NCBI GenBank assembly: GCA_009746045.1
Contig: RPFO01000972.1
Coordinates: forward strand, 510,624 to 574,623
Source of the DNA: Mesostigma viride
Lineage: Eukaryota; Streptophyta; Mesostigmatophyceae; Mesostigmatales; Mesostigmataceae
Direction: 5' to 3'
DNA length: 64,000 nucleotides
This document shows, in pieces, positions 1 through 64,000 of the stretch. Numbering within the stretch: position 1 is the first letter of the stretch; the number at the start of each line of letters is the position of its first letter. The notes beneath the pieces are model-generated. The model ran no database searches. It saw only the letters and a list, made by a program, of their open reading frames with translations, and was not told the origin of the DNA. A program made the translations under genes and the position numbers.

Positions 1-222
1 TTTCTTTTAAAATAGAATACATGGTCTGTAATGGACCTGTCAACCTTGTGTAGTCAACAGCATGAACCCCAGCCAAAACCTGGCTGTATCCTGATTAAAA
101 TCAGAGTGAGTGTACCATGGTCCATGAGCCTTAGTACAGACTAAAATACAGGTATTATGCCAGTCACAATGCTGACACTACCACACAATCTGCTCTCCAA
201 TGCCCTATAACCATGCACCAGC
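1..222. other. Left-edge stretch without a gene
   Basis: This lies downstream of the RNase H end of the minus-strand copia-type element and is probably its 3' untranslated region or LTR. I found no second copy of it near the other end of the element, so no LTR can be named. Confidence 0.3.
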
Positions 223-3200
223 TTAGACAGCTTGCTGAGATGGGTCCATCAGAGACTGAAGAACCTTGTATTGCACTGCTGCCTTCTGCACTAGCTTGGT
301 CAAAGCATCAGCAGGATTGTCAACCCCAGGGATATGCTCAATATTGGCCAAGGAGGACAACTCCTTAAGAAGGAGATAATCCAAGTCCCTACTTCTGGCC
401 ATCTGCCTGTGCACAAACTGCACCATCCCCATGGAGTCTGTTTTTAGAAGAGTGGTAACCTGAAGTGGCCAAGGAGTGTTAGAAGTCATCTGATGAAGCA
501 ACTCCTTCAGATAAAGGCTTGTGTGAATGCCTTCACAAATAGCCCTGCATTCTGCCACATCACTGCTGACAGCCACCCGTTTGTGCAGGCGACTAAACCA
601 GCTCACCAAACTCCCCAGGCCTTCCTGTCTGAGCACAAAGAGCCCTGCAGCCCTGCCCCTGACCTTGGAGACCTGCCTGCTGTCCATTGAGCTATCCACA
701 TACAGCTCCATGCAAATGGGTTGTGATAAATCCACTGCAGACAACAGAATGCCAGATGAAGCCCTGACCTGATCAGCCACCTTGGCAGACCCTAGCTCCA
801 CCAGCATGTCATCAGGCAACCTGGCTATGACCATAAGGTCTGGCCTGGAAATGCCTGCCACCCAAGCAACCATGCCCCTCACCATGGGACACAGTGCCTG
901 TGTGATGGTTGGAGGAAGCTTGCTAATGAGGGTCTCTTGATAGTCATTGCCCCCCACCAGCAGCATACGCCACTCCCCCCTTCTTCACCAGTGTGGCCTC
1001 CATGCCCACAAACAGCAGAGGCTCATTCTCCACCTGCCATTGCTCCCTACCCAGAGGAAACTTGGACTTAATGATGGAGATCAGCTCCTTAAGCCACGAC
1101 GTGGGAGCTATCAGATGTAGGTCATCCCCGTGCAGCGAAGCATACACTGGCAGGCCTTCCCATTGCCCCAGAAACAGACAGGGGTCTACAGGAGAGACCT
1201 TCAAGTTGCAATGCTCCTTCAGGAAACGGTTGAGAGTCTCCCTCCAGATTATTGGACTTGACCTCAGGCCCTCCAGGCCCTTGAGGATTTTAAGGAACTC
1301 CGTGTGGATGTCCCTTTTCCATACAGCAGGCACCCTAACATAGAAAGGCGTCTTGCCCTCCCACTTTTCCTGTGCCACATCTGCATCACCCTCCAGAAAT
1401 GCCCTCTTGAAGTCTATCACCACTGAGCCATAGTCCAAGCCCTTGTTGAGAAGGCCTAGAAAGACACACAGCAGCAGCCTCCAAGTATCATGCAGCATGC
1501 CAGGGGTATACAACTCCTCAGCAGTGCACTCACCAGTACCCTTGAACTCATTCAGCACTGGCCTGACATGTGGTACCTTGACCCCGTCCACCTCCTTCAT
1601 CTTGATGACAAACTTGAGCTTGAGTAGACGTCGTGCAGGAGGCAGGTCATTGACAGGTTCCACGCATTTCTTGGAGATCCAGTCCTCCCCAGATTTAATC
1701 AGACCCAGTGTGACCTGGGGACACATAATGGGAGAGGACATGAGCTTCACCAGGCCTTGGTAGTTGATAGGGCTGTGTCCAGCAAGTGAGTGAGGACCAA
1801 TGCCCAAACTGCTTGGATGACTAGCAGCTGGCAGTATGAGGTCATCAACCAAGGGCTCCTGCCCCTGGCACACTTGCACACGCTTAACCGTCCTGGTTAC
1901 TGCACGTGATAGGTGAGTGGTCCTGAAATTAATCAGTGGGACCTGACCAGCCCCTTCCTTAGTCAGGAGAGAGGACGTGATCACTACCCATCCTGGCATA
2001 GGAAATTCTGCCCCAGAAGAGCAGGTCCTTGATAGCCCTCCAAGACACAAAAAGCAGTGTCCTGTCCAAGGATAGGAATGAATACCTCACCCAGTACCTT
2101 CACGTGTACCCCGCCACTGAAGTCAGACACAAACTGATAGCTGGGTTCAGACATGCTGTACCCTGCTGCAGCCCTGGTCCCAATGATGGAACCTGAGAAT
2201 TAGTGTCTACCTCTAAGGCAGTGTCCAGCCCCAGATTGCCATGCCACCTGAGCTTGGCTACCTTGGGCTGCTTCTTGGCCCTTTGTAGAGCCCCAATCAA
2301 TCCAGCCAAACTTGTCCCCCTGGGCTTGGTTAGTGCCTTGGGCTTGACAGTTGACTCCCCAGCTGTTGACCTTGCAGCCTGTTCAACAAGTACCTCTGCA
2401 ACCTGGCCAGGGCTGACAGATTCCCCTGCAACAGATGTGGTCGTTGCGTCAGTGATGTCACCTGGGACCTGAAAATCCTGCAGATCCTGTGAGCCTTGTG
2501 CCTGACTGCCCTCATTCATCAGGTTAGGCTTGACATATGACCAACTCAGCCGGTGTACATGCTTTGGTTCGTCCTCCATGCTGACCAAGCATGCGTGGCT
2601 AGCTTCATCAACCTGGGTAACCACCCCAGGACTCCAGCTACCACGTTTGCCATAAAGGCTAGGTTCCTTCCAAGCTAGGACCTTCTGACCCACTTGTGGC
2701 TCCAGCATCTTCCAACCCCGGTCCTTCTCCCTCAGCTTGGCAAAGGTGACATGTGCAGCATGTTTCCAGCCCTCCAGCACATGTGGTGGGCACAGGCCAT
2801 GATATAGACCCATTGGGCTGACAGCAACTCCATCATAGTAGAAGTTAACCCTGCTGTTCAGCTGCTGCTCCACGTTCCTCAGCCATGCACTCCTGACAAG
2901 TGCAGGTGCAGACAAGGGTACCCAGTCTTCAGAGATGATCAATTTCTTGACCTCCTGGATTGCCCTCTCGATAGCACCCTGCTGCCCATGAGCCTCCCTA
3001 GGTGTAACCAGCAACTCAGGAAGGGTAGGATCACCCTTGAGATGCTGAAACTGCATGTCCACCTGGATCCTTGTGGTAGGAAACTTGGCTCTTACATTCT
3101 GCAGGGCAGCCAGCAAGTACCTGTTCTTCATAGAAGGTAAATGCTCCAGCACCTTGTATTTCGTGTACCTGTCCACGCACACCAACAGTTGCATGCCCCT

Positions 3201-3704
3201 GATGTGTTGGATATCACACTGCAGATCACCAATGCTCTGAGGTAGAGCTTTGGCATGTGATTTCCTGGGCTTGTTGGAGGACAACTGGCACTTACACCGT
3301 GAGGCAGCTTGCTGACACGCCTTAAGAAGGGGTGCCCTGCCCATACGGAAGGCAAAGTTGTTTGACAGAGAAGTGGCATGCCCAAACATGTTGTGGATTC
3401 GGGCACCCAACTCCTGGTACACAGAGGAAGCAGTCCCTGGCACAGTCAGGACTGTGCTGTCAGGTTGTCCAGCATCACCATGCTGACTTCCATCCTGTTC
3501 TGACTCAGAGCCTGAGTCACCCTGCTCATGCCCAACACCTGGACCGCCAGCAGGGACCACATGCATACCACCAGAGGCCTTCACACCCCTCTGTGGTTGT
3601 ACATTGGTTTCTCTCAAAATGAGAGGTCCACCCTCGTGCCCAGCACGAGGATGCATAGGGTCAGACATTCTTACAGCTGCATCAGCTGTCAAGGACGTCT
3701 TCAT
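223..3704 (-). pseudogene. pol: Copia-type pol of element 1 (IN, PR-like, RT, RNase H), frameshifted
   Basis: Three open segments follow one another. The first (3704-2100) holds a His-x4-His plus Cys-x-Cys finger and an integrase core with the motifs VDMQF and GAIERA. It then enters a retropepsin-like segment with VDTNSQV where the other elements have VDTQA, and the frame breaks near 2130. The second (2050-944) is the reverse transcriptase: the first catalytic block reads VIDFKRAFLEGD and the second reads LHGDDL, where copia elements normally have YVDD. The third (966-223) is RNase H, with YVDSSMDSR, AECRAI, KTDSMG and NPADALTK in order. The finger is Cys-x-Cys rather than Cys-x2-Cys, which may be decay. 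Family recognition is firm. Confidence 0.85.
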
Positions 3705-3845
3705 AGGAACCTGTACCTCTCCAGGTGACCTGGGGCCACACTGAACCTGGAGATCACCCTCTTGTTGCCCAGATATAAAATCTGCATTGGAGCACCTGGC
3801 CTCCCCCTTGGGTGAATTAAGGTGTGTAGGGGTTGCCTCAGACAG

Positions 3846-4961
3846 TCACTGCTCCTTGTTGTCTTCTTGCTGACTGCCCTTTGAAGGCTGGCCTGCCTGG
3901 GACTTGTTGTTGTTCTTCTTGTTGTTGTTGTTATTCTTGTTGCTGCCCTGGCCCTGGGACTTCTTGAAGCTGGGACACTCCTTCTTGATGTGCCCCCACC
4001 CCTTGCACAGGTAGCATTGTATCTTGGACTTGCCCTGGCCACTGCCCCCATTGTCAGACGCGTTGCCCTGCTTGGGCTGACCACCCACCCGCCTGAACAC
4101 CGACTTGGAGTGTGACCTCCTGTCAGAATCAGGTGAATGATCTCCCTTGCGCTTGTGATGGTTGCCCCTACGCCCTCCTTGGCTTCGGTCAGCCTCAGAC
4201 GTCTTGGAGCCACCCTGGGTACGCCCGCCTGCCTGGGTAGCCTTCACTGCTGGCACTCCACCCTCAAACAGCTCCTCTGCCTCGAGAGCTTGTTTAATGA
4301 TGACCTTGTAGGCCTTCAGGGTAGAGTGTGGGGCACACATGACTTTTAAGGAGCCACGTGTCGCCTTATCCAGCCCAGAAACCTTGAGCCAGTTGGTTAG
4401 GGCTATGTTATCAGCGACATTAAAGCCGTGAGCCCTGCCCTCCTCAACCATCTTACAATAGTTGAGAAAGTTCTGGATCAGGTCCCCCTTGACCTCCCAC
4501 CCTTGGTACTTGTCCTGCCAATGGATGCCGACCTTCTTTCGTTGGTCCTCCAGCAGCTCCTTCAGCTCAGCCACGTACAGTGCCCAGGCCTTATTGGCCT
4601 TTTTGCACTCCCTGGTTAGGTCCTTAATCTGGTCAGTACACTTGCCAAAAGTGCTACTGCCTATCCAGATTTGATAGTAATTTGTACCACCGTACAAGCT
4701 AGGGAACCCTTCCAATCCCTCCACAAACTCTTCAGCCTGCTTAGGCTTGGAGTCTGAGGTTACAGGCTGCAACTGATTGACAATTAAAAGACCCTGTGTG
4801 GTAAGATCAAAGCCATGAATAGCTTGTGCATTATTATTATTGTGAGGAAGGTTGGTAATCTCTCCGGTAAGCCCCACGTCATCTACGTGAGCGGTTCCAC
4901 TACCAGCACCCCCATTATTATTCCCACTGGCTGGACCCTTGCTACGGCGTCCCTCAGCCAT
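3846..4961 (-). CDS. gag: Gag polyprotein of copia-type element 1
   Basis: The frame is open for 371 residues. The N-terminus is Gly/Asn-rich. The middle is helical and Lys/Glu-rich, as expected of a capsid-like region. Near residues 316-329 there is a canonical CCHC knuckle (CYLCKGWGHIKKEC), which binds nucleic acid in retroelement nucleocapsids. The tail is Asn/Lys/Gln low-complexity. The start ATG at 4961 opens MAEGRRSKG. Pol follows on the same strand in another frame. No protease motif lies in this gag or in the stretch leading to the integrase finger. The intact frame in a copy with broken pol suggests decay is recent or that pol carries assembly indels. Confidence 0.8.
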   Translation of the reverse strand: MAEGRRSKGPASGNNNGGAGSGTAHVDDVGLTGEITNLPHNNNNAQAIHGFDLTTQGLLIVNQLQPVTSDSKPKQAEEFVEGLEGFPSLYGGTNYYQIWIGSSTFGKCTDQIKDLTRECKKANKAWALYVAELKELLEDQRKKVGIHWQDKYQGWEVKGDLIQNFLNYCKMVEEGRAHGFNVADNIALTNWLKVSGLDKATRGSLKVMCAPHSTLKAYKVIIKQALEAEELFEGGVPAVKATQAGGRTQGGSKTSEADRSQGGRRGNHHKRKGDHSPDSDRRSHSKSVFRRVGGQPKQGNASDNGGSGQGKSKIQCYLCKGWGHIKKECPSFKKSQGQGSNKNNNNNKKNNNKSQAGQPSKGSQQEDNKEQ

Positions 4962-5130
4962 CCTGCACTACCAGCTATTCAAAGAACACCTTAACAAAGC
5001 AGCAGAAAATATGTACAAAATTTTTGTGTCGCCACTGCCGCCTGCGCCGGTGTCGCTGCCGCCCCGCGAATTGCCGCTGAAAATTCGACAAAAAAATGTC
5101 GACGAGTACTGCAGAAGAAAATTAGGCCGA

Positions 5131-5904
5131 CTAGTAGTCAAGGCCCCTGAAGTCGCAGTACGTGTATACGAACTCACGATCCTCCATATCCAGCTCCGGA
5201 CCTGCACCGGTATGAATTAAAACCGGCGTGCTCCCCGCCGCGTAAGTTGCGACGCGCCGACGCGCGACGAGGCGCAGAGGATGTGTAAAGATCGTCAATA
5301 ATTCCCACCCCGCGGGAATCCACTCTCGCACAGAGGCGAGAAATGCCACCAGGTTAATTAAAACCTGGCGCTCGCGACTGCGTACGCCGCGAGTGAGCAG
5401 CGATAACAGCGCGAGATCCTGAAACAAATTTGTCGACACCGCCGGCGCGCCCCCCGTGCGTAGCGATGCCCAGTTTTGCAGGTTTCTCTGGTAACCGGTG
5501 AGTGAAGAGAGGACGTTGTCCAACTCCTCAATGGCAGTCGTGACTTCGGTCACCGACCGCAAACCTCCCCGCACCTGGACCGTAAATGTCGATAAAATGT
5601 TTCGAATCTGGTCCAACAGGTTGCGGATTGCCGGCACCAGTGCTGGCAAATCGGGGTCCTCGGGGTTATCCCCGAGCAATGCGTGAGCTGCACGCTGCTG
5701 ACGATGAAGCTCGTCGAGCGAGACCGTTACTTCGTCGAGCAATTGCTGCCACGACGGCACCGTCGGTCTTGACGAAGAACCAGCCGGCGGAGCGGCTATT
5801 TCCTCATCGTCCGGAATCCGAAATTCTTCCGAATTTGGCATCTTTTTGACAGAGCGTGCGTGTAATACGAGTTGTGAGGGTAAGAATGCCACGAATTCCG
5901 CCAT
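5131..5904 (-). CDS. Unassigned 257-residue helical protein
   Basis: I do not recognise a family. The frame starts MAEFVAFLPSQ at 5904; a second ATG (MPNSEEF) lies 21 residues in. It ends 170 bp upstream of the gag start of element 1 on the same strand. The N-terminal third is acidic and proline-containing. The middle is rich in amphipathic helix with heptad-like Leu spacing (LLDEVTVSLDEL, IRNLLDQIRNILSTF), and a Leu/Arg-rich stretch follows. Its bases are much richer in CG than those of the adjacent gag. It could be a host gene, an extra frame of element 1, or a gag-like protein of another element. Length, an ATG start and non-random composition argue that it is coding. Confidence 0.45.
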   Translation of the reverse strand: MAEFVAFLPSQLVLHARSVKKMPNSEEFRIPDDEEIAAPPAGSSSRPTVPSWQQLLDEVTVSLDELHRQQRAAHALLGDNPEDPDLPALVPAIRNLLDQIRNILSTFTVQVRGGLRSVTEVTTAIEELDNVLSSLTGYQRNLQNWASLRTGGAPAVSTNLFQDLALLSLLTRGVRSRERQVLINLVAFLASVREWIPAGWELLTIFTHPLRLVARRRVATYAAGSTPVLIHTGAGPELDMEDREFVYTYCDFRGLDY

Positions 5905-6560
5905 GGTTCTTGCAGGAAGTTGCCTTTATTAATAACAGGAAACACAGACGTAAGTCACGTCACTTCCAAGACTGCACGCAGCACAGACGACAGGGTCGCA
6001 GTGCCAAGAGAACGTGCACGCAAGAACTAGCGTCCCGGTGTGACCAAGTCACTCATATAGCTTGCTAGGGACGCGTCCAAGTATTCAGCTGCACTGTCAC
6101 AGCTGAACTGTCAATCAATTGATTACACAGACTCTGGCACGCCTTTGGCGCGCAGATCTATCAATTGTCCATACGGCTAGTCCTGTGGACCTATCCGTAC
6201 ACTAGTCAGCATCAATTGTCTCATAGGTCCTGGCGCGCTACAGTGCGCCTACCTATCAATTGACCATCAAGTCCTGTACAAGTCCTGTCAACGTCCTGCG
6301 GACTATCAAAGTGACACTTGTACATCCTGTGTCCGTACGCGCCCACAGTGGCGCGCCGGGTACTGTCGGCACAGCCTAGGAAACGTCATAACTTTTACGT
6401 TCCTTAACCAAATGAGGCGTTCAAGGTGCCGTTGGAAAGAGCGTAACAATCTCTATCCATCTAACGTAAATCCTTTACGTTAACTGATACCCCTTCTTTT
6501 GCTCAATGCGTCACGCTGAACCGGGCCGTCGTAGAGCCTGACGTCGTTCCTAAAAGCAAC
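5905..6560. promoter_or_regulatory. Intergenic stretch with four spaced ATCAATTG sites
   Basis: The stretch lies between the 257-residue minus-strand frame and the plus-strand copia-type element. The octamer ATCAATTG occurs at 6114, 6160, 6211 and 6255, 44-51 bp apart, interleaved with GGCGCGC words. A promoter or LTR-like control region of element 2 is possible, but no matching copy is seen 3' of that element. Confidence 0.3.
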
Positions 6561-8087
6561 GTGACTGCATCCTCTGTCTCATTCCGTGATGTGCTCACGC
6601 AATCCGTTGATGCTGCTCTGGCTCTGTCGCGCCAGGATCACGTGCTTCCTGAGCACGGGTCTACAATGCGTGACCTAAGCAATGTGGTGTCTTCTAGGTC
6701 GGGTGTGTACAATGCCGAGCGACCAAGCACTACTGCAGCACCCCAGCTAGATACTGGGGCGGTTGGGCCTATGAGGAATGTTGTGACAGTGCAAGAGAAT
6801 GCTGGGCGGGCAGATGTTCTCGGTACACACCACCCTAGTGTGGATCTTCACATTGGCAAGGTGCTCACACGGGCGGCCTTTCGTGCAGCCTCTGAAGCTG
6901 CCCAGTTAGCCAATGTCACTACCCCAGTAGTCACCCCACCTGTTGAGAATCCTGACAATGCCACTGCACCTCAGGCTGTCACCCTGAAACTGTTAGCATA
7001 CCAGATGCACCGTGCGTACGGGCATGAGGCCCAAGCCGAGGTAGAGGGGGCACACATGTTAGGGGCACCTTTATACAACGAGCTGAAGAATGTGCGTGCT
7101 CAGTGTCCTGCCTGCATCAAGATCAGGAAGAAGTCGCGTAGGCGTCATGCCAAGACTCCACCCTTGGAGCGAGGGTACCTTGTGGGGGATGTCATGCACA
7201 TGGAAGGGGGGGACACCTATTTCATAGTCAAGGATAGGTTCAGCAAGGCCACCTACATTGAGCCGCTGCCTCACATGTTTGAGGCTGACCTGCACAGGGC
7301 TATCAAGATCAGCCTGGCTTTCTTTCATCCCGTAGTGGAGCTCATGCTAGACCAGCAGTTCCGCTGTGTGCAAGGTTTGCCGGGGATGGAGGCCGTGGTC
7401 ATCGTGGGGTGTGAGGATCACGGCAATATGGGCATGATAGATCGCACTGTAAGCTATGTCAAGACTGTGGCAGCCAAGCGACAGGATAACCCACATGGCA
7501 AATCCTACGCGGTCAAGACGGCGTGGTGCAAGGAGCTCATGCATGTGTGCAACCATAGGCACGTGCTTGATGTCAAGGGCTTTGGGCTAGTCACGCCTCG
7601 GGGGCTGTCAGCGGGCACCTACTCACCCGAGGTAGTAGAGGCATACCAACAGCATCTACAGGATACCGCCGCCAAGCTGCGGCTCAAGGATGCCACGCTG
7701 CCTGATTTGTCTAGCGCTTTTGAGGTCGGGCAGTTGGTCATGTTCCACAAGGAGAGCTCGCCCAGCGGCAAACGGGGCACCATGCAGGGGCCTGGGGCCA
7801 TCACAAAGTTAGACTGGCCGCTGCGGGTCATAGACATAGAGTGGAATGGTCGGGTGTATAGGGTACCATGGGCATCGGTGGCAGGCTATAAGCAAGGGGA
7901 TAGCATGGAGAGTGAGCTGGCAGCCAACAGGGCACTGGGGTGGGTAGTGAAGGATAATGCGCCTGTCGTAGCATCTGAGGTGGTACCCCACGGGTCGCTC
8001 CCAGGGGCAGACACAGCTACACCCCCCCCTCCCCTGGGCCCCAATATGACCCCGTGGATGGGTGGGATGAGGATGGGGTGGGTTTGA
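6561..8087 (+). CDS. pol: Integrase polyprotein of copia-type element 2
   Basis: The frame is 508 residues. Residues 1-140 are unassigned. The HHCC zinc finger (H150, H155, C182, C185) is the GAG-pre-integrase module. The integrase core follows with D210 (GDVMH) and D264 (MLDQQF). The third acidic position reads MIDRT, so Asp (D294) stands where elements 1 and 3 have Glu (IER). The C-terminal part resembles the beta-rich DNA-binding region (VGQLVMFHKE, then a GPG turn). Integrase inserts the cDNA. The start is the first ATG in the frame; an earlier frame joined by shifting cannot be excluded. The end overlaps the next frame just after a run of eight C. Confidence 0.8.
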   Translation: MTASSVSFRDVLTQSVDAALALSRQDHVLPEHGSTMRDLSNVVSSRSGVYNAERPSTTAAPQLDTGAVGPMRNVVTVQENAGRADVLGTHHPSVDLHIGKVLTRAAFRAASEAAQLANVTTPVVTPPVENPDNATAPQAVTLKLLAYQMHRAYGHEAQAEVEGAHMLGAPLYNELKNVRAQCPACIKIRKKSRRRHAKTPPLERGYLVGDVMHMEGGDTYFIVKDRFSKATYIEPLPHMFEADLHRAIKISLAFFHPVVELMLDQQFRCVQGLPGMEAVVIVGCEDHGNMGMIDRTVSYVKTVAAKRQDNPHGKSYAVKTAWCKELMHVCNHRHVLDVKGFGLVTPRGLSAGTYSPEVVEAYQQHLQDTAAKLRLKDATLPDLSSAFEVGQLVMFHKESSPSGKRGTMQGPGAITKLDWPLRVIDIEWNGRVYRVPWASVAGYKQGDSMESELAANRALGWVVKDNAPVVASEVVPHGSLPGADTATPPPPLGPNMTPWMGGMRMGWV

Positions 8088-10372
8088 CGGGACCTAGTGC
8101 ACGTAGTGACTCACCTCCTGTGCTAGCCACGGATAATGTGGGAGGCCCGCCTAGCGTGGCCTCGCCGGAGGGTCAGGGTCCTGCCCATGCGCCTCGCCCA
8201 CCTAGGGACCTGGCTTCAACGGTCACGGCCTTGTGGCGTGCTCAGGCGCTTAAAGCGAAAGCTGCATCAGGGGTGGCTCAGGTCAAAACTCTCTCACAGG
8301 GGGTCAGGCCGGTTAAGTCAGCCTTGTTTCCTACGTGTAGACCGTGGCAGCTGGTGGCTGTGGACACGCAAGCATCGGTGTCTATTATCTCTCGTCGGGC
8401 AGCCACCCTGTATCCAGTGCTAGAGTCGCCGTACAAATCGGTGACCGACTTTGCAGGCACTTCGGCATATCAAGTTACCGGGATGGTGGTGCTGCCGGTG
8501 TTGGGCATTGACACGCCGTTTCACGTCGTGGATGGCTACGAGGATGTGGCCTTGCTGGGCGAACCTTTCGTATCATACCCGGGGTTCTCAGTGTCCGCTG
8601 ACTTGCTGTCAGTCGCGGGGGTGGGCAGCATCCCGCTTCGCGAGTACCACGCTCCATTGGGGGTGGTGGTCGGGCAGCCCGGCGTCGTGCGGCGCTTACC
8701 GATGGCGGCGTTTTCCACACCGCCGCTCGTCCAGTCCATCATTCAGCCTCAGGATTGGCACCCGCGCAGCTTCGGCCTCCACTCACACTCACTGGCGGCG
8801 GATAGCCCTGTGACGTGGGAGCAACTTGTCCTGGACTGTCAAGATCCTCTCAAGTTTGCTTTGTGGCGCGACGCGTTCATTCGAGCCAAGGAGCAGTGGC
8901 GAGAGCGCGAGGTCTACCGAGGATTGGAGAGTGTGCCAGCCGGGGCCACGCGGTTGCGGTTGAAGTTCGTGCTCACCTACAAGCCGGACGAGACCAACTC
9001 TTCGGTGGTGTTCCGGGTTAGGCCCGTGGTCACGGAGACGAAGGGGTCCTCCCCGCTGGACGCCAAGGATCTTTATACCCCTGGGCTCAACCATGTTTCG
9101 CATCGGCTACTGACGGTCATCTACTTGGGCAAGCGGAACGCGGGCAAGGACTACGGGATGTGGTGCGGTGACTTTCAGCGGGCATTCCTCCACAGCGACG
9201 CTGGGGTCGCGCAGCAAACATGGCAAGGCACCCGCTACGTGGTGAAGGTCCCGGTGGTCTGGCAGGATGGCACCATTGGCAGCGAGTATATCGAGCTGTT
9301 GACAGGGGTGGAGGGGCTGCAGAGCTCTCCCATCATCTTCCGCATTTCCGCGGAGGAGGTCTTGCAGAGCTTAGGGGCCACGTACCATCGCGCGGATCCT
9401 AACTTCTTTGTGGTCCCCACCGGCGTCCCTGGCGAGCCAGCCCTCTTCGTGTGGCATGGCGATGACTTCAAGCTGGTGGCACCTCGCACCTTTGCTACCC
9501 AGTTTCTTGCTGCAGTGGCGGCTAAGTTTCCCCTGGGCAGGGCGGTGGATCATGAGGAGGGTAAACCCGTGGTGTTTTGCGGCGTGCAGTCTACGTTGCA
9601 GCGGGATTCGCGTTCTGGCGAATGGGTCATGCACATGCAGGATAGCCGCAACTATGTGGTTGACCTGCTGGCCGACCTCCCGTCCCCGCTGTTGGCAACC
9701 CATGGGCCCTCGGTTAAGGGCAAGCTCGGGTGGTTGGCGGACACGGTGGCACCTGATTTGGCGGTGCTCGCTCGCCTGCCCGATGATGTGCTGGAAGGAC
9801 TAGGGTCCATTCATGTTCGGCGGCAGCTGGCCATGACGCCCGGCATTGTGCTTCGTGGGCTCGATTGCTCACAGCCGGTGCACCTCGAGATAGTGACGGA
9901 TGCTAATCTAGAGACGCGCACAGTCAGCCAAGTGCGGGCCCGCATGGGGGCACTGTTCTTTATCAGCAATGAGGGACAGCCTGGCATGTTGTTAGATTGG
10001 TACTCGCGCTTGCACAGCCGCATTGCCACTAGCCCCAACACGGCTGAATGCCGGGGCATTGTTTCAGCTATCTCACATGGCATGTGGCTGCGGTACTTGC
10101 TGGGTTGGGTATTTGGCTCGTGTGGGTTCACTCTTCACTGGACTAGCACGGTGCACACTGACTCACAAAGTTGTTTGGCCTTCCTTGACAATCCCTATGC
10201 GCGGTCACAGGACGTTGATTACCTCGTACTCGCTGAGGCGGCCTCCTGCGTCACGCGTCTCCAGCACATCGCGGATGAACTCAATCCCGCGGATGCACTC
10301 ACCAAGGAGGCGCGGGAGGCTGCCCCGCAGTACGCAGTGTTGCGCAAGCGCATGACGATGCAACACCCGTGA
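8054..10372 (+). CDS. pol: Retropepsin-like, reverse transcriptase and RNase H polyprotein of element 2
   Basis: The frame is 772 residues. Residues 99-175 look like a retropepsin: VAVDTQASVSIIS carries the catalytic Asp (D104) but has Gln where proteases have Gly, and ALLGEPF at 166-172 matches the conserved second psi-loop. RT spans about 300-530, with D373 in GDFQRAFL and the second catalytic block as WHGDDF (468-471), not YVDD. RNase H runs from about 610, with D616 (TDANLE), E665 (AECRG), D703 (HTDSQS) and D747 (NPADALTK). The protein copies RNA into cDNA. Unlike textbook copia elements, where the protease precedes integrase, the protease-like domain here lies after it. Expression may need a -1 frameshift from the previous frame or separate initiation. 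Confidence 0.85.
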   Translation: MDGWDEDGVGLTGPSARSDSPPVLATDNVGGPPSVASPEGQGPAHAPRPPRDLASTVTALWRAQALKAKAASGVAQVKTLSQGVRPVKSALFPTCRPWQLVAVDTQASVSIISRRAATLYPVLESPYKSVTDFAGTSAYQVTGMVVLPVLGIDTPFHVVDGYEDVALLGEPFVSYPGFSVSADLLSVAGVGSIPLREYHAPLGVVVGQPGVVRRLPMAAFSTPPLVQSIIQPQDWHPRSFGLHSHSLAADSPVTWEQLVLDCQDPLKFALWRDAFIRAKEQWREREVYRGLESVPAGATRLRLKFVLTYKPDETNSSVVFRVRPVVTETKGSSPLDAKDLYTPGLNHVSHRLLTVIYLGKRNAGKDYGMWCGDFQRAFLHSDAGVAQQTWQGTRYVVKVPVVWQDGTIGSEYIELLTGVEGLQSSPIIFRISAEEVLQSLGATYHRADPNFFVVPTGVPGEPALFVWHGDDFKLVAPRTFATQFLAAVAAKFPLGRAVDHEEGKPVVFCGVQSTLQRDSRSGEWVMHMQDSRNYVVDLLADLPSPLLATHGPSVKGKLGWLADTVAPDLAVLARLPDDVLEGLGSIHVRRQLAMTPGIVLRGLDCSQPVHLEIVTDANLETRTVSQVRARMGALFFISNEGQPGMLLDWYSRLHSRIATSPNTAECRGIVSAISHGMWLRYLLGWVFGSCGFTLHWTSTVHTDSQSCLAFLDNPYARSQDVDYLVLAEAASCVTRLQHIADELNPADALTKEAREAAPQYAVLRKRMTMQHP

Positions 10373-11092
10373 GCCACACAGGGTTACGGCTCGGGCGCTT
10401 TATGAATACAGCCATAACTCACCCTGTGTTGCTATAGCATTCACGAATATCATGGTGGTAGTTTTTTTTGCTTGTCCTGACCATACCCTAGCCACGTTGG
10501 ACGGTGCCTTGGGCCCGTCGGCGGGTCACTGGTCCTAATAAATGGGTCACCTTTTGTCTGGTGGCATAGTTGTTTTTTTTCTCGATACTTATTACATCAC
10601 TATTCATGTGTGATCACAAGGGCGCGGGTCGATACCGTGGTGATTTTGACGGCCTTGAGGCCCCCTTGAGTTCCCTACCTTAGATTGTTTTGTATGGTCT
10701 GCATTTGATGTAATTATTTTGATAATTAATCAAAGAACAAAAGAGTTTGTCGGAGTTGAGTAACTCTAGAGCCCTAGGATCTGGCTCTAAGTTCCCCATG
10801 TCCGTCCGCACGCCTTCCGCTAGCGTCCGCTAAGCCGCCGGCTATAATCCGGCGGTCCGATGCGGTCGACCGGTCTAAGGGCGGCGCCTAGGGCCGGCGC
10901 CACCTAGGCCCCAGTCCGGGGCCTTATCCGGGTCGGTACGGACAGCTAGCTTGTCCCACGGTTACGGCTAACCGGATAGGGTTTGCTGGCTAAGACATAA
11001 ACCAGTGGTGGGCCAGCTCCGACAGCAGTTCTCTGTGTTCACCTTATCCCAAGCTCAACGTGACCGACCGCCATAGCTGAGCCGGTCGGGCT
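10373..11092. other. Noncoding stretch with GC-rich hairpins
   Basis: The left part is the trailer of element 2. The right part, up to 11092, is probably the 3' untranslated region of the minus-strand LINE that starts at 11093. It contains a perfect 7-bp stem at 10835-10841 and 10849-10855, and further GGCGCC and GGCCCC/GGGGCC self-complementary words at 10885-10925. I see no gene. Confidence 0.4.
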
Positions 11093-12390
11093 TTAACTTA
11101 GGCCCCCCATGTCCTCTACTAGCTGTTCTTTGAAGGTGCGGGCCTTGCGGCGTCTAACGTTAGGGGGCCCGGCCCACGTAAGGAGGTGCCGGCCAGGCTG
11201 AGCTGGGCGCAGTCCCGCGGGGGGGGCACGTGAGGTGTGTATCTGGTTGGTGCGAGCTAAGTGCCCTACTAGCGGCAGGCGCTGCTGCTTAATGGTGCTG
11301 GTGAAGTATGGCATGCCGAGGTACAGGTCCTCATTGCGAACATGAGCAGCATAGCCTACTCTGAAAATGGATCGCAGCATGTTGGTGACTGCGCCGTCCA
11401 GCTTTCGGGCCAGGTCGGCGGTGAGGGTCCACGTGACTCTCGGCCCCATACGTAAGAACAGGAAGGACGAGGACAGGTCCTGTTTCTCTATCTTGCCCAG
11501 GGGCTTGCGCCACAGGGCCCGGTATTGGCGTAAAGCGTGCCAGGCGAGGGAGATGCGGTGGTCCACATCAGCCTCGCAGCTGGGGAGGAGGCTGCCCAGC
11601 AGCTTGACGCGGTCCCGATACAGGACTCGAGAGCCGTCAAGGAGAAAGAGGGCGGGCGGTGCATGGCTGAGTGAGCCCAATCGCCAGAGCCTCTGTCTTC
11701 TTGCTGACCTCAAGCCCCACTGCGCGGGCCTCGATAGCCAGGCAGTCAAGCCCCGTCTGCACGTGCCCAGTGTCGGCCTCGAAGAGCCGGGTGGTGTCGT
11801 CTGCCATAGATGATGTCCGCCAGCCGAATCTCCGTTTCCCGGTTTCCGCCCCGCCACGCCAGAAACGGTTTCCGACCTGCACCCCTGGTTCCCCACCCAC
11901 GATGCGGGCAAATCGCTTGCGCGCCTGAATCATTATACGTATTCGACCTGCACAATAATGAACACTGAGGTAGGGCGACAGCACGCAGCCCTGCCACACA
12001 CCCAATTCTGTAAAGGGCATGGTGCCAGGCGTGGTCCCGTAGGAAGTGCGCACCGAAGTGGTGGACCCTTCATACAGGTTGCGGATGACAGCAATGGGGC
12101 GGGGGATCCGTAACAGAGCGAGGATGTCCCATAGCGCAGGCCAGAAAACCGAATCGAAGGCATTGATGAAGTCCACCAGCACAAGGTGCAGAGGGAACTC
12201 ACCAGGCTGAAGGCGTTGCAGTTCTTCCACAAGGCGGCGAGTAGCAAAGAGCGCCTGTATACTGTGTTGCGACCCGAATGGAAGCCGTGCTGAGTCTCGC
12301 TGAGGTGGCCGTCCAGCTAGGGCCGTGCCGGCGCAGGCGGTTCAGGATGAGCCGCATGAGAAGCTTGAGGGGGGCACTTTGTATGCACAC
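11093..12390 (-). pseudogene. LINE reverse transcriptase fragment, frameshifted
   Basis: The minus-strand segments show non-LTR RT blocks in order: a start block (APLKLLMRLILNRL, 12390-12199), then VDFINAFDSVFW, GVWQGCVLSPYLS and the catalytic site as MADDTT (12230-11637), where YADD is usual. A C-terminal region (11911-11093) contains WRKPLGKIEKQ, LYLGMPYF and LPLVGHLARTNQ, and ends in a stop at 11093. At least two frame changes break it, and the 5' end is truncated inside RT at about 12390. The C-terminal region is related to that of the LINE at 30.7-32.6 kb but is clearly divergent, so two LINE subfamilies are present. Confidence 0.8.
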
Positions 12391-12475
12391 CCCTCAATAG
12401 CAAGGAATATGTGCTACATGATCTCCCAACGGAGACATGTTATAATTTAATTTAATTTAATTTTAAGCTATCAAG
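12388..12475 (+). repeat. LINE-family 3' tail with (TTTAA)n
   Basis: The string ending in CTCCCAACGGAGACATGTT and an AATTT-type repeat matches the 3' end of the LINE at 32683-32757. It is a short, severely 5'-truncated copy, placed tail to tail with the fragment at 12496-12820. Confidence 0.65.
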
Positions 12476-12495
12476 TCTAGAAAATCCTCACTACA

Positions 12496-12820
12496 CTACT
12501 CAGCGAAACGCCCCTTCCGGCTCTTCGGGGGGGGTGGCTTGCCCACAGGGGCTGGCGTGTGAGCCTGGACAATCTTCTGCCACCGCTTCTTGTTCTGCAT
12601 GGCAGTCCAAAGAAGGGAGGGGGAGTGGATGCGGTGTTCAAACTGAGCTGGGACCACTAGGTCGGCCAGCAGCATCTGGATGTAGTTCATGGCAGGTTTA
12701 CCTAGCTTCCTGGGAATGTCCTTGGGGCCATGCCAGGTCAAGATATGTATGCCGCCCTGGTTGGCCAAGCCAGGGGGCCGGCCAGACCAAGCGCGGTGTC
12801 GACCTGGCTGGCCCTAGCCA
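12496..12820 (-). pseudogene. LINE ORF2 C-terminal fragment
   Basis: The minus-strand frame (HILTWHGPKDIPRKLGKP, then YIQMLLADLVVPAQFEHRIH and WTAMQNKKRWQKIV) is the last hundred or so residues of the LINE ORF2 seen more completely at 32071-32610. It is 5'-truncated, which is usual for LINE insertions. Confidence 0.7.
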
Positions 12821-12852
12821 TTGCCTAGCCATAATAATCTTCCACGTACCCC

Positions 12853-13070
12853 ATGCCAGGCCTTAATTTTGGTATGATACATCATGGAGGTGCAGGTGCA
12901 ATTAATTGTGCACCCAGAGCAGGTGTAGTTGTAGTTTACACCCTACCCTTGCAGGAAGTAGCCCAGAATGTATTAAAAGCCATATGCCCCTTCTCAGGGG
13001 TATGTGCTACATGTACTCCCAACGGAAATATGTTACAATTTAATTTTTATCTAAATTTAATTTAATGAAG
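12853..13070 (+). repeat. Dispersed repeat R1 (LINE/SINE-type tail)
   Basis: A segment of about 190 bp runs from GGTATGATACATCATGG through CTTGCAGGAAGTAGCC and CATATGCCCCTTCTCAGGG to an AATTT-rich tail. Related copies lie at 19456-19605 (interrupted by element 3, resuming at 26111), 43930-44110 and 49430-49695. The shared tail CTCCCAACGGA links it to the LINE 3' ends. Confidence 0.65.
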
Positions 13071-13389
13071 GCCAGGCTGGTCGGGGGGGAGTCGGATGTT
13101 TCTATTTGCACCCTGCTTCACACTCAATCCGACTCAGTTGATCCCACAAAATGGGTTATAATAGGAAGTGCAAGAAAAAGCGCTACGGAGTCGGTGCCCC
13201 TGTGTTGTTGTACATAAATCAAGGATTGCATGTGAATGAATTATGAAGGAACGAATGCCAAAATAAGCAGATGTCCATTCATACTTTTGAGTATTCAAAT
13301 TTTAGAAATTTACATGATGAGGATTGCGAGCCCCCCCATATGGGAGCATGCATCCTTTTCTTGTAGTTTGCCTCAAGTCTACTGCCCCC

Positions 13390-13640
13390 CAGGCAGCGGC
13401 TTGGCCAGCCAGGGCGGCATATTCTGACCTGGCCTGGCCCCAAGGGCATTCCCAAAAGGGTAGGGAAACATGTCACGAACTACATCCAGATGTTGCTGGA
13501 CGACCTAGTGGTCCTAGCCCATGCAGTTTGAACACCGCATCCACTCTCTCTCCCTTCTTTGGACTGCCATGCAGAACAAGACGCGGTGGCAGAAGATGGT
13601 CAAGGCTCACACACCAGCCCCTGTGGGCAAGCCACCCGAG
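13390..13640 (+). pseudogene. LINE ORF2 C-terminal fragment
   Basis: The plus-strand text from GCGGCTTGGCCAGCCAGGGC to the CACCAGCCCCTGTGGGCAAG region matches 32345-32580 closely, with small indels that shift the frame (for example an inserted ATG near 13521). It ends abruptly at GCCACCCGAG before the usual tail. Confidence 0.7.
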
Positions 13641-13659
13641 CTAAATATGCCCGACGAAA

Positions 13660-14575
13660 ATATGCCCGCGAAAATATGCCGAGCTATGGCTGCCGAGAAC
13701 GCTCATAACTTTCGACTCAGGCCATGAAATTTAGTCTGGTTTGTTGCATTCGACTCGTCTTCTGATGACGAACATGCTGGTATAATTTCCTGCAGCTATC
13801 GTCCCCGATTTCGTACGTTCTCGACCTCGGCCTGCCCAGCAGATATCGCTGTTTTCGACTCGATATGGCGGCATTCTCTTCGTGAATAGCACGCCTGCGC
13901 CCCCCGCCCCACCAGCATTTGACATCTTCCCCGACTAGCTATGGAGGCCGCCACAACACCTGCCGCCCCAGAAACCCGCTCGCTGGAAGACGTTCTTGCC
14001 GCAGCCAGCCCTTTCGTCGGCACCGCTCCCGCCGCTCCCAAGAAGCCGCGTACCACGGATCGAAATCACTTCCATGCATGGCCGCCAAGGCTACCCCAAC
14101 GCCTGCAACCCCCCCGCCCTCACCGTCTGATTTAACCAAATATACAAGCCGGCCTCGGAACCCGCCTGCAACCGGCCGACTTTGCGGCATTTTTCACCAT
14201 GCCGCGGTCGCCGACGTGCAGCAAATCCTCAAAATTTGATACGACGACGCCGACATCATCCGCCACCCCTACACCGGCGCAGCTGTGCCTGACGACCCCG
14301 CGGAGACTGTGGCTGCAATGGGACGACGACCTGCAACGCACCTCCTGCCTCTTATGACTTGCTGCCCTGAACTCTGCAAACCGCTGGCGACCATCGCGGC
14401 CGCATCCGACACCTCGGCCGATGCCGACACCCCTGCCGGCGCAGCCGACCCCACTGACCTGCAAGCGCTCACCTCTGAGCTCAAGTCTGTGCAAGGTGCG
14501 CTCAAGTCTTTGGCCGGCTAACTCTGCTGTCACCCAAGCCACATTGCTGGAATTAAGAAGGGGAGGTGGCACCCC
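13660..14575 (+). pseudogene. LINE 5' region with ORF1 remnant
   Basis: The leader (GCTATGGCTG, CGCTCATAACTTTC and following) matches the leader upstream of the LINE ORF1 at 27744 on the other strand. ATG at 13941 opens a Pro/Ala-rich frame (MEAATTPAAPETRSLEDV) resembling the ORF1 N-terminus. A coiled-coil-like piece (LTSELKSVQGALKSLAG) ends at 14521. It is frameshifted and lacks the ORF1 core. Confidence 0.55.
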
Positions 14576-15002
14576 AAAAACCTTAAAACTTGACCCATGC
14601 TAATATCACTTGAATTTCAGTTGCACCATGCTAAATTATGATTGGGGGCACTAAATAACATCTCTAGTGAGTTGTCCATGCACTTGTTGGGGGTACTACC
14701 CCCACATATACGCCAATATTGCGCTATAAATAGAAAAAGACGCTAATTAGGGCTATCTATGCCCCAGCCCATGCACTCATTTGTTGGAAAAAATAAATGT
14801 AGCGTCTATAGTTCCCTGAGTTTGTAGCTTGCTGAGCTATTTACATCATGAAAATGACAAAACCTTGAACAGTTATTAATTTCCCCGCAAAAGTACCCTT
14901 TTTTACCGGACATTGGGAATAAACATGTCATAAACACTTCAGATTAGGCAACAAAATGTAGCGAAAATCCGGCTATCAGGGGGACAGCAGTGGTCCAAGT
15001 CC
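14576..15002. other. AT-rich stretch, no gene seen
   Basis: No frame, repeat family or motif stands out here. Confidence 0.4.
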
Positions 15003-15389
15003 CAGGTCATTCCGACAAGTCTAGCTCAAGTTATTGCGTTTGGCGCGTTAGAACAAAAATGCCCGCTAAACCAGAAATTGTCACTATTTCAGCCCTTGTA
15101 AGCATCCTGCACAAGGCAGGCAGGGCAAAACCAATCCCCCTTGGACTCCTTAGTCAATGGGGGGTCAGCGCAGCACCCATGCAATCCTCCCTTGCACCCG
15201 AATGTGCTGCACAGCAGGAAAGGGACACCGTCAATTTCATCCGGGGACGCACATGCAAGGCAAGAAATATCATCAACATCATTCTCATCATCACTGCTAC
15301 CTTCCCCATCGTCCCCCTGCCCCTCCTTTTGCATCACGTCGTAGCAGCCACCCTTAAAACAGGTCATTCCGACAAGTCTAGCTCAAGTA
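15003..15389. repeat. Direct repeat pair of about 31 bp flanking the PHD frame
   Basis: The string CAGGTCATTCCGACAAGTC followed by TAGCTCAAGT occurs at about 15003-15034 and again at about 15359-15390, in the same orientation. The right copy overlaps the first codons of the PHD-finger frame. Confidence 0.65.
15089..15367 (-). CDS. PHD-finger protein fragment
   Basis: The 92-residue frame has an acidic stretch (DDGEGSSDDENDVDD) and then a C4-H-C3 pattern: CLAC, LLCSTFGC, LHGCC and WFCPAC. The spacing and the Trp two residues before the last Cys pair are typical of a PHD finger, a zinc module that often reads histone tails. It ends QDAYKG then stop. The ATG sits in a direct repeat, and no acceptor, partner exon or promoter is obvious. 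It may be a lone exon, a transposon-borne module or a gene relic. A single finger with an acidic leader is shorter than usual chromatin PHD proteins. Confidence 0.55.
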   Translation of the reverse strand: MTCFKGGCYDVMQKEGQGDDGEGSSDDENDVDDISCLACASPDEIDGVPFLLCSTFGCKGGLHGCCADPPLTKESKGDWFCPACLVQDAYKG

Positions 15390-15419
15390 ATAAGGTTATG
15401 CATGCTAAAACCTGAACAT

Positions 15420-17080
15420 AAGCTTAAGGGGGGTTTTCTTTATATATGGCCAGTTAGGCATGCTGTTTTCCATCCAAAAAGCCAGATCGCATGCCCCACT
15501 CAATCACAAAACATAAGCAAACGGCTAGGCACCACATCTACCCTCGGCATGGCCAACCTTGCCAGCGCAAGCAGCATAGCAACACGATTGCTAGGCATAC
15601 ATGCCAAGAGAGCATACACTATACTCTACCCAAGGTTACCTTGTAAACGTCATGCCAAGAACTCAGCAAATCTATGATCAAAAGCACATATAATTAACTC
15701 TAGCACACTGATGACGACACATGCTCAAGGTTGGGGGTCACTGTGGCACGCACTGATGGGTTTCCTAGACGACCACTCACCACCTGACGAGGCGCTAAGG
15801 ACCACTCAGAAAGCAAGTGAACACAATCACACTTTACATGCCATCAACATGGATCAAATCCAAGCTGAATATGTTATGAAGTACAAAGGGGTGGCCACGC
15901 ACCTCATACTCCTTCACTGTCCCTCGAGCATGGCCAGACTTATAAGTACGTGAATAGCAATAATGATGATGGCACTCACATGCATTACCAGCATTTTCTA
16001 TGTTTCTCCCAGGTTAGAATGTAAGGGTTATGCCAACCAAGCTTACCAGCACAGCAACAACTCCTGCCCTACCCGACATGGGCAACAAACTTGAACTATG
16101 GAGGGCAAGGAACCAAGGAGATCATGGCATACAAAGCTTGCATGCAGTCAGCCATGTCAACCATGGTTGGCTCAGCACATTGCTGTCTTGTCACATCATC
16201 ATAACAATGAAAGCTCAAATAAACCAATGATGGCAGCTATCTACATGCAGTCAAACAAATGCAATATCTCCAACATGATCGTCGATAAAAAAAACTTCCT
16301 TCCCTGCACGATAAAATGCAAAGAAACCAGTGGCGGCCGTTCAGCTTCTGACCGCTGTGATGCCGCTGCGAGGAAAGGGTGCGTCACTATCACACAACAA
16401 GAAGCGTCCATACGCACAACATCCTTGCCAGAACACGTGCTATGAAATCCCTTACGCCTTCCCTAGGATCTATCGGCTGAGACTGAAGCGGATTTGATCA
16501 AGATATCAACGAAAACAAGCTAAAGCTGCCAGGTATTCGTCAACACGACGGCGAGCAACGGAGAGTTAACTGGCGGAAACTGACCAAAACGAACGCAAAA
16601 AAATTCGAACGATGAGCTCTTCGAAGAAATAACTGATAATAGATAACAGTCGCCACAAATCTATACCTTGCCCTCGTAGATCCCTCGCCCAGGCGCGCAA
16701 CAACGGCCGTTCTTCAATGGAAGGTTCCAACATGCACTGCGCAGGCCTGAAGAAATACTTACCGAGAATGGCCGAAAATGTAGCAAAAAGCATCCGTTCG
16801 GTTTAGAATTCCATGCTACCGATAAGAATGCATCCTTCACGGTCAAAAAGACCCCCAAAACTGAGAATTTACTGCCGCAATCACGAATTCTATTCTATTC
16901 CGCGCGACCAAAAAATGCAGATTCCCCCCCATGCCGATGGCAGTAAAAGAAAGCAGCGATATTGTAAACCAGCCACTTGCCGCCGCAACCCAACATCATT
17001 AAATCATCGTCTTCAACATCCAAGCATTCTTTTGCATTTCTCTAGCCCTACATTGCTAGTTTCGCCTAAACGCAGTCGCC
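15420..17080. other. Noncoding stretch, nothing recognised
   Basis: Only short open frames without family features or codon bias are present. Several GGCATG/CATGCC words recur, but no repeat unit could be defined by eye. Confidence 0.4.
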
Positions 17081-17318
17081 ATGGCCACTTCCGCAAGTGG
17101 TGCGCGCACGGAGCACCCACTTTTCACGGTACGGCCGGTACCGCGAATTTTTTGGCGCGGAAAATATTCGGCGCGCCACGTCCCCTTAAAGGCGGCCATG
17201 GCCACCTCCCCCCCCAAGCGGGTCACGCGTTCGCGGACGCGGCGGGGAAGAACCTGGATGCCATAGTCGCCCAGCCTGCAGCTAAGTCGGCTGCCACCGC
17301 AGTCGCGTCACACTGAAT

Positions 17319-17735
17319 GTGGCTCAGCTCCGCCAACGCAATATCATTCTCAAGGATTTTGAGAAGGGCAAGCATGACACAACACACGCACTTACCGAGG
17401 CCTTGCGGGGACCCGCGTTCTTGGGGGTGCTGCAGCTGCGGGATCACGTGACCATTGACAGGGCCATTCGCCTGCCAGGCCCAGCTGGCCTGGTTTTGGT
17501 CACCATGGCCAACGTGAACGACCAGAAACGGGTCATGGGCGCCCGTCGCCTGCTCAAGGGCAGCCCCATCAGCATGGACGAGGACTACACCCCTGCACAG
17601 CTGGCGGCAAGGAGCAAGCTCTGGAATCACGCGAAGGTCGTGGCCATCAGGGAGGGGTACGTACCGGGGGGGAAGCGTGTGCAGATGCGTCTCGGAAGTC
17701 GGATATGGTTCACTTTGCTGGGTTGCCTCCTTTGA
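17319..17735 (+). pseudogene. LINE ORF1-like core
   Basis: The segment begins with an RRM-like strand (NIILKDFEKG). It contains VTMANVNDQKRVMGARRLL and then DEDYTPAQLAARSKLW, resembling the C-terminal domain of L1-type ORF1 proteins, which bind nucleic acid. The same layout recurs in the better ORF1 at 26395-27744 ([16 protein letters not shown]). The upstream part is out of frame, so this copy is broken. Confidence 0.55.
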
Positions 17736-18205
17736 CGGTGTTGAGATTAACACCACGGGTGCAGAGTCTCGTACTATAAGTGAATCTCGTGGTGAGAAGC
17801 GTGCTGCCCCTGGTGGTTACCAGTAGGTAGACAAACCCACTCGTCGGCTCGCGGCTAGCAGGCTTCGGGGACACTGCCTCTAAATAGTGCCCCGTTCCAC
17901 TACCATGCATCGACCTAACAGTCGACTGAGACACATGGTGGTGCCGGTATCTCGGGCTAGAACGACAGCTCTCAGCAGCCAGATTAGCAACACCCAACGC
18001 ATGCTAGATTTTCTACGCCTCTGCGTTGCGCAAGCATCCCCGAATACCCAGAGCAGGCGGCAGGCTCGCATCCTACGCCTGCAGGACAAAATAAATGCGA
18101 TGAAAAGCACTATTTCCTCCGCTTCCCTTAATTCCCCCCTCCGTTCCACCCCCACCTCCACCCCCCGCCGCATCCACCCCCATCATCCATCGCCGTTCTC
18201 CCCTG

Positions 18206-18625
18206 GTGGCCCAGCAGGCATCCTTGGCCCTTGCCATCTTTAATGCACGGACATTACTGGCCGACGACGGCCATAGCTACCGGGTAGAAGAGCTGGTTGC
18301 CTTCTGCATAGCCCACCGTGTATCTATTCTAGGCGTTCAGGAACACCGCCGCAAGGTGCCACCTGGCCTGGTGAGCACTGATCGCCTGGCGGGTGGCTGG
18401 CGGTTTTACTTCGCTGGTAGTGGCACACCAGGCCAAGGTGGTGTTGGTCTTTTGTGTTCGCTGTTGGCAGTTGCTAGCCTCAGCACGCTTAAGTTCCTAA
18501 CACCACGCCTTATGGTAGCACATTTCACCTCCGTCGAGGAGTTAGCAAACAACCAGAGCTGTGAGCTCCTGGTCTTTCACGCACACAACGGGATGAGCCA
18601 AAGTTGCAAGGCAGCAACCTTTTAA
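18206..18625 (+). pseudogene. LINE AP-type endonuclease, N-terminal half
   Basis: The frame has FNARTL, then GVQEHRR with the catalytic Glu region of exonuclease-endonuclease-phosphatase enzymes, and GGVGLL. These enzymes nick the target DNA for LINE integration. The reading stops at about 18600, where unrelated sequence begins. Later motifs (ERQEFFESLP, and in another frame DANATLPVG) reappear at 19255-19400. Confidence 0.65.
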
Positions 18626-19455
18626 CCCGTGCACCAAGCCACGACCACGGTGAGCGTTTCCACGTCCAATGTGGGAGCCTCGGTTCGTGCTTGCCAAGAT
18701 AGCTGGTCATCCCCCATGACCAAGCTATATCCTTTGTGTTGTTCCTCGTTCCCATCGGCGTGACGAGGCACGTGCAGGCGGACAGGCAAATCCTCAACGT
18801 CCACTGGCATCAGTGCAGAGCCAGGACGAACTGGATTTGCCTAGACTCTGCAACCTAGGAAGTACAGGACCTGTCACAAGCCTAGCTGCAAGGCCTAGTA
18901 TCCTTGCAGCCCTGTGCCAGCTCCAGTATTCCACCAGTCACAGGCTGCTGCTCCTCTGGTCTACGTGGACCACAGTCACGTGATAGTCAGGCTAAGCCTG
19001 TGCAGGCACGGCCTGCCACGTGTCCTGTCCACTATACCAGAGGACTGCACCCTAGTCGGCCACGGACGGCTAGGACTTCGGGACTTGATATCTTTCTCGT
19101 CCCTTGTCTGTTTCAGGCGGTCAGCACGGCGTTGGAAAGGTCTTTCCAAACTGCATCCACTTAGCATATTGGTTGCCCAAAATGCTAACTCGAGGGGCGG
19201 TCTAAGCACCACCTCACGGTGGGGGTGGGCTATGCACCTCATAGTGGTCTACCTGAGTCGGAACGCCAGGAGTTCTTCGAGTCTTTGCCGATAGCCTTGA
19301 GGGGGTCACCCCGGCCCGCCACTTTTTGGTTATGCTGCTCGACGCCAATGCCACGCTCCCCGTGGGCACTGCTGGCAGTCGCTTTGCGCCTGCTGACACA
19401 GAAGCTAACGACAACACTCCCCTGTTTTCTGCCTTTTTGCGGGATAGCGGGATTG

Positions 19456-19605
19456 AATTGAATTGAATTGAATTGGAACATAACTCCGTTGGGAGTATAT
19501 GTAGCACATAGCCCAGAGAAGGGGCATATGGCCTATCATACATTCTAAGCTACTTCCTGCAAGGGTGGGAATGTAAACAACACTTGCTCTAGGTGCACTA
19601 AGGCA
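19456..19605 (-). repeat. Dispersed repeat R1, left half, split by element 3
   Basis: The (AATTG)n tail, then AACATAACTCC, GGGGCATATGGC and CTACTTCCTGCAAGGG, are the reverse of the copy at 12853-13070. The repeat is cut at CCTGC by the LTR element and resumes at 26111, so the LTR element landed in an older repeat. Confidence 0.7.
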
Positions 19606-19610
19606 CCTGC
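19606..19610. repeat. Target site duplication CCTGC (left)
   Basis: CCTGC directly abuts the left LTR and is repeated at 26106-26110 after the right LTR. A 5-bp duplication is the usual size for copia integrases. Confidence 0.85.
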
Positions 19611-20094
19611 AGTTAGGAAATGAGAAATGAACGACGTGGTATATTGCTTGAGAACACGGAGTGCTGAGAGCAATGAATTGCTTGGTTCATTAGAAAATAG
19701 GTTTACCCTTTATCAACGTTCCTCTCACTGGCTGCGCCGCCAGTGACCGTTGGGTGCAGACCGTTGGCCCGAGGCCGCACGATGACAGGTAGCAGTCTAG
19801 TCACTGCATCGTGTGATCACAGATCAATGCACGCTGCAGTACGGTCCCTATCTAGGATACTCTAGTACCGTCCAATGACAGGACACTACGTATACTGGGT
19901 ACTGACATCTGTCACGTACCCCAGTACCCAAAGTACCTATCTAGGGAAACGTATGCGACTCGACTAGCATTCCTATCTGCATAGCCCACGTGGTATTTAT
20001 ATTCACATACCAACGTAGGTTTACAAGGCTTATTCATACGTTGTATTCACAATGCCTTTGAGACTTAGTCTACAGCAAAGCATGGAGACTAACT
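19611..20094 (-). repeat. 3' LTR of element 3
   Basis: 484 bp, matching 25622-26105 base for base as far as I can read. Coding signals are on the minus strand, so this is the downstream LTR. Two further matching bases (CC) beyond 20094 are shared by chance with the target duplication. Confidence 0.9.
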
Positions 20095-20467
20095 CCAGTA
20101 TTGTTTTATTATTTATTTCTTAATGCAGGTCTGCACCCCCAACATTATTGTTATTGTTTTTAAGTTGATTAGGGGTACAAAAGAGACATGGCTGGTTGAG
20201 CCAGGTTGGTTACAGCTGGCTGTTCTGGCCAGGTGTTATATTGCACATTAAATAAGGTGTACACAGCTGGCTGGTTTGGCCAGTTATTGAGCACACATTA
20301 AGTAAGTGGATACAAAGCTTGTGTCCTCAAGCTGCAAATGGATACAAATCTGACCTAGCCAGCACTCACACCCCACAACGAATGTGTTGAATTTTATGGC
20401 GCCCAGCAGCTATCGCTGTGGTAAGGGGGTGTGGTGGTTGTGTACTGTGCTATGGCCAGTCATTTAT

Positions 20468-23400
20468 TCAAACACTGACTCTGATATCATAGGGGTTCAT
20501 GTTCTGAAAGAGGAGCTGGTACTGTTGGCCAGCAGCATCCCGCAGCTTCGTTAGAGCGTCTGCTGGGTTGTCCTCATCATCCACATGAGTCCAGCTGGAA
20601 AAATAGGTGGCCTCCTGTTTGAGGATCACCCAATCCAAGTCAGTGTGGACAGCAGCAGAAACAGATTTCTTGGTTAGAAAACTGATCACAGAAGCTGTCA
20701 GTATAGAGATGTGAGATGACATTGCATGTGCTGCCTGCCTGGGTTTGTAGCCAGGTGAGCATGTGCTGCAGGGAACGAGCATGCAATGCAGCAGACACCA
20801 CAGCACGACATTCAGCTGAGTTGCTGCTGCCAGGTTTTCTGCGGTGTAGCCTGCTGTACCAGGAAGTGAGGGACATGTAATCTGACCTGTTGGTGAGAAA
20901 AAACAGCCCTGATTCCCGTGCCCCCATCTGATTGATTGTTCTGCTCTCCATGGAGCTGTCCATGACACATTGGATGTGGATGTCTTCCATCAGATTCAGG
21001 CCATGGAGGATGAGGGGGGGCAGTCATTGACCAACTTCCTGATGTGACTGCATTTTATCTTGACTAGAACATCATGGGTGACCCTGCTGATGACAGCTAA
21101 GGGAGCCCCACAGATGGCTGACCACCACCCCAGTTTGCCCTGAACAGTGGCACACATGTGTAAGGGGAGGAGGTGTTGTGCAGCAGATCTAGACAATCTT
21201 GGATATATTCTGCAGGAGGAGAGAGAGAGCAGACCCACTGATCTGGCTGCCTGTGCAGCTGCAACATGATGCCACAGAACTGGATGGGGGTTGTGCTCAA
21301 TTCCACCTGTTTGCCAATCTCATATGATTCCTGGACCTGCTGAATAAATGTTTCCACCTCAGCTCTAGGCCCACAAATGAGTTGGTCATCTCCATGCCAC
21401 ACAAAGAACAGCAGTCCAGAGGGGGTGGGTACAACAAAAAAGCATGGGTCCAGGTCATCATACGTGGCCTTGAGCTTTTTGAATACTTCCTCTGCTGAGT
21501 CTCTGAAAATTTTGGGGGCACTGACAAGCCCTTCCACCCCAATGTTGATGATAAGGTGGGGCTCATCAATGTAAGGTTTCCACACAGCTGGGGTGTCTAC
21601 CACGTACACCTTCCCTTTCCACACAGATTCAGCCTTTTCTGGGTCCCCCCTGAGGAAGGCCCTTTTAATATCAGTGGCTTTGCAGACATAGTCTTGGCCT
21701 GCATTGAGGTTGTGGAGGAATAGGGAGAGCATGATCCTGAGTGAGGTTTGTTGCAGCCCAGGTGTGTAGGTTTCCCCTTTTGGCAGTGTGGATGTCCCCT
21801 TTAATTCTGTGACACATGGTCTGGCATGGAAGATTGGGGAGCCCACTTTTTGGGTTTTTGTTTGAGAACAAATTTTAATCTGAGCTTTTTGGCTCCCTCT
21901 GGCACGTCCCATGAAGGGGTGACAGGAGGTTTGTATTGAGGGTTTTTGGGGTTGGGCAGGACCCATTCCTGCCTGGCTTGGTGGACAATGGCCATCAGCC
22001 ACTTGGTAAACCCTTTTTGTGTTTTGCATTCTTGTATGACGTGGGAGATTTGGTGGGGTGAGTGCATGGCTATGTCCCACTTACCCAGCCCAAAGGCTGA
22101 GGGATGGAGGAACTGGCTGTGCACTAACTTGTCCAAATCAGGGATCTCCCCTGGTGCATACTGAGTGTTGACTGCCTTGATGACAGCATCCATACCAGGG
22201 ACAATACTGGAGAGAGGGATTTTAAAGTGGTCCAGAGGAACTGCACCCACCCCTGTGACACTGAGCTCATTAGCTGAGATAAGCACCCCAGGATAGGATA
22301 CAAAAGGTTCCCCCAACAAGGTGTTACCAGAGTACCCCTCCACCACCTGGAAGGGTGTCTGAATACCAAGTATAGGGAGCATCACCTGTCCCACTACATC
22401 CAGTGAGCTTTGGCCTGAGAAATCCTGCACCCGTGCCCAAAATGAAGGTGCAATCTCAAGACCAGGGATGGCTTGTGCACTGATCACACTGACCTGTGCC
22501 TGAGTGTCTATTGCCAGGGTCCAGGGGTCCTGACTAGTGCACACAGCTGAGACTTTTGCCAACCCTTCGGCCACAGCAGCTTGTTGCTTATGTGACCTGT
22601 GTAATGCTTGCAAGGCGACTGCCAATCTTGACCTCAGAGCGGGAGGGTTGGCAGACAATTTGGTGCCTTGGGGCTGAGCTAATGCTTCCAACCCAGCTAC
22701 CTCGTGCCTGGTTAAGCAATCCCCAGGTTGTGAAGTGGGCCTGGCTTCACTGAGGGTGGAAGGGTTCACAGAGGGTGCTGTGGTGCTGTCAACAGCAGTA
22801 ATTGGTGGCTCAGGGCTACTGCTGGGCATGCTGGAGTTGCCAGATAGAAGTAGTGAGTCCATGCTTAAAGACTCTTCCCCAGGCACGTCTGCCATGGGAG
22901 AATAATACTTCTTAATTCTATGACAGCTCACCCTGTGACGCTTCCCATTGATATTGTGCTTGACCTCCACGGTCTTGCTGTTTTTGGTAAATCCACGGAT
23001 GGTAACTGGACCTAGCCAAGTTCCAACCTTACCAAAGCTGTTTTCCTTGTAATAGAGAACTTGATCACCTTTTTGGAATACTGGCCTGGGATGGGTTTTA
23101 TCTTTTTCTGCCAGTTTTGCTGAGGTTTGTGCACGTGCAGTGTTGTACAGTGCTATCACCTCTGGGGGATATACACCTGCCTGCAGGCCTGCTGGGATTA
23201 CTTCACCCCACTTGGCATGCAAGACAGGTCTCATGTTTAGGGTTGTGCACATTTCATGACACCAGAGTGCCCTGTCACAATAGACCCCTGAAGTAGCATC
23301 CTTGGAAGGATTTTTGGCTAGTAGGGTTTTGACAGATCTGATGGTTCTTTCAATGACCCCCTGACCCTCATGATCTTCCAGCCCAGCAATCTCTATTGCT

Positions 23401-23985
23401 TCACACCCTTCCAGGTCAGTCAGACAAGAAAATTGTTGATCAAGCAAAATTCTGTCAACTGGGTAGAATCTGGGTAAAGCAATCATGAGTGCAACACGTA
23501 GCTGCCCTGCAGACATGCCAGGTAGGGGTTCCATTACTGTGAACCTGGACCATGAATCTTTTAGGATCAGGTAGGGTTGGACATCTTTGTTGATGTGCAT
23601 CACATCCCCCACTATCATGCCCTAGTGGTGGAAGGAGTTGCAGTATGCCATTTTTGAGGTTTGGGGCTATTGAACTGACATTCTTGACAGTGTTGTCTAG
23701 CCAGTTTTACTGCATTCCTGAGTTGTTTTCCCATGCTACTACCCCCCAGCCGTCTGGCCAGTTCCTCAGCCACTGTTTCATGACCCATGGCTAGGTGCAG
23801 CTGATGAGCAAGCTCCTTGATATCTATGGAGTTGTCAACAGTAGGGGTTAGTGCTTTTATGTAAGGCTCCAGTACAGGGTGTTGGGAGGACAGTAAGGTT
23901 GCTGCCTCAAAATCAATTATGCCCTGGCTGCCATCCCCAATGGTAATGAGATCATCATCCTCAGAGTAAGCAAGGTGAGAGAACT
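20468..23985 (-). pseudogene. pol: Pol of element 3 (HHCC, IN, PR-like, RT, RNase H), frameshifted
   Basis: Going down from about 23985: an HHCC finger (HQLHLAMGH and CQEC), then a 605-codon open segment (23618-21801) with integrase (LDQQF, GVIERT) and the retropepsin-like LAIDTQAQVSVIS with LLGEPF. The frame then changes in a run of A and G near 21860 into the RT (22080-21097; TDIKRAFLRGD, FVWHGDDQ). Further breaks follow at about 21150, 21000 and 20690 through RNase H (VMDSSMESR, SAECRAVV, VHTDLD, NPADALTK), ending at 20468. The DTQA and HGDD variants are shared with element 2, so they are lineage traits and not damage. Frame breaks near homopolymers could be sequencing errors. Confidence 0.8.
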
Positions 23986-24176
23986 CACATTTGTTTGGGT
24001 AGCGAGGCCTGTTGCACCGGCTGCCTGGAGCTGGCCAGGTTGTGCCTCGTGTAGTGGCAGCCTGGGCAGAGATCCACATTGTTGCCCAGTGTAGGGTTGT
24101 GGTTGCACTGGTTGCGGCTGTGCCCCGTCTGGAAGCACCTCAGGCACCTGACCCTTCCAGGGTTGCCAGGTTGCCT

Positions 24177-24224
<48 letters not shown>

Positions 24225-24262
24225 GCCCTGTTGGGGGCCTGTTGTTGGTATTGTTATTGTTA
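23985..24262 (-). pseudogene. gag: Gag C-terminal fragment of element 3 with zinc knuckle
   Basis: A (TTG)n run at 24178-24226 encodes poly-Asn on the minus strand. Next comes a CCHC knuckle (CLRCFQTGHSRNQC) and a second Cys-His cluster (CPGCHYTRHN), and a stop at about 23985. The capsid part of gag upstream is not found; the sequence becomes tandem repeats at 24305. Confidence 0.65.
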
Positions 24263-24304
24263 ATTAATTAATCGCAGCTTTTCTTGTTTGTTCATTGTAT
24301 TGAT

Positions 24305-24595
24305 TGAGAGGACAGTATCTTTGCTGCCTCAAAACCCACCATGGTTTGGTAGCATTTTCGTTTGTTTGCTTGTAATGAGAGGACAGAAGCTGTGCTGCCT
24401 CAACACCAACCATGGTTTGGTAACAGTTTCGTTTGTTTGTTTGCAGTGAGAGGACAGCATCTGTGCTGCCTCAACACCAACCATGGTTTGGTAACAGTTT
24501 CATTTGTTTGCTTGTAATGAGAGGACAGCATCTGTGCTGCCTCAACACCAACCATGGTTTGGTAACAGTTTTGTTTGTTTGTTTGTTCTGTTAGT
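24305..24595. repeat. Four tandem copies of a 71-bp unit
   Basis: Units begin GAGAGGACAG at about 24307, 24378, 24449 and 24520 and contain CAACCATGGTTTGGTAACAG. The words GAGGACAGTAAGG and GCTGCCTCAAAA at 23886-23910, in the element's own gag-pol junction, resemble the unit, so the array may have grown from element sequence. Confidence 0.75.
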
Positions 24596-24599
24596 GTTT

Positions 24600-25621
24600 C
24601 TTGTTATTGCCTCCCGGTGCTGCTTGAGCGTTAGCACCAGCCATGTCTTTACCCGCAAGTACATGCGTTTGGTAATGGCTTCTGCCACTACTGCATGCGT
24701 TATTGATTATGTGCGGCGGCTGGGCAAGCTCCATGTCTAGGGAGTTGACAGCAGTGGGTTTGATTAAGGGCCCTCAGCCCTGACATAGAGAGGATCAACA
24801 GTCTCCCTAGAGGGTAGAGGCTGTGCTGCCAAGAAAGCAACAATACCCTTACACTCATCCCAAATAAAATGGGGAGATCTGCGTTCAAAAGACATGACAT
24901 TCATTCAGATAAGTCACGTTGGGGTGGACGGAGATACTTGTCTCGTTTGCATATGCCGTCCAGCCCAGGCCGCCCACCGCCGGCGATGGGGATAGGCCAG
25001 GAGTGCTTTTATCACATAACAGCTGGAGCGTTTCTATGCTCCTCATGCTGCAGCGATAGCTTTCTGTTTGGTTATGATATGTTGAAAAGATAGCCACCGC
25101 TCTTGAGCATTATATCAGAGCATGCATGAGGAAAGAAAGCAACGGACTTGCTTACGCTGGAAGCCCCAGGGGCCGGCGCGGGGCCGGTGCCTCCTGGGGG
25201 GTTGTTTTCCTGCCGCATTGCCGCCGCCATGGCTGCTCCAGCAGTGGGTGCTGCTGTCGCAGCCGCCGGGGAAGAGGGTTGGTCGGTGCCCCGTAGGGGA
25301 ACCGGCTCCGCCACCGGCTGGCGCACAGGGGAGGGGGGTTGTTCGGACTGCCTCGCGGCAGCCGGACCCTCCACCTGGCTGGTATTGTCATGGTTGTTCT
25401 TTTGTTTTCTTTTTCTTTGTCTTCTTTTTGTTTTGTTGTTATTGCATGCAGGCGCACCGACATCAGCCGGTGCCCTGTTGTCTGGCGGACGACGCTGATC
25501 ATCATCGTCGTCCCCAAGATATAGTTTCTTTTTCTCTTTTCTTTTTTTTTTTTTTTTTTTTCCAGTGCCGGTTTGAACCGTTGTTGAGTTTGATGTTGCT
25601 GAAGAGCGTTTATAAAATTCA
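24600..25621 (-). other. 5' internal region of element 3, degenerate
   Basis: It holds a Pro/Ala-rich minus-strand piece (25374-25072) that could be a gag N-terminus, a T-run at 25540-25561 and low-complexity TTG/TTC tracts. I found no capsid signature and no clear primer binding site next to the LTR. Confidence 0.35.
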
Positions 25622-26105
25622 AGTTAGGAAATGAGAAATGAACGACGTGGTATATTGCTTGAGAACACGGAGTGCTGAGAGCAATGAATTGCTTGGTTCA
25701 TTAGAAAATAGGTTTACCCTTTATCAACGTTCCTCTCACTGGCTGCGCCGCCAGTGACCGTTGGGTGCAGACCGTTGGCCCGAGGCCGCACGATGACAGG
25801 TAGCAGTCTAGTCACTGCATCGTGTGATCACAGATCAATGCACGCTGCAGTACGGTCCCTATCTAGGATACTCTAGTACCGTCCAATGACAGGACACTAC
25901 GTATACTGGGTACTGACATCTGTCACGTACCCCAGTACCCAAAGTACCTATCTAGGGAAACGTATGCGACTCGACTAGCATTCCTATCTGCATAGCCCAC
26001 GTGGTATTTATATTCACATACCAACGTAGGTTTACAAGGCTTATTCATACGTTGTATTCACAATGCCTTTGAGACTTAGTCTACAGCAAAGCATGGAGAC
26101 TAACT
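25622..26105 (-). repeat. 5' LTR of element 3
   Basis: 484 bp matching 19611-20094. On the minus strand it carries TATAAATA (26012-26005), a plausible promoter for the element. Confidence 0.9.
26005..26012 (-). promoter_or_regulatory. TATA-like box in the 5' LTR
   Basis: The minus strand reads TATAAATA inside the upstream LTR, in the orientation needed to transcribe gag-pol. Confidence 0.4.
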
Positions 26106-26110
26106 CCTGC
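26106..26110. repeat. Target site duplication CCTGC (right)
   Basis: Matches 19606-19610. Confidence 0.85.
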
Positions 26111-26394
26111 ACCCTCATGATCTTCACACTATGCCCAGCTAAGGGGGAGTATGTCATGTGGGGGAAGATCATCATGGCTATACAAGAGCTAGGGCATGGC
26201 TTCTCGACAGAGAGCATCTCTCTGCACTGCGTAGCATGGCTAAATTCTTAGTGCAACATCCATGGGGGTCCCGTTATAGGCAGGGCTTGGCTAAATTCTG
26301 TAGACAACATCCATGGGGGCCATTATGGGCGCACATGCGCGTGGGCCACATGCTAGGCTAAGCCTGACTAATCTACACTACTGGTATGGATTCC

Positions 26395-27744
26395 CTAGTC
26401 TGAGGTGGCAGGAGGGGGCTGCCAGGGCTTGTGGTCAACGTGGATGACCGCCCCCCTCCAGTATACCGGCTTCCCCCCTGCGCTGTGCCGGAGCTGAAGG
26501 TAGGCCGGCCATAGCTCGCGTCGCCGCTGTTGCTGGGCCAGGGTCAAGTCGTCGTCCAGCGTGAAGCGAGTCCTCGAGAGCTTCTTGCGGCATTTAAGGA
26601 ACGACAGCTTGTCCGCCATGTACTTAAAGGTGAGGAGCACGGGTGCCGGGCCAGCCTTCCCCCGCGCGCGGGGGAGGCGGACAGCCGACATGTCCAGCTC
26701 ACCAGTGAGTAGCATGGGGGCAAGAATGTCGCGCTTAAATGCCTCAAGAAGGGTCGTGGAGGTCTCACCTGCCGGCTGGTCGAAGTGCTTGACGATGACA
26801 TTGTGGCTGCGCCGGGCGATGTCGGTTTCCTCGCGAAGGTCGAGGGCTTGTTGCTTGAGTTGTGCCGAGATGGTGGAGGTGGTGGAGGTGGTGTGCTGCT
26901 TAAGCAAGTCCGCCCAGGTGGAGGGAGCATCGCCGGCCGGGCCAGCAGGCGTCGGCTGGGCGGCGATGTCCTTCACCGCTTGGGCGGTGAGGCCGGCGGT
27001 GTCATGCAAGCTCTCAAGGGCGTTGGCGGTGGCTTGAAGGCGTTGGTCGAGGTCGAGGAGCTGGGCTTTGATGTCGGCAGTGGAGGCGGAAATGGCCGTG
27101 GAGGTGGAGGCGGCGGCGGTGGAAATGTGAGGAAGTTCAGCAGTCAGCGTGCCGCCGATTGCTGCTATGTCGGCAGCAAGGGGGGTCACGTGCTGCTGAA
27201 AGGCTTCCGTGAGGATGGAGCGGAGGGTGGGGACGGAAAGGGGTGGAGCCCAGATCTCGCCGTCAGAGCGCTGGAGAAGGGAGTTGAGGATGGCGTGCTG
27301 GAGATGGGGGCGGACGCAGCCGGACAGCCCGTAGAGGTTGTCCCAGCGGCGGCCGTCTGGGCAGAGGAGGCGATTGATGGAGTGGAAATGGAGGCACAGG
27401 TCGTAAAGCGAAGCGTAATCCCCGAAGAAGATGCAGCGCATAGCATCGGTCGGAGAAATGGTGGCCCAGTCGTAATCTGCGACCTTGAAAGGCCGGGGCC
27501 GAAAGCTCGGTTCTGGGCGTGAAGACCCTCCTGTGTCGTCGGCTGGGCGGGTGCGCTTGGGGTCAGGCGATGCAGATGGCGAGGCGTTAAGCCCGGGGGG
27601 TTGCTGGACGACCACCAGTGCACGACTAGTGTCATCGCCGCCTGCCGGACCTGAAGGCGAAGCTGCAGCCTGAGCTGCAGACGTATTTTCATTGCCGAGC
27701 GCAGCCGCCAGGCTGCGTTGCGTCGAGGCGCGTTTGTTCGCCAT
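26395..27744 (-). CDS. LINE ORF1 protein
   Basis: The frame is 449 residues and starts MANKRASTQ. The N-terminal 100 residues are Ala/Ser/Pro-rich low complexity. The middle has Leu/Ala heptads and an Ala/Thr/Ser-rich coiled-coil-like stretch (STADIKAQLLDLDQRLQA). An RRM-like core follows (NVIVKHFD, then PVLLTFKYMADKLSFLKCRK). The C-terminus holds [16 protein letters not shown], like the C-terminal domain of L1-type ORF1 proteins. Such proteins bind LINE RNA and act as nucleic-acid chaperones. The leader up to about 27890 is shared with 13660. No ORF2 follows, because the region below 26395 is the split R1 repeat and the LTR element. Related debris lies in intron 3 of the SAP-ParA gene. Confidence 0.7.
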   Translation of the reverse strand: MANKRASTQRSLAAALGNENTSAAQAAASPSGPAGGDDTSRALVVVQQPPGLNASPSASPDPKRTRPADDTGGSSRPEPSFRPRPFKVADYDWATISPTDAMRCIFFGDYASLYDLCLHFHSINRLLCPDGRRWDNLYGLSGCVRPHLQHAILNSLLQRSDGEIWAPPLSVPTLRSILTEAFQQHVTPLAADIAAIGGTLTAELPHISTAAASTSTAISASTADIKAQLLDLDQRLQATANALESLHDTAGLTAQAVKDIAAQPTPAGPAGDAPSTWADLLKQHTTSTTSTISAQLKQQALDLREETDIARRSHNVIVKHFDQPAGETSTTLLEAFKRDILAPMLLTGELDMSAVRLPRARGKAGPAPVLLTFKYMADKLSFLKCRKKLSRTRFTLDDDLTLAQQQRRRELWPAYLQLRHSAGGKPVYWRGAVIHVDHKPWQPPPATSD

Positions 27745-27910
27745 ATATTGCGTTTTAGATTCGGAAAATTATATCAGCATGTGCGTCTTAGAAAGACGAA
27801 GCGATAGTGATATTCACGGCTAAATTCGGTGCTCAAACGTGAAAGTTATGAGCTCCGACAGCCATGGCTACCTCGTGGCTCGTGGCTCGTGGATAATTAT
27901 TATAGCGGGA

Positions 27911-28275
27911 TTAAATTAAATTAAATTAAATTATAACATGTCTCCGTTGGGAGATCATGTAGCACATATTCCAGGTTGGATGGGTGGTGTGGAGGAAGCC
28001 GCGTAATCGAACTAACCTAACTCTAAGCTATATCTAGTCTAGAAAAGCCTATCTACGCTACTCATCAAAACGGCTCCTCCGTTTGGGGGGAGGCGGCTTG
28101 CCCACAGGGGCTGGCGTGTGCGCCTTGACAATCTTCTTCCACCGCGTCTTGTCTTGCATGGCAGTCCAAAGACGGGAGAGAGAGTGGATGCGGTACTCAA
28201 ACTGGGCTGGGACCACTAGGTCGTCCAGCAACATCTGGGTATAGGTCATGGCATGTTTCCCTACCTTTTTAGGAA
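27911..28275 (-). repeat. 5'-truncated LINE 3' end with target duplication
   Basis: The minus strand carries the ORF2 C-terminus (YTQMLLDDLVVPAQFEYRIH) and the AATTT-type tail. The words ATTATAGCGGGAT at 27897-27909 and 28271-28283 form a target duplication of about 13 bp, typical of LINE insertion. Confidence 0.7.
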
Positions 28276-28276
28276 T

Positions 28277-29028
28277 TATAGCGGGATGGTTGCTGTCAAC
28301 TGCCACTTCCAACGTCCCGCACAGGACTTGGTCCGACTTTTCGGGGCCCTAACGGCCGTCAGGCCTGTCTGGACTACGTGGTGGTACGGCAGCCCAGGTG
28401 CACCTCGGTTCTGGACACCCGAGTGTTTGACACGCCCACGGTGCATGTGCTCTGACCACCGGCCGGTTGGTGCGCGCGACCATTCGGCTCCGGTTCCACG
28501 TCCCCGCGCGCCGCGCCCCAGTGGTCCGCCCTGACTGGTCTGCTCTACGCCCGGTCCGCGGGAAGATCCTGAGGACTGGACGGACGCCGAGCACGAGCGG
28601 AACCGGTGCCGCCAGGAGTACCTGTCGGCCCTGGACGCCCGGGCGGACGTCGACGAGCTGGACAAGGGTGCCCCCAGCGCCGCCATTTTTGCGGGCTTTG
28701 CGGCCCGTGCCCCGTTGCTGGCGGCCCGGCACCTACCGGCCATGCCCCGCCGCCGCCCTGGCCCGCTCTACCGCCAGGACCCCAAGGTCTTGGCCGCCCG
28801 GCACCGCCTCAAGCGTATAACCGGGACCCGCTGCAGAAACCAGTGCTCAACGGGCCGCCCTCGTGGAGGCCTACGAGCACGCTCAGGACGCGGAGGCGGC
28901 CCAGTGCATCGCGGATGCCAAGGCCTGCCAGGCTCGCAACACGGGCCAGGACATGTGGTACCACCTCGACCGGCTCGGCGGCCGGCGGCAGCGCACCCCG
29001 GTGGAGCACACGGGGGACGGCGTCGGCG
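28277..29028 (+). pseudogene. LINE endonuclease C-terminus and linker
   Basis: Motifs WTTWWYGSPGAPR and SDHRPVGAR belong to exonuclease-endonuclease-phosphatase enzymes; SDHRP is the conserved final motif with the catalytic Asp-His. The linker that follows is Ala/Arg-rich (AALVEAYEHAQDAEAAQC). Frames shift at least twice. Confidence 0.65.
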
Positions 29029-29036
29029 CCGGTCAG
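29029..29036. repeat. Target site duplication CCGGTCAG (left)
   Basis: Eight bases repeated exactly at 30731-30738 on the other side of the inserted element. Confidence 0.8.
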
Positions 29037-30730
29037 CAGTGTGAGCCAGTACGGCAATACGGCAATACGGCAAAACCTCGGCGTATTGCGTATTGCCGTA
29101 TTATACGCGTATTATACGCGTATTATACGCCAAAAAAAAAAAAGTGGTTTTTTGACCGGAAAAGTGGATTTTCAATTAGGATAAAATATTCTAAGGTGTT
29201 TATCCCATGGGCGTGCCTCTCAAAAACTCTAGCTAATGTCTCAATCTTGATGAAAAACAATACAATGCACGTAGAGGTCGCCGGTAGCCGTTTGACACTC
29301 ACTTGGTTGTCTCATCAATTGTATGAAGTGTAATTAATTAATTAATTAGTTAATTATCACGTGACTGCGTCACGTGGGTGCCAATACAAAGTAGAGGAAC
29401 CTTCAACCCCTGTACACAATGAGAGGGAGGGAGGGCGCCCTAGCTTCTCTCACTGCCACCGCCCACCAGTCGGTGGGCAGGCCACATCGAGCGCTCTATC
29501 CACATCACGGGGCCGGGGCGCATCACTGTGGGACAACCATTATTAACGATACCAGAGGTAGGCTGAAGCATAGCTGATGCTGTACAAGAAAGGTGAAGTG
29601 GGCTCAACGGGCGTCTGCTAAGGCATAAGCAAATGGCCACGCTGAGCCATGGCTGGGCTAATGTGATTGCGTTCATGCCACTCTAAACCGTTGGGGCTAC
29701 TCTAAGCCGTTGGGGCTAGATCAGTATACTATGCTCGAGAAATACATGGCAAGTCATGCTATAATGAAAAAGCTATGTCGATTGCCCTCTTCTAGACAGC
29801 TGGCTAGAATCTATTCTGGGGGAGCCCTAGGGGGTGTCGACAGTTTGTTGTTTACATAAAGGTCATGAAGTGTGATACTCATCCACTGCATGGTATATAG
29901 ATTGCTAATTGAACTAATTCCTTATTACAACCATGAACTTATTGATAGGTATACGATTCGACCCAAAACCTTGATACAGTATGCAATAAAACGTGAACAG
30001 GATAGCACATACCAGATCAAAACCGCAGATTAATTACCTTCCTTGCTGGAGCTAGCCGGATGCCCACCTCATCGATGTAGCTGCGAGCCGCTTTCCTGGC
30101 CGTCGTCGCCAATAAAACATGTCAGCAATATATTTTACACATCTATCCGCGTACAAACGTATCGACTTATTTCCCGCCTAGTAACAGTTAGCACATGCAC
30201 GGCGACCGACCTGGTCGCTGATCAAACGAGGTTGCTGCACCGAGCATAGGGTCGAGACATATCTGCGCACACCCAGGCGTTGCCTGCCAATGATATACGC
30301 TGTTTAGGACCTATGGATCATGCCTGCAAAATTGCAGTTCAAAATGTCAAGCCATGCTCCCATACCAGTCAGATTTCTGCACCTCCATGGCCGCGGAGGT
30401 CAACTATCATATTTATGCAAGTCGGTCTCGTTTTGCCATCGTTTACCCACGCCGTCAACTGGCAGAGATGACAAGCGGGACCAACCGTAGGCCCGTACTC
30501 CCCAAGTACGGTTCAGGCTGCGTACCTGCCTAGGTCAGCAACGCCAAAACTAGCTCTGGCGCCAAATTCCGGAGCCGGGCGCCGTATAATACGCGAAAAA
30601 TACGTATTATGCGCCGTATTGGCGTTGAGAACGCAATACGCCGTATTTCTAGTACGTTAGTACGCCAAACCCCGCCGTATTGTATAATACGGCGTATTTA
30701 CCGTATTATACGGCGTATTGGCGTTCACTG
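29037..30730. mobile_element. Non-autonomous hAT-type DNA transposon in the LINE
   Basis: The ends are CAGTG and CACTG, the terminal repeats continue as CAGTGTGAGCCAGTACGG against CAGTGAACGCCAATACGCCG, and an 8-bp target duplication flanks them: the hAT signature. The subterminal regions are crowded with AATACG/CGTATT words, likely transposase sites. No transposase frame is present in 1,694 bp. It includes a segment (29336-29470) that recurs at 47812-47940. Confidence 0.8.
29336..29470. repeat. Dispersed repeat, copy 1
   Basis: A TTAATTAA-rich start, CACGTGACTGCGTCACGTGG and GGAGGGCGCCCTAGCTTCTC are shared with 47812-47940. Confidence 0.6.
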
Positions 30731-30738
30731 CCGGTCAG
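30731..30738. repeat. Target site duplication CCGGTCAG (right)
   Basis: Matches 29029-29036. Confidence 0.8.
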
Positions 30739-30739
30739 C

Positions 30740-32610
30740 CTTGACCGCTGGTTGGCCCACAATGTTTCCTTGACCGGTGGGGCTCGCGCCCCCCCCCGCC
30801 GCTTCACCCCGAGACATACGGCCGCCCGCCTCGGGGTTGCCGGACCCCCGCCGCCGCCAGCGCCCCCCTCCTTGGCCGCGGACTACCAAGTCCCCGCCTT
30901 GCAGGAGGGCTGCCTTGCCACTGACGACGTCGTCCACCCCTTCACTTTGAAGGAATTGGACGGCGCCCTTGCTCGCCTGCGGTACGATGCGGCGGTCGGT
31001 GCCGACCACCTTTCTGCTGAGCTGCTGAAGACCCCTGATCCGGCGGTTAGGGATCTTCTGCTGGCGTTCTGCAACCGTGTCCTGCTTTCTGACGAGCCTC
31101 CGCCTGCTGAGTGGCAGACGGCCATCCGCGTCATGCTGTACAAGATGGGCTCTGCTGCTGACCCCGGTAACTAGTAACAGGGGTGTCTGCCTCCAGAGCG
31201 CCGCGCTGAAGGTCTTCATGCGCATGATGCTGCACAGGCTCCGCGCCGCGCTGGACCCACACCTGGGTGAGTCTCAGATGGGTTTCCGTCGTGGTCGTAA
31301 CACTGTCATGGCTGTGTTTGTCGCGCGCCGGTTGATGGAGGAGGTGCGTCGCCTTCCCCCTGACAGTTTGCCGCTGGTCTTCATTTTTGTTGACTACAGT
31401 ATATCAAGGCCTTTGACACGGTCCTCTGGGAGGCTCTTTGGGCCATCCTAGCTCTGGATCGGGTGCCACCTGCGTTTATTGCTGCCATTCACCGACTGTA
31501 TGAGGGCTCACAGGCAGTAGTGCGGACTGCGGAAGGCACCACCCCACCATGCATTCCCCCTTCACCACGGGGTGTGGCAAGCCGGTTGTGTCCTGTCCCG
31601 CCATACCTGTTCATTATGGTCGTGGATCACGTCATGTGCCGAGCACGTGCGCGCTTTACTGCTCTTAAGGGGTTCGAGCCAGGCTTGGACATCCTTAACG
31701 AGAAAGAGCATGGCGGGGTTAGACCTGGTTACCGCCTGGCCGACCTGATTTATGCGGATGACACCACCCTCATCGCGCGCCCCGAGCACATTCAGACCTG
31801 GCTGGACTGTCTGGGCCTGGAGGCGAGGGAGGTGGGGTTGGAGATTAGTGTCAAAACCGAGGCGATGGTGATTGGGGCCTCCAGTACACCGCTGCTGCGC
31901 CTGCTCGATGGGACGACGGTCCCGTTCCGCGATCGCTTCAAGCTGTTAGGGAACTGGCTCCCTGACACCGCCGACGATGTGGACACCCGCATCGGCCTGG
32001 CCTGGGCTATAGGCTTCGTTCATTCAACACCTACTGGCGCTCCAAGGGCCTGGGCGACCACCGCAAGCGCATGCTCTTCAAGGTCCTCGTCCTCACGGTG
32101 CTCACGTATGGCGCCGAGGCGTGGACACTCACACCCACACTGGCAGCTAGGCTAGACGGCACAGTTTACAGGATGCTCCGACAGGTCCTGAACGTAGGGT
32201 TTTCCAAGCGCCCGGCGTCATCAGAGTCTTTGTATCAGGGCATGCCTCGTATTTCGGACGAGATTAGACAGCGTAGGATAGCATTTGTAGGACACCTTGC
32301 TCGCACTAGCCAGGTCGACACCGCCCTTGGTCTGGCAGGCCCCCAGCGGCTTGGCCAGCCAGGGCGGCACATTCTGACCTGGCCTGGCCCCAAGGGCATT
32401 CGCAAAAGGGTAGGGAAACATGTCACGAACTACGTACAGATGTTGCTGGATGACCTACTGGTCCCAGCCCAGTTTGAATACCGCATCCACTCTCTCTCCC
32501 TTTTTTGGACTGCCATGCAGAACAAGACGCGGTGGCAGAAGATTGTCAAGGCTCACACATGCACCCGACCCTGTGGGCAAGCCCCCTCCCCCCAAGAGGA
32601 GGGGTTTTGA
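30740..32610 (+). pseudogene. LINE reverse transcriptase and C-terminal domain
   Basis: The RT blocks are LARLRYDAAVGADHLSAELL, WQTAIRVMLYKMG, SQMGFRRGRNTVMAVF, VFIFVDYS and YADDTTLIA (about 31752-31778), with the catalytic YADD intact. The C-terminal domain (32071-32610) has TYGAEAWTLTPTLAARLDG, IAFVGHLARTSQ and WTAMQNKTRWQKIV. Stops and frame changes near 31170, 31405 and 32010 inactivate it. RT primes on nicked DNA in this class. Confidence 0.8.
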
Positions 32611-32682
32611 CGAGTAGGGGAGTTAGGATTTTTCTAGACTAGGTAGATTAGCGTTAGGATAGTTAGATTACGCGGCTCTCTC

Positions 32683-33064
32683 CTTTCCACCACCCATCAA
32701 GGAATATGTGCTACATGATCTCCCAACGGAGGCATGTTATAATTTAATTTAATTTTAATCCACTCTCTCTCTCCCTTCTTTGGACTGCCATGCAGAACAA
32801 GACGCGGTGGCAGAAGATGGTCAAGGCTCACACGCCAGCCCCTGCATGTGGGCAATCCCCCTCCCCCCAAGAGGAGGCGGCGTTTTGATGAGTAGTGTAG
32901 TAAGGATTTTTCTAGACTAGATAGCTTAGAGTTAGGTTAGTTCGATTACGCGGCTCCTTTCACTCCACCCATCCATCAAGGAATATGTGCTACATGACCT
33001 CCCAACGGAGGCATGTTATAATTTGATTTAATTTAATTTAATTTAATCTAATTTAATTTAATTT
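32683..33064 (+). repeat. LINE 3' end and adjoining second 3'-end copy
   Basis: The first tail (32700-32757) ends in an AATTT repeat. The second copy starts inside ORF2 (CTTTGGACTGCCATGCAG, about 32777) and again ends in CTCCCAACGGAGGCATG plus an AATTT run at about 33064. Two insertions, or a tandem duplication, are possible. Confidence 0.7.
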
Positions 33065-33264
33065 AAGTCTACTGCCTGTAGGGGCAGTCCGTGGCATGGG
33101 TGCCATGGCCTAAGTAAGTAAGTACTTGCGTGTCATGCGCATGGGCATGCCACAGAGTACTATGCTAATTTCATTAGAAAAATACATAAAATGGGTGCCA
33201 TGGCCTATCTGTTTGCTTCACAGCTGACCCCAGACCAAGGGCTAGTAGGGCCCCAGGCTACTGC

Positions 33265-34646
33265 CAGGTTGTGAAATACGTGCGTATTGTCAAAATAAAT
33301 ACGGCAATACGCGTTTTTTGGGCCCCGACGTATTATACGCGTATTTGGTCCCGAATACGTGATTTGGACTTGGGCAATTTTCGAGGTTCGAGCCTGGGCA
33401 GTGCTTGGCGCGAGGCCAGCCGGAACGTGGCGCGGCGCCTACCTCCCCCAAGATCTTCTACTATGCAAACTAGGCTCGATTACTACGAACTAGGCTTTTC
33501 GTCAGTCCTGAGTCCAGTCACTCCAGTTCATAATGACTTGTGCAAGAATAACCTTACTGACTGACTGACTGACATAATGACTTGGCAGTTGGCAAGCTAA
33601 CTGAAATTTCCATACACGGAGAGAGTGCCAGCAAGATGAAAATGCCAGCTGTGTTGGGAACGTGTGGCACGTAATATAGCCTGTATGATGAATATTGCAT
33701 GGCGGTGTGCCATCGGATTTTGTGCTAGTTGTCAAACGTGTTTTCGCAGCCATGCCACACAAAGTGCCGGAGCATAACTTTGTAGAAAAAAAGACTGTCA
33801 CGGTGAAGGATGCTCTGGGGAATACGGTTTCGCAGGTCAAGTTTAGCTGCTCATTTTGCGGCCACAATTTTACCAGTGGCGATGGCAAGCAGATCAGTGC
33901 GACCAGGATGCGCGCACATTTTGCGAGCATCGCAGGGCAGGGCATAGACGCCTGCCCTGACGCAAAGATTGGGCAGAAACGGAAGCTAGAATTCCAGGAG
34001 TTGTGGGCAAGAAGGCCGGGCTGAAGGCGAAGAAGCAGCGGCACCTGAGCTTCAGGGCAGTGGCGGAGAGCGGCCAGGGCCTTGCTTCGGGGTCGGCCAT
34101 TGCAGGTGATCCTCGCCAGCAGACAATCACGAGGTTTGTGAACCCCACAAACGAAGAGGAGTGCCAGCTCCTGGTGGCCAACTTCTTTGTTGAGAACGCA
34201 ATTTCCTTTCACGCGGCTCAGAGCCGCTCTTTCAAGGCGATGATTTCCGGCCTGAGTCAGTACAAAGGGCTGATCACTGCTCCCAGTCGGTGGCTGCTGG
34301 CAGGCAAACTTCTTCAGAAGCCGAAAAGACAAGGCAATTAGTTATTCATTCATGACCCATTTTGATATAGGATGATCAGATTTGATAGCTCGTTGTCTCA
34401 TTCATGCATGGTAATGGTTGTCAGTGTTCTGACTTGACTGCACCTTGCCATGAGTGGTAACCATATTGCATAACTATACCCTAAAGCCTCAAACCCAAAA
34501 GGCCCATTCATAACCATGCTCTAAAGGCCGAATTGCACACTGTCGTATTTTGCCGTATTCAAGCCGACGTATTCTGCCGGGGTCTACGTATATACCCGTA
34601 TTTTGGAGGCCGACGTATTTGACGTACCGACGTATTTCACAACCTG
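33265..34646 (+). mobile_element. hAT-like transposon relic with BED-finger transposase fragment
   Basis: Terminal inverted repeats of 17 bp (CAGGTTGTGAAATACGT) match perfectly at 33265 and 34646. The interior encodes a BED finger and the start of a hAT transposase on the plus strand; the catalytic and dimerisation regions are missing. The 8 bp on the two sides do not match, so the target duplication is lost. The right end is 19 bp from the stop codon of the SAP-ParA gene. Confidence 0.7.
33695..34341 (+). pseudogene. hAT transposase N-terminus with BED zinc finger
   Basis: The frame has VKFSCSFCGHNFTSG, then MRAHFASIAGQGIDACPDA, giving the Cys-x2-Cys, His and Cys ligands of a BED finger, which binds DNA in hAT transposases. 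A frame change near 34015 leads into QQTITRFVNPTNEEE and VENAISFHAAQSRSFKAMI, the usual segment preceding the RNase H-like core, and then a stop at 34341. The likely start is ATG 33752. A full hAT transposase is 600 residues or more, so most of this one is deleted. Confidence 0.7.
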
Positions 34647-34664
34647 GGCCGGGTCGCCTCCTTT

Positions 34665-35154
34665 TCAGTCACGCGTGACAAACCTGGAAAGCCTCCGGAA
34701 TGCCTTGATGGTATGGTCCAACTCCGAGAGCATGCTAGGCAGCGCCTTGTCACCGTCATGGCCGACATAGCTGCGATCCAGCCATCGCTGGTATTTCTCG
34801 AGCAGGGCCGGGGTGAGGTCCACGGCCGGCCGGCCCAGCATGTAGGTGGCGTCCCTGAGCTTTGGTACATACTTGAGGAATGGCAGCACCTTCCTGTCCT
34901 TGGAGTCGCTGACCAGCAGGGCCTTCACATCTGGTCGGACACCATCGTTGTTCACGAGCCTTGTCACCTGCTCCAGGAAATTGTCATCCACACGGCAAAT
35001 CTCCTCGGCCCCTGCCGTGTGCTCAACCTGGATTTTTGTCATCAGGAACGGTAGCAGCATGGTGGGCTTGCTGTGGAATGCGTAGGGCTGGGTCCGCTTG
35101 CTGAGCTGGGACGCCTTCTCTCGGCTCCCCACCGTGGCTTTCAATTCAATGATC
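34665..35154 (-). CDS. SAP-ParA gene exon 6, C-terminal part of ATPase
   Basis: The acceptor is ACGGACAG|GATC; phase 2 matches exon 5 and gives the join [12 protein letters not shown]. The exon encodes residues 2152-2313 with no stop until 34665: a basic, helical tail ([20 protein letters not shown]) that corresponds to the last strands and helices of ParA-like proteins. An inverted-repeat transposon begins 19 bp beyond the stop, so the 3' untranslated region must run into it. Confidence 0.8.
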
Positions 35155-35666
35155 CTGTCCGTACGACGCCAGAATTCAGAAGAAACAAGGGACGCAGCGC
35201 AACTGAGTTAGCAGTTTGAATTCTAGTCTGAGTAAGAAGGCATTGATAGGAAGAACATGCACAGGTGCACACATCTGGCCACTGACAAGACATAGCTGGC
35301 TAGCTAGCTAGGTGTGTGTGTTCTGATCAGGCACTCCGCAAAGGTGAAAACCATTTGCGTTCAGTGCCGGGCCGCGGAAAACGCGGAAAAACGCGATCTG
35401 CAAATGAATCCGACCGGAATCGAACTGGGGACCTCTCGCACCAATTTTGCTGACTATAGGACGGACGTCTCCGGTTACCATGGCATCGCCAACTTACACC
35501 TACAGTCATCCGCAAAAGTTCTCCTGTCCGGGGAGTGATGCAAGCCTTTCGGATTTGGTACTAGATAAATCACTCGAGATCTGTGTGTAGTACTACACAC
35601 GTGTCTGCACGCGAGACTTGTTCAGTCTCGCACCGTGAGACGGGCTGAACACGGCTGAATCCTTCT

Positions 35667-35713
<47 letters not shown>

Positions 35714-38700
35714 ATGTATGTATGTATGTATGTATGTATGTATGTATGTATGTATGTATGTATGTATGTATGTATGTATGTATGTATGTATGTATGTATG
35801 AATGTATGTATGTATGTATGTATGTATTTATGTATGTATGTATGTATGTATGAATGTATGTATGTATGTATGTATGTATGAATGTATGAATGTATGCATG
35901 GATGGATGGATGGATGGATGGATGGATGGATGGATGGATGGATGGATGGATGGATGGATGGATGGATGGATGGATGGATGGATGGATGGATGGATGGATG
36001 GATGGATGGATGGATGGATGGATGGATGGATGGATGGATGGATGGATGGATGGATGGATGGATGGATGGATGGCATCAAGTTTCGTTTAAGTGGCCAGCC
36101 GGAGCGGCTGCTTAGGTTTTAGCGGGCAAGTGTTCGAAGCGCGTCATTGGTGAATTACTTGGGGAACTTGGGTTTCCCCGCGAAACTCCAACCGCACGTT
36201 CAGATTTCCAAATCTCAAGTAAAGTTCGGCGGAACTTTCTGAACGGGGGCAGTTGACGAGCAGCATTCCTCCGGACGAATGAATTGCGTTCCATACTTGC
36301 GCAAAAATTTGAAAGGTAGCTTGCGTGCAGCCCTACTAAAATTTGCACGGACATTCAGATTTCCAAATCTCAAGTAAAGTTCGATGGAAATTTCTGAACG
36401 GGGGTAGTTGGCGGGCAGCATTCCTCCGGACGAATGAAATGCGTTCCATACTTGCGCAAGATTTCGAAAGGTAGCTTGGGTGCAGCCCTACTAAAATTTG
36501 CGCAAAGTGTGGGACTGAAAATTCGTAACGGAAACGTTTTGGTAGTTGCCGTCACTTCATTTTGCGCAAAGTGTTGGACTGGGAAATTCGTAACGGAAAC
36601 GTTTTGGTAGTTGCCGTCACTTCATTTTGCGCAAAGTGTTGGACTGAAAATTCGTAACGGAAATTTTTCGGTAGTTGGCGTCACTTCCTTTCGTTCGACT
36701 GAAAATTCGCTGAAATTCGCTGAATTCGCACCGTAGCCTAATTTTTAGTACCTCGAAGTGACGAAGCACCTAAAAACTTGCCCACAAGTACACTTGGCAG
36801 CGCGCTCACTGGGAAAAATTGTACAGCCGCTCCGGCGGGCCACTTGAACGAATTGTAATGATGGATGGGTGGGTGGGTGGGTGGGTGGGTGGGTGGGTGG
36901 GTGGGTGGGTGGGTGGGTGGGTGGGTGGGTGGGTGGGTGGGTGGGTGGGTGGGTGGGTGGGTGGGTGGACCCGTGGATGGATGGATGGATGGATAGATAG
37001 ATACTAAGATAGACTTATCAATAGATTCACGTACCGTGGCATGACGTCATGCAGAAGGCGAGAAACCGACCTCGCAGAGAAAAAGTCCGGCTCGAAGGGG
37101 GGAACGATATAGTCCATGCTAGCCAGCAGCACCTCATTCATGACCCCGATACTCGGCCCGAGGTCGCAGATCATGTACTTGACCCCGAGCTTCTTCCCTA
37201 ATTCCATCAACGCCTTCCGGAACGCTCCCAGCACGATGACACCATCCTCGGCGGCATACTCGTCCTCTGGAGACCCAATGTTGGCACGAGCGGCCTTGAA
37301 CCTGGTTTCCAGCATCGACCCGAGATCTGGGTGGCCAGGGACCAGGAACAGGCCGGCTGGCGCGTCTGGGTAGATCCGTTTGGCATTCCCCGCGTCCTTC
37401 CCCGCCGCCAAGTCCACGATGCTGGCGTCCTGTACCGGCATGCCTCGGAACGAATCAGCCATGATGTCCCTCAGGGTGTTAGTCCCCTGCCCACCGCCTT
37501 CTGCACCATCGTGGCCATGGTCGCACAACTCATCCTCCAGGTCGTCCAGGGAAACCATTCCCTGCGAAGAGGCACCCCCAGCACCCTGGCTGGGTCGGCG
37601 GAGGAAGTGGGTCATGTGGCACTGGGGGTCACAGTCCACGTAGCACGTGGGGTTGCCCAGGTTGCGCAGGGTGCTCCCCAGGTTAATGGCGATGGTAGTC
37701 TTGCCCACGCCCCTGCGGTCAGGTATCATGGAGCAAAGGCAGACCCAAAATGTGTATAATAAGAAAATTGAATGGAAATGATGAATCAATTAACTGCGGG
37801 CACCTCAACCCAGGTCAAACTGATAGTGGCTGTATGACGATAGATTCATCAGGCAGATCATCACTTGTATCATCAACGAGTTAAATGCATGATAACGGGG
37901 CAGGATGTCTCCTGCCCAGGTTCTACTGTTCTATAGTTTGGGTGAGAAGAGCAACGCAATGCACAACAGCCCTGCACTTCACCGCCCACGCTCGCTGGCT
38001 GCTGCCTGCTTTCTCCTCAAGCCTTTTGAGGCAAGCTTGGCCACCTCTACTTAACATACCAGGTTGCAACTGGGGGCATTCAAGGCATTGTCAGAAGGGA
38101 CAAAAAACTGTACCCATCACAGATCACATTCAAAGCAAATAGGAAGGATACCGTTTCGCCCCCCTCGCAGATATGCAATACATACAGTTCACATATACGG
38201 TAGTTATGTATGCACAATAACACTGCTAGTAGTATTAATCTAGTCTATTAATCTATATACACTAGTCGTACATGCAAATTTCCAGTTGACAGCACCCTAC
38301 GTAGCAAGAGAAAGATGACTAGCAGGAATTAAATAGCCCGCATTTTATGTAACGTGGCACCAGGGATTAGCTCATAGTAGTACGTGGGCACAACGACAAC
38401 CATATTCCTAACAATCAGGTACCCTTTACACAAGTAGCAGCCAACCACGACGCGCAATTTCCCATCCACATCATAACAGCGGGCCTATGCACAAGTTGAG
38501 GGTGGAAGGGGTCTGCGGGTACACGTACCCCTTGCAGTTATAGCAGCCGACCAGGATGGGGTACTTGCCCATCCACATCATAACAGCGGGCCTATGCACA
38601 AGTTGAGGGTGGAAGGGGTCTGCGGGTACACGTACCCCTTGCAGTTATAGCAGCCGACCAGGATGGGGTACTTGCCCATCCACATCATAACAGCGGGCCT

Positions 38701-41700
38701 ATGCACAAGTTGAGGGTGGAAGGGGTCTGCGGGTACACATACCCCTTGCAGTTATAGCAGCCGACCAGGATGGGGTACTTGCCCTCCACGTCCTCTGCTG
38801 GAATCCGGCACGCTAGCTCCGTCCCTCCCTTCACGATCATGCCTTTCTTCCCTGGAACTGTCAACGTCACCATGGCTTCTTCCGCATGACCGGGCACTGG
38901 CGGACGTGTGGCCTTTGTTGAGGCCGGCTGAGTTGCCTTGGCTGCCATCTGAGGCGTACCCCTGCCCCCCTCAGTTTTCTCTCCCCCACTCGCCGCCGCT
39001 GGCAACACAGGGGCCGGCTGGGCCGTGTTGGCTCCATCCTTGGCCAAGACAGGGGCCTCTGCCTTCTTTGCTGCCACCGCCGGCGCAGCAGTCGGCACGC
39101 TGGGGGTTGCCTGGGTGGTGTTTGCAGCACCCTGGACCAAAGCAGGGAATCCTGCCTTCTCTGCTGCAACAGCCGTAGTGGCTGGCTGGGCAGTCGTGGC
39201 TGCAGGTCGGGCCGCAACAGGCACTTCTGCCTTCCTTGCCACCATCGCCGCTGCTGGCAATGCGGGGGCCGCCCCATCCTCCGCCATGGCCTTACCTCCA
39301 GGGACCCTGGCAGCCTTGCTGGGGGGCTCCTCGTCTCCACCGCCGTTCTCTGCCGCCCTCTTGCCTGCGACGCCTGCAGCTGCCTTGCTGTGCGTTGACA
39401 CCGGCATCGCCCCTCGAGCAGTTTCCTTGGAACGGTCTCGCAAGGGGGGACGTGCCGCTCTTGACACAGGTGGCTGGGCATTGGCGGCAGCAGGCCTGGC
39501 CATATCAGGGACATCCGCCTTCTTCTTCGCCACCGCTGTGGTCGCCGTTGGCACGCTGGGAGGCGCCTGGGTGGTGTTGGCAGCAGTGTTGGCAACTGCC
39601 GGCTCCTCCACCTTTTTCCCTGCAGCCACCACCGCCGCTGTTTGCAGGGGCACGGTGGTGTTGGCTGCAGGTTGGGCGACGGCAGGCGCCTCAACGTGCT
39701 TCCCTGCAAGCGCTGCCGCGGCTGTTGGCAGGCTGGGTGGTGGACGGGCAGTGTTAGCTGCACCCTTGGCTGCAGTGTTGGCAACAGCAGGCGCCTCTGC
39801 CTCCTTTGCCGCAGCTGTCGCCGCGGTCATTGGTGGCCTGCTGGGAGGCGCCTGGCCGGTGGCGTTGGCTGCATCCTTAATGACAGCAGGCACTTCTGCC
39901 TTCTTCCCTGCCACCGCTGTGGTCGCCTTTGGCATGCTGGGCGGCACCTCGGCAGGGTTACCTGCAAGCTTGGCAGACGTGTTGGCAGCAGCAGCGGGGG
40001 CCTCCGCCTTTTTCCCTGCCGCTGCGGCCGCCGTTGTTATCGGCAGGGCGGGTGGCGCCTGAGTATTGCAAGCTGCACCCTTAGCCACGGCAGGCACATC
40101 CGCCTTCTTCCCCGCAACCGCCGCCGTGGTTGTTGGCTGGCTGGGTGGCGGACGGGTGGGGTTGGCTGCACCCTTGGCTGCAGTGTTGGCAACAGCCGGC
40201 GCCTCCTTTGCTGCAGCCGCCGTCGCCGCTGTTGGCATGCTGGATGGCGGCTGGGCAGCGACGGCCGTGGTTTTGCCAAAGGCAGGAGCCTCCACCTTCT
40301 CTGCTGCAACAACCGCCACCACCGCTGCCGCGCTGGGAGTTTCCTTGATGGCATGGGCTGTGGTTCTGGCAGCTGATTTCTTACCTGCCACCACCGCCAC
40401 TGCTGGCAATGCGGGGGACAAACCACCCTCTGCCATGACCTTGCCGCCAGGGACCCTGGCAGCCTTCCTGGGGGGCTCCTCATCTGAGTCGTCTCCACTG
40501 CCGTTCTCTGCCACCCTCTTGCCTGCAACGCCTGCAGCTGCCTTGCTGTGCGTCGACACCGGCATCGCCCCTCGAGCAGTTTCCTTGGCACGGTCTCGCG
40601 AGGGGGGACGTGCCGCTCTTGACAAGGGTGGCTGGGCAGAGTTCGTGGTGCCCTTGGCAACGGTAGCAGCCTCCACCTTGTTCCCTGCAGCCACTGCCGC
40701 CGCTGTTGGCATGCTTGATGGCGGCTGGGCAGCGTTGGCTGTGGTTTTGCCAGTGGCAGCAGCCTCCACCGTCTTCCCTGCAGCCGCTGTGGCTGCGGTT
40801 GGTTGGCTGGGCGCTGTCTGGGCAACCGTGGCAGCAGCAGGAGCCACTGCCTTGTTTCCCGCGACCGCCGACGCCACCGGTGGCACACTGGGTGGCGGCT
40901 GGGCAGTGGTGGCTGCACGCTTGGCACACTTGGCTGCAGGCTTGGCAATGGCAGGGGCAACCGCCTGGTTTCCTGATGCCCCTGCTGTTTGCAAGGTGGG
41001 TGCTGGCGCAGTGATGTTGGCTGCAGCTTTGGCCACGGCAGGCACTTCTGCCGCCTTTGCTGCCGCCGGTGCTGGCAAGCTGGGAGCCGCCTGGGCGGTG
41101 GTGCCTGCAGCTTTGGCCAAAGCAGGCGCCTGTGCCGCAGCCTTCTTCCCAGCAGCCGCTGCTGTCGCTGTTGGCTGGGTGGGGCCTGGCTGGGCAACCT
41201 TGGCTGCAGGCTTGGCAACAGCAGGGGCATCGGCCTTCTTTGCTGCCACCGCCGCTGTTGCTGGCTGGCTGGGTGGCGGCTGGGCAGCAGTGCCTGCAAT
41301 CTTGGCAAGGAGAGTAGCCTCAGCCTTTAGTGTAGCCAGCCCGGCCGCCGCCACTGTTGGCAACGTGAATGGCGGCTGGCTGGTATTGGCGGCAGTGGCT
41401 TGGGTGATGGCCGGGCCTTCTGCCTTGCTTGATGCAGCCATCGCCGTTGCTGGTGGCGGGGGGGGTGCTGGCTGGGGAGGCTTGGCTGCAGCCTTCACCA
41501 CAGGCGCCTCCACCTTTCCTGCCACAGCCACCGCGGCTGTCGATTGCAGGGTGGGTGGTGCCTGGGCAGTGTTGGCTGCAGCCTTCGCAGCTGCAGGCGC
41601 CTCTGCCTTCTTCCCTGCAGCCGCTTCCGCTGGCAGGGTGGTAGCGGCGGGCTGGGCAGCATTGGCTGCAGCCTTGGCAGCAGCAGGAGCTTCCGCAGCT

Positions 41701-43615
41701 CCTCTTCTTCCCAGCAGCTGCCGCTTCTTACCAGCAGCCGCTGCTATTGGCGCTATTGGAGCCCCTGCATTTTCCCCTGCAGCGGCTGCCATTGGAAGGG
41801 TGGTAGCTGCCGCCTGGGCAGCGTTGGCTGCAGCCTTGGAAACAGCAGGAGCTTCCGCCTTCTTCCCAGCCGCCGCCGCCGCTGTTGTCGCTGTTGGGAC
41901 GCTGGAAGGCGGCAGGGCAGCCTTCGCAGCTGCAGGCGCCTCTGCCTTCTTCCCTGCAGCCGCTGCCGTTGGCAGAGTGGTAGTTGCGGGCTGGGCGGCG
42001 TTGGCTGCACCCTTGGCTGCAGTTTTGGCAACGGCCGGTGCTTCTGCCTTCTTAGCTGCAGCCACCAGCGCAGACGTCGGTGGCCTGCTGGGAGGCGCCT
42101 GGGTGGCGTTGGCTGCACCCTTGATGACAGCAACGCCATCTGCCTTCTTCGCTGCCTCCACTGTGGTCGCTTTCGGCACGCTGGGTGGCACCTCGGCAGT
42201 CTTGGCAGCCTTGTTGGCAACAGTAGCAGCGGGGGCCTCTGCCTTTTTCCCTGCCGCTGCGGCCACCGTTGTTATTGGCAGGGCGGGTGGCGCCTGGGTA
42301 TTGCAGGCTGCATCCTTAACCACGGCAGGAACATCCGCCTTCTTCCCTGCAACCGCCACCGCCGTCGTTGGCTGGCTGGGTGGCGGACGGGTGGGGTTGG
42401 CTGAACCTTTGGCTACAGTGTTGGCAACAGCCGGCGCCTCTGCCATATTCGCTGCAGCCGCCGTCGTCGCCGATGGCCGGGTGGGTGCTGGCTGGGCATC
42501 AAGGGGTATGCCCTCAACCACAGCAGGCGCCTCTGCCTTGAATGCTGCAGCCGCTGTCGGTGGTAGGGTGGGTGGCGGCTTGGCAGCTGGAGCTGCAGTC
42601 TTGACAATGACAGGAGCCTCCACCTTCTTCCCTGCAGCCACCGCTGCCGCTGCCGGCATGTTGGCTGGCGGCTGGGCTGTTTTGGCTGCAGTCTTGGCAA
42701 CAGCAGGCGCTTCTGCCTTCTTTCCGACAACTGGTGGCGCTGTTGTTGGCAGGGGAAGTGGCGGCTGGGTGGTATTAGCTGCACCCTTTGGCGCAGCACG
42801 AGGAGGCGAGTTTCCCTTCGCTGGGCCCTTCCCATCAGAGCCCCTGACCACCTTGCTGCGGGGTTGGAGAGCGTCGTCGCCACTGTCTGCATTAGGCCTC
42901 TTGCCTCCGACGCCGGCAACAGCCTTAGTGCCCCCTCCCCCCTCCCCCTTTGCATCAGCTGCGTTCTTCTCCTCTTCTTCCTCTTCCTCCTCCTCCTCTT
43001 CCTCCTCTTCCTCCTCGTCGTCACTGCTCTCCTCTTCGTCCTCGTCCGTGTCAAGCAGACTGCCATCATGCGACTCCCCCTGAGACTTTTCCATCTCTTC
43101 ATCGGAGTCTGAGTCATCGCTGCCCCCCGCCCCTTCCTCCACAAACCGGCGAGTTCTCGCCAGTGCTGTTAATGGAAGATCAGATGGATCATCTGGTAAT
43201 GGATCTGTTAATGGAAGATCAGAACTCAGCGCTTCCTCCGAGCCATCGCTGCTGCCCTTTTCCTCCTCTTCAGACTCTTCACTCTCACTGTCACTGTCAC
43301 TGTCACTGTCACTGTCACTGTCATGCTCACTCTCACTGTCCTCCTCCCCGCTATTCTCACATCTGTTCGCCAACTTCCCACGGTAATAGCACCCAGACAG
43401 CTTCATTCGCCGCAGCTTCATTCGCCGCACCTTCAGGCTCCAGGCCTCACCGTCCTCCTCCTCCACCGCCACCTCGCACTCGTCCTCGTCCCCTTTTGAT
43501 TGTAGTTCTGACTCCTCTGACTCGGAGGATTCTTCATCCAGGTGCACCCCGTTCGTCGACCCCGTCTCCTCTTTCATTTCCTGTTTAGGACAGACAAGCA
43601 ATCACAAGAGCAGAG

Positions 43616-43649
<34 letters not shown>

Positions 43650-46600
43650 ACGCGCATGAAGAGATGCCAGGTATACAATCATACATGCGCGCGAGAGGTG
43701 CGTGCCAGCCTAGCATACATACCCAGGCCGACTGCCCTCTGTTTGAGGCCATTACATCGATATTGTGAACAGTGCTGTTCTCATGAGTGGCTGCTATAGC
43801 TGCAGTGACGCGCTGACCTTCTTGAAAGCCGCTAATAATTCCTGCCAGAATGCAGCGGATGATGCACCGTTCAAGGCTGCTATGTTGCTACTACTATTCA
43901 TTAATTAATTCATCAAGTAACTAATTAATTAATAAGAACATAACTCCCTTGGAAGTATATGTAACACATATCCCTGAGAAGGGGCATATGGCTTTTAATA
44001 CATTCTGGGCTACTTCCTGCAAGGGTAGGGTGTAAACTACCCCTGCTCTGGGTGCACAAGGTGCACCTGCACCACCATGATGTATCATACCTAAAAGGAG
44101 TAACTCTCTGCATGGGCAAAGCATGGCTAACTACTAAAACGCTAATGCATCATCGGGTGTGGATCCCATCACAGGCACTTACATTACTTGTGAGACATGT
44201 ACGTGGCTAAATAAGGCGAATGCATCATCAGGTGTGGATCCCGTCATAGGCATACATGTACATGGCCCCGTCAGCTAAGCCTTACTATTCTACACTACTG
44301 CTATAGTCCCCTAGGCTGGGGTTGCTGGGGGTGCTGGGACGGTGGGGGTCGCCTGCCAGGGCTTGTGGTCGATGTAGATAACTGCCCACCTCCAGTATCC
44401 CGGCTTCTTCCCTGCTGTCTGCAGGAGCTGGAAGTAGGTCGGCCATAGCTCCCGTCGCCGTTGTTCAGTGCTGCGCCAAGGTCAAGTCGTCGTCCAGCGT
44501 GTAGGAAGTCCGCACGAGCCGCTTGCGACCCTTGAGGAACAGCAGCTACTACTATATCTATTACAAAATAATACTAGTATTACTATATAGATAGATAGAT
44601 ATTTAGAATGCCCCTATTGCAGACTTACATATATGTTGCTGGTCGCGGTGAGCGACCGATCATCTAGAATGCCACCATCCGAGCCAGGATGCAGCGGGTG
44701 ACCCTCCATTTCTAAACATATCAGGTTGCTGTAGCGGCCGCTGTTATCACTATAGGCGCTTACCGTCACAAATGCCGCTATCCCGGCCAAGATGCAGCGG
44801 ATGACCCTTCTCTCCGCCTCGGTCGTGCGCAACTGATTCAGCCTATCCTCCAAATCCTTCTTGCGCTTCAGGGAGGTGAAGTAGATGAAGTCTGGCAGTG
44901 CAGCATGCACCTTGGAAATCTGTCGTGAGGCGAGGCGAGGGCAGGACGGCAGCACGCACGTAAATAATGTGTAGTTCAACGACAAGGTGCCCATACGAAA
45001 GAAAACAGGGATTTCGGATATCGGCACATGGGGATGACAAGACGACAGACAAGCACATCGTAACATTGGGCGACATTGAGAAGACGCTACATAGAAACAA
45101 GACGAAACGGCATGAATATGAGATTAAATTTTCAACACAACATGTTGTTGCGATTGGTCCAGAAGTACGTGAATAAGCAAGATACGTGCAAGCTGTTGTT
45201 GTTGTGATTGGTCCAGAGATACGTACATAAGGGCCTCATCCACATTCTCCATTGTGGGTGGTTGAGAGAGTGGTTGAGCAGGCACACAACGATCATATAA
45301 CTCGCACTCCTGTGCACACAGGCTGATGGCACAGGGAAGCGACTTGTGGCGGACGAAGTACATTCCGCCAAGGCAGTCGCAAAACCCCTGCCAGAGTGTC
45401 TATCTTGGTGGGATGTAATGTGTCCTGGCAGTAAGTCCCAACACCTGGGAGAGGTGGTTATTTTGATAAGCTGTTGAGGGGCGGCCTGCGTATGGCTGTC
45501 ACTGACGGGGTGATTGCCCCTCTACAATGTGGGGAAAGGGCCAACTTCAATGGGGGCCAGGAGATCCCCCTGCGCACTGTCGTGGGGGTCGCAGAATCGT
45601 GGTTGGTAGCAGTAAAGGTGAGAGGGTGCGAGTTTCCCCAAAATTTACTGACCGGTCACAGCTCGTAGCCATTTACCGTTCTAAAGTGAGAGAGGCATTC
45701 GGCAACAAGGCTCTGTTTCAATGGGCACTAATGCTGACGTTAACTCCTAGCACGTAGCTCATGCATAGGTAGACCGGCAGGTTAGAGGAAAGGGACTGGG
45801 TTGGGCTTTAATCCAAAGGCAAGTTATAAGGTTGCTCTAACCCAAAGGGCCACTCCACTAGCAGCTCGAAGCCACCGGGACGCTCTGACTGTAGCTCTAA
45901 CCCACAGGGCCTTGGACTGTAGCTCTAACCCACAGGGCCTTGGACTGTAGCTCTAACCCACAGGATGGCTCTGACTGCAGCTCTAAGCCAAAGGGCCACT
46001 AACTGTTTCTTTTACCCAAAGGTCCACTAACTATAGCTTAACCCCAAGGGCGACTCACGGTGAAGTCATCGATGAGCGCTGCCATCTGGTGGTACTCGGG
46101 GAACTTGCGCTGACGCTCCAGCAGGTCATGCCGCCACCCGAACCGATCCAACTGTCTCGCCAGGTGGACCAGCGCAGCACGCATCGCCTCTAAGCTGGCC
46201 TCCCTCCCCTCGTACCCCCCCCACAGCCAGGACTCAACGATGGCGATGAAGTTGACACCTACAGCGAAGAATGCGGTGAGGGTGGGGATCGCGAGCAGGT
46301 CGCACAGGCTGTAGGCAGCGACGACATGGATCTTCATGGAGTTGCCGGCGCCGTTACCTCGGCGATGGTCGGCTTTGTGGGCCGACTGCATGAGGGATAG
46401 AACTGCCTGGGCCACTTTCGCCCTTTCCTTAGACATGCGTCCTGTATGGGCATGGAAGAAGGGGATGAGGGGATCGGGTGGGCACGTAGGGACATGAATC
46501 AAAAGAGGAGGTATCATACTTCTAGCCGTAACATGTCTGTCACCTAGGGCATGGGGGCATGACTCAAACAGGGGGTTAGTAGGAGTATTCCCTCACCTGG

Positions 46601-48713
46601 GATGTCGCTCAGGGTAGTGACACGAGTAAAACTTGAGGAATAAAACTTGGTTGAATAGAGCTCGATTGAATAATACTTTATTGAATAGAACTTTATTGAA
46701 TAGAACTTGGTTGAATAGAGCTTGATTTAATAATACTTGATTGAGGATGCAAGGCACAGGGGCTAGAGAACGATACTATTATGGTAGGGGCATAATTAAG
46801 TGGCGATGAAACGTGCCTGACCAGTTAGGACATCCTGGAGCATCTTCAAGATATTTAAGGCCATGTACACAATGTGGGATGGCCATGAGATGCCATGTAC
46901 ACAGCAGCAACGGAGGTACACATACAGCACAGGATACAAGGTACAGGAGTTAGGACGCTGTAGGATATAGGATTGATATTGACAGACAATAGAATGGCAG
47001 AGATACGGAATAGCTGATATAAGATAGGGAGAAAAGATTATGGAAGAACAGCAATTAGGGCTAGAGTAGAGGGGGCGGAGGACAAGGGGACAGGGGGCAA
47101 GGGGACGGAGGACAAGGAGTAGATTGAGGACATAGTAATGCCTGCCCGTGTACATCATTTGTCAGCCACGGCCATTGACTAGATAGGACGAGCAGCCTTT
47201 CCATGGGTACATGGGCGTAATATACCCGGTTGATGGAAAGAGGTCCCAATCCCACCGGTGGCAATGAAGAAACCAATAGCAGGCCAATGTCTGTGCCGGT
47301 TCACCACTTACCAGCAATAGAACCAATGGGCTGGCAATAGGTAGGCACAACCACAAGGGTTGGAACGAGGAACCAGTAACAGTTTTATTTGTCAACTTGT
47401 TCGGGAACGAATAGGCTAGGAACTGTCAGGCACTGAAACCTTAGGGGGTGAAACGAGGAACCGATAACAGCGTTCCTATTGACGCAATAAGGAATCGATA
47501 AATGGGATATGTCAGGCACCAAACCCATAAGGGGTGAAACCAAGAACTAATAACAGGTTATTATCGATGTGCTGAGGAATCAAATAACTGGTATAACATA
47601 TCGATTAACATGCACTGAAGCGATAAGGGGTGAAACCAGGAACCGATAACAGTAGCCATTACGGTCTCTGCGCATCCCCATGGGAAGGCTGAGTCAGGAC
47701 GTGTACGGCACGCTCGTCTATATAACATTAGGGGGCAACCAAAGCCAGGTGCCTGGATTAGCATCATATCTCCAGCCCTTGGCCCCGTGTAGTACGAGGT
47801 ATCAGTTTGGTTAATTAAATAAATCACATGACTGCATCACGTGGGTCCAAATAAAGGAACTGTATACTCAACCGTCACAACGAGGAGGGAGGGCGCCCTA
47901 GCTTCTCTCACTGCCTGGACGGGCAGGCCTCAGATTACTCTCTCTGCATCACTTTGAAGCCTAGGCCAACTGTTGCAGGTACACTAAATAGCATGAATAC
48001 GAAACTACAAATACAGTACTAACTTATATCTGTAAGCTTACAGCCCTGGCCATGTATACTCGGTTAAATAGCCTTAACCCAAGCTATACCTCGGTTCTTG
48101 GCTCGGAAACCATCCAGCCGAATCGAGTGAGACGCATAAATATATTAGCCCATGCCTATGCAGTACTTCGGTTCTTGGGCTGGATGTCGTCCAGCAGAAT
48201 GGCGTGCCACATATACATTTAACAAGGCCAAGCCCATGCAGTACCTCGGTTCTTGGGCTGGATGTAGTCCAGCAGAATGGCGTGCCACATATATATTTAA
48301 CAAGCCCATGCAGTACCTCGGTTCTTGGCCTGGATGTAGTCCAGCAGAATGGCGTTCTTCTTCACGCCCTCTTCCTCAATCGCAACCAAGCGAGTCAGCA
48401 GGGTTTGCTCATCCCCTTCTGCGCTGAGGTCGTGCCAGTTGCAAGCGTCCATCAGCTTCCGTCGGCTCATGTAGCGAGCAGGCAGCGCCTCCCATACCTC
48501 CCGCACACTGACCGCGCCCTTGGCCAGCAGGAGTTGGGCGATCCAGGGCTTGGTCTTTCCCGATGGGACGTGGACATGTTTCTTTTCAGCGAGGCTGGTC
48601 AGTTGTTGCATGGTCAGGCATGCCAGGGTCATGGATGCCAGGGGGGCCTTCCTGGCAGCAAGCTTCTTGTCTGCCATCGGGTAAAACTGGGCGCGCAGAT
48701 CGACGTCTGACAT
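34665..48713 (-). CDS. SAP-like / Ala-Pro-Lys repeat / ParA-type ATPase giant protein (six exons)
   Basis: I join exons 48713-48317, 46441-46059, 44919-44764, 43580-38743, 37712-37035 and 35154-34665. All introns are GT-AG and all phases agree (1, 0, 0, 2, 2). The sum is 6942 nt, giving 2313 residues plus stop. Order: SAP-like modules (about 29-64 and 82-112), hydrophobic helical stretch (170-206), basic helix (261-312), Ser/Asp/Glu-rich region, Ala/Pro/Lys-rich repeats to about 1890, and a ParA/MinD-type ATPase to the end. The ATPase has KGGVGKTT, DCDPQ and ICDLGPS, so nucleotide binding should be intact. ParA proteins segregate DNA or position cargo in bacteria; a role on chromatin or organelle DNA here is only inference. 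I know of no named family with this architecture. Confidence 0.82.
35395..35495 (-). ncRNA. tRNA-like or SINE-head segment in intron 5
   Basis: On the minus strand AGTTCGATTCC (35426-35416) is a near-perfect internal B box, and about 60 nt upstream TGGCGATGCCATGGTAACC could be an A-box/D-arm region. Stems do not close well, so a functional tRNA is unlikely; a tRNA-derived repeat or chance are the alternatives. Confidence 0.25.
35680..36074. repeat. Tetranucleotide microsatellite (TATG)n then (GATG)n
   Basis: About 210 bp of GTAT/TATG repeats pass into about 180 bp of uninterrupted GATG repeats. It lies in intron 5 of the SAP-ParA gene. Open frames reading MYVC or WMDG are by-products. Confidence 0.95.
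36076..36858. mobile_element. Small inverted-repeat element inside a GATG/GGGT microsatellite
   Basis: Inverted repeats of about 30 bp (TTCGTTTAAGTGGCCAGCC at 36082 against TTCGTTCAAGTGGCCCGCC read back from 36852) bound about 780 bp. GATG repeats lie directly outside both ends. Inside are two copies of a 155-bp unit (36201 and 36356) and three copies of a 64-65-bp unit (36500, 36564, 36629). No coding sequence. Confidence 0.65.
36859..36998. repeat. Microsatellite (GGGT)n then (GATG)n
   Basis: About 105 bp of GGGT and then GATG/GATA repeats. On the coding strand it starts 36 bp after the donor of exon 5. Confidence 0.95.
37035..37712 (-). CDS. SAP-ParA gene exon 5, ParA/MinD-type ATPase core
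   Basis: The acceptor is GACCGCAG|GGGCGTGGG; the first G completes the glycine codon opened in exon 4, giving KGGVGKTT. Visible motifs are deviant Walker A (residues 1924-1931, Lys1924 being the signature lysine of the deviant P-loop), Walker A' (YVDCDPQ, D1951 and D1953) and Walker B ([11 protein letters not shown]2108), followed by the typical [15 protein letters not shown] Gly/Ser-rich insert with acidic residues (about 1966-2004) is longer than in bacterial ParA. The donor is CCACG|GTACGTG. Confidence 0.85.
38418..38781 (-). repeat. Tandem 107-bp copies of the exon 4 / intron 4 junction
   Basis: Units start at 38461, 38568 and 38675, exactly 107 bp apart. Each contains 39 nt of exon 4 end (coding [13 protein letters not shown]), the donor and 68 nt of intron. 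The copy at 38675-38781 is the genuine junction. A fourth, diverged copy (38418-38466) still reads [13 protein letters not shown] before a GT. Confidence 0.9.
38743..43580 (-). CDS. SAP-ParA gene exon 4, acidic and Ala/Pro/Lys repeat region
   Basis: The acceptor is TCCTAAACAG|GAAATG. The ATG at 43601 lies in the intron, so it is not the start. The 4838-nt exon encodes residues 313-1924. First comes a Ser/Asp/Glu region with (SD)n and (E)n runs, resembling acidic nuclear or phosphorylated tails. Then come dozens of degenerate units of about 30-36 residues around [16 protein letters not shown] and PPPSQPT. Three copies of a distinct module ([18 protein letters not shown], then [10 protein letters not shown]) interrupt them and contain possible nuclear localisation clusters. 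The end, [13 protein letters not shown], is the first strand and start of the P-loop of the ATPase. The donor is AAGGG|GTATGTG. Confidence 0.85.
43617..43650. repeat. (GT)n microsatellite in intron 3
   Basis: About 15 GT repeats directly 5' (on the coding strand) of the polypyrimidine stretch of exon 4's acceptor. Confidence 0.85.
43815..43870 (-). repeat. Distant echo of the exon 3 end
   Basis: The minus strand reads CATCCGCTGCATTCTGGCAG, close to the exon 3 end coding IRCILAG, and is followed by a GT (AAGAAGGTCAGCG) resembling a donor. Confidence 0.55.
43930..44110 (-). repeat. Dispersed repeat R1 in intron 3
   Basis: Reverse copy of the 12853-13070 repeat, with TTAATTAA tail, CATATGGCTTTTAATACATT and GGTGCACCTGCACCACCATG. 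Confidence 0.7.
44110..44550 (-). pseudogene. LINE ORF1 3' fragment in intron 3
   Basis: The text GCCAGGGCTTGTGGTCGATG through GTCGTCGTCCAGCGTG matches the end of the LINE ORF1 gene at 26395-26570 and its trailer at 26220-26395. It is a truncated insertion in the same orientation as the host gene. Confidence 0.65.
44655..44706 (-). repeat. Near echo of the exon 3 end
   Basis: The minus strand reads GAGGGTCACCCGCTGCATCC and continues TGGCTCGGATGGTGGCATT, a diverged copy of the last 40 nt of exon 3, about 60 bp after the true donor. Confidence 0.65.
44764..44919 (-). CDS. SAP-ParA gene exon 3
   Basis: The acceptor is CACGACAG|ATT and the donor ACG|GTAAGCG. The 52 codons encode a strongly helical, charged segment ([20 protein letters not shown]) ending [12 protein letters not shown]. 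Degenerate copies of the RCILAG end appear in intron 3. Confidence 0.8.
45138..45230. repeat. Two copies of a unit of about 54 bp in intron 2
   Basis: TGTTGTTGCGATTGGTCCAG followed by AAGTACGTGAATAAGCAAG is repeated as TTGTTGTTGTGATTGGTCCAG with AGATACGTACATAAG. Confidence 0.65.
45850..46045. repeat. Minisatellite beside the exon 2 donor
   Basis: Degenerate units of about 25-27 bp (CTGTAGCTCTAACCCACAGG) run up to within about 15 bp of the exon 2 donor, on the intron 2 side. Confidence 0.75.
46059..46441 (-). CDS. SAP-ParA gene exon 2
   Basis: The acceptor is CCCATACAG|GA and the donor ACC|GTGAGTC. The exon encodes residues 133-260: a basic helix ([13 protein letters not shown]), a long hydrophobic segment ([20 protein letters not shown], continuing to about residue 206) that could be a membrane helix or a buried core, then an Arg/Leu-rich amphipathic helix ([20 protein letters not shown]). 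No family recognised. Confidence 0.8.
46620..46745. repeat. AT-rich short-unit repeat in intron 1
   Basis: Units like TTGAATAGAACTT recur about eight times with period about 15 bp. Confidence 0.7.
47365..47660. repeat. Three degenerate units of about 100 bp in intron 1
   Basis: GTCAGGCACTGAAACCTTAG with GGGTGAAACGAGGAACCGAT recurs around 47430, 47515 and 47610. Confidence 0.6.
47812..47940. repeat. Dispersed repeat, copy 2, in intron 1
   Basis: Shares CACATGACTGCATCACGTGG and GGAGGGCGCCCTAGCTTCTC with 29336-29470, which is inside a hAT element, so this may be a relic of a related transposon. Confidence 0.6.
48084..48304 (-). repeat. Three echoes of the exon 1 / intron 1 junction
   Basis: Copies start near 48084, at 48155 and at 48233; the true junction unit starts at 48305. 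Spacing is 72-78 bp. Each repeats the exon 1 end (coding NAILLDYIQ) followed by CCGAGGTACTGCATGGGC or close variants, so each keeps a GT at the donor position. Confidence 0.85.
48317..48713 (-). CDS. SAP-ParA gene exon 1
   Basis: ATG at 48713 opens [10 protein letters not shown] and the exon encodes residues 1-132. [20 protein letters not shown] with the following [11 protein letters not shown] fits a SAP helix-turn-helix, a DNA-binding motif. [20 protein letters not shown] followed by LLTRLV looks like a second, weaker one. The donor is CCGAG|GTACTGC. A TATA-like box lies 166 bp upstream. Its last bases are echoed three times in intron 1. Confidence 0.8.
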
Positions 48714-48878
48714 GGTGGAGATATAAATCTAAACTGCAGCGGCTGCACGAACGGCAACAAGCAATATATTCAAGCAAACATGGGGGTCATATTGTTAAGA
48801 GAATCCCATAAGTAATGTAAGGGAGGTGGGGCAAACCTGGCCATCGATAGACAGACCAGCGATATATGTTCCTGGAAA

Positions 48879-48887
48879 CTTTTTATA
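48879..48887 (-). promoter_or_regulatory. TATA-like box upstream of the SAP-ParA gene
   Basis: The minus strand reads TATAAAAAG 166 bp upstream of the start codon. It is the only good TATA match I see near the start. Confidence 0.35.
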
Positions 48888-48949
48888 CTCCTAGTACCAC
48901 CATCGACAAGGGACAACATGTTTCCAGTACAGTCATTCATGCCTCGAGT

Positions 48950-49430
48950 TTGGTTCGCTGGATAAATAGGGGTCAACCCAAGTTAAGGAGGCGTGAACCC
49001 GACTTAAGGCGTGAATCCTTGTACTAAATTTTACTAATTTGAACTAAAGGTACTTAAACATACTTAGATGAACTATTTTTAAGTAAGGATGCCGAAATCC
49101 TAGGCGACCCAACTTAACCTTAAGGCGTGAACCCAACGTAAGCCAACCCAATTCAACATGGCTGTATGTGAATGACTGTATGTGAAAAAGCGGGGTTAGA
49201 AGCTGTTCAGGCAGGGTGAAGCCTGCGGGGAGATGAGCCTCCCACATGGGATAGGTCTAACAATGGCACTCATGTACAGGGTAGCGTAGACTCATTGGCC
49301 TGCAATGCCCACTATTAGTATACTTGTACCGCCGCTAATAAACACCCGCCATTAGTGTACTTTAAGTAGTTAGCCAGGCTTTGCCCATGCAGAGAGTCAC
49401 CCTCTGCTGAGACGCCATGCTCAGCCATTG
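48950..49430. other. Upstream region of the SAP-ParA gene, no gene seen
   Basis: AACTTAAGGCGTGAA-type words recur around 48980-49130. No convincing frame. Confidence 0.4.
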
Positions 49431-49695
49431 CTTAGCCATGATCATCTTCCACCCCATGTCAGGCCTCTCATGGTATGATACACCATGGTGGTGCAGCTGC
49501 ACCTTGTGCACCCAGAGTAGGTGGCAGTTTGCATCCCCCCACCTGCAGGTTGTAGCTCAGAATGGAATAAAAACCATAGGCCCCTTCTCAGGGATATTAA
49601 ATTGGAACATATCTCCGTTGGGAGTACATGTAGCACATATCCCTCAGGGATATGTGTTACATATACTCCCCACGGAGATGTGTTCTTAATTAATC
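49430..49695 (+). repeat. Dispersed repeat R1
   Basis: Plus-orientation copy with GGTATGATACACCATGGTGG, GGCCCCTTCTCAGGG and a tail. Its last part repeats CATATCCCTCAGGGATATG as an inverted pair, so two tails meet head to head. Confidence 0.65.
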
Positions 49696-50395
49696 AATTG
49701 ATTAGTGTACTTTACTGCCGAATTCACTAATAATAGTAGTATACTTGTACTGCGGGATCCACAGGTAAGCACATCTAAGCTTGTCTGATTGATACCTAGA
49801 ATGTTCGTGCATGCCTTTGAGAATAACTGTCTATGCTCATCCTTTCTGAATGGGAAGAGGATAACAAGGTACGCTGTACACTGGAACCAACCAGAGTAGA
49901 GAAGATAAGAAATCACTATAATGCTGATCACTTAAATGGTGATCATTCTACTGGTGATTTACCAGGCGGATGACATCGGAACTCGAAGCACTTGCCTGGT
50001 TAGCGGAACACCGGGCTGATATGGTATCAAGGGAGCAGGCGATGCTAGGAAGGAGCTCGGGGTTACTAGTGAGATGCAGGGCGACACTGGGGCCAATGAA
50101 TTAATCAAGCGATGATGGGGATTTCATGCGAAAAAATCCAGGCAGGACGGGGGCTGATCAAGCATCCGAGGACCCTAGAGCACAAGTAATCAAGCATCCA
50201 GGGACCCCGGAGCTACAACTAGTAAGCCCATGACCCGCCAGCATGCCAGCAGCCCCAATGTCACCGCAACATTTTCAGCAACACGCCACGCCAGCAGCAT
50301 GCTACCTACCTGGATCAAAATAGCCTGAGGGACCAGCGGTTAGGGGCTAGCCCGGAAACTGCGTCAACTGTCACCGCACGAAGCAAGCCTGCAAC
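49696..50395. other. Noncoding stretch, nothing recognised
   Basis: No frame with coding character. Several ACAATCAAGC-like words foreshadow the minisatellite to the right. Confidence 0.4.
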
Positions 50396-50880
50396 ATGGA
50401 GGACAGCAATCAAGCCACAATCAAGCCATAACCAAGCAACAATCAGGCCACAATCAAGCCACAATCAAGCCACAATCAAGCCACAATCAAGCCACAATCA
50501 AGCCACAATCAAGCCACAATCAAGCCACAATCGAGCCACAGTCGAGCCACAATCGAGCCACAATCAAGCCACAATCAAGCCACAATCAAGCCATAACCAA
50601 GCAACAGTCAGGCCACAATCAAGCCACAATCAAGCCACAATCAAGCCACAATCAAGCCACAATCAAGCCACAATCAGGCCACAATCAAGCCACAATCAAG
50701 CCACAATCAAGCCACAATCAAGCCACAATCAAGCCACAATCAAGCCACAATCAAGCCATAACCAACAACAATCAAGCCACAATCAAGCAACAATCAAGCC
50801 ACAATCAGGCCACAAGCAAGCCACGATCAAGCCACAATCAAGCCACAGTCAGGCCACAATTAAGGCACAATCAAGCGACA
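50396..50880. repeat. 11-bp minisatellite CAATCAAGCCA
   Basis: More than 35 near-identical 11-bp units with occasional variants (AACCAAGCAA, GGCC). No spacers, so not a CRISPR array. Confidence 0.95.
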
Positions 50881-52430
50881 TTGTCCTGCCAAAAATGTCC
50901 TTAGTAACCTTCTCTGGACATGAATTCCAGGGACAGGTGTTTCACCAGGACCTGAGGAGATTACGAACAAGCATGGAAAGTTTGCTGCCGCTGGGGTCAA
51001 GTTCTCAGTAACCTGTGAATTCGGTCTGGCCCCCACACTCCAGTCTGAACTCTGAGATAAAATTAAATTAAACCACCATGTGTATCACTCGACTAGGTCG
51101 ATGCATTGGGGTGGAACTCTGAGATGGGAACGCAATAATAGGCCTTAGCGCGGCCGTAGGTTACGAGTGGCTTTGATGACACAGAACCTGAAAATATTAG
51201 CTGCACCCTGTAACTGCTAGCTACACTGTACTAGTAATACTACGTGATGTAATGATAATGGTAGTAGCTATATTGCGTGTCTTTGCCAGCTGAATGCCTA
51301 CGCCAAAACCTAAACCCGAACACCCAGCAAATCGGCTTTGGTTAAAATAGTGCTTCAATCGCTGACTGCTTGTCCTACTGCGTTGTTATGACGAATTATT
51401 TTAAATGGCATGCATCGATGTGTAAGAAGCTCACCCTTCCAGCACCCATATTGGGCTGGCATGGAATGAAGCTATATTATGTTTGCCTGCAGGTGGATAT
51501 CTGCAAGGTCAATCACGTCCTGACGGCTACAAGAACTAGGGAGATAAGATATTGTTGAAAAGCATAAGACTGTGTGGACACATGCATCGCTACACAAGCA
51601 CATGCGGCGTTATTGGTTAACATGGCTTCAAGCGGTTGACTGCATACCTGGAAGGCATGATGACCGCACACAAGATTCATCGTGGAATAGCGCCGGAAGC
51701 GCTGGCAATCGTCGACAGGCGACGGCAGCCTGACGAAGCAAACCGTCCAGTGTAGACGCGTAATTCGTCGTGGGTGAAAACAGTGCGAGGCTCAGCACGC
51801 AGGCAGTTGCAGTGAATGAACGTCACGCCATGGGGGCAGCCCAGTTGCCAAAACCGAATTGGGCGAATCAACCTTCCGCCATCTCCTGGCCCCGATTCGC
51901 TTGTATTCCGTTTGAAACATCCCCATCGCCTGGTATTTTCAATCAACCCCTCGGATCAGCTCGGACGTGCACGGGACGGGTATCTCGCCCGCTGTGATAT
52001 GCAGCGAGCCGTTACCTCATTTTCCTACTCTCCCAGCTGACCCACCAAATCGAAGTGGCCTGCGGAAGATGTACTCACCAGCGGCTGACGTGCAATGTCT
52101 TAAAATACCGTGCAAATCTCGTCTTCACAGGATTGAGATGACCAACATACGCTTGAAATCCTGGAGACTGCGGCATTAAAATGCAGCTAAAGCCTGCTTT
52201 CATACATACGCAGCTTACTTTTTTCACTTCGAAGAGTCAGACTCGGCTTGTCATAAAAAGTACTTTCATCTCAGCCAAGCAGATCTACCTGACGATTTTT
52301 TGTTGCCGACCGAGTTCGCACTCGACCACAGGTACCAGGAGCTTGATATTTTAAAAATTTTGAATTTCCCTCCAAATTTCCCATGAATCCCATGTGAATC
52401 CCATCATGATTTCCGGGTAAATGGGTATTT
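50881..52430. other. Noncoding stretch, nothing recognised
   Basis: Only short open frames; no family motifs or repeats clear enough to name. Confidence 0.4.
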
Positions 52431-53400
52431 TTATCAAGTAAAAAGTTTTGCGGGCTTCGCCCGCGACATTACTGTACTGTACAGTAGAGCTTGTACTTTT
52501 TGTGGCCGGTCCCCGGCCAGGGAGCCCCGGCTAGGGAGATGCGTGACACCACGTACCGCCGCCAAGGGCCAGGTGGCGCTACAGTAGCCTCGCCAAGGAG
52601 CGCGCGCTAGCTTTAGGTTTTCCACCACAGGATTCATGGAGGTTCCCAAAAGACCAAAGGGTGAAGGAAAAAAACCCGAAAAATATACGAAGGCGAAATG
52701 CATAAAGTTAAAACGTCAGCCTCCGACAATCTGGAGCGTCCGATGATGGATCCAACGGCCGTGATGAACCCGCTAAGCTACTGGTATAGGCTCGCCGTTT
52801 TGACGTACGACGTGTTAATACTGGATCCAAATAGCGGCAAGGCGGCGACGTGGAAATGCGACCTCTTGATAGTGGAACTGGGAAGTTATCTATGGCAGAT
52901 TGAAGGGTGAACTGAAGGCGGGGTGGGAATGGCCTAGCCAGGCCGGTCGGTAGGGGTCGAATTTAGATAGGACGTCGTACGGGAAAAAGCGACTTTTTTA
53001 TTAGGGGCGGAGCCCTACGGGATACACTTTGTTTGTATCAAGTAACGTGCGTGTTTGCAACTTGCCCGTTGAAACTCTACGGCGGAGCCAATTTTCGGAA
53101 GAACCTCACTCTTATGCTTGCAAATTCGGGACAAATTCGGTGGATGAATGGATGGATGGATGGACGGATTTTTCATTTTGCCTTCGTATATCATCCCCTA
53201 TTCCTATGTTTTCTCACGTGTACGGCCTTATTAAGCTTCGCCAATTCTGGCGAACCTAACAGTTCTTCCGAAAATCCTTTCCCCTATATAAAGCGAGCTT
53301 CGTGACCGTTGGTCCGATAATTAGGGGGAGTACCGCCGATAATTAGGTAGAAAATCGTGGTACAAAAATCAGCCATTGGGGGGTACTCCGGAGGTCGACG
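52430..53400. other. Possible short inverted-repeat element region
   Basis: TATACGAAGGCGAAATG (about 52684-52700) is answered by an inverted CATTTTGCCTTCGTATA (about 53175-53191). A short GATG run lies between them. A 70-residue frame at 52698-52910 has no recognised family. Evidence for a gene is weak. Confidence 0.3.
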
Positions 53401-53427
53401 GGAGAATCGCGGATATCGCAGATACAG

Positions 53428-53610
53428 TACGTACGGCGAGCGAGCGAAGCGAGCGAGCGGCCGCTGAAAGCGGCCTGCGCGCAGCGCACGGCGAGCGAGC
53501 GAAGCGAGCGAGCACCCTACCGCGAGCGAGCGGAGCGAGCGAGCACCGTACGGCGAGCGAGCGGAGCGAGCGAGCACCGTACTGCTAAAGCGCACAGCGA
53601 GCGCAGCGAG
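53428..53610. repeat. GAGCGAGC-rich short repeats
   Basis: CGAGCGAGCGAAGCGAGCGAGC and variants recur with CACCGTACGGC spacers at 53435, 53490, 53525 and 53555. Related GGAGCGCAGCGAAGGAGCAC words follow at 53634 and 53715. Confidence 0.8.
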
Positions 53611-53659
53611 CACCGTACTCTACTATTTCTCTCCGGAGCGCAGCGAAGGAGCACGTTAC

Positions 53660-54870
53660 TTAGAAAAGGATGCGCCAACGAATTTCAGACCTACGGCCGC
53701 TTACGATTCCTCTCCGGAGCGCAGCGAAGGAGCACGGGCAATTTCAGCGAGGGACGGAAGGAAACCAGCGCCGACGGGCCATGGGCCACGGGCCACGGGC
53801 CATGGGCCACGGGCTAGAGCCACCCCAGCGCCCAGCAGCGCGCGGTCGGCCCACCACTTCAGCAGCGTGCAGCATCGGGGCCCAGCATGAAATTTCAAAT
53901 GATGGCCGCGGGAAGACGGGATGGCTGTCGACAGCCGCCTGTTCAGGAGGTCGTGACTGTTGGGCAAGCTACGTTTTCATTGTTGGACGCTTTGAAACGG
54001 GGTACAATGACGCCGTCTTTCATGACGGTTCTTTGGAGCGCCTGGACTGTGGGTGCCGCGAGCTCTTGGAAAAGATTGCGGGGAAGATGACTGTCGGGGT
54101 AAGAAGGTGGCACCCGTTCTGACGCCTGGGTAAGCTGCGTTTGTTGTTTGCTGGGCTTTGCAACGGTGTCACATAAGCATTTTGGCTTCCAGTCGGTCTC
54201 TTTCGAGCGGATAGGGAGAGGCAGTTTGCCTACCGGGCGGTTCCATAGCAGCACTGTCCCGCCATGCACATATTCCACCGTCTTTTGCGCTCGGTTTTGT
54301 TTTATTTCGATTTCGGACGCTTTGGAACGTCGTTTCATGTTTCATGCATTCCTATGCTTCGAGCCCGTCTGTTTGCTTTGTGTTTCCGTCATCAGCGGGA
54401 AAGGAGGCCCATTTTCCTCGGCAACAACATTCGTTGAGTCACTTCCCGCATGGCAGGTATGCCTCCCGCTCTTTGTTGCTGTATTTCGTTCGGGGACACA
54501 TGCCGGCGAATGCCTTTCCATTCCTTTTCCTGCACTCACGCATTATTTTTCCATTGTGTTTCGGTCAGCCACGGGAAGTGTTCCTGTTTTTGCTGCATCT
54601 GCGTGGGCTGTTGCTTTAAAAGCAGGTATTCTGCCTGCGGGGGATTGCATACACACGGCGTGGTATCCTGAGCGTCAAGCCCAAGCAAACGGCTGGGGAA
54701 AAAACCTTTGTATATTGAGCTCGAATTTGATTTGTTCCTTTTCATGAAAGGGACCTTTACTGGGCATTTTTGGCATTACTGATGAATCACTAGATTAATG
54801 CATTAAAGGAGATGGTGTCTCTGCCTTTGTCATGTTTTTAAGAGCTATCATTTGAATGGTAATCATCCCA
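53660..54870. other. Stretch without a supported gene
   Basis: It contains a GGGCCATGGGCCACGGGCC palindrome-like run (53775-53815). The 199-residue open frame at 54148-54747 is Phe/Ser/Cys-rich without motifs, and I do not call it a gene. Confidence 0.4.
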
Positions 54871-54884
54871 CCCACACTGTTGAC

Positions 54885-55575
54885 CAAGCACACTTTCAGC
54901 CCACTGACCACGCACGGGTTCCCCATACTGACCAAGCACACGTTCCACCCACTGACCAAGCACACGTGCCACCCACTGACCAAGTGCACGTTCCACCTAC
55001 TGACCAAGCACACGTTCAGCCCACTGACCATGCAAGCACGGGTTCCCCTTACTGACCAAGCACACGTGCCACCCACTGACCAAGCACACGTTCCACCCAC
55101 TGACCAAGTGCACGTTCCACCCACTGACCAAGCACACCTTCCACCCACTGACCAAGCACACCTTCCACCCACTGATCATGCAAGCACGGGTTCTCCATAC
55201 TGACCAAGCACACGTGCCACCCACTGACCAAACACACGTTCATCCCACTGACCATGCAAGCACGGGTTCCCCATACTGACCAAGCACACGTGCCACCCAC
55301 TGACCAAGCACGGGTTCCCCATACTGGCACACGTTCATCCCACTGACCATGCAAGCACGGGTTCCCCGTACTGACCAAGCACACCTGCCACCCACTGACC
55401 AAACACACGTTCCACCCACTGACCAAACACACGTTCCACCCACTGACCAAACACATGTTCCACCCACTGACCAAGCACACGTTCCACCCACTCACCAAGC
55501 ATACGTTCCATCCACTGACCGAGCATGAGTTTACCATACTGACCGAGCAGCCACCCACTGACCATGAAGCAAACA
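54885..55575. repeat. Minisatellite built on CACTGACCAAGCACACGTTC
   Basis: Units of about 24 bp recur roughly 28 times. A higher-order unit adds CATGCAAGCACGGGTTCCCC every five to seven units. Open frames on both strands are by-products of the period being divisible by three. Confidence 0.9.
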
Positions 55576-55579
55576 CTCG

Positions 55580-56247
55580 GCCTTGGCTGTGCTCTGATTA
55601 AGTAATTGTTGTATAAATGAAATACCTGTTCTGATCATGCACATGTTGTCTCCTTGATGTTGTCCCCTTGATAAACCATGTGCCCATGGCCGTGGCTGTC
55701 TTGGTGACTCGCATCATTCACGGGTTGTTCAGCTGCCAAAGTTGCCCTATTAATTAATTAATTAATTAAACTCGTGCTCCCGTTGGGGAGTCACGGAGCA
55801 CCCCTAGACTAGCCCCTAGACTGCACAAACCCAACCAACCAAGTAGCCAAGGCATAGGAGCCCGACCACCCAAGCCAAGGCCCCTGTCCCATCTCCCCCA
55901 ATCAACGTACAGGGAGAATGAGGATTGTATAGTAGGGGACGCAGTTACGCGTCTATATGAATTAGTTAATAGTAGGGGACTTGAATAAAGTCTCGAATAG
56001 TAGGGGCTTGGCCCCTACCGGGTCTACTTGTTGGCTCCGCCTGATAAACCGGGCCTGTCTGAAAAATATCGTCCACTCATGACTCAGCCGGGTACCGTGA
56101 CGACACCGTTACGAACTCCGGGTGGATATTTTTATTATTTAATTTTCGGGTTAATAAGTGGGTTATTTATTATCCATTTATTATCCAATTTTCCGGTTAA
56201 ATCCCGGGTAAATGGGTGCTTTAATTGACCAATTGGGATATTAATGG
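55580..56247. other. Noncoding stretch, nothing recognised
   Basis: A TTAATTAA run at 55750 and ATAGTAGGGGACTTGA words at 55930-56010. No gene seen. Confidence 0.4.
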
Positions 56248-56367
56248 GCTTTTGACAGATCTGTAAAGTTAGGGCCCGAAAAATACAGATGGCTAGGCGT
56301 ATATGCAGATCTGTTTTTTTATTACAGATCTGTACGTAAACTCCGACGTAATGCCTTTACGTCTTCG
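56248..56367 (+). repeat. Left 120-bp inverted repeat
   Basis: Contains three CAGATCTG words and pairs with 60763-60882. Confidence 0.85.
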
Positions 56368-57399
56368 GGGGTCGAGGTGCAGGCCGTGTTCACTTGTTCA
56401 GTACCTGGAAGCAAAATTCAGCCATGGCTACTGTACGAAAGCTAGAGGAATGTCAGCCGTATGACCTGCACACGAGGGTAATTAAGAAATCAAGCCGAAG
56501 TTAATCCTGCATCTGAGCGAGCAGAATAATTGCAAACACAACAGCAATTGTGCGACAGACCAAACAATATTGCCGCGTGCACTAGGCTCTGTATTCTGGT
56601 CAAACCCATGTGCATTTGCTGCATTGGATTAGGCGCCATTACGAACTGAGTCGAGGGAAAACGCGAGGAGCGCCATCTAAGCAGTTGCTTGTCATGTCTA
56701 TACGCCCGGGCATCTTATTATCTGTCTACCATGCACGCATTTTCCTTGGACGAATCAAACAGCTTTTGACATTTTAATGGCGACATTGAAGTCCGGCCAC
56801 GACAAGATAGCGCTGCTCAGAGCTTCGTTGCCGAGAAAGGTTTAAGATGTGCTTTGTCCGGGCCGATAATGTAACTTTGCATAGACCCCGGTAGCTTTCA
56901 GCATGCGCATATTGCTTGAGGTAAGCGAGCCACGACGCCTGCAGGTGCTCCTGCCGAGGTGGAGACCTCCGAGAGCACGTGGATTAGGCTCATGCGTCAA
57001 AGCAGCATCGACCTTCATTCTCCTGGTGTGGAAGGTCACTTTTCAGGATTAACATATCTGAATGTTGATGGCCTGTGCATTTTCTGTCAATTGAGCAGCG
57101 ATTGAAACCATGAGCCATGCAAGTGTAAGGTGCAGAATTCAGTTGATGAACCCAAGCCGGTAATGTGCAGAATTGATGAACCCAAGTTATATGTGCAGAT
57201 GTTTCGTCCCACTGGCTGTGTGCTAGTGCATGAACCGTCTGGGCCCTTGGCGTGTACTCACTTGCTGCAACCGTGCCCACAGCTGCTTGTCAATACACGC
57301 GGCAGGCACAATGACTTTTGCCGCGAGGTGAAACATTGAACTCCCCCACACCTTGCATTTTTCACTCTTTGTTTTCCCTATCCATCCTACCCCCCAGCA

Positions 57400-57917
57400 C
57401 ACACACATGTGTTCACACACACACGCCCACATACTGCACATGCACACAAATGTTCACACACACACGCCCACATACTACACATGCACACAAATGTTCACAC
57501 ACACATGCACACACATACACACATGCACACATGCACACATGCACACATGCACGCATGCACACACGCACACACGCACACACGCACACACGCACACACGCAC
57601 ACACGCACACACGCACACACGCACACACGCACACACGCACACACGCACACACGCACACACGCACACACGCACACACGCACACACGCACACACGCACACAC
57701 GCACACACGCACACACGCACACACGCACACACGCACACACGCACACACGCACACACGCACACACGCACACACGCACACACGCACACACACACACACGCAC
57801 ACACGCACACACACACACACGCACACACGCACACACACACACACACACGCACACACACACACACACACGCACACACGCACACACACGCACACACACACAC
57901 ACACGCACACACACACT
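57400..57917. repeat. (CA)n / (ACACGC)n array
   Basis: About 500 bp of CA-type repeats with a central hexamer or octamer array of ACACGC type at about 57545-57785. All His-Thr or Cys-Val frames here are artefacts. Confidence 0.95.
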
Positions 57918-58960
57918 ATACTATACTATAGTTGAGTGTCTCTAGGCACGCGCACATGGGTGGCTCCATGGGCATTTGCCTGTGTCTTGGGCTGGGGGGT
58001 TGGGCTGATTAGTTCAAGAGTGGGCGGGAAGACGGTGGTATAATTGGGTGGGTAGGGACGGAGTGGATGGATGATTGGGGGGGCTGGATGCGGGTGGGAC
58101 TCAAGTTCGTGTAAAGTCCAAAGTTGCCTGTAGCATCAGCAAAAATAAGCGAGAAAGCAGCCTTAATTCAAGGAACCTACTTGTTGTAACATGTGCCAAA
58201 CTGCAATTAATGGTTGCAGGCTCACAAGCTGCCAGCTTCATAACGCAAATGGAATGAATTGCATGGTTACAGGACAAGCGTGTGGTTGGAAATCTTACAA
58301 TGCCTGGCAACGTCTCTTTCATGTGCCCACTGAGAACCGCTGTTCAACACAGGAAGGCTTTGGCAAGCAACGAGCTTCGGCCAGGGCCTTCATTGCAAGG
58401 AAGCGTGTGTGAAGCAATAACGTCAGGATTTACAAGCAGAAACTATACCTAACTTTGCGACCTTCATGCAGTATGTCATGTGCATGGCTGTGTAGTATGT
58501 GCCAACAATCACAACGAAAAAGTGCGAAATTGCAAACATTGCCATGGAAGGGCAGGAGCCACGCACGCAGCAAATTAAAACGGTTCGTGAACCAATCTGT
58601 CGGGCATAAAGGCAGCAAAGTCTGGCCAGCAATAATGCAGTGCGATGCGAGAAAAACTCGGTAACTATGAGCAGGCAGGCGCAGCTCGTCCTCAGCAGTG
58701 CTATCTAACGTGACGGCGCCTTATTTCCGCGTGCACGGTGCCGAACATGGCACTGGCCTGATTCCAGTTGCAGCAACGCCAGATGCCTTCCCGTCATAGA
58801 GCAGAGGCTTCACGTACCAATCGTAATGCTTCCCGTGATAATGCACTCGCGTCCAAACAAAATGTCGAGAAAGCAAACAGTCTACACGCGATAAAACTGG
58901 GCTGCTAGCTTTTCAGGACTGGTTTTACCATGCCTTAAAATTCCATTAGCTTACTTTTAA

Positions 58961-60681
58961 CCCTTAAACCGTGCTGACTGATATTTGCAGCGGACAGTAC
59001 CAACTGTCCGCTACAAATAGCGGACAGTTGGTAGTGAGAATAACGCGAATGCCAGTAGGTATTTCCGTGATATTTTTAGCCAGGCGTCTTCAGCTAGATG
59101 TGTACTGCGTCCCGTACCTAAACATCACTATATTCTGACAAGTACACAGGGACTAATTATTGACCCAAGTACAAGGGGTACCCTTTTTTTGGGACGAAAA
59201 CGTGAATGTAAAATATTGACGTCCGTGCAGATTTGCGGCCATGGCGGTGCAGAAAACTGACTGGCGCAGGAGCATTCATGCACGGACTCGTTCCAAATTT
59301 TGTAGGCACACTTTATACGTCATAAAGATGCTATAGACCTAGTTGCGCAACCTCTAACGAGGCGCGCAATCATCTCGGGCTGGTTTTTATTGCGTCAACA
59401 CGCGTTTACTACTACGGGGATGCCGAGAAGCTAGCACTTGGTATTTGCCCTTTTATCATTGAATATTTCGCAACGATTAACTTTCTTATGATTATATCGC
59501 ATAGTTCATCAGCGCTGTGGGCCAGAATAGCCTCGGGGCATCGTTTCTGTCATGAGCTTGCTACCTGTCAGCCAGCCTTTTTTGCTGTAATTGGACCTGG
59601 CGCAGTTTGCAGTCCCTGCCGCTGCCGTGAAGGAGGTAAAGTGGTTTTATCGCTCGGTAAGTAATCCCGGACTTATTATTAAGGTTTCGTGGTGTTAAAT
59701 TTCCCTCCTTACTACTTTTATGTAATGGTTTGTCGTGGTGGCTGCGTACACCCATTTCGCCCAGTTTAGCATCCGTTTTGTTCATGGTTAGCTGCGTCTT
59801 CATCCTATATACTAGAGTAACGATCGATGTAATGCTTAGATATGTTGTGCATGGTATTGTGATGGGTTTTCTTGCCTACATTCTTTGGAAAGATGGTATC
59901 TTGGCCAGGTTTTGGTTAGCTTTTTGGTTTTGTTAGTAGAGGACACCCCATAGCCAGTTAGCAGCTACTATAATAAAGCCCAGCATACAGGGAGCACTAG
60001 CTAGCACTGTCATTTAGCTAGGCTTACTTGCACTTGTTTATTACAGCATCAGCACAAGAGAAAAGTGAGCATCGTGTTTGGCTTGTGTGGTTTCAAGGGT
60101 GTGCCCTTACCATGCTATGATACGTACAAATGTGACTGTGCATAGGCGTGGTTACCTATCTTTATATGCTATGATGGATGTTCTGCAGCCTGGACAGGAT
60201 GTAATTAGCATGTTTGATCATCCATGATGTTTTTTGTTGCTACGGGATGAGAATTTAGCTTTGTAATGCTAGCAGGCGTCACCAACCAAACTGTCCGCTA
60301 TTTGTAGCGGGCATTTATTTTTAGAGCTTGCAGCTGGGTCCCTGCTCCACCCCATGATGTCAGTGTTCAGGAGCCCTTTCTAGCTTCCTTTCTCACTGCC
60401 TTGTTCAATCCAGGACCAACAAATAAGATTTGACATCCAATATTGCATTATATGTGTCTCTTGTCTCGCACCCTGCGCACCCCCTGCCAGGGGGTGCTAT
60501 ATTTAGCACCCATAGGACATTGCAATATGACCAATGACATGACCCCCAAGGAGGTCCACATATGTGTGTGCTTTGGTCCTAGTATGGGCCATAAATAATT
60601 ATTAGGTTGGTTTGTGGACATTATCATGGAAAGTGCCAACTGCCCGCTATTTATAGAGGGCAGTTGGACACGGTTTAAGGG
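58961..60681. mobile_element. Non-autonomous piggyBac-like element with TTAA flanks
   Basis: The termini are inverted copies of CCCTTAAACCGTG, each directly flanked by TTAA (58957-58960 and 60682-60685), the diagnostic target site of piggyBac elements. Close to each end a palindrome built on CCAACTGTCCGCTA (59008-59040) or CCAACTGCCCGCT (60637-60667) could form a hairpin. No transposase frame in 1,721 bp. Confidence 0.7.
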
Positions 60682-60762
60682 TTAAAACCATGGCTGACTA
60701 ATTTTGGCTAATTTGCAGGTATTTGTGCCGCACCGCCCGCATGCATGGCCCGGGACGAGTCT

Positions 60763-60882
60763 CGAAGACGTAAGGGCATTACGTCGGAGTTTACGTACAG
60801 ATCTGGAATAAAAAAACAGATCTGCATATACGCCTAGCCATCTGTATTTTTCGGGCCCTAACTTTTCAGATCTGTCAAAAGC
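60763..60882 (-). repeat. Right 120-bp inverted repeat
   Basis: Inverse of 56248-56367. It ends 660 bp before the start codon of the PAS-domain gene. Confidence 0.85.
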
Positions 60883-61543
60883 TCATTTAATTATTGTTGT
60901 TGAAGTTGTTGAGTGGCGTTGTTGAAGTTGTACCAGGCAATCTTGTCAACTGAACTGAACTGAACGACCAGCAGCCGCACTGCACTGAACTGAATGACCA
61001 CCTGTCATGCGCCGATCACGCTTTCGTGTTCAACCGGATTAGGCACCAGATTTTTCTGCAGATTTTTTTCCCTATGCTGTGCAGTGTGTTATTAGTTAGG
61101 TTGAAAATCCCACGCCGCACGTGGGCAGCCGAGTCTTTTGTGGCCGAGGGGGGGTGATTCAGGTGCAGTCTGCCAGTGTCGTTATACTTTTTTCTTGCTG
61201 ACTATTGGTGACCCTCTGACAGCCGACAGGTTCGAGCAGGATTTTTCACAATCTGGACTTGATCTGGAAACCGCTTGCAACGGAGCTTGTTGGTTGTCGT
61301 TGTTGTTGTTGTGTCCCATGACTAACATGAGCAGCAGAGAATCTATCGTGGAAGCGATCTACGACCAGCCGCTTGCATGAATAAAGTGACGGATTTGTTG
61401 AGATACTCGTAGGATACGCGTCGATCAAGCCTTTCGATCACATTATTCGATCCCTGTCGGTACATCGGCACAGGAATAAACTCAACTCAACTCAACATTA
61501 TTCGACCAAGTTAAGAGGCGGACGACGGAACGAGGCCTGCTAC
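60883..61543 (+). promoter_or_regulatory. 5' flank of the PAS-domain gene
   Basis: It holds GTTGTTGAA and AACTGAACTG short repeats and a pyrimidine/AAC-rich stretch (AACTCAACTCAACATT, about 61479) near the start codon. No TATA box that I trust. Confidence 0.35.
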
Positions 61544-61636
61544 ATGGAGGCCGTCGACCCCAGTTGGCGAAATAAACAGAACGACCTTGAATTGAGCGCT
61601 GCTCACGAAAGGGGAGAAGCAGACTATCGCGTCGCG
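61544..61636 (+). CDS. PAS-domain gene exon 1
   Basis: ATG at 61544 opens 31 charged codons ending EADYRVA before a strong GTAAGTT donor. The choice rests on donor quality and the phase match with exon 2. Confidence 0.55.
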
Positions 61637-63756
61637 GTAAGTTGCGTGCTGTCAGTATCCCGCTTTTGCCGTTCCGCGGTGCTTTGCCCCGGCAACGGGG
61701 AATTAAATGGCACTCGCCGTTACTTATAACTAACTAGAATTGTCGACGAGGTATTTGAAACAATATGTAACGAATATAACAGAAGCGAAAACAACAATTT
61801 ATGACGGAAGCAGGGAAGTTAAGGAATGCCGTGCGGACGGACGAACTTCCTGCATAGAATTCCTGATAACCAGAGGCCCGCCACACCGTGCGTAGGCCCA
61901 GCTAGTATTGGTAAGGGCTGCATTCCGCCTTTGTCGCCGTGTCGCGGTAAATCTTCTGGGATTGCCGGTTGCGTACGTAGACCGCTGTATATCGGGCGGC
62001 TTATCATTCCTCCTTTTTGCTTGGCTCGAACCGTCCGCGGTCATTCAACTGAAGCTGCCTATATTAGCCCCCTTGCGCGCCGGTAAAGCCCCGATCTGCA
62101 TGTTTTTGTAATAACGTTTTCAGCTGCATATGACAAACTGTGTCCACCAGCCCCGCGCTGTTTTGACACTAGCTACAGCGGCATGCATTAGGGGAGGGAC
62201 ATTGAGAGGTTGGTGGTCAGGCGGGGCCTAGCTAGTTGCTATGGCCTGCCAACAGAAAAATGAATGCATTTATCAAGTGCATGGCCTGCATCGAATTCAG
62301 TTTCCGAAATTTTTTTACGGTCTGGATCTCCGGGACTATTCTTTTTCCATTTCTAGCCGTGGTTACATCTTCTTTATAGCCTGGTGCCCTGGTAGAGACC
62401 CAGGCAGATTGCTGGGGTGCACCAATGCGGTGTTGCAGGTGCAATATGAAGTGCATGGGGGCAAAGGGGAGAGGGTGGGAACAAGACTGTGGGACACGTC
62501 ATCTTCGCTTCTGCAAAAGGATTTGAACATTCATTGCTTACGTATGCAAGCGTGCCTTTTTATGTTGAGTTGCCACCTTGTCGATGGCCTCTGTACATTA
62601 ACGGTTAACACCTTTCTGCCTTTTCCACGCACGACCCCATGCAGGAGAAGAAGGTGAGCATTTTCCTCTCGCTTTTAGGCCTCTTGTTGATAATTCTAGA
62701 TCTTTAATCCATCAAGTGCATGGATCCAGGTTCAAAAGCTGAGCATTTTCCGCTGACCTAGCTCCATACCCCCTACATACCCCCTTCTTATGCACCTTCC
62801 CTGCTTTCTTTACGCACTTAAGTGTTGATATCAGGAGGAGAACATGAGCACCTTCCACTCGCTCAGGTCCCTTGACCACACCTTGCTTTTGTCATGCTTG
62901 CGTCATCACGACAGGAGGAGAACTTGAGCATCTTCCACTCGCTCTGCTACCCGCCGAGCGCAGATGGCGCCGCGGCGCCGCCCATGCCCGCGGGAAGCAT
63001 TTTCAAGTTCCACCAGATGGGCGTCCAGCCCCAGACCGTGCTGCTCGTGTTGGACAGCTCGCTGCTGGTGGGTCATCGCACCGTCCATGCCATATCGCGT
63101 GTGTAACACTATCTGCGGTATATCCGTATCAGACTTCTGAGCTATGCTCTTGCTGGATAGCTCCCTGCGGGTGGGTCCCTGGGGGCCAGTTGTGTTTCTT
63201 ACCAAGTCTGGGCCTTGATACCAGGGCTGAGCCGATGTTAAGGCTGGGTTAATATCATATCAAGGCTGGGTTTAGAGCGTTGCAAGGTGGGGCTTGGTGG
63301 TTGGATCATTCCTTTCTAGGCGTTTCTCTTTCTACCAAGCTGGCATGCGTGTGGCGTGCACCATTTGGTTGGCTTTTCTGGCATGCACCGTAAGGCTGGC
63401 CTTTGATACTGTGTCCTAGAATGCCGCACTTGCCGACGCCTTTGTTACTGTGCCTTGACGTACAAGTGTGTGTTATGTGTCCTAGGCCGCCTGATGCCAA
63501 GTGCTGGCTGCGTGCATACACACACAGTTACAGATTTTAATGTGTGTTGCGGCATGCGCGAGATGGGAGCAATCAGCATTGATTATCTTGTGTGTGTGCT
63601 CATTGAACCCGTTGACTATTTTGGTGCGGTGGGGGGTGGGGTGGGGGGGTGGGGGGTCGTGTGCAGGTGACGGCCGTCAGCAGCAATTGCACGGAATGGA
63701 TGGGCTGTGCGCCGCAGCAGCTACTGGGGAGAGCGGCGGTGGATCTGTTCGACGAG
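61544..63756 (+). CDS. Phytochrome-like PAS-domain protein, N-terminal exons (runs off the window)
   Basis: Three exons join in phase 0: 61544-61636 (31 codons, MEAVDPSWRNKQ), 62915-63067 (51 codons) and 63667-63756 (30 codons). Donors are GCG|GTAAGTT, CTG|GTGGGTC and GAG|GTGGGAA; acceptors are ACGACAG|GAG and GTGCAG|GTG. The joined protein reads GVQPQTVLLVLDSSLL|VTAVSSNCTEWMG, then APQQLLGRAAVDLFDE. That matches the first PAS fold of phytochromes (IQP-x-G, LLVLD, SxNxxExLG, LLGRxxxDLF). Phytochromes bind bilin and sense red light. The chromophore GAF domain would lie beyond the edge and is not seen. A PAS-containing histidine kinase is the alternative. Further exons must follow. Confidence 0.6.
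62640..62870 (+). repeat. Three echoes of the exon 2 acceptor edge
   Basis: GCAGGAGAAGAAGGTGAGCA (about 62642), AAAAGCTGAGCATTTTCCGC (about 62734) and CAGGAGGAGAACATGAGCAC (about 62833) resemble the true exon 2 start CAGGAGGAGAACTTGAGCAT at 62912, at spacings of 80-100 bp. Two of the three keep an AG before GAG. Confidence 0.75.
62915..63067 (+). CDS. PAS-domain gene exon 2
   Basis: Encodes EENLSIFHSLCYPPSADG, an Ala/Pro hinge and IFKFHQMGVQPQTVLLVLD. A Cys lies upstream of the PAS start, roughly where bacterial phytochromes carry theirs, but position alone does not prove a bilin link. Confidence 0.6.
63140..63185 (+). repeat. Echo of the exon 2 donor edge
   Basis: CTCTTGCTGGATAGCTCCCTG followed by CGGGTGGGTCCC copies the exon 2 end (LLVLDSSLL) and its donor, about 85 bp downstream of the true junction. 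Confidence 0.7.
63667..63756 (+). CDS. PAS-domain gene exon 3
   Basis: Encodes the second strand and helices of the PAS fold (VTAVSSNCTEWMGCAPQQLL, then GRAAVDLFDE). Downstream to 64000 no next exon is evident. Confidence 0.6.
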
Positions 63757-63934
63757 GTGGGAATGGTGATGTTTATAGTTTTGTGCTTGGGCTAGGATGC
63801 AGGCAGGGCTACAGCGTCCTGATTGGTACATCTTTTCTGTAGTTGCCGGCTGTAGTAGGTAAAGAGGTGAAGAGAACTAGCCTCATTGTTATTCTACACG
63901 TGTGTGTTTTCTGGCAACCTCGGCACACCCTTGG

Positions 63935-64000
63935 TGGAGCCTCGACACAGCCTCGATGGAGCCTCGATGTAGCCTCAATGCAGCCTCAATGCAGCCTCGA
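63935..64000. repeat. 12-bp minisatellite at the right edge
   Basis: Units of AGCCTCGATGGA / AGCCTCAATGCA type, continuing out of the window. Confidence 0.85.

Follow-up and report, generated by a model that had tools for sequence, protein, structure and literature searches.

What does the long interrupted gene on the minus strand of this Mesostigma viride locus encode, and where does its ATPase come from? A first-pass annotation of the window (the whole stretch of 64,000 nucleotides analysed here) had joined six frames into a fusion of SAP-like DNA-binding modules, a huge repeat tract and a complete ParA/MinD-type ATPase, with a suggested role in positioning or segregating DNA. The reading preferred here, to which we assign a probability of about 0.6, is that of a nuclear ATP-switch protein of the long-form ParA superfamily, with a prokaryotic mobile-element ancestry and multiplied in one alga.

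The six-exon model was reproduced exactly, with its junctions, its phases and its total length of 6942 nt, which corresponds to 2313 codons plus a stop (Table 1). All five introns begin with GT and end with AG, and the phases are compatible across all junctions. The introns measure 1875, 1139, 1183, 1030 and 1880 nt (introns 1 to 5), and this range of 1.0–1.9 kb is in keeping with the mean intron length of 1142 bp given for Mesostigma viride in PMC6947507.

The exons carry a coding signal that ends at their edges. In the proposed frame the six exons have codon log-likelihoods of 0.22–0.41, and no other frame, sense or antisense, exceeds 0.13. Because the host codon table was trained on exons 5 and 6 and the tail of exon 4, the independent test is provided by exons 1–3, which score 0.27–0.34; a table trained on transposon frames gives 0.22–0.31 for the same exons, in agreement. 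The short exon 3 scores 0.27 in the proposed frame versus 0.11 or less in the others. Read-through past all five donors and before all five acceptors falls below zero, with values near zero at donors 3 and 4 (-0.03 and -0.07) and with a background table built from these same introns, which favours low scores.

Table 1. Features of the gene and of its surroundings (positions in the window)
Feature	Position	Strand	Content and supporting observations
Exon 1	48713-48317	minus	Residues 1-132; ATG start, GTACTG donor, coding score
Exon 2	46441-46059	minus	Residues 133-260; GT-AG boundaries, GC3 0.80 in frame
Exon 3	44919-44764	minus	Residues 261-312; GT-AG boundaries, coding score
Exon 4	43580-38743	minus	One open frame, 4838 nt long (residues 313 to 1924 plus two bases), with acidic stretch, Ala/Pro/Thr/Lys repeat tract and start of ATPase up to Walker A
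Exon 5	37712-37035	minus	Rest of Walker A, Walker A', Walker B; Pfam AAA_31, alignment
Exon 6	35154-34665	minus	C-terminal extension of ATPase and stop codon; aligns with P0001-P0009
Acidic Ser/Glu/Asp-rich stretch	42927-43580	minus	Residues 313-530; net charge -66
Ala/Pro/Thr/Lys repeat tract	38817-42926	minus	Residues 531-1900; net charge about +75
78-bp tandem repeat	48154-48355	minus	2.7 copies; overlaps 3' end and splice donor of exon 1
107-bp tandem repeat	38461-38789	minus	3.1 copies; overlaps 3' end and splice donor of exon 4
RVT_2 frame	944-2086		Pfam, 6.1e-7, just under curated cut-off
RVT_1 frame	11637-12341		Pfam, 1.9e-8, above curated cut-off
Weak RVT_1 frame	31394-32155		Pfam, 7.3e-4, below curated cut-off

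The exon 4/exon 5 junction restores the motif KGGVGKTT within Walker A (residues 1924–1931), and the exon 4/5 and 5/6 junctions are confirmed because the alignment with homologues continues across both. Two tandem duplications multiply the splice donor sites of exons 1 and 4, and in each the frame of the model is kept by the first copy only. Past the first donor of exon 4 (38743) a stop follows after 19 codons, so only this donor keeps the frame of exon 4 open; in exon 1, a stop lies 6 codons beyond the first donor.

The C-terminal part of the protein matches the Pfam family AAA_31 with 55.7 bits (cut-off 27; 7.7e-15), and also CbiA with 42.8 bits (cut-off 25.4). Walker A is followed by a Walker A' motif, YVDCDPQ (residues 1949–1955), and by a Walker B motif, YMICDLGPS (residues 2104–2112). 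Invariant in all 16 aligned proteins are KGGVGKTT, DCD.Q in Walker A' and D..P in Walker B. Judged by its motifs, namely KGGxGKT with the signature lysine together with A' and B, the protein is a member of the ParA/MinD (deviant Walker A) superfamily.

A homologue search scored the 7998 candidates that had most words in common with the query; 275 of them reached E 0.001, and 120 of these were listed. The best three among the matches listed, P0001, P0002 and P0003 (Mesvir1 proteins 29727, 29725 and 1712), are 45, 34 and 33% identical to the window protein; their label is taken here to stand for Mesostigma viride. In an AlphaFold2 model of P0001, computed with 30 sequences, the pLDDT is at least 90 for 274 of the 535 residues. 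Foldseek places the P0001 model closest to 3pg5 (1.9e-10), followed by Soj and other ParA chains, and 3pg5 is also the top match of the window protein in a sequence search of the PDB (8.1e-11). The profile match, the aligned motifs and the fold of the homologue bear out the claim that a complete ParA-superfamily ATPase resides in a eukaryotic gene. P0001–P0003 score far below the curated cut-offs of more specific models: 45.2, 53.9 and 45.1 bits for the ParA partition equivalog NF041546 of NCBIfam (cut-off 180), and 24.5–28.1 bits for two MinD models (cut-offs 201.75, archaeal, and 212.9, bacterial).

The next six proteins among the matches listed, P0004–P0009, are 26–30% identical to the window protein; we call them metagenome proteins, their source being public contigs of 3–6 kb. 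Two ATPase trees were computed, one of 37 proteins and one of 38. In both, the window protein groups with P0001 (support 100/99), the four algal proteins group together (100/100), and the algal and metagenome proteins form one clade (99/98 and 98/99) outside the ParB-linked ParA proteins. Three ParB-linked classical ParAs form a separate clade (100/100). With midpoint rooting, the long phage and bacterial forms are the sister group of the algal clade (89/78). Because the algal clade is sister to the long bacterial group and does not lie within it, descent from toxin modules is not established by these trees.

About 170 residues beyond the ATPase core constitute a C-terminal extension that is kept in the relatives. 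The profile of the algal extensions matches that of the metagenome proteins at 99.4% (E 1.7e-21), and the latter matches 28 long bacterial and phage proteins at 93.5% (E 2.2e-7); compared directly, the four algal extensions match the long bacterial group weakly (24%, E 8e-4). None of the three groups of extensions matches the three ParB-linked ParAs. This two-step comparison suggests that the algal extension is common to the long-form phage and bacterial ATPases, mainly by way of the six metagenome proteins. A tblastn search with P0008 retrieved gp23 of phage SE1, Orf317 of phage Pf1 and ATPases from plasmids of Burkholderia glumae and Vibrio ponticus, all four of which lie outside the 28-protein extension test.

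The gene neighbours of the prokaryotic relatives were analyzed at 33 loci, defined by an ATPase match of at least 180 residues and an open reading frame that could be located. In 15 of these 33, among the matches listed, a gene of HEPN, RelA/SpoT or SIR2-like type comes next. HEPN partners occur at four loci, two of them identical (L002, L004, L163 and L164, with L164 assigned by BLAST to Pfam-tested members, and with the match of L163 below the curated cut-off and its partner 35% identical to that of L004 over 204 residues). RelA/SpoT partners occur at four (L005, L010, L013 and L015, with L013 assigned by BLAST in the same way), and SIR2-like partners at seven, five of them distinct (L022, L038, L039, L186, L204, L207 and L216, with L022, L038, L186 and L207 assigned by BLAST). 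The remaining loci comprise three with ParB-like neighbours, named by eye, and 15 at which no partner was found or classified; the next gene of L084, counted among the unclassified, may also be ParB-like by eye. The partner at L001 matches no Pfam family. The partner at L165, once a HEPN candidate, likewise matches no Pfam family and the locus was left out of the count; this gene, which follows a phage-type ATPase, resembles a nucleotide-cyclase-type domain by eye. At L243 and L244, too, a long ParA-like ATPase directly precedes a HEPN, RelA/SpoT or SIR2-like gene.

The deposited annotation of two plasmids shows the same arrangement: the gene directly after an AAA family ATPase codes for a HEPN domain protein in Burkholderia glumae and for a SIR2 family protein in Vibrio ponticus. 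In a PADLOC run, ThsA-type models match the SIR2 partner of L204, and two of the ATPases weakly match a candidate system. The ATPases of phage SE1 (gp23), phage Pf1 (Orf317) and a Pantoea plasmid have no such annotated neighbour. Taken together, the neighbouring genes suggest that the long-form ParA-like ATPase may be the common half of several bacterial toxin or defence modules, a pattern that is testable in laboratory strains.

The N-terminal 312 residues, encoded by exons 1–3, are an orphan region. None of 4071 candidate homologues reaches E 0.1, a PDB search gives no chain with an E value of 5 or less, and no Pfam family passes its cut-off, exon 2 giving sub-threshold matches only. The Pfam SAP profile, whose search had been proposed together with that of ParA, matches neither the N-terminus nor exon 1 nor either candidate motif, while the ParA-type search gave the AAA_31 match above. 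A rough SAP profile, built from seven SAP motifs, scores 2.1 bits on exon 1, a value equalled by 14 of 1000 shuffled sequences, and picks up the second candidate motif only. A single-sequence fold of exon 1 has a mean pLDDT of 40; it displays two helix-loop-helix stretches, and at this low confidence it says little about the fold. On these results the SAP-like modules of the first-pass annotation were not confirmed, and the SAP assignment, though conceivable, is unproven.

Between the orphan region and the ATPase lie the acidic stretch and the repeat tract. In the tract (1371 residues, 530–1900), alanine accounts for 33%, proline for 13%, threonine for 9% and lysine for 8%; its lysine content is modest, and the earlier term Lys-rich is an overstatement. 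Of 17 pairs of internal repeat copies with at least 66% identity, 16 have most of their differences at third codon positions. The pairs overlap and are hence non-independent, and such a bias is expected of a translated tract. Gaps divisible by three (86 of 160, summed over the repeat pairs) give no strong signal. The first 112 residues of P0001 resemble the tract beyond composition, with a score of 84 versus at most 76 in 500 shuffles. The N-termini of P0002 and P0003 show no such likeness (247 and 98 of 500 shuffles were equally good), and this was counted against the preferred reading.

Seven of the ten window frames searched match no Pfam family, the other three being the reverse transcriptase frames of Table 1. 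Intron 5 holds long tetranucleotide arrays (35683–36072 and 36860–37002), and a long simple repeat at 57315–57945 gives His/Thr repeats in three forward frames. Intron 3 seems to contain degenerate repeats of the last part of exon 3 (...IRCILAGI...) at 43837–43872 and at about 44690–44710, the first a weak 12-residue match (E 0.21) and the second seen by eye; they look like traces of a tandem exon duplication.

Whether exons 1–3 belong to the same gene as exons 4–6 bears directly on the architecture of the protein. Exons 1–3 are joined to exon 4 on phase and coding signal alone: the GT donor of exon 3 and the acceptor of exon 4 are both in phase 0, a one-in-three coincidence if the two are unrelated. 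The six exons probably form one transcript, and the orphan region may or may not share that transcript with the ATPase. A minority chance, which we regard as substantial, is that two neighbours have been merged, with exons 1–3 forming an orphan gene and exons 4–6 another one, whose start would be the ATG that is the second codon of exon 4. A stop lies seven codons upstream of the exon 4 acceptor, P0002 and P0003 begin near the ATPase and lack the 312-residue N-terminus, and no long proteins carrying such an ATPase were found by search. TGTAA is a putative polyadenylation signal in Mesostigma, and four TGTAA motifs occur in intron 3 versus none or one in each other intron; if the signal holds in this alga, they fit a gene end there. 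These points are set against the compatible donor of exon 3, the 49-codon read-through after this exon that carries no coding signal (-0.03, GC3 0.55), and a TATAAA 174 nt before the ATG of exon 1, found in a scan of the region upstream of exon 1. TGTAA, AATAAA and ATTAAA are all absent from the 665 nt 3' of the stop codon, which was counted against the preferred reading. With two genes no N-terminal domain would be fused to the ATPase, and the preferred explanation of the ATPase itself would still be compatible.

Several other explanations address the function of the ATPase. A SAP DNA-binding protein that uses its ParA motor to position or segregate organelle nucleoid, extrachromosomal or viral DNA appears improbable. 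ParA-type ATPases bind DNA non-specifically when dimerised with ATP, the tract has a basic net charge, and the low-confidence model of exon 1 contains the two helix-loop-helix stretches, but this model of DNA segregation rests on a SAP assignment that is itself unsupported by the Pfam search, the shuffles and the fold. Moreover, the long-form phage and plasmid relatives often precede toxin-like genes rather than ParB. Positioning or segregation of DNA or cargo by the algal protein is possible; the nearest prokaryotic relatives point to toxin-linked modules at least as much as to partition. Their neighbours (15 of the 33 loci among the matches listed, and the annotated plasmids of B. glumae and V. 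ponticus), together with the C-terminal extension shared through the metagenome proteins, speak for the algal ATPase still being the regulatory component of a system that is defence-like or controls a toxin, as the phage and plasmid relatives may be. We consider this equally doubtful, as the 312 N-terminal residues match none of the HEPN, RelA/SpoT or SIR2 groups, forms without such a neighbour exist (SE1 gp23, Pf1 Orf317 and the Pantoea plasmid), no algal partner is known, and the function of the bacterial modules is deduced from neighbours only. Very unlikely is a decaying or non-functional copy, or an artefact of gene modelling among retrotransposons; the reverse transcriptase frames and the tandem duplications over two splice donors would suit it, but the intact motifs, the coding signal in six exons and the conserved alignment with homologues argue against it.

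The preferred reading, an ATP switch of mobile-element ancestry, implies a simple cycle. ParA and MinD dimerise in an ATP-dependent manner, are stimulated by partners to hydrolyse ATP, and are thereby reset. The algal ATPase would dimerise on ATP, thereby bind DNA or a partner differently, and reset on hydrolysis; it would derive from prokaryotic mobile elements, whose long forms often precede HEPN, RelA/SpoT or SIR2 genes. For the tract and the acidic stretch the most likely role would be that of a disordered spacer by which the switch is concentrated or localised. A bolder version, which we hold to be unlikely, is that a eukaryote took the ATPase half of a mobile-element ATPase–toxin module, now present as at least four nuclear paralogues and here fused to an orphan N-terminus via a disordered tract of 1,370 residues. 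If true, the product would be an ATP-gated switch of very large size, which might serve in nuclear defence or in the positioning of DNA.

To our knowledge, most eukaryotic ParA-type ATPases are organelle MinD or the related Ind1/NBP35 and GET3, and a nuclear clade akin to the long-form ATPases of phages and plasmids would be a clear example of an alga that has retained a mobile-element switch and multiplied it. A comparison with known systems places the window protein as follows. P0001–P0003 have the same ATPase and the same C-terminal extension, and P0001 also has a tract-like N-terminus, but these models of 451–535 aa contain no counterpart of the 312-residue N-terminus or of the 1,370-residue tract. 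The earlier statement that no named family has this layout thus holds for the layout as a whole, whereas the ATPase itself has these three relatives. The best match in the PDB by both sequence and fold, 3pg5, is the solved structure of the ParA-like DIP2308 from Corynebacterium diphtheriae; it differs in being bacterial, in its length of 361 aa and in being recorded as an uncharacterised protein. MinD has the deviant Walker A ATPase in common with the algal proteins, but P0001–P0003 lie far under the cut-offs of the MinD models. Classical chromosomal ParA/Soj proteins with a ParB-like neighbour (the three loci with neighbours named by eye) share the deviant Walker core, but span about 250–270 aa from the Walker A region on, with no matching C-terminal extension. 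By contrast, the long ParA-like ATPases of phages and mobile elements have both the ATPase core and the C-terminal extension in common with the window protein; they are prokaryotic, mostly 317–400 aa in length, and, at the loci analyzed, about 22–29% identical to it.
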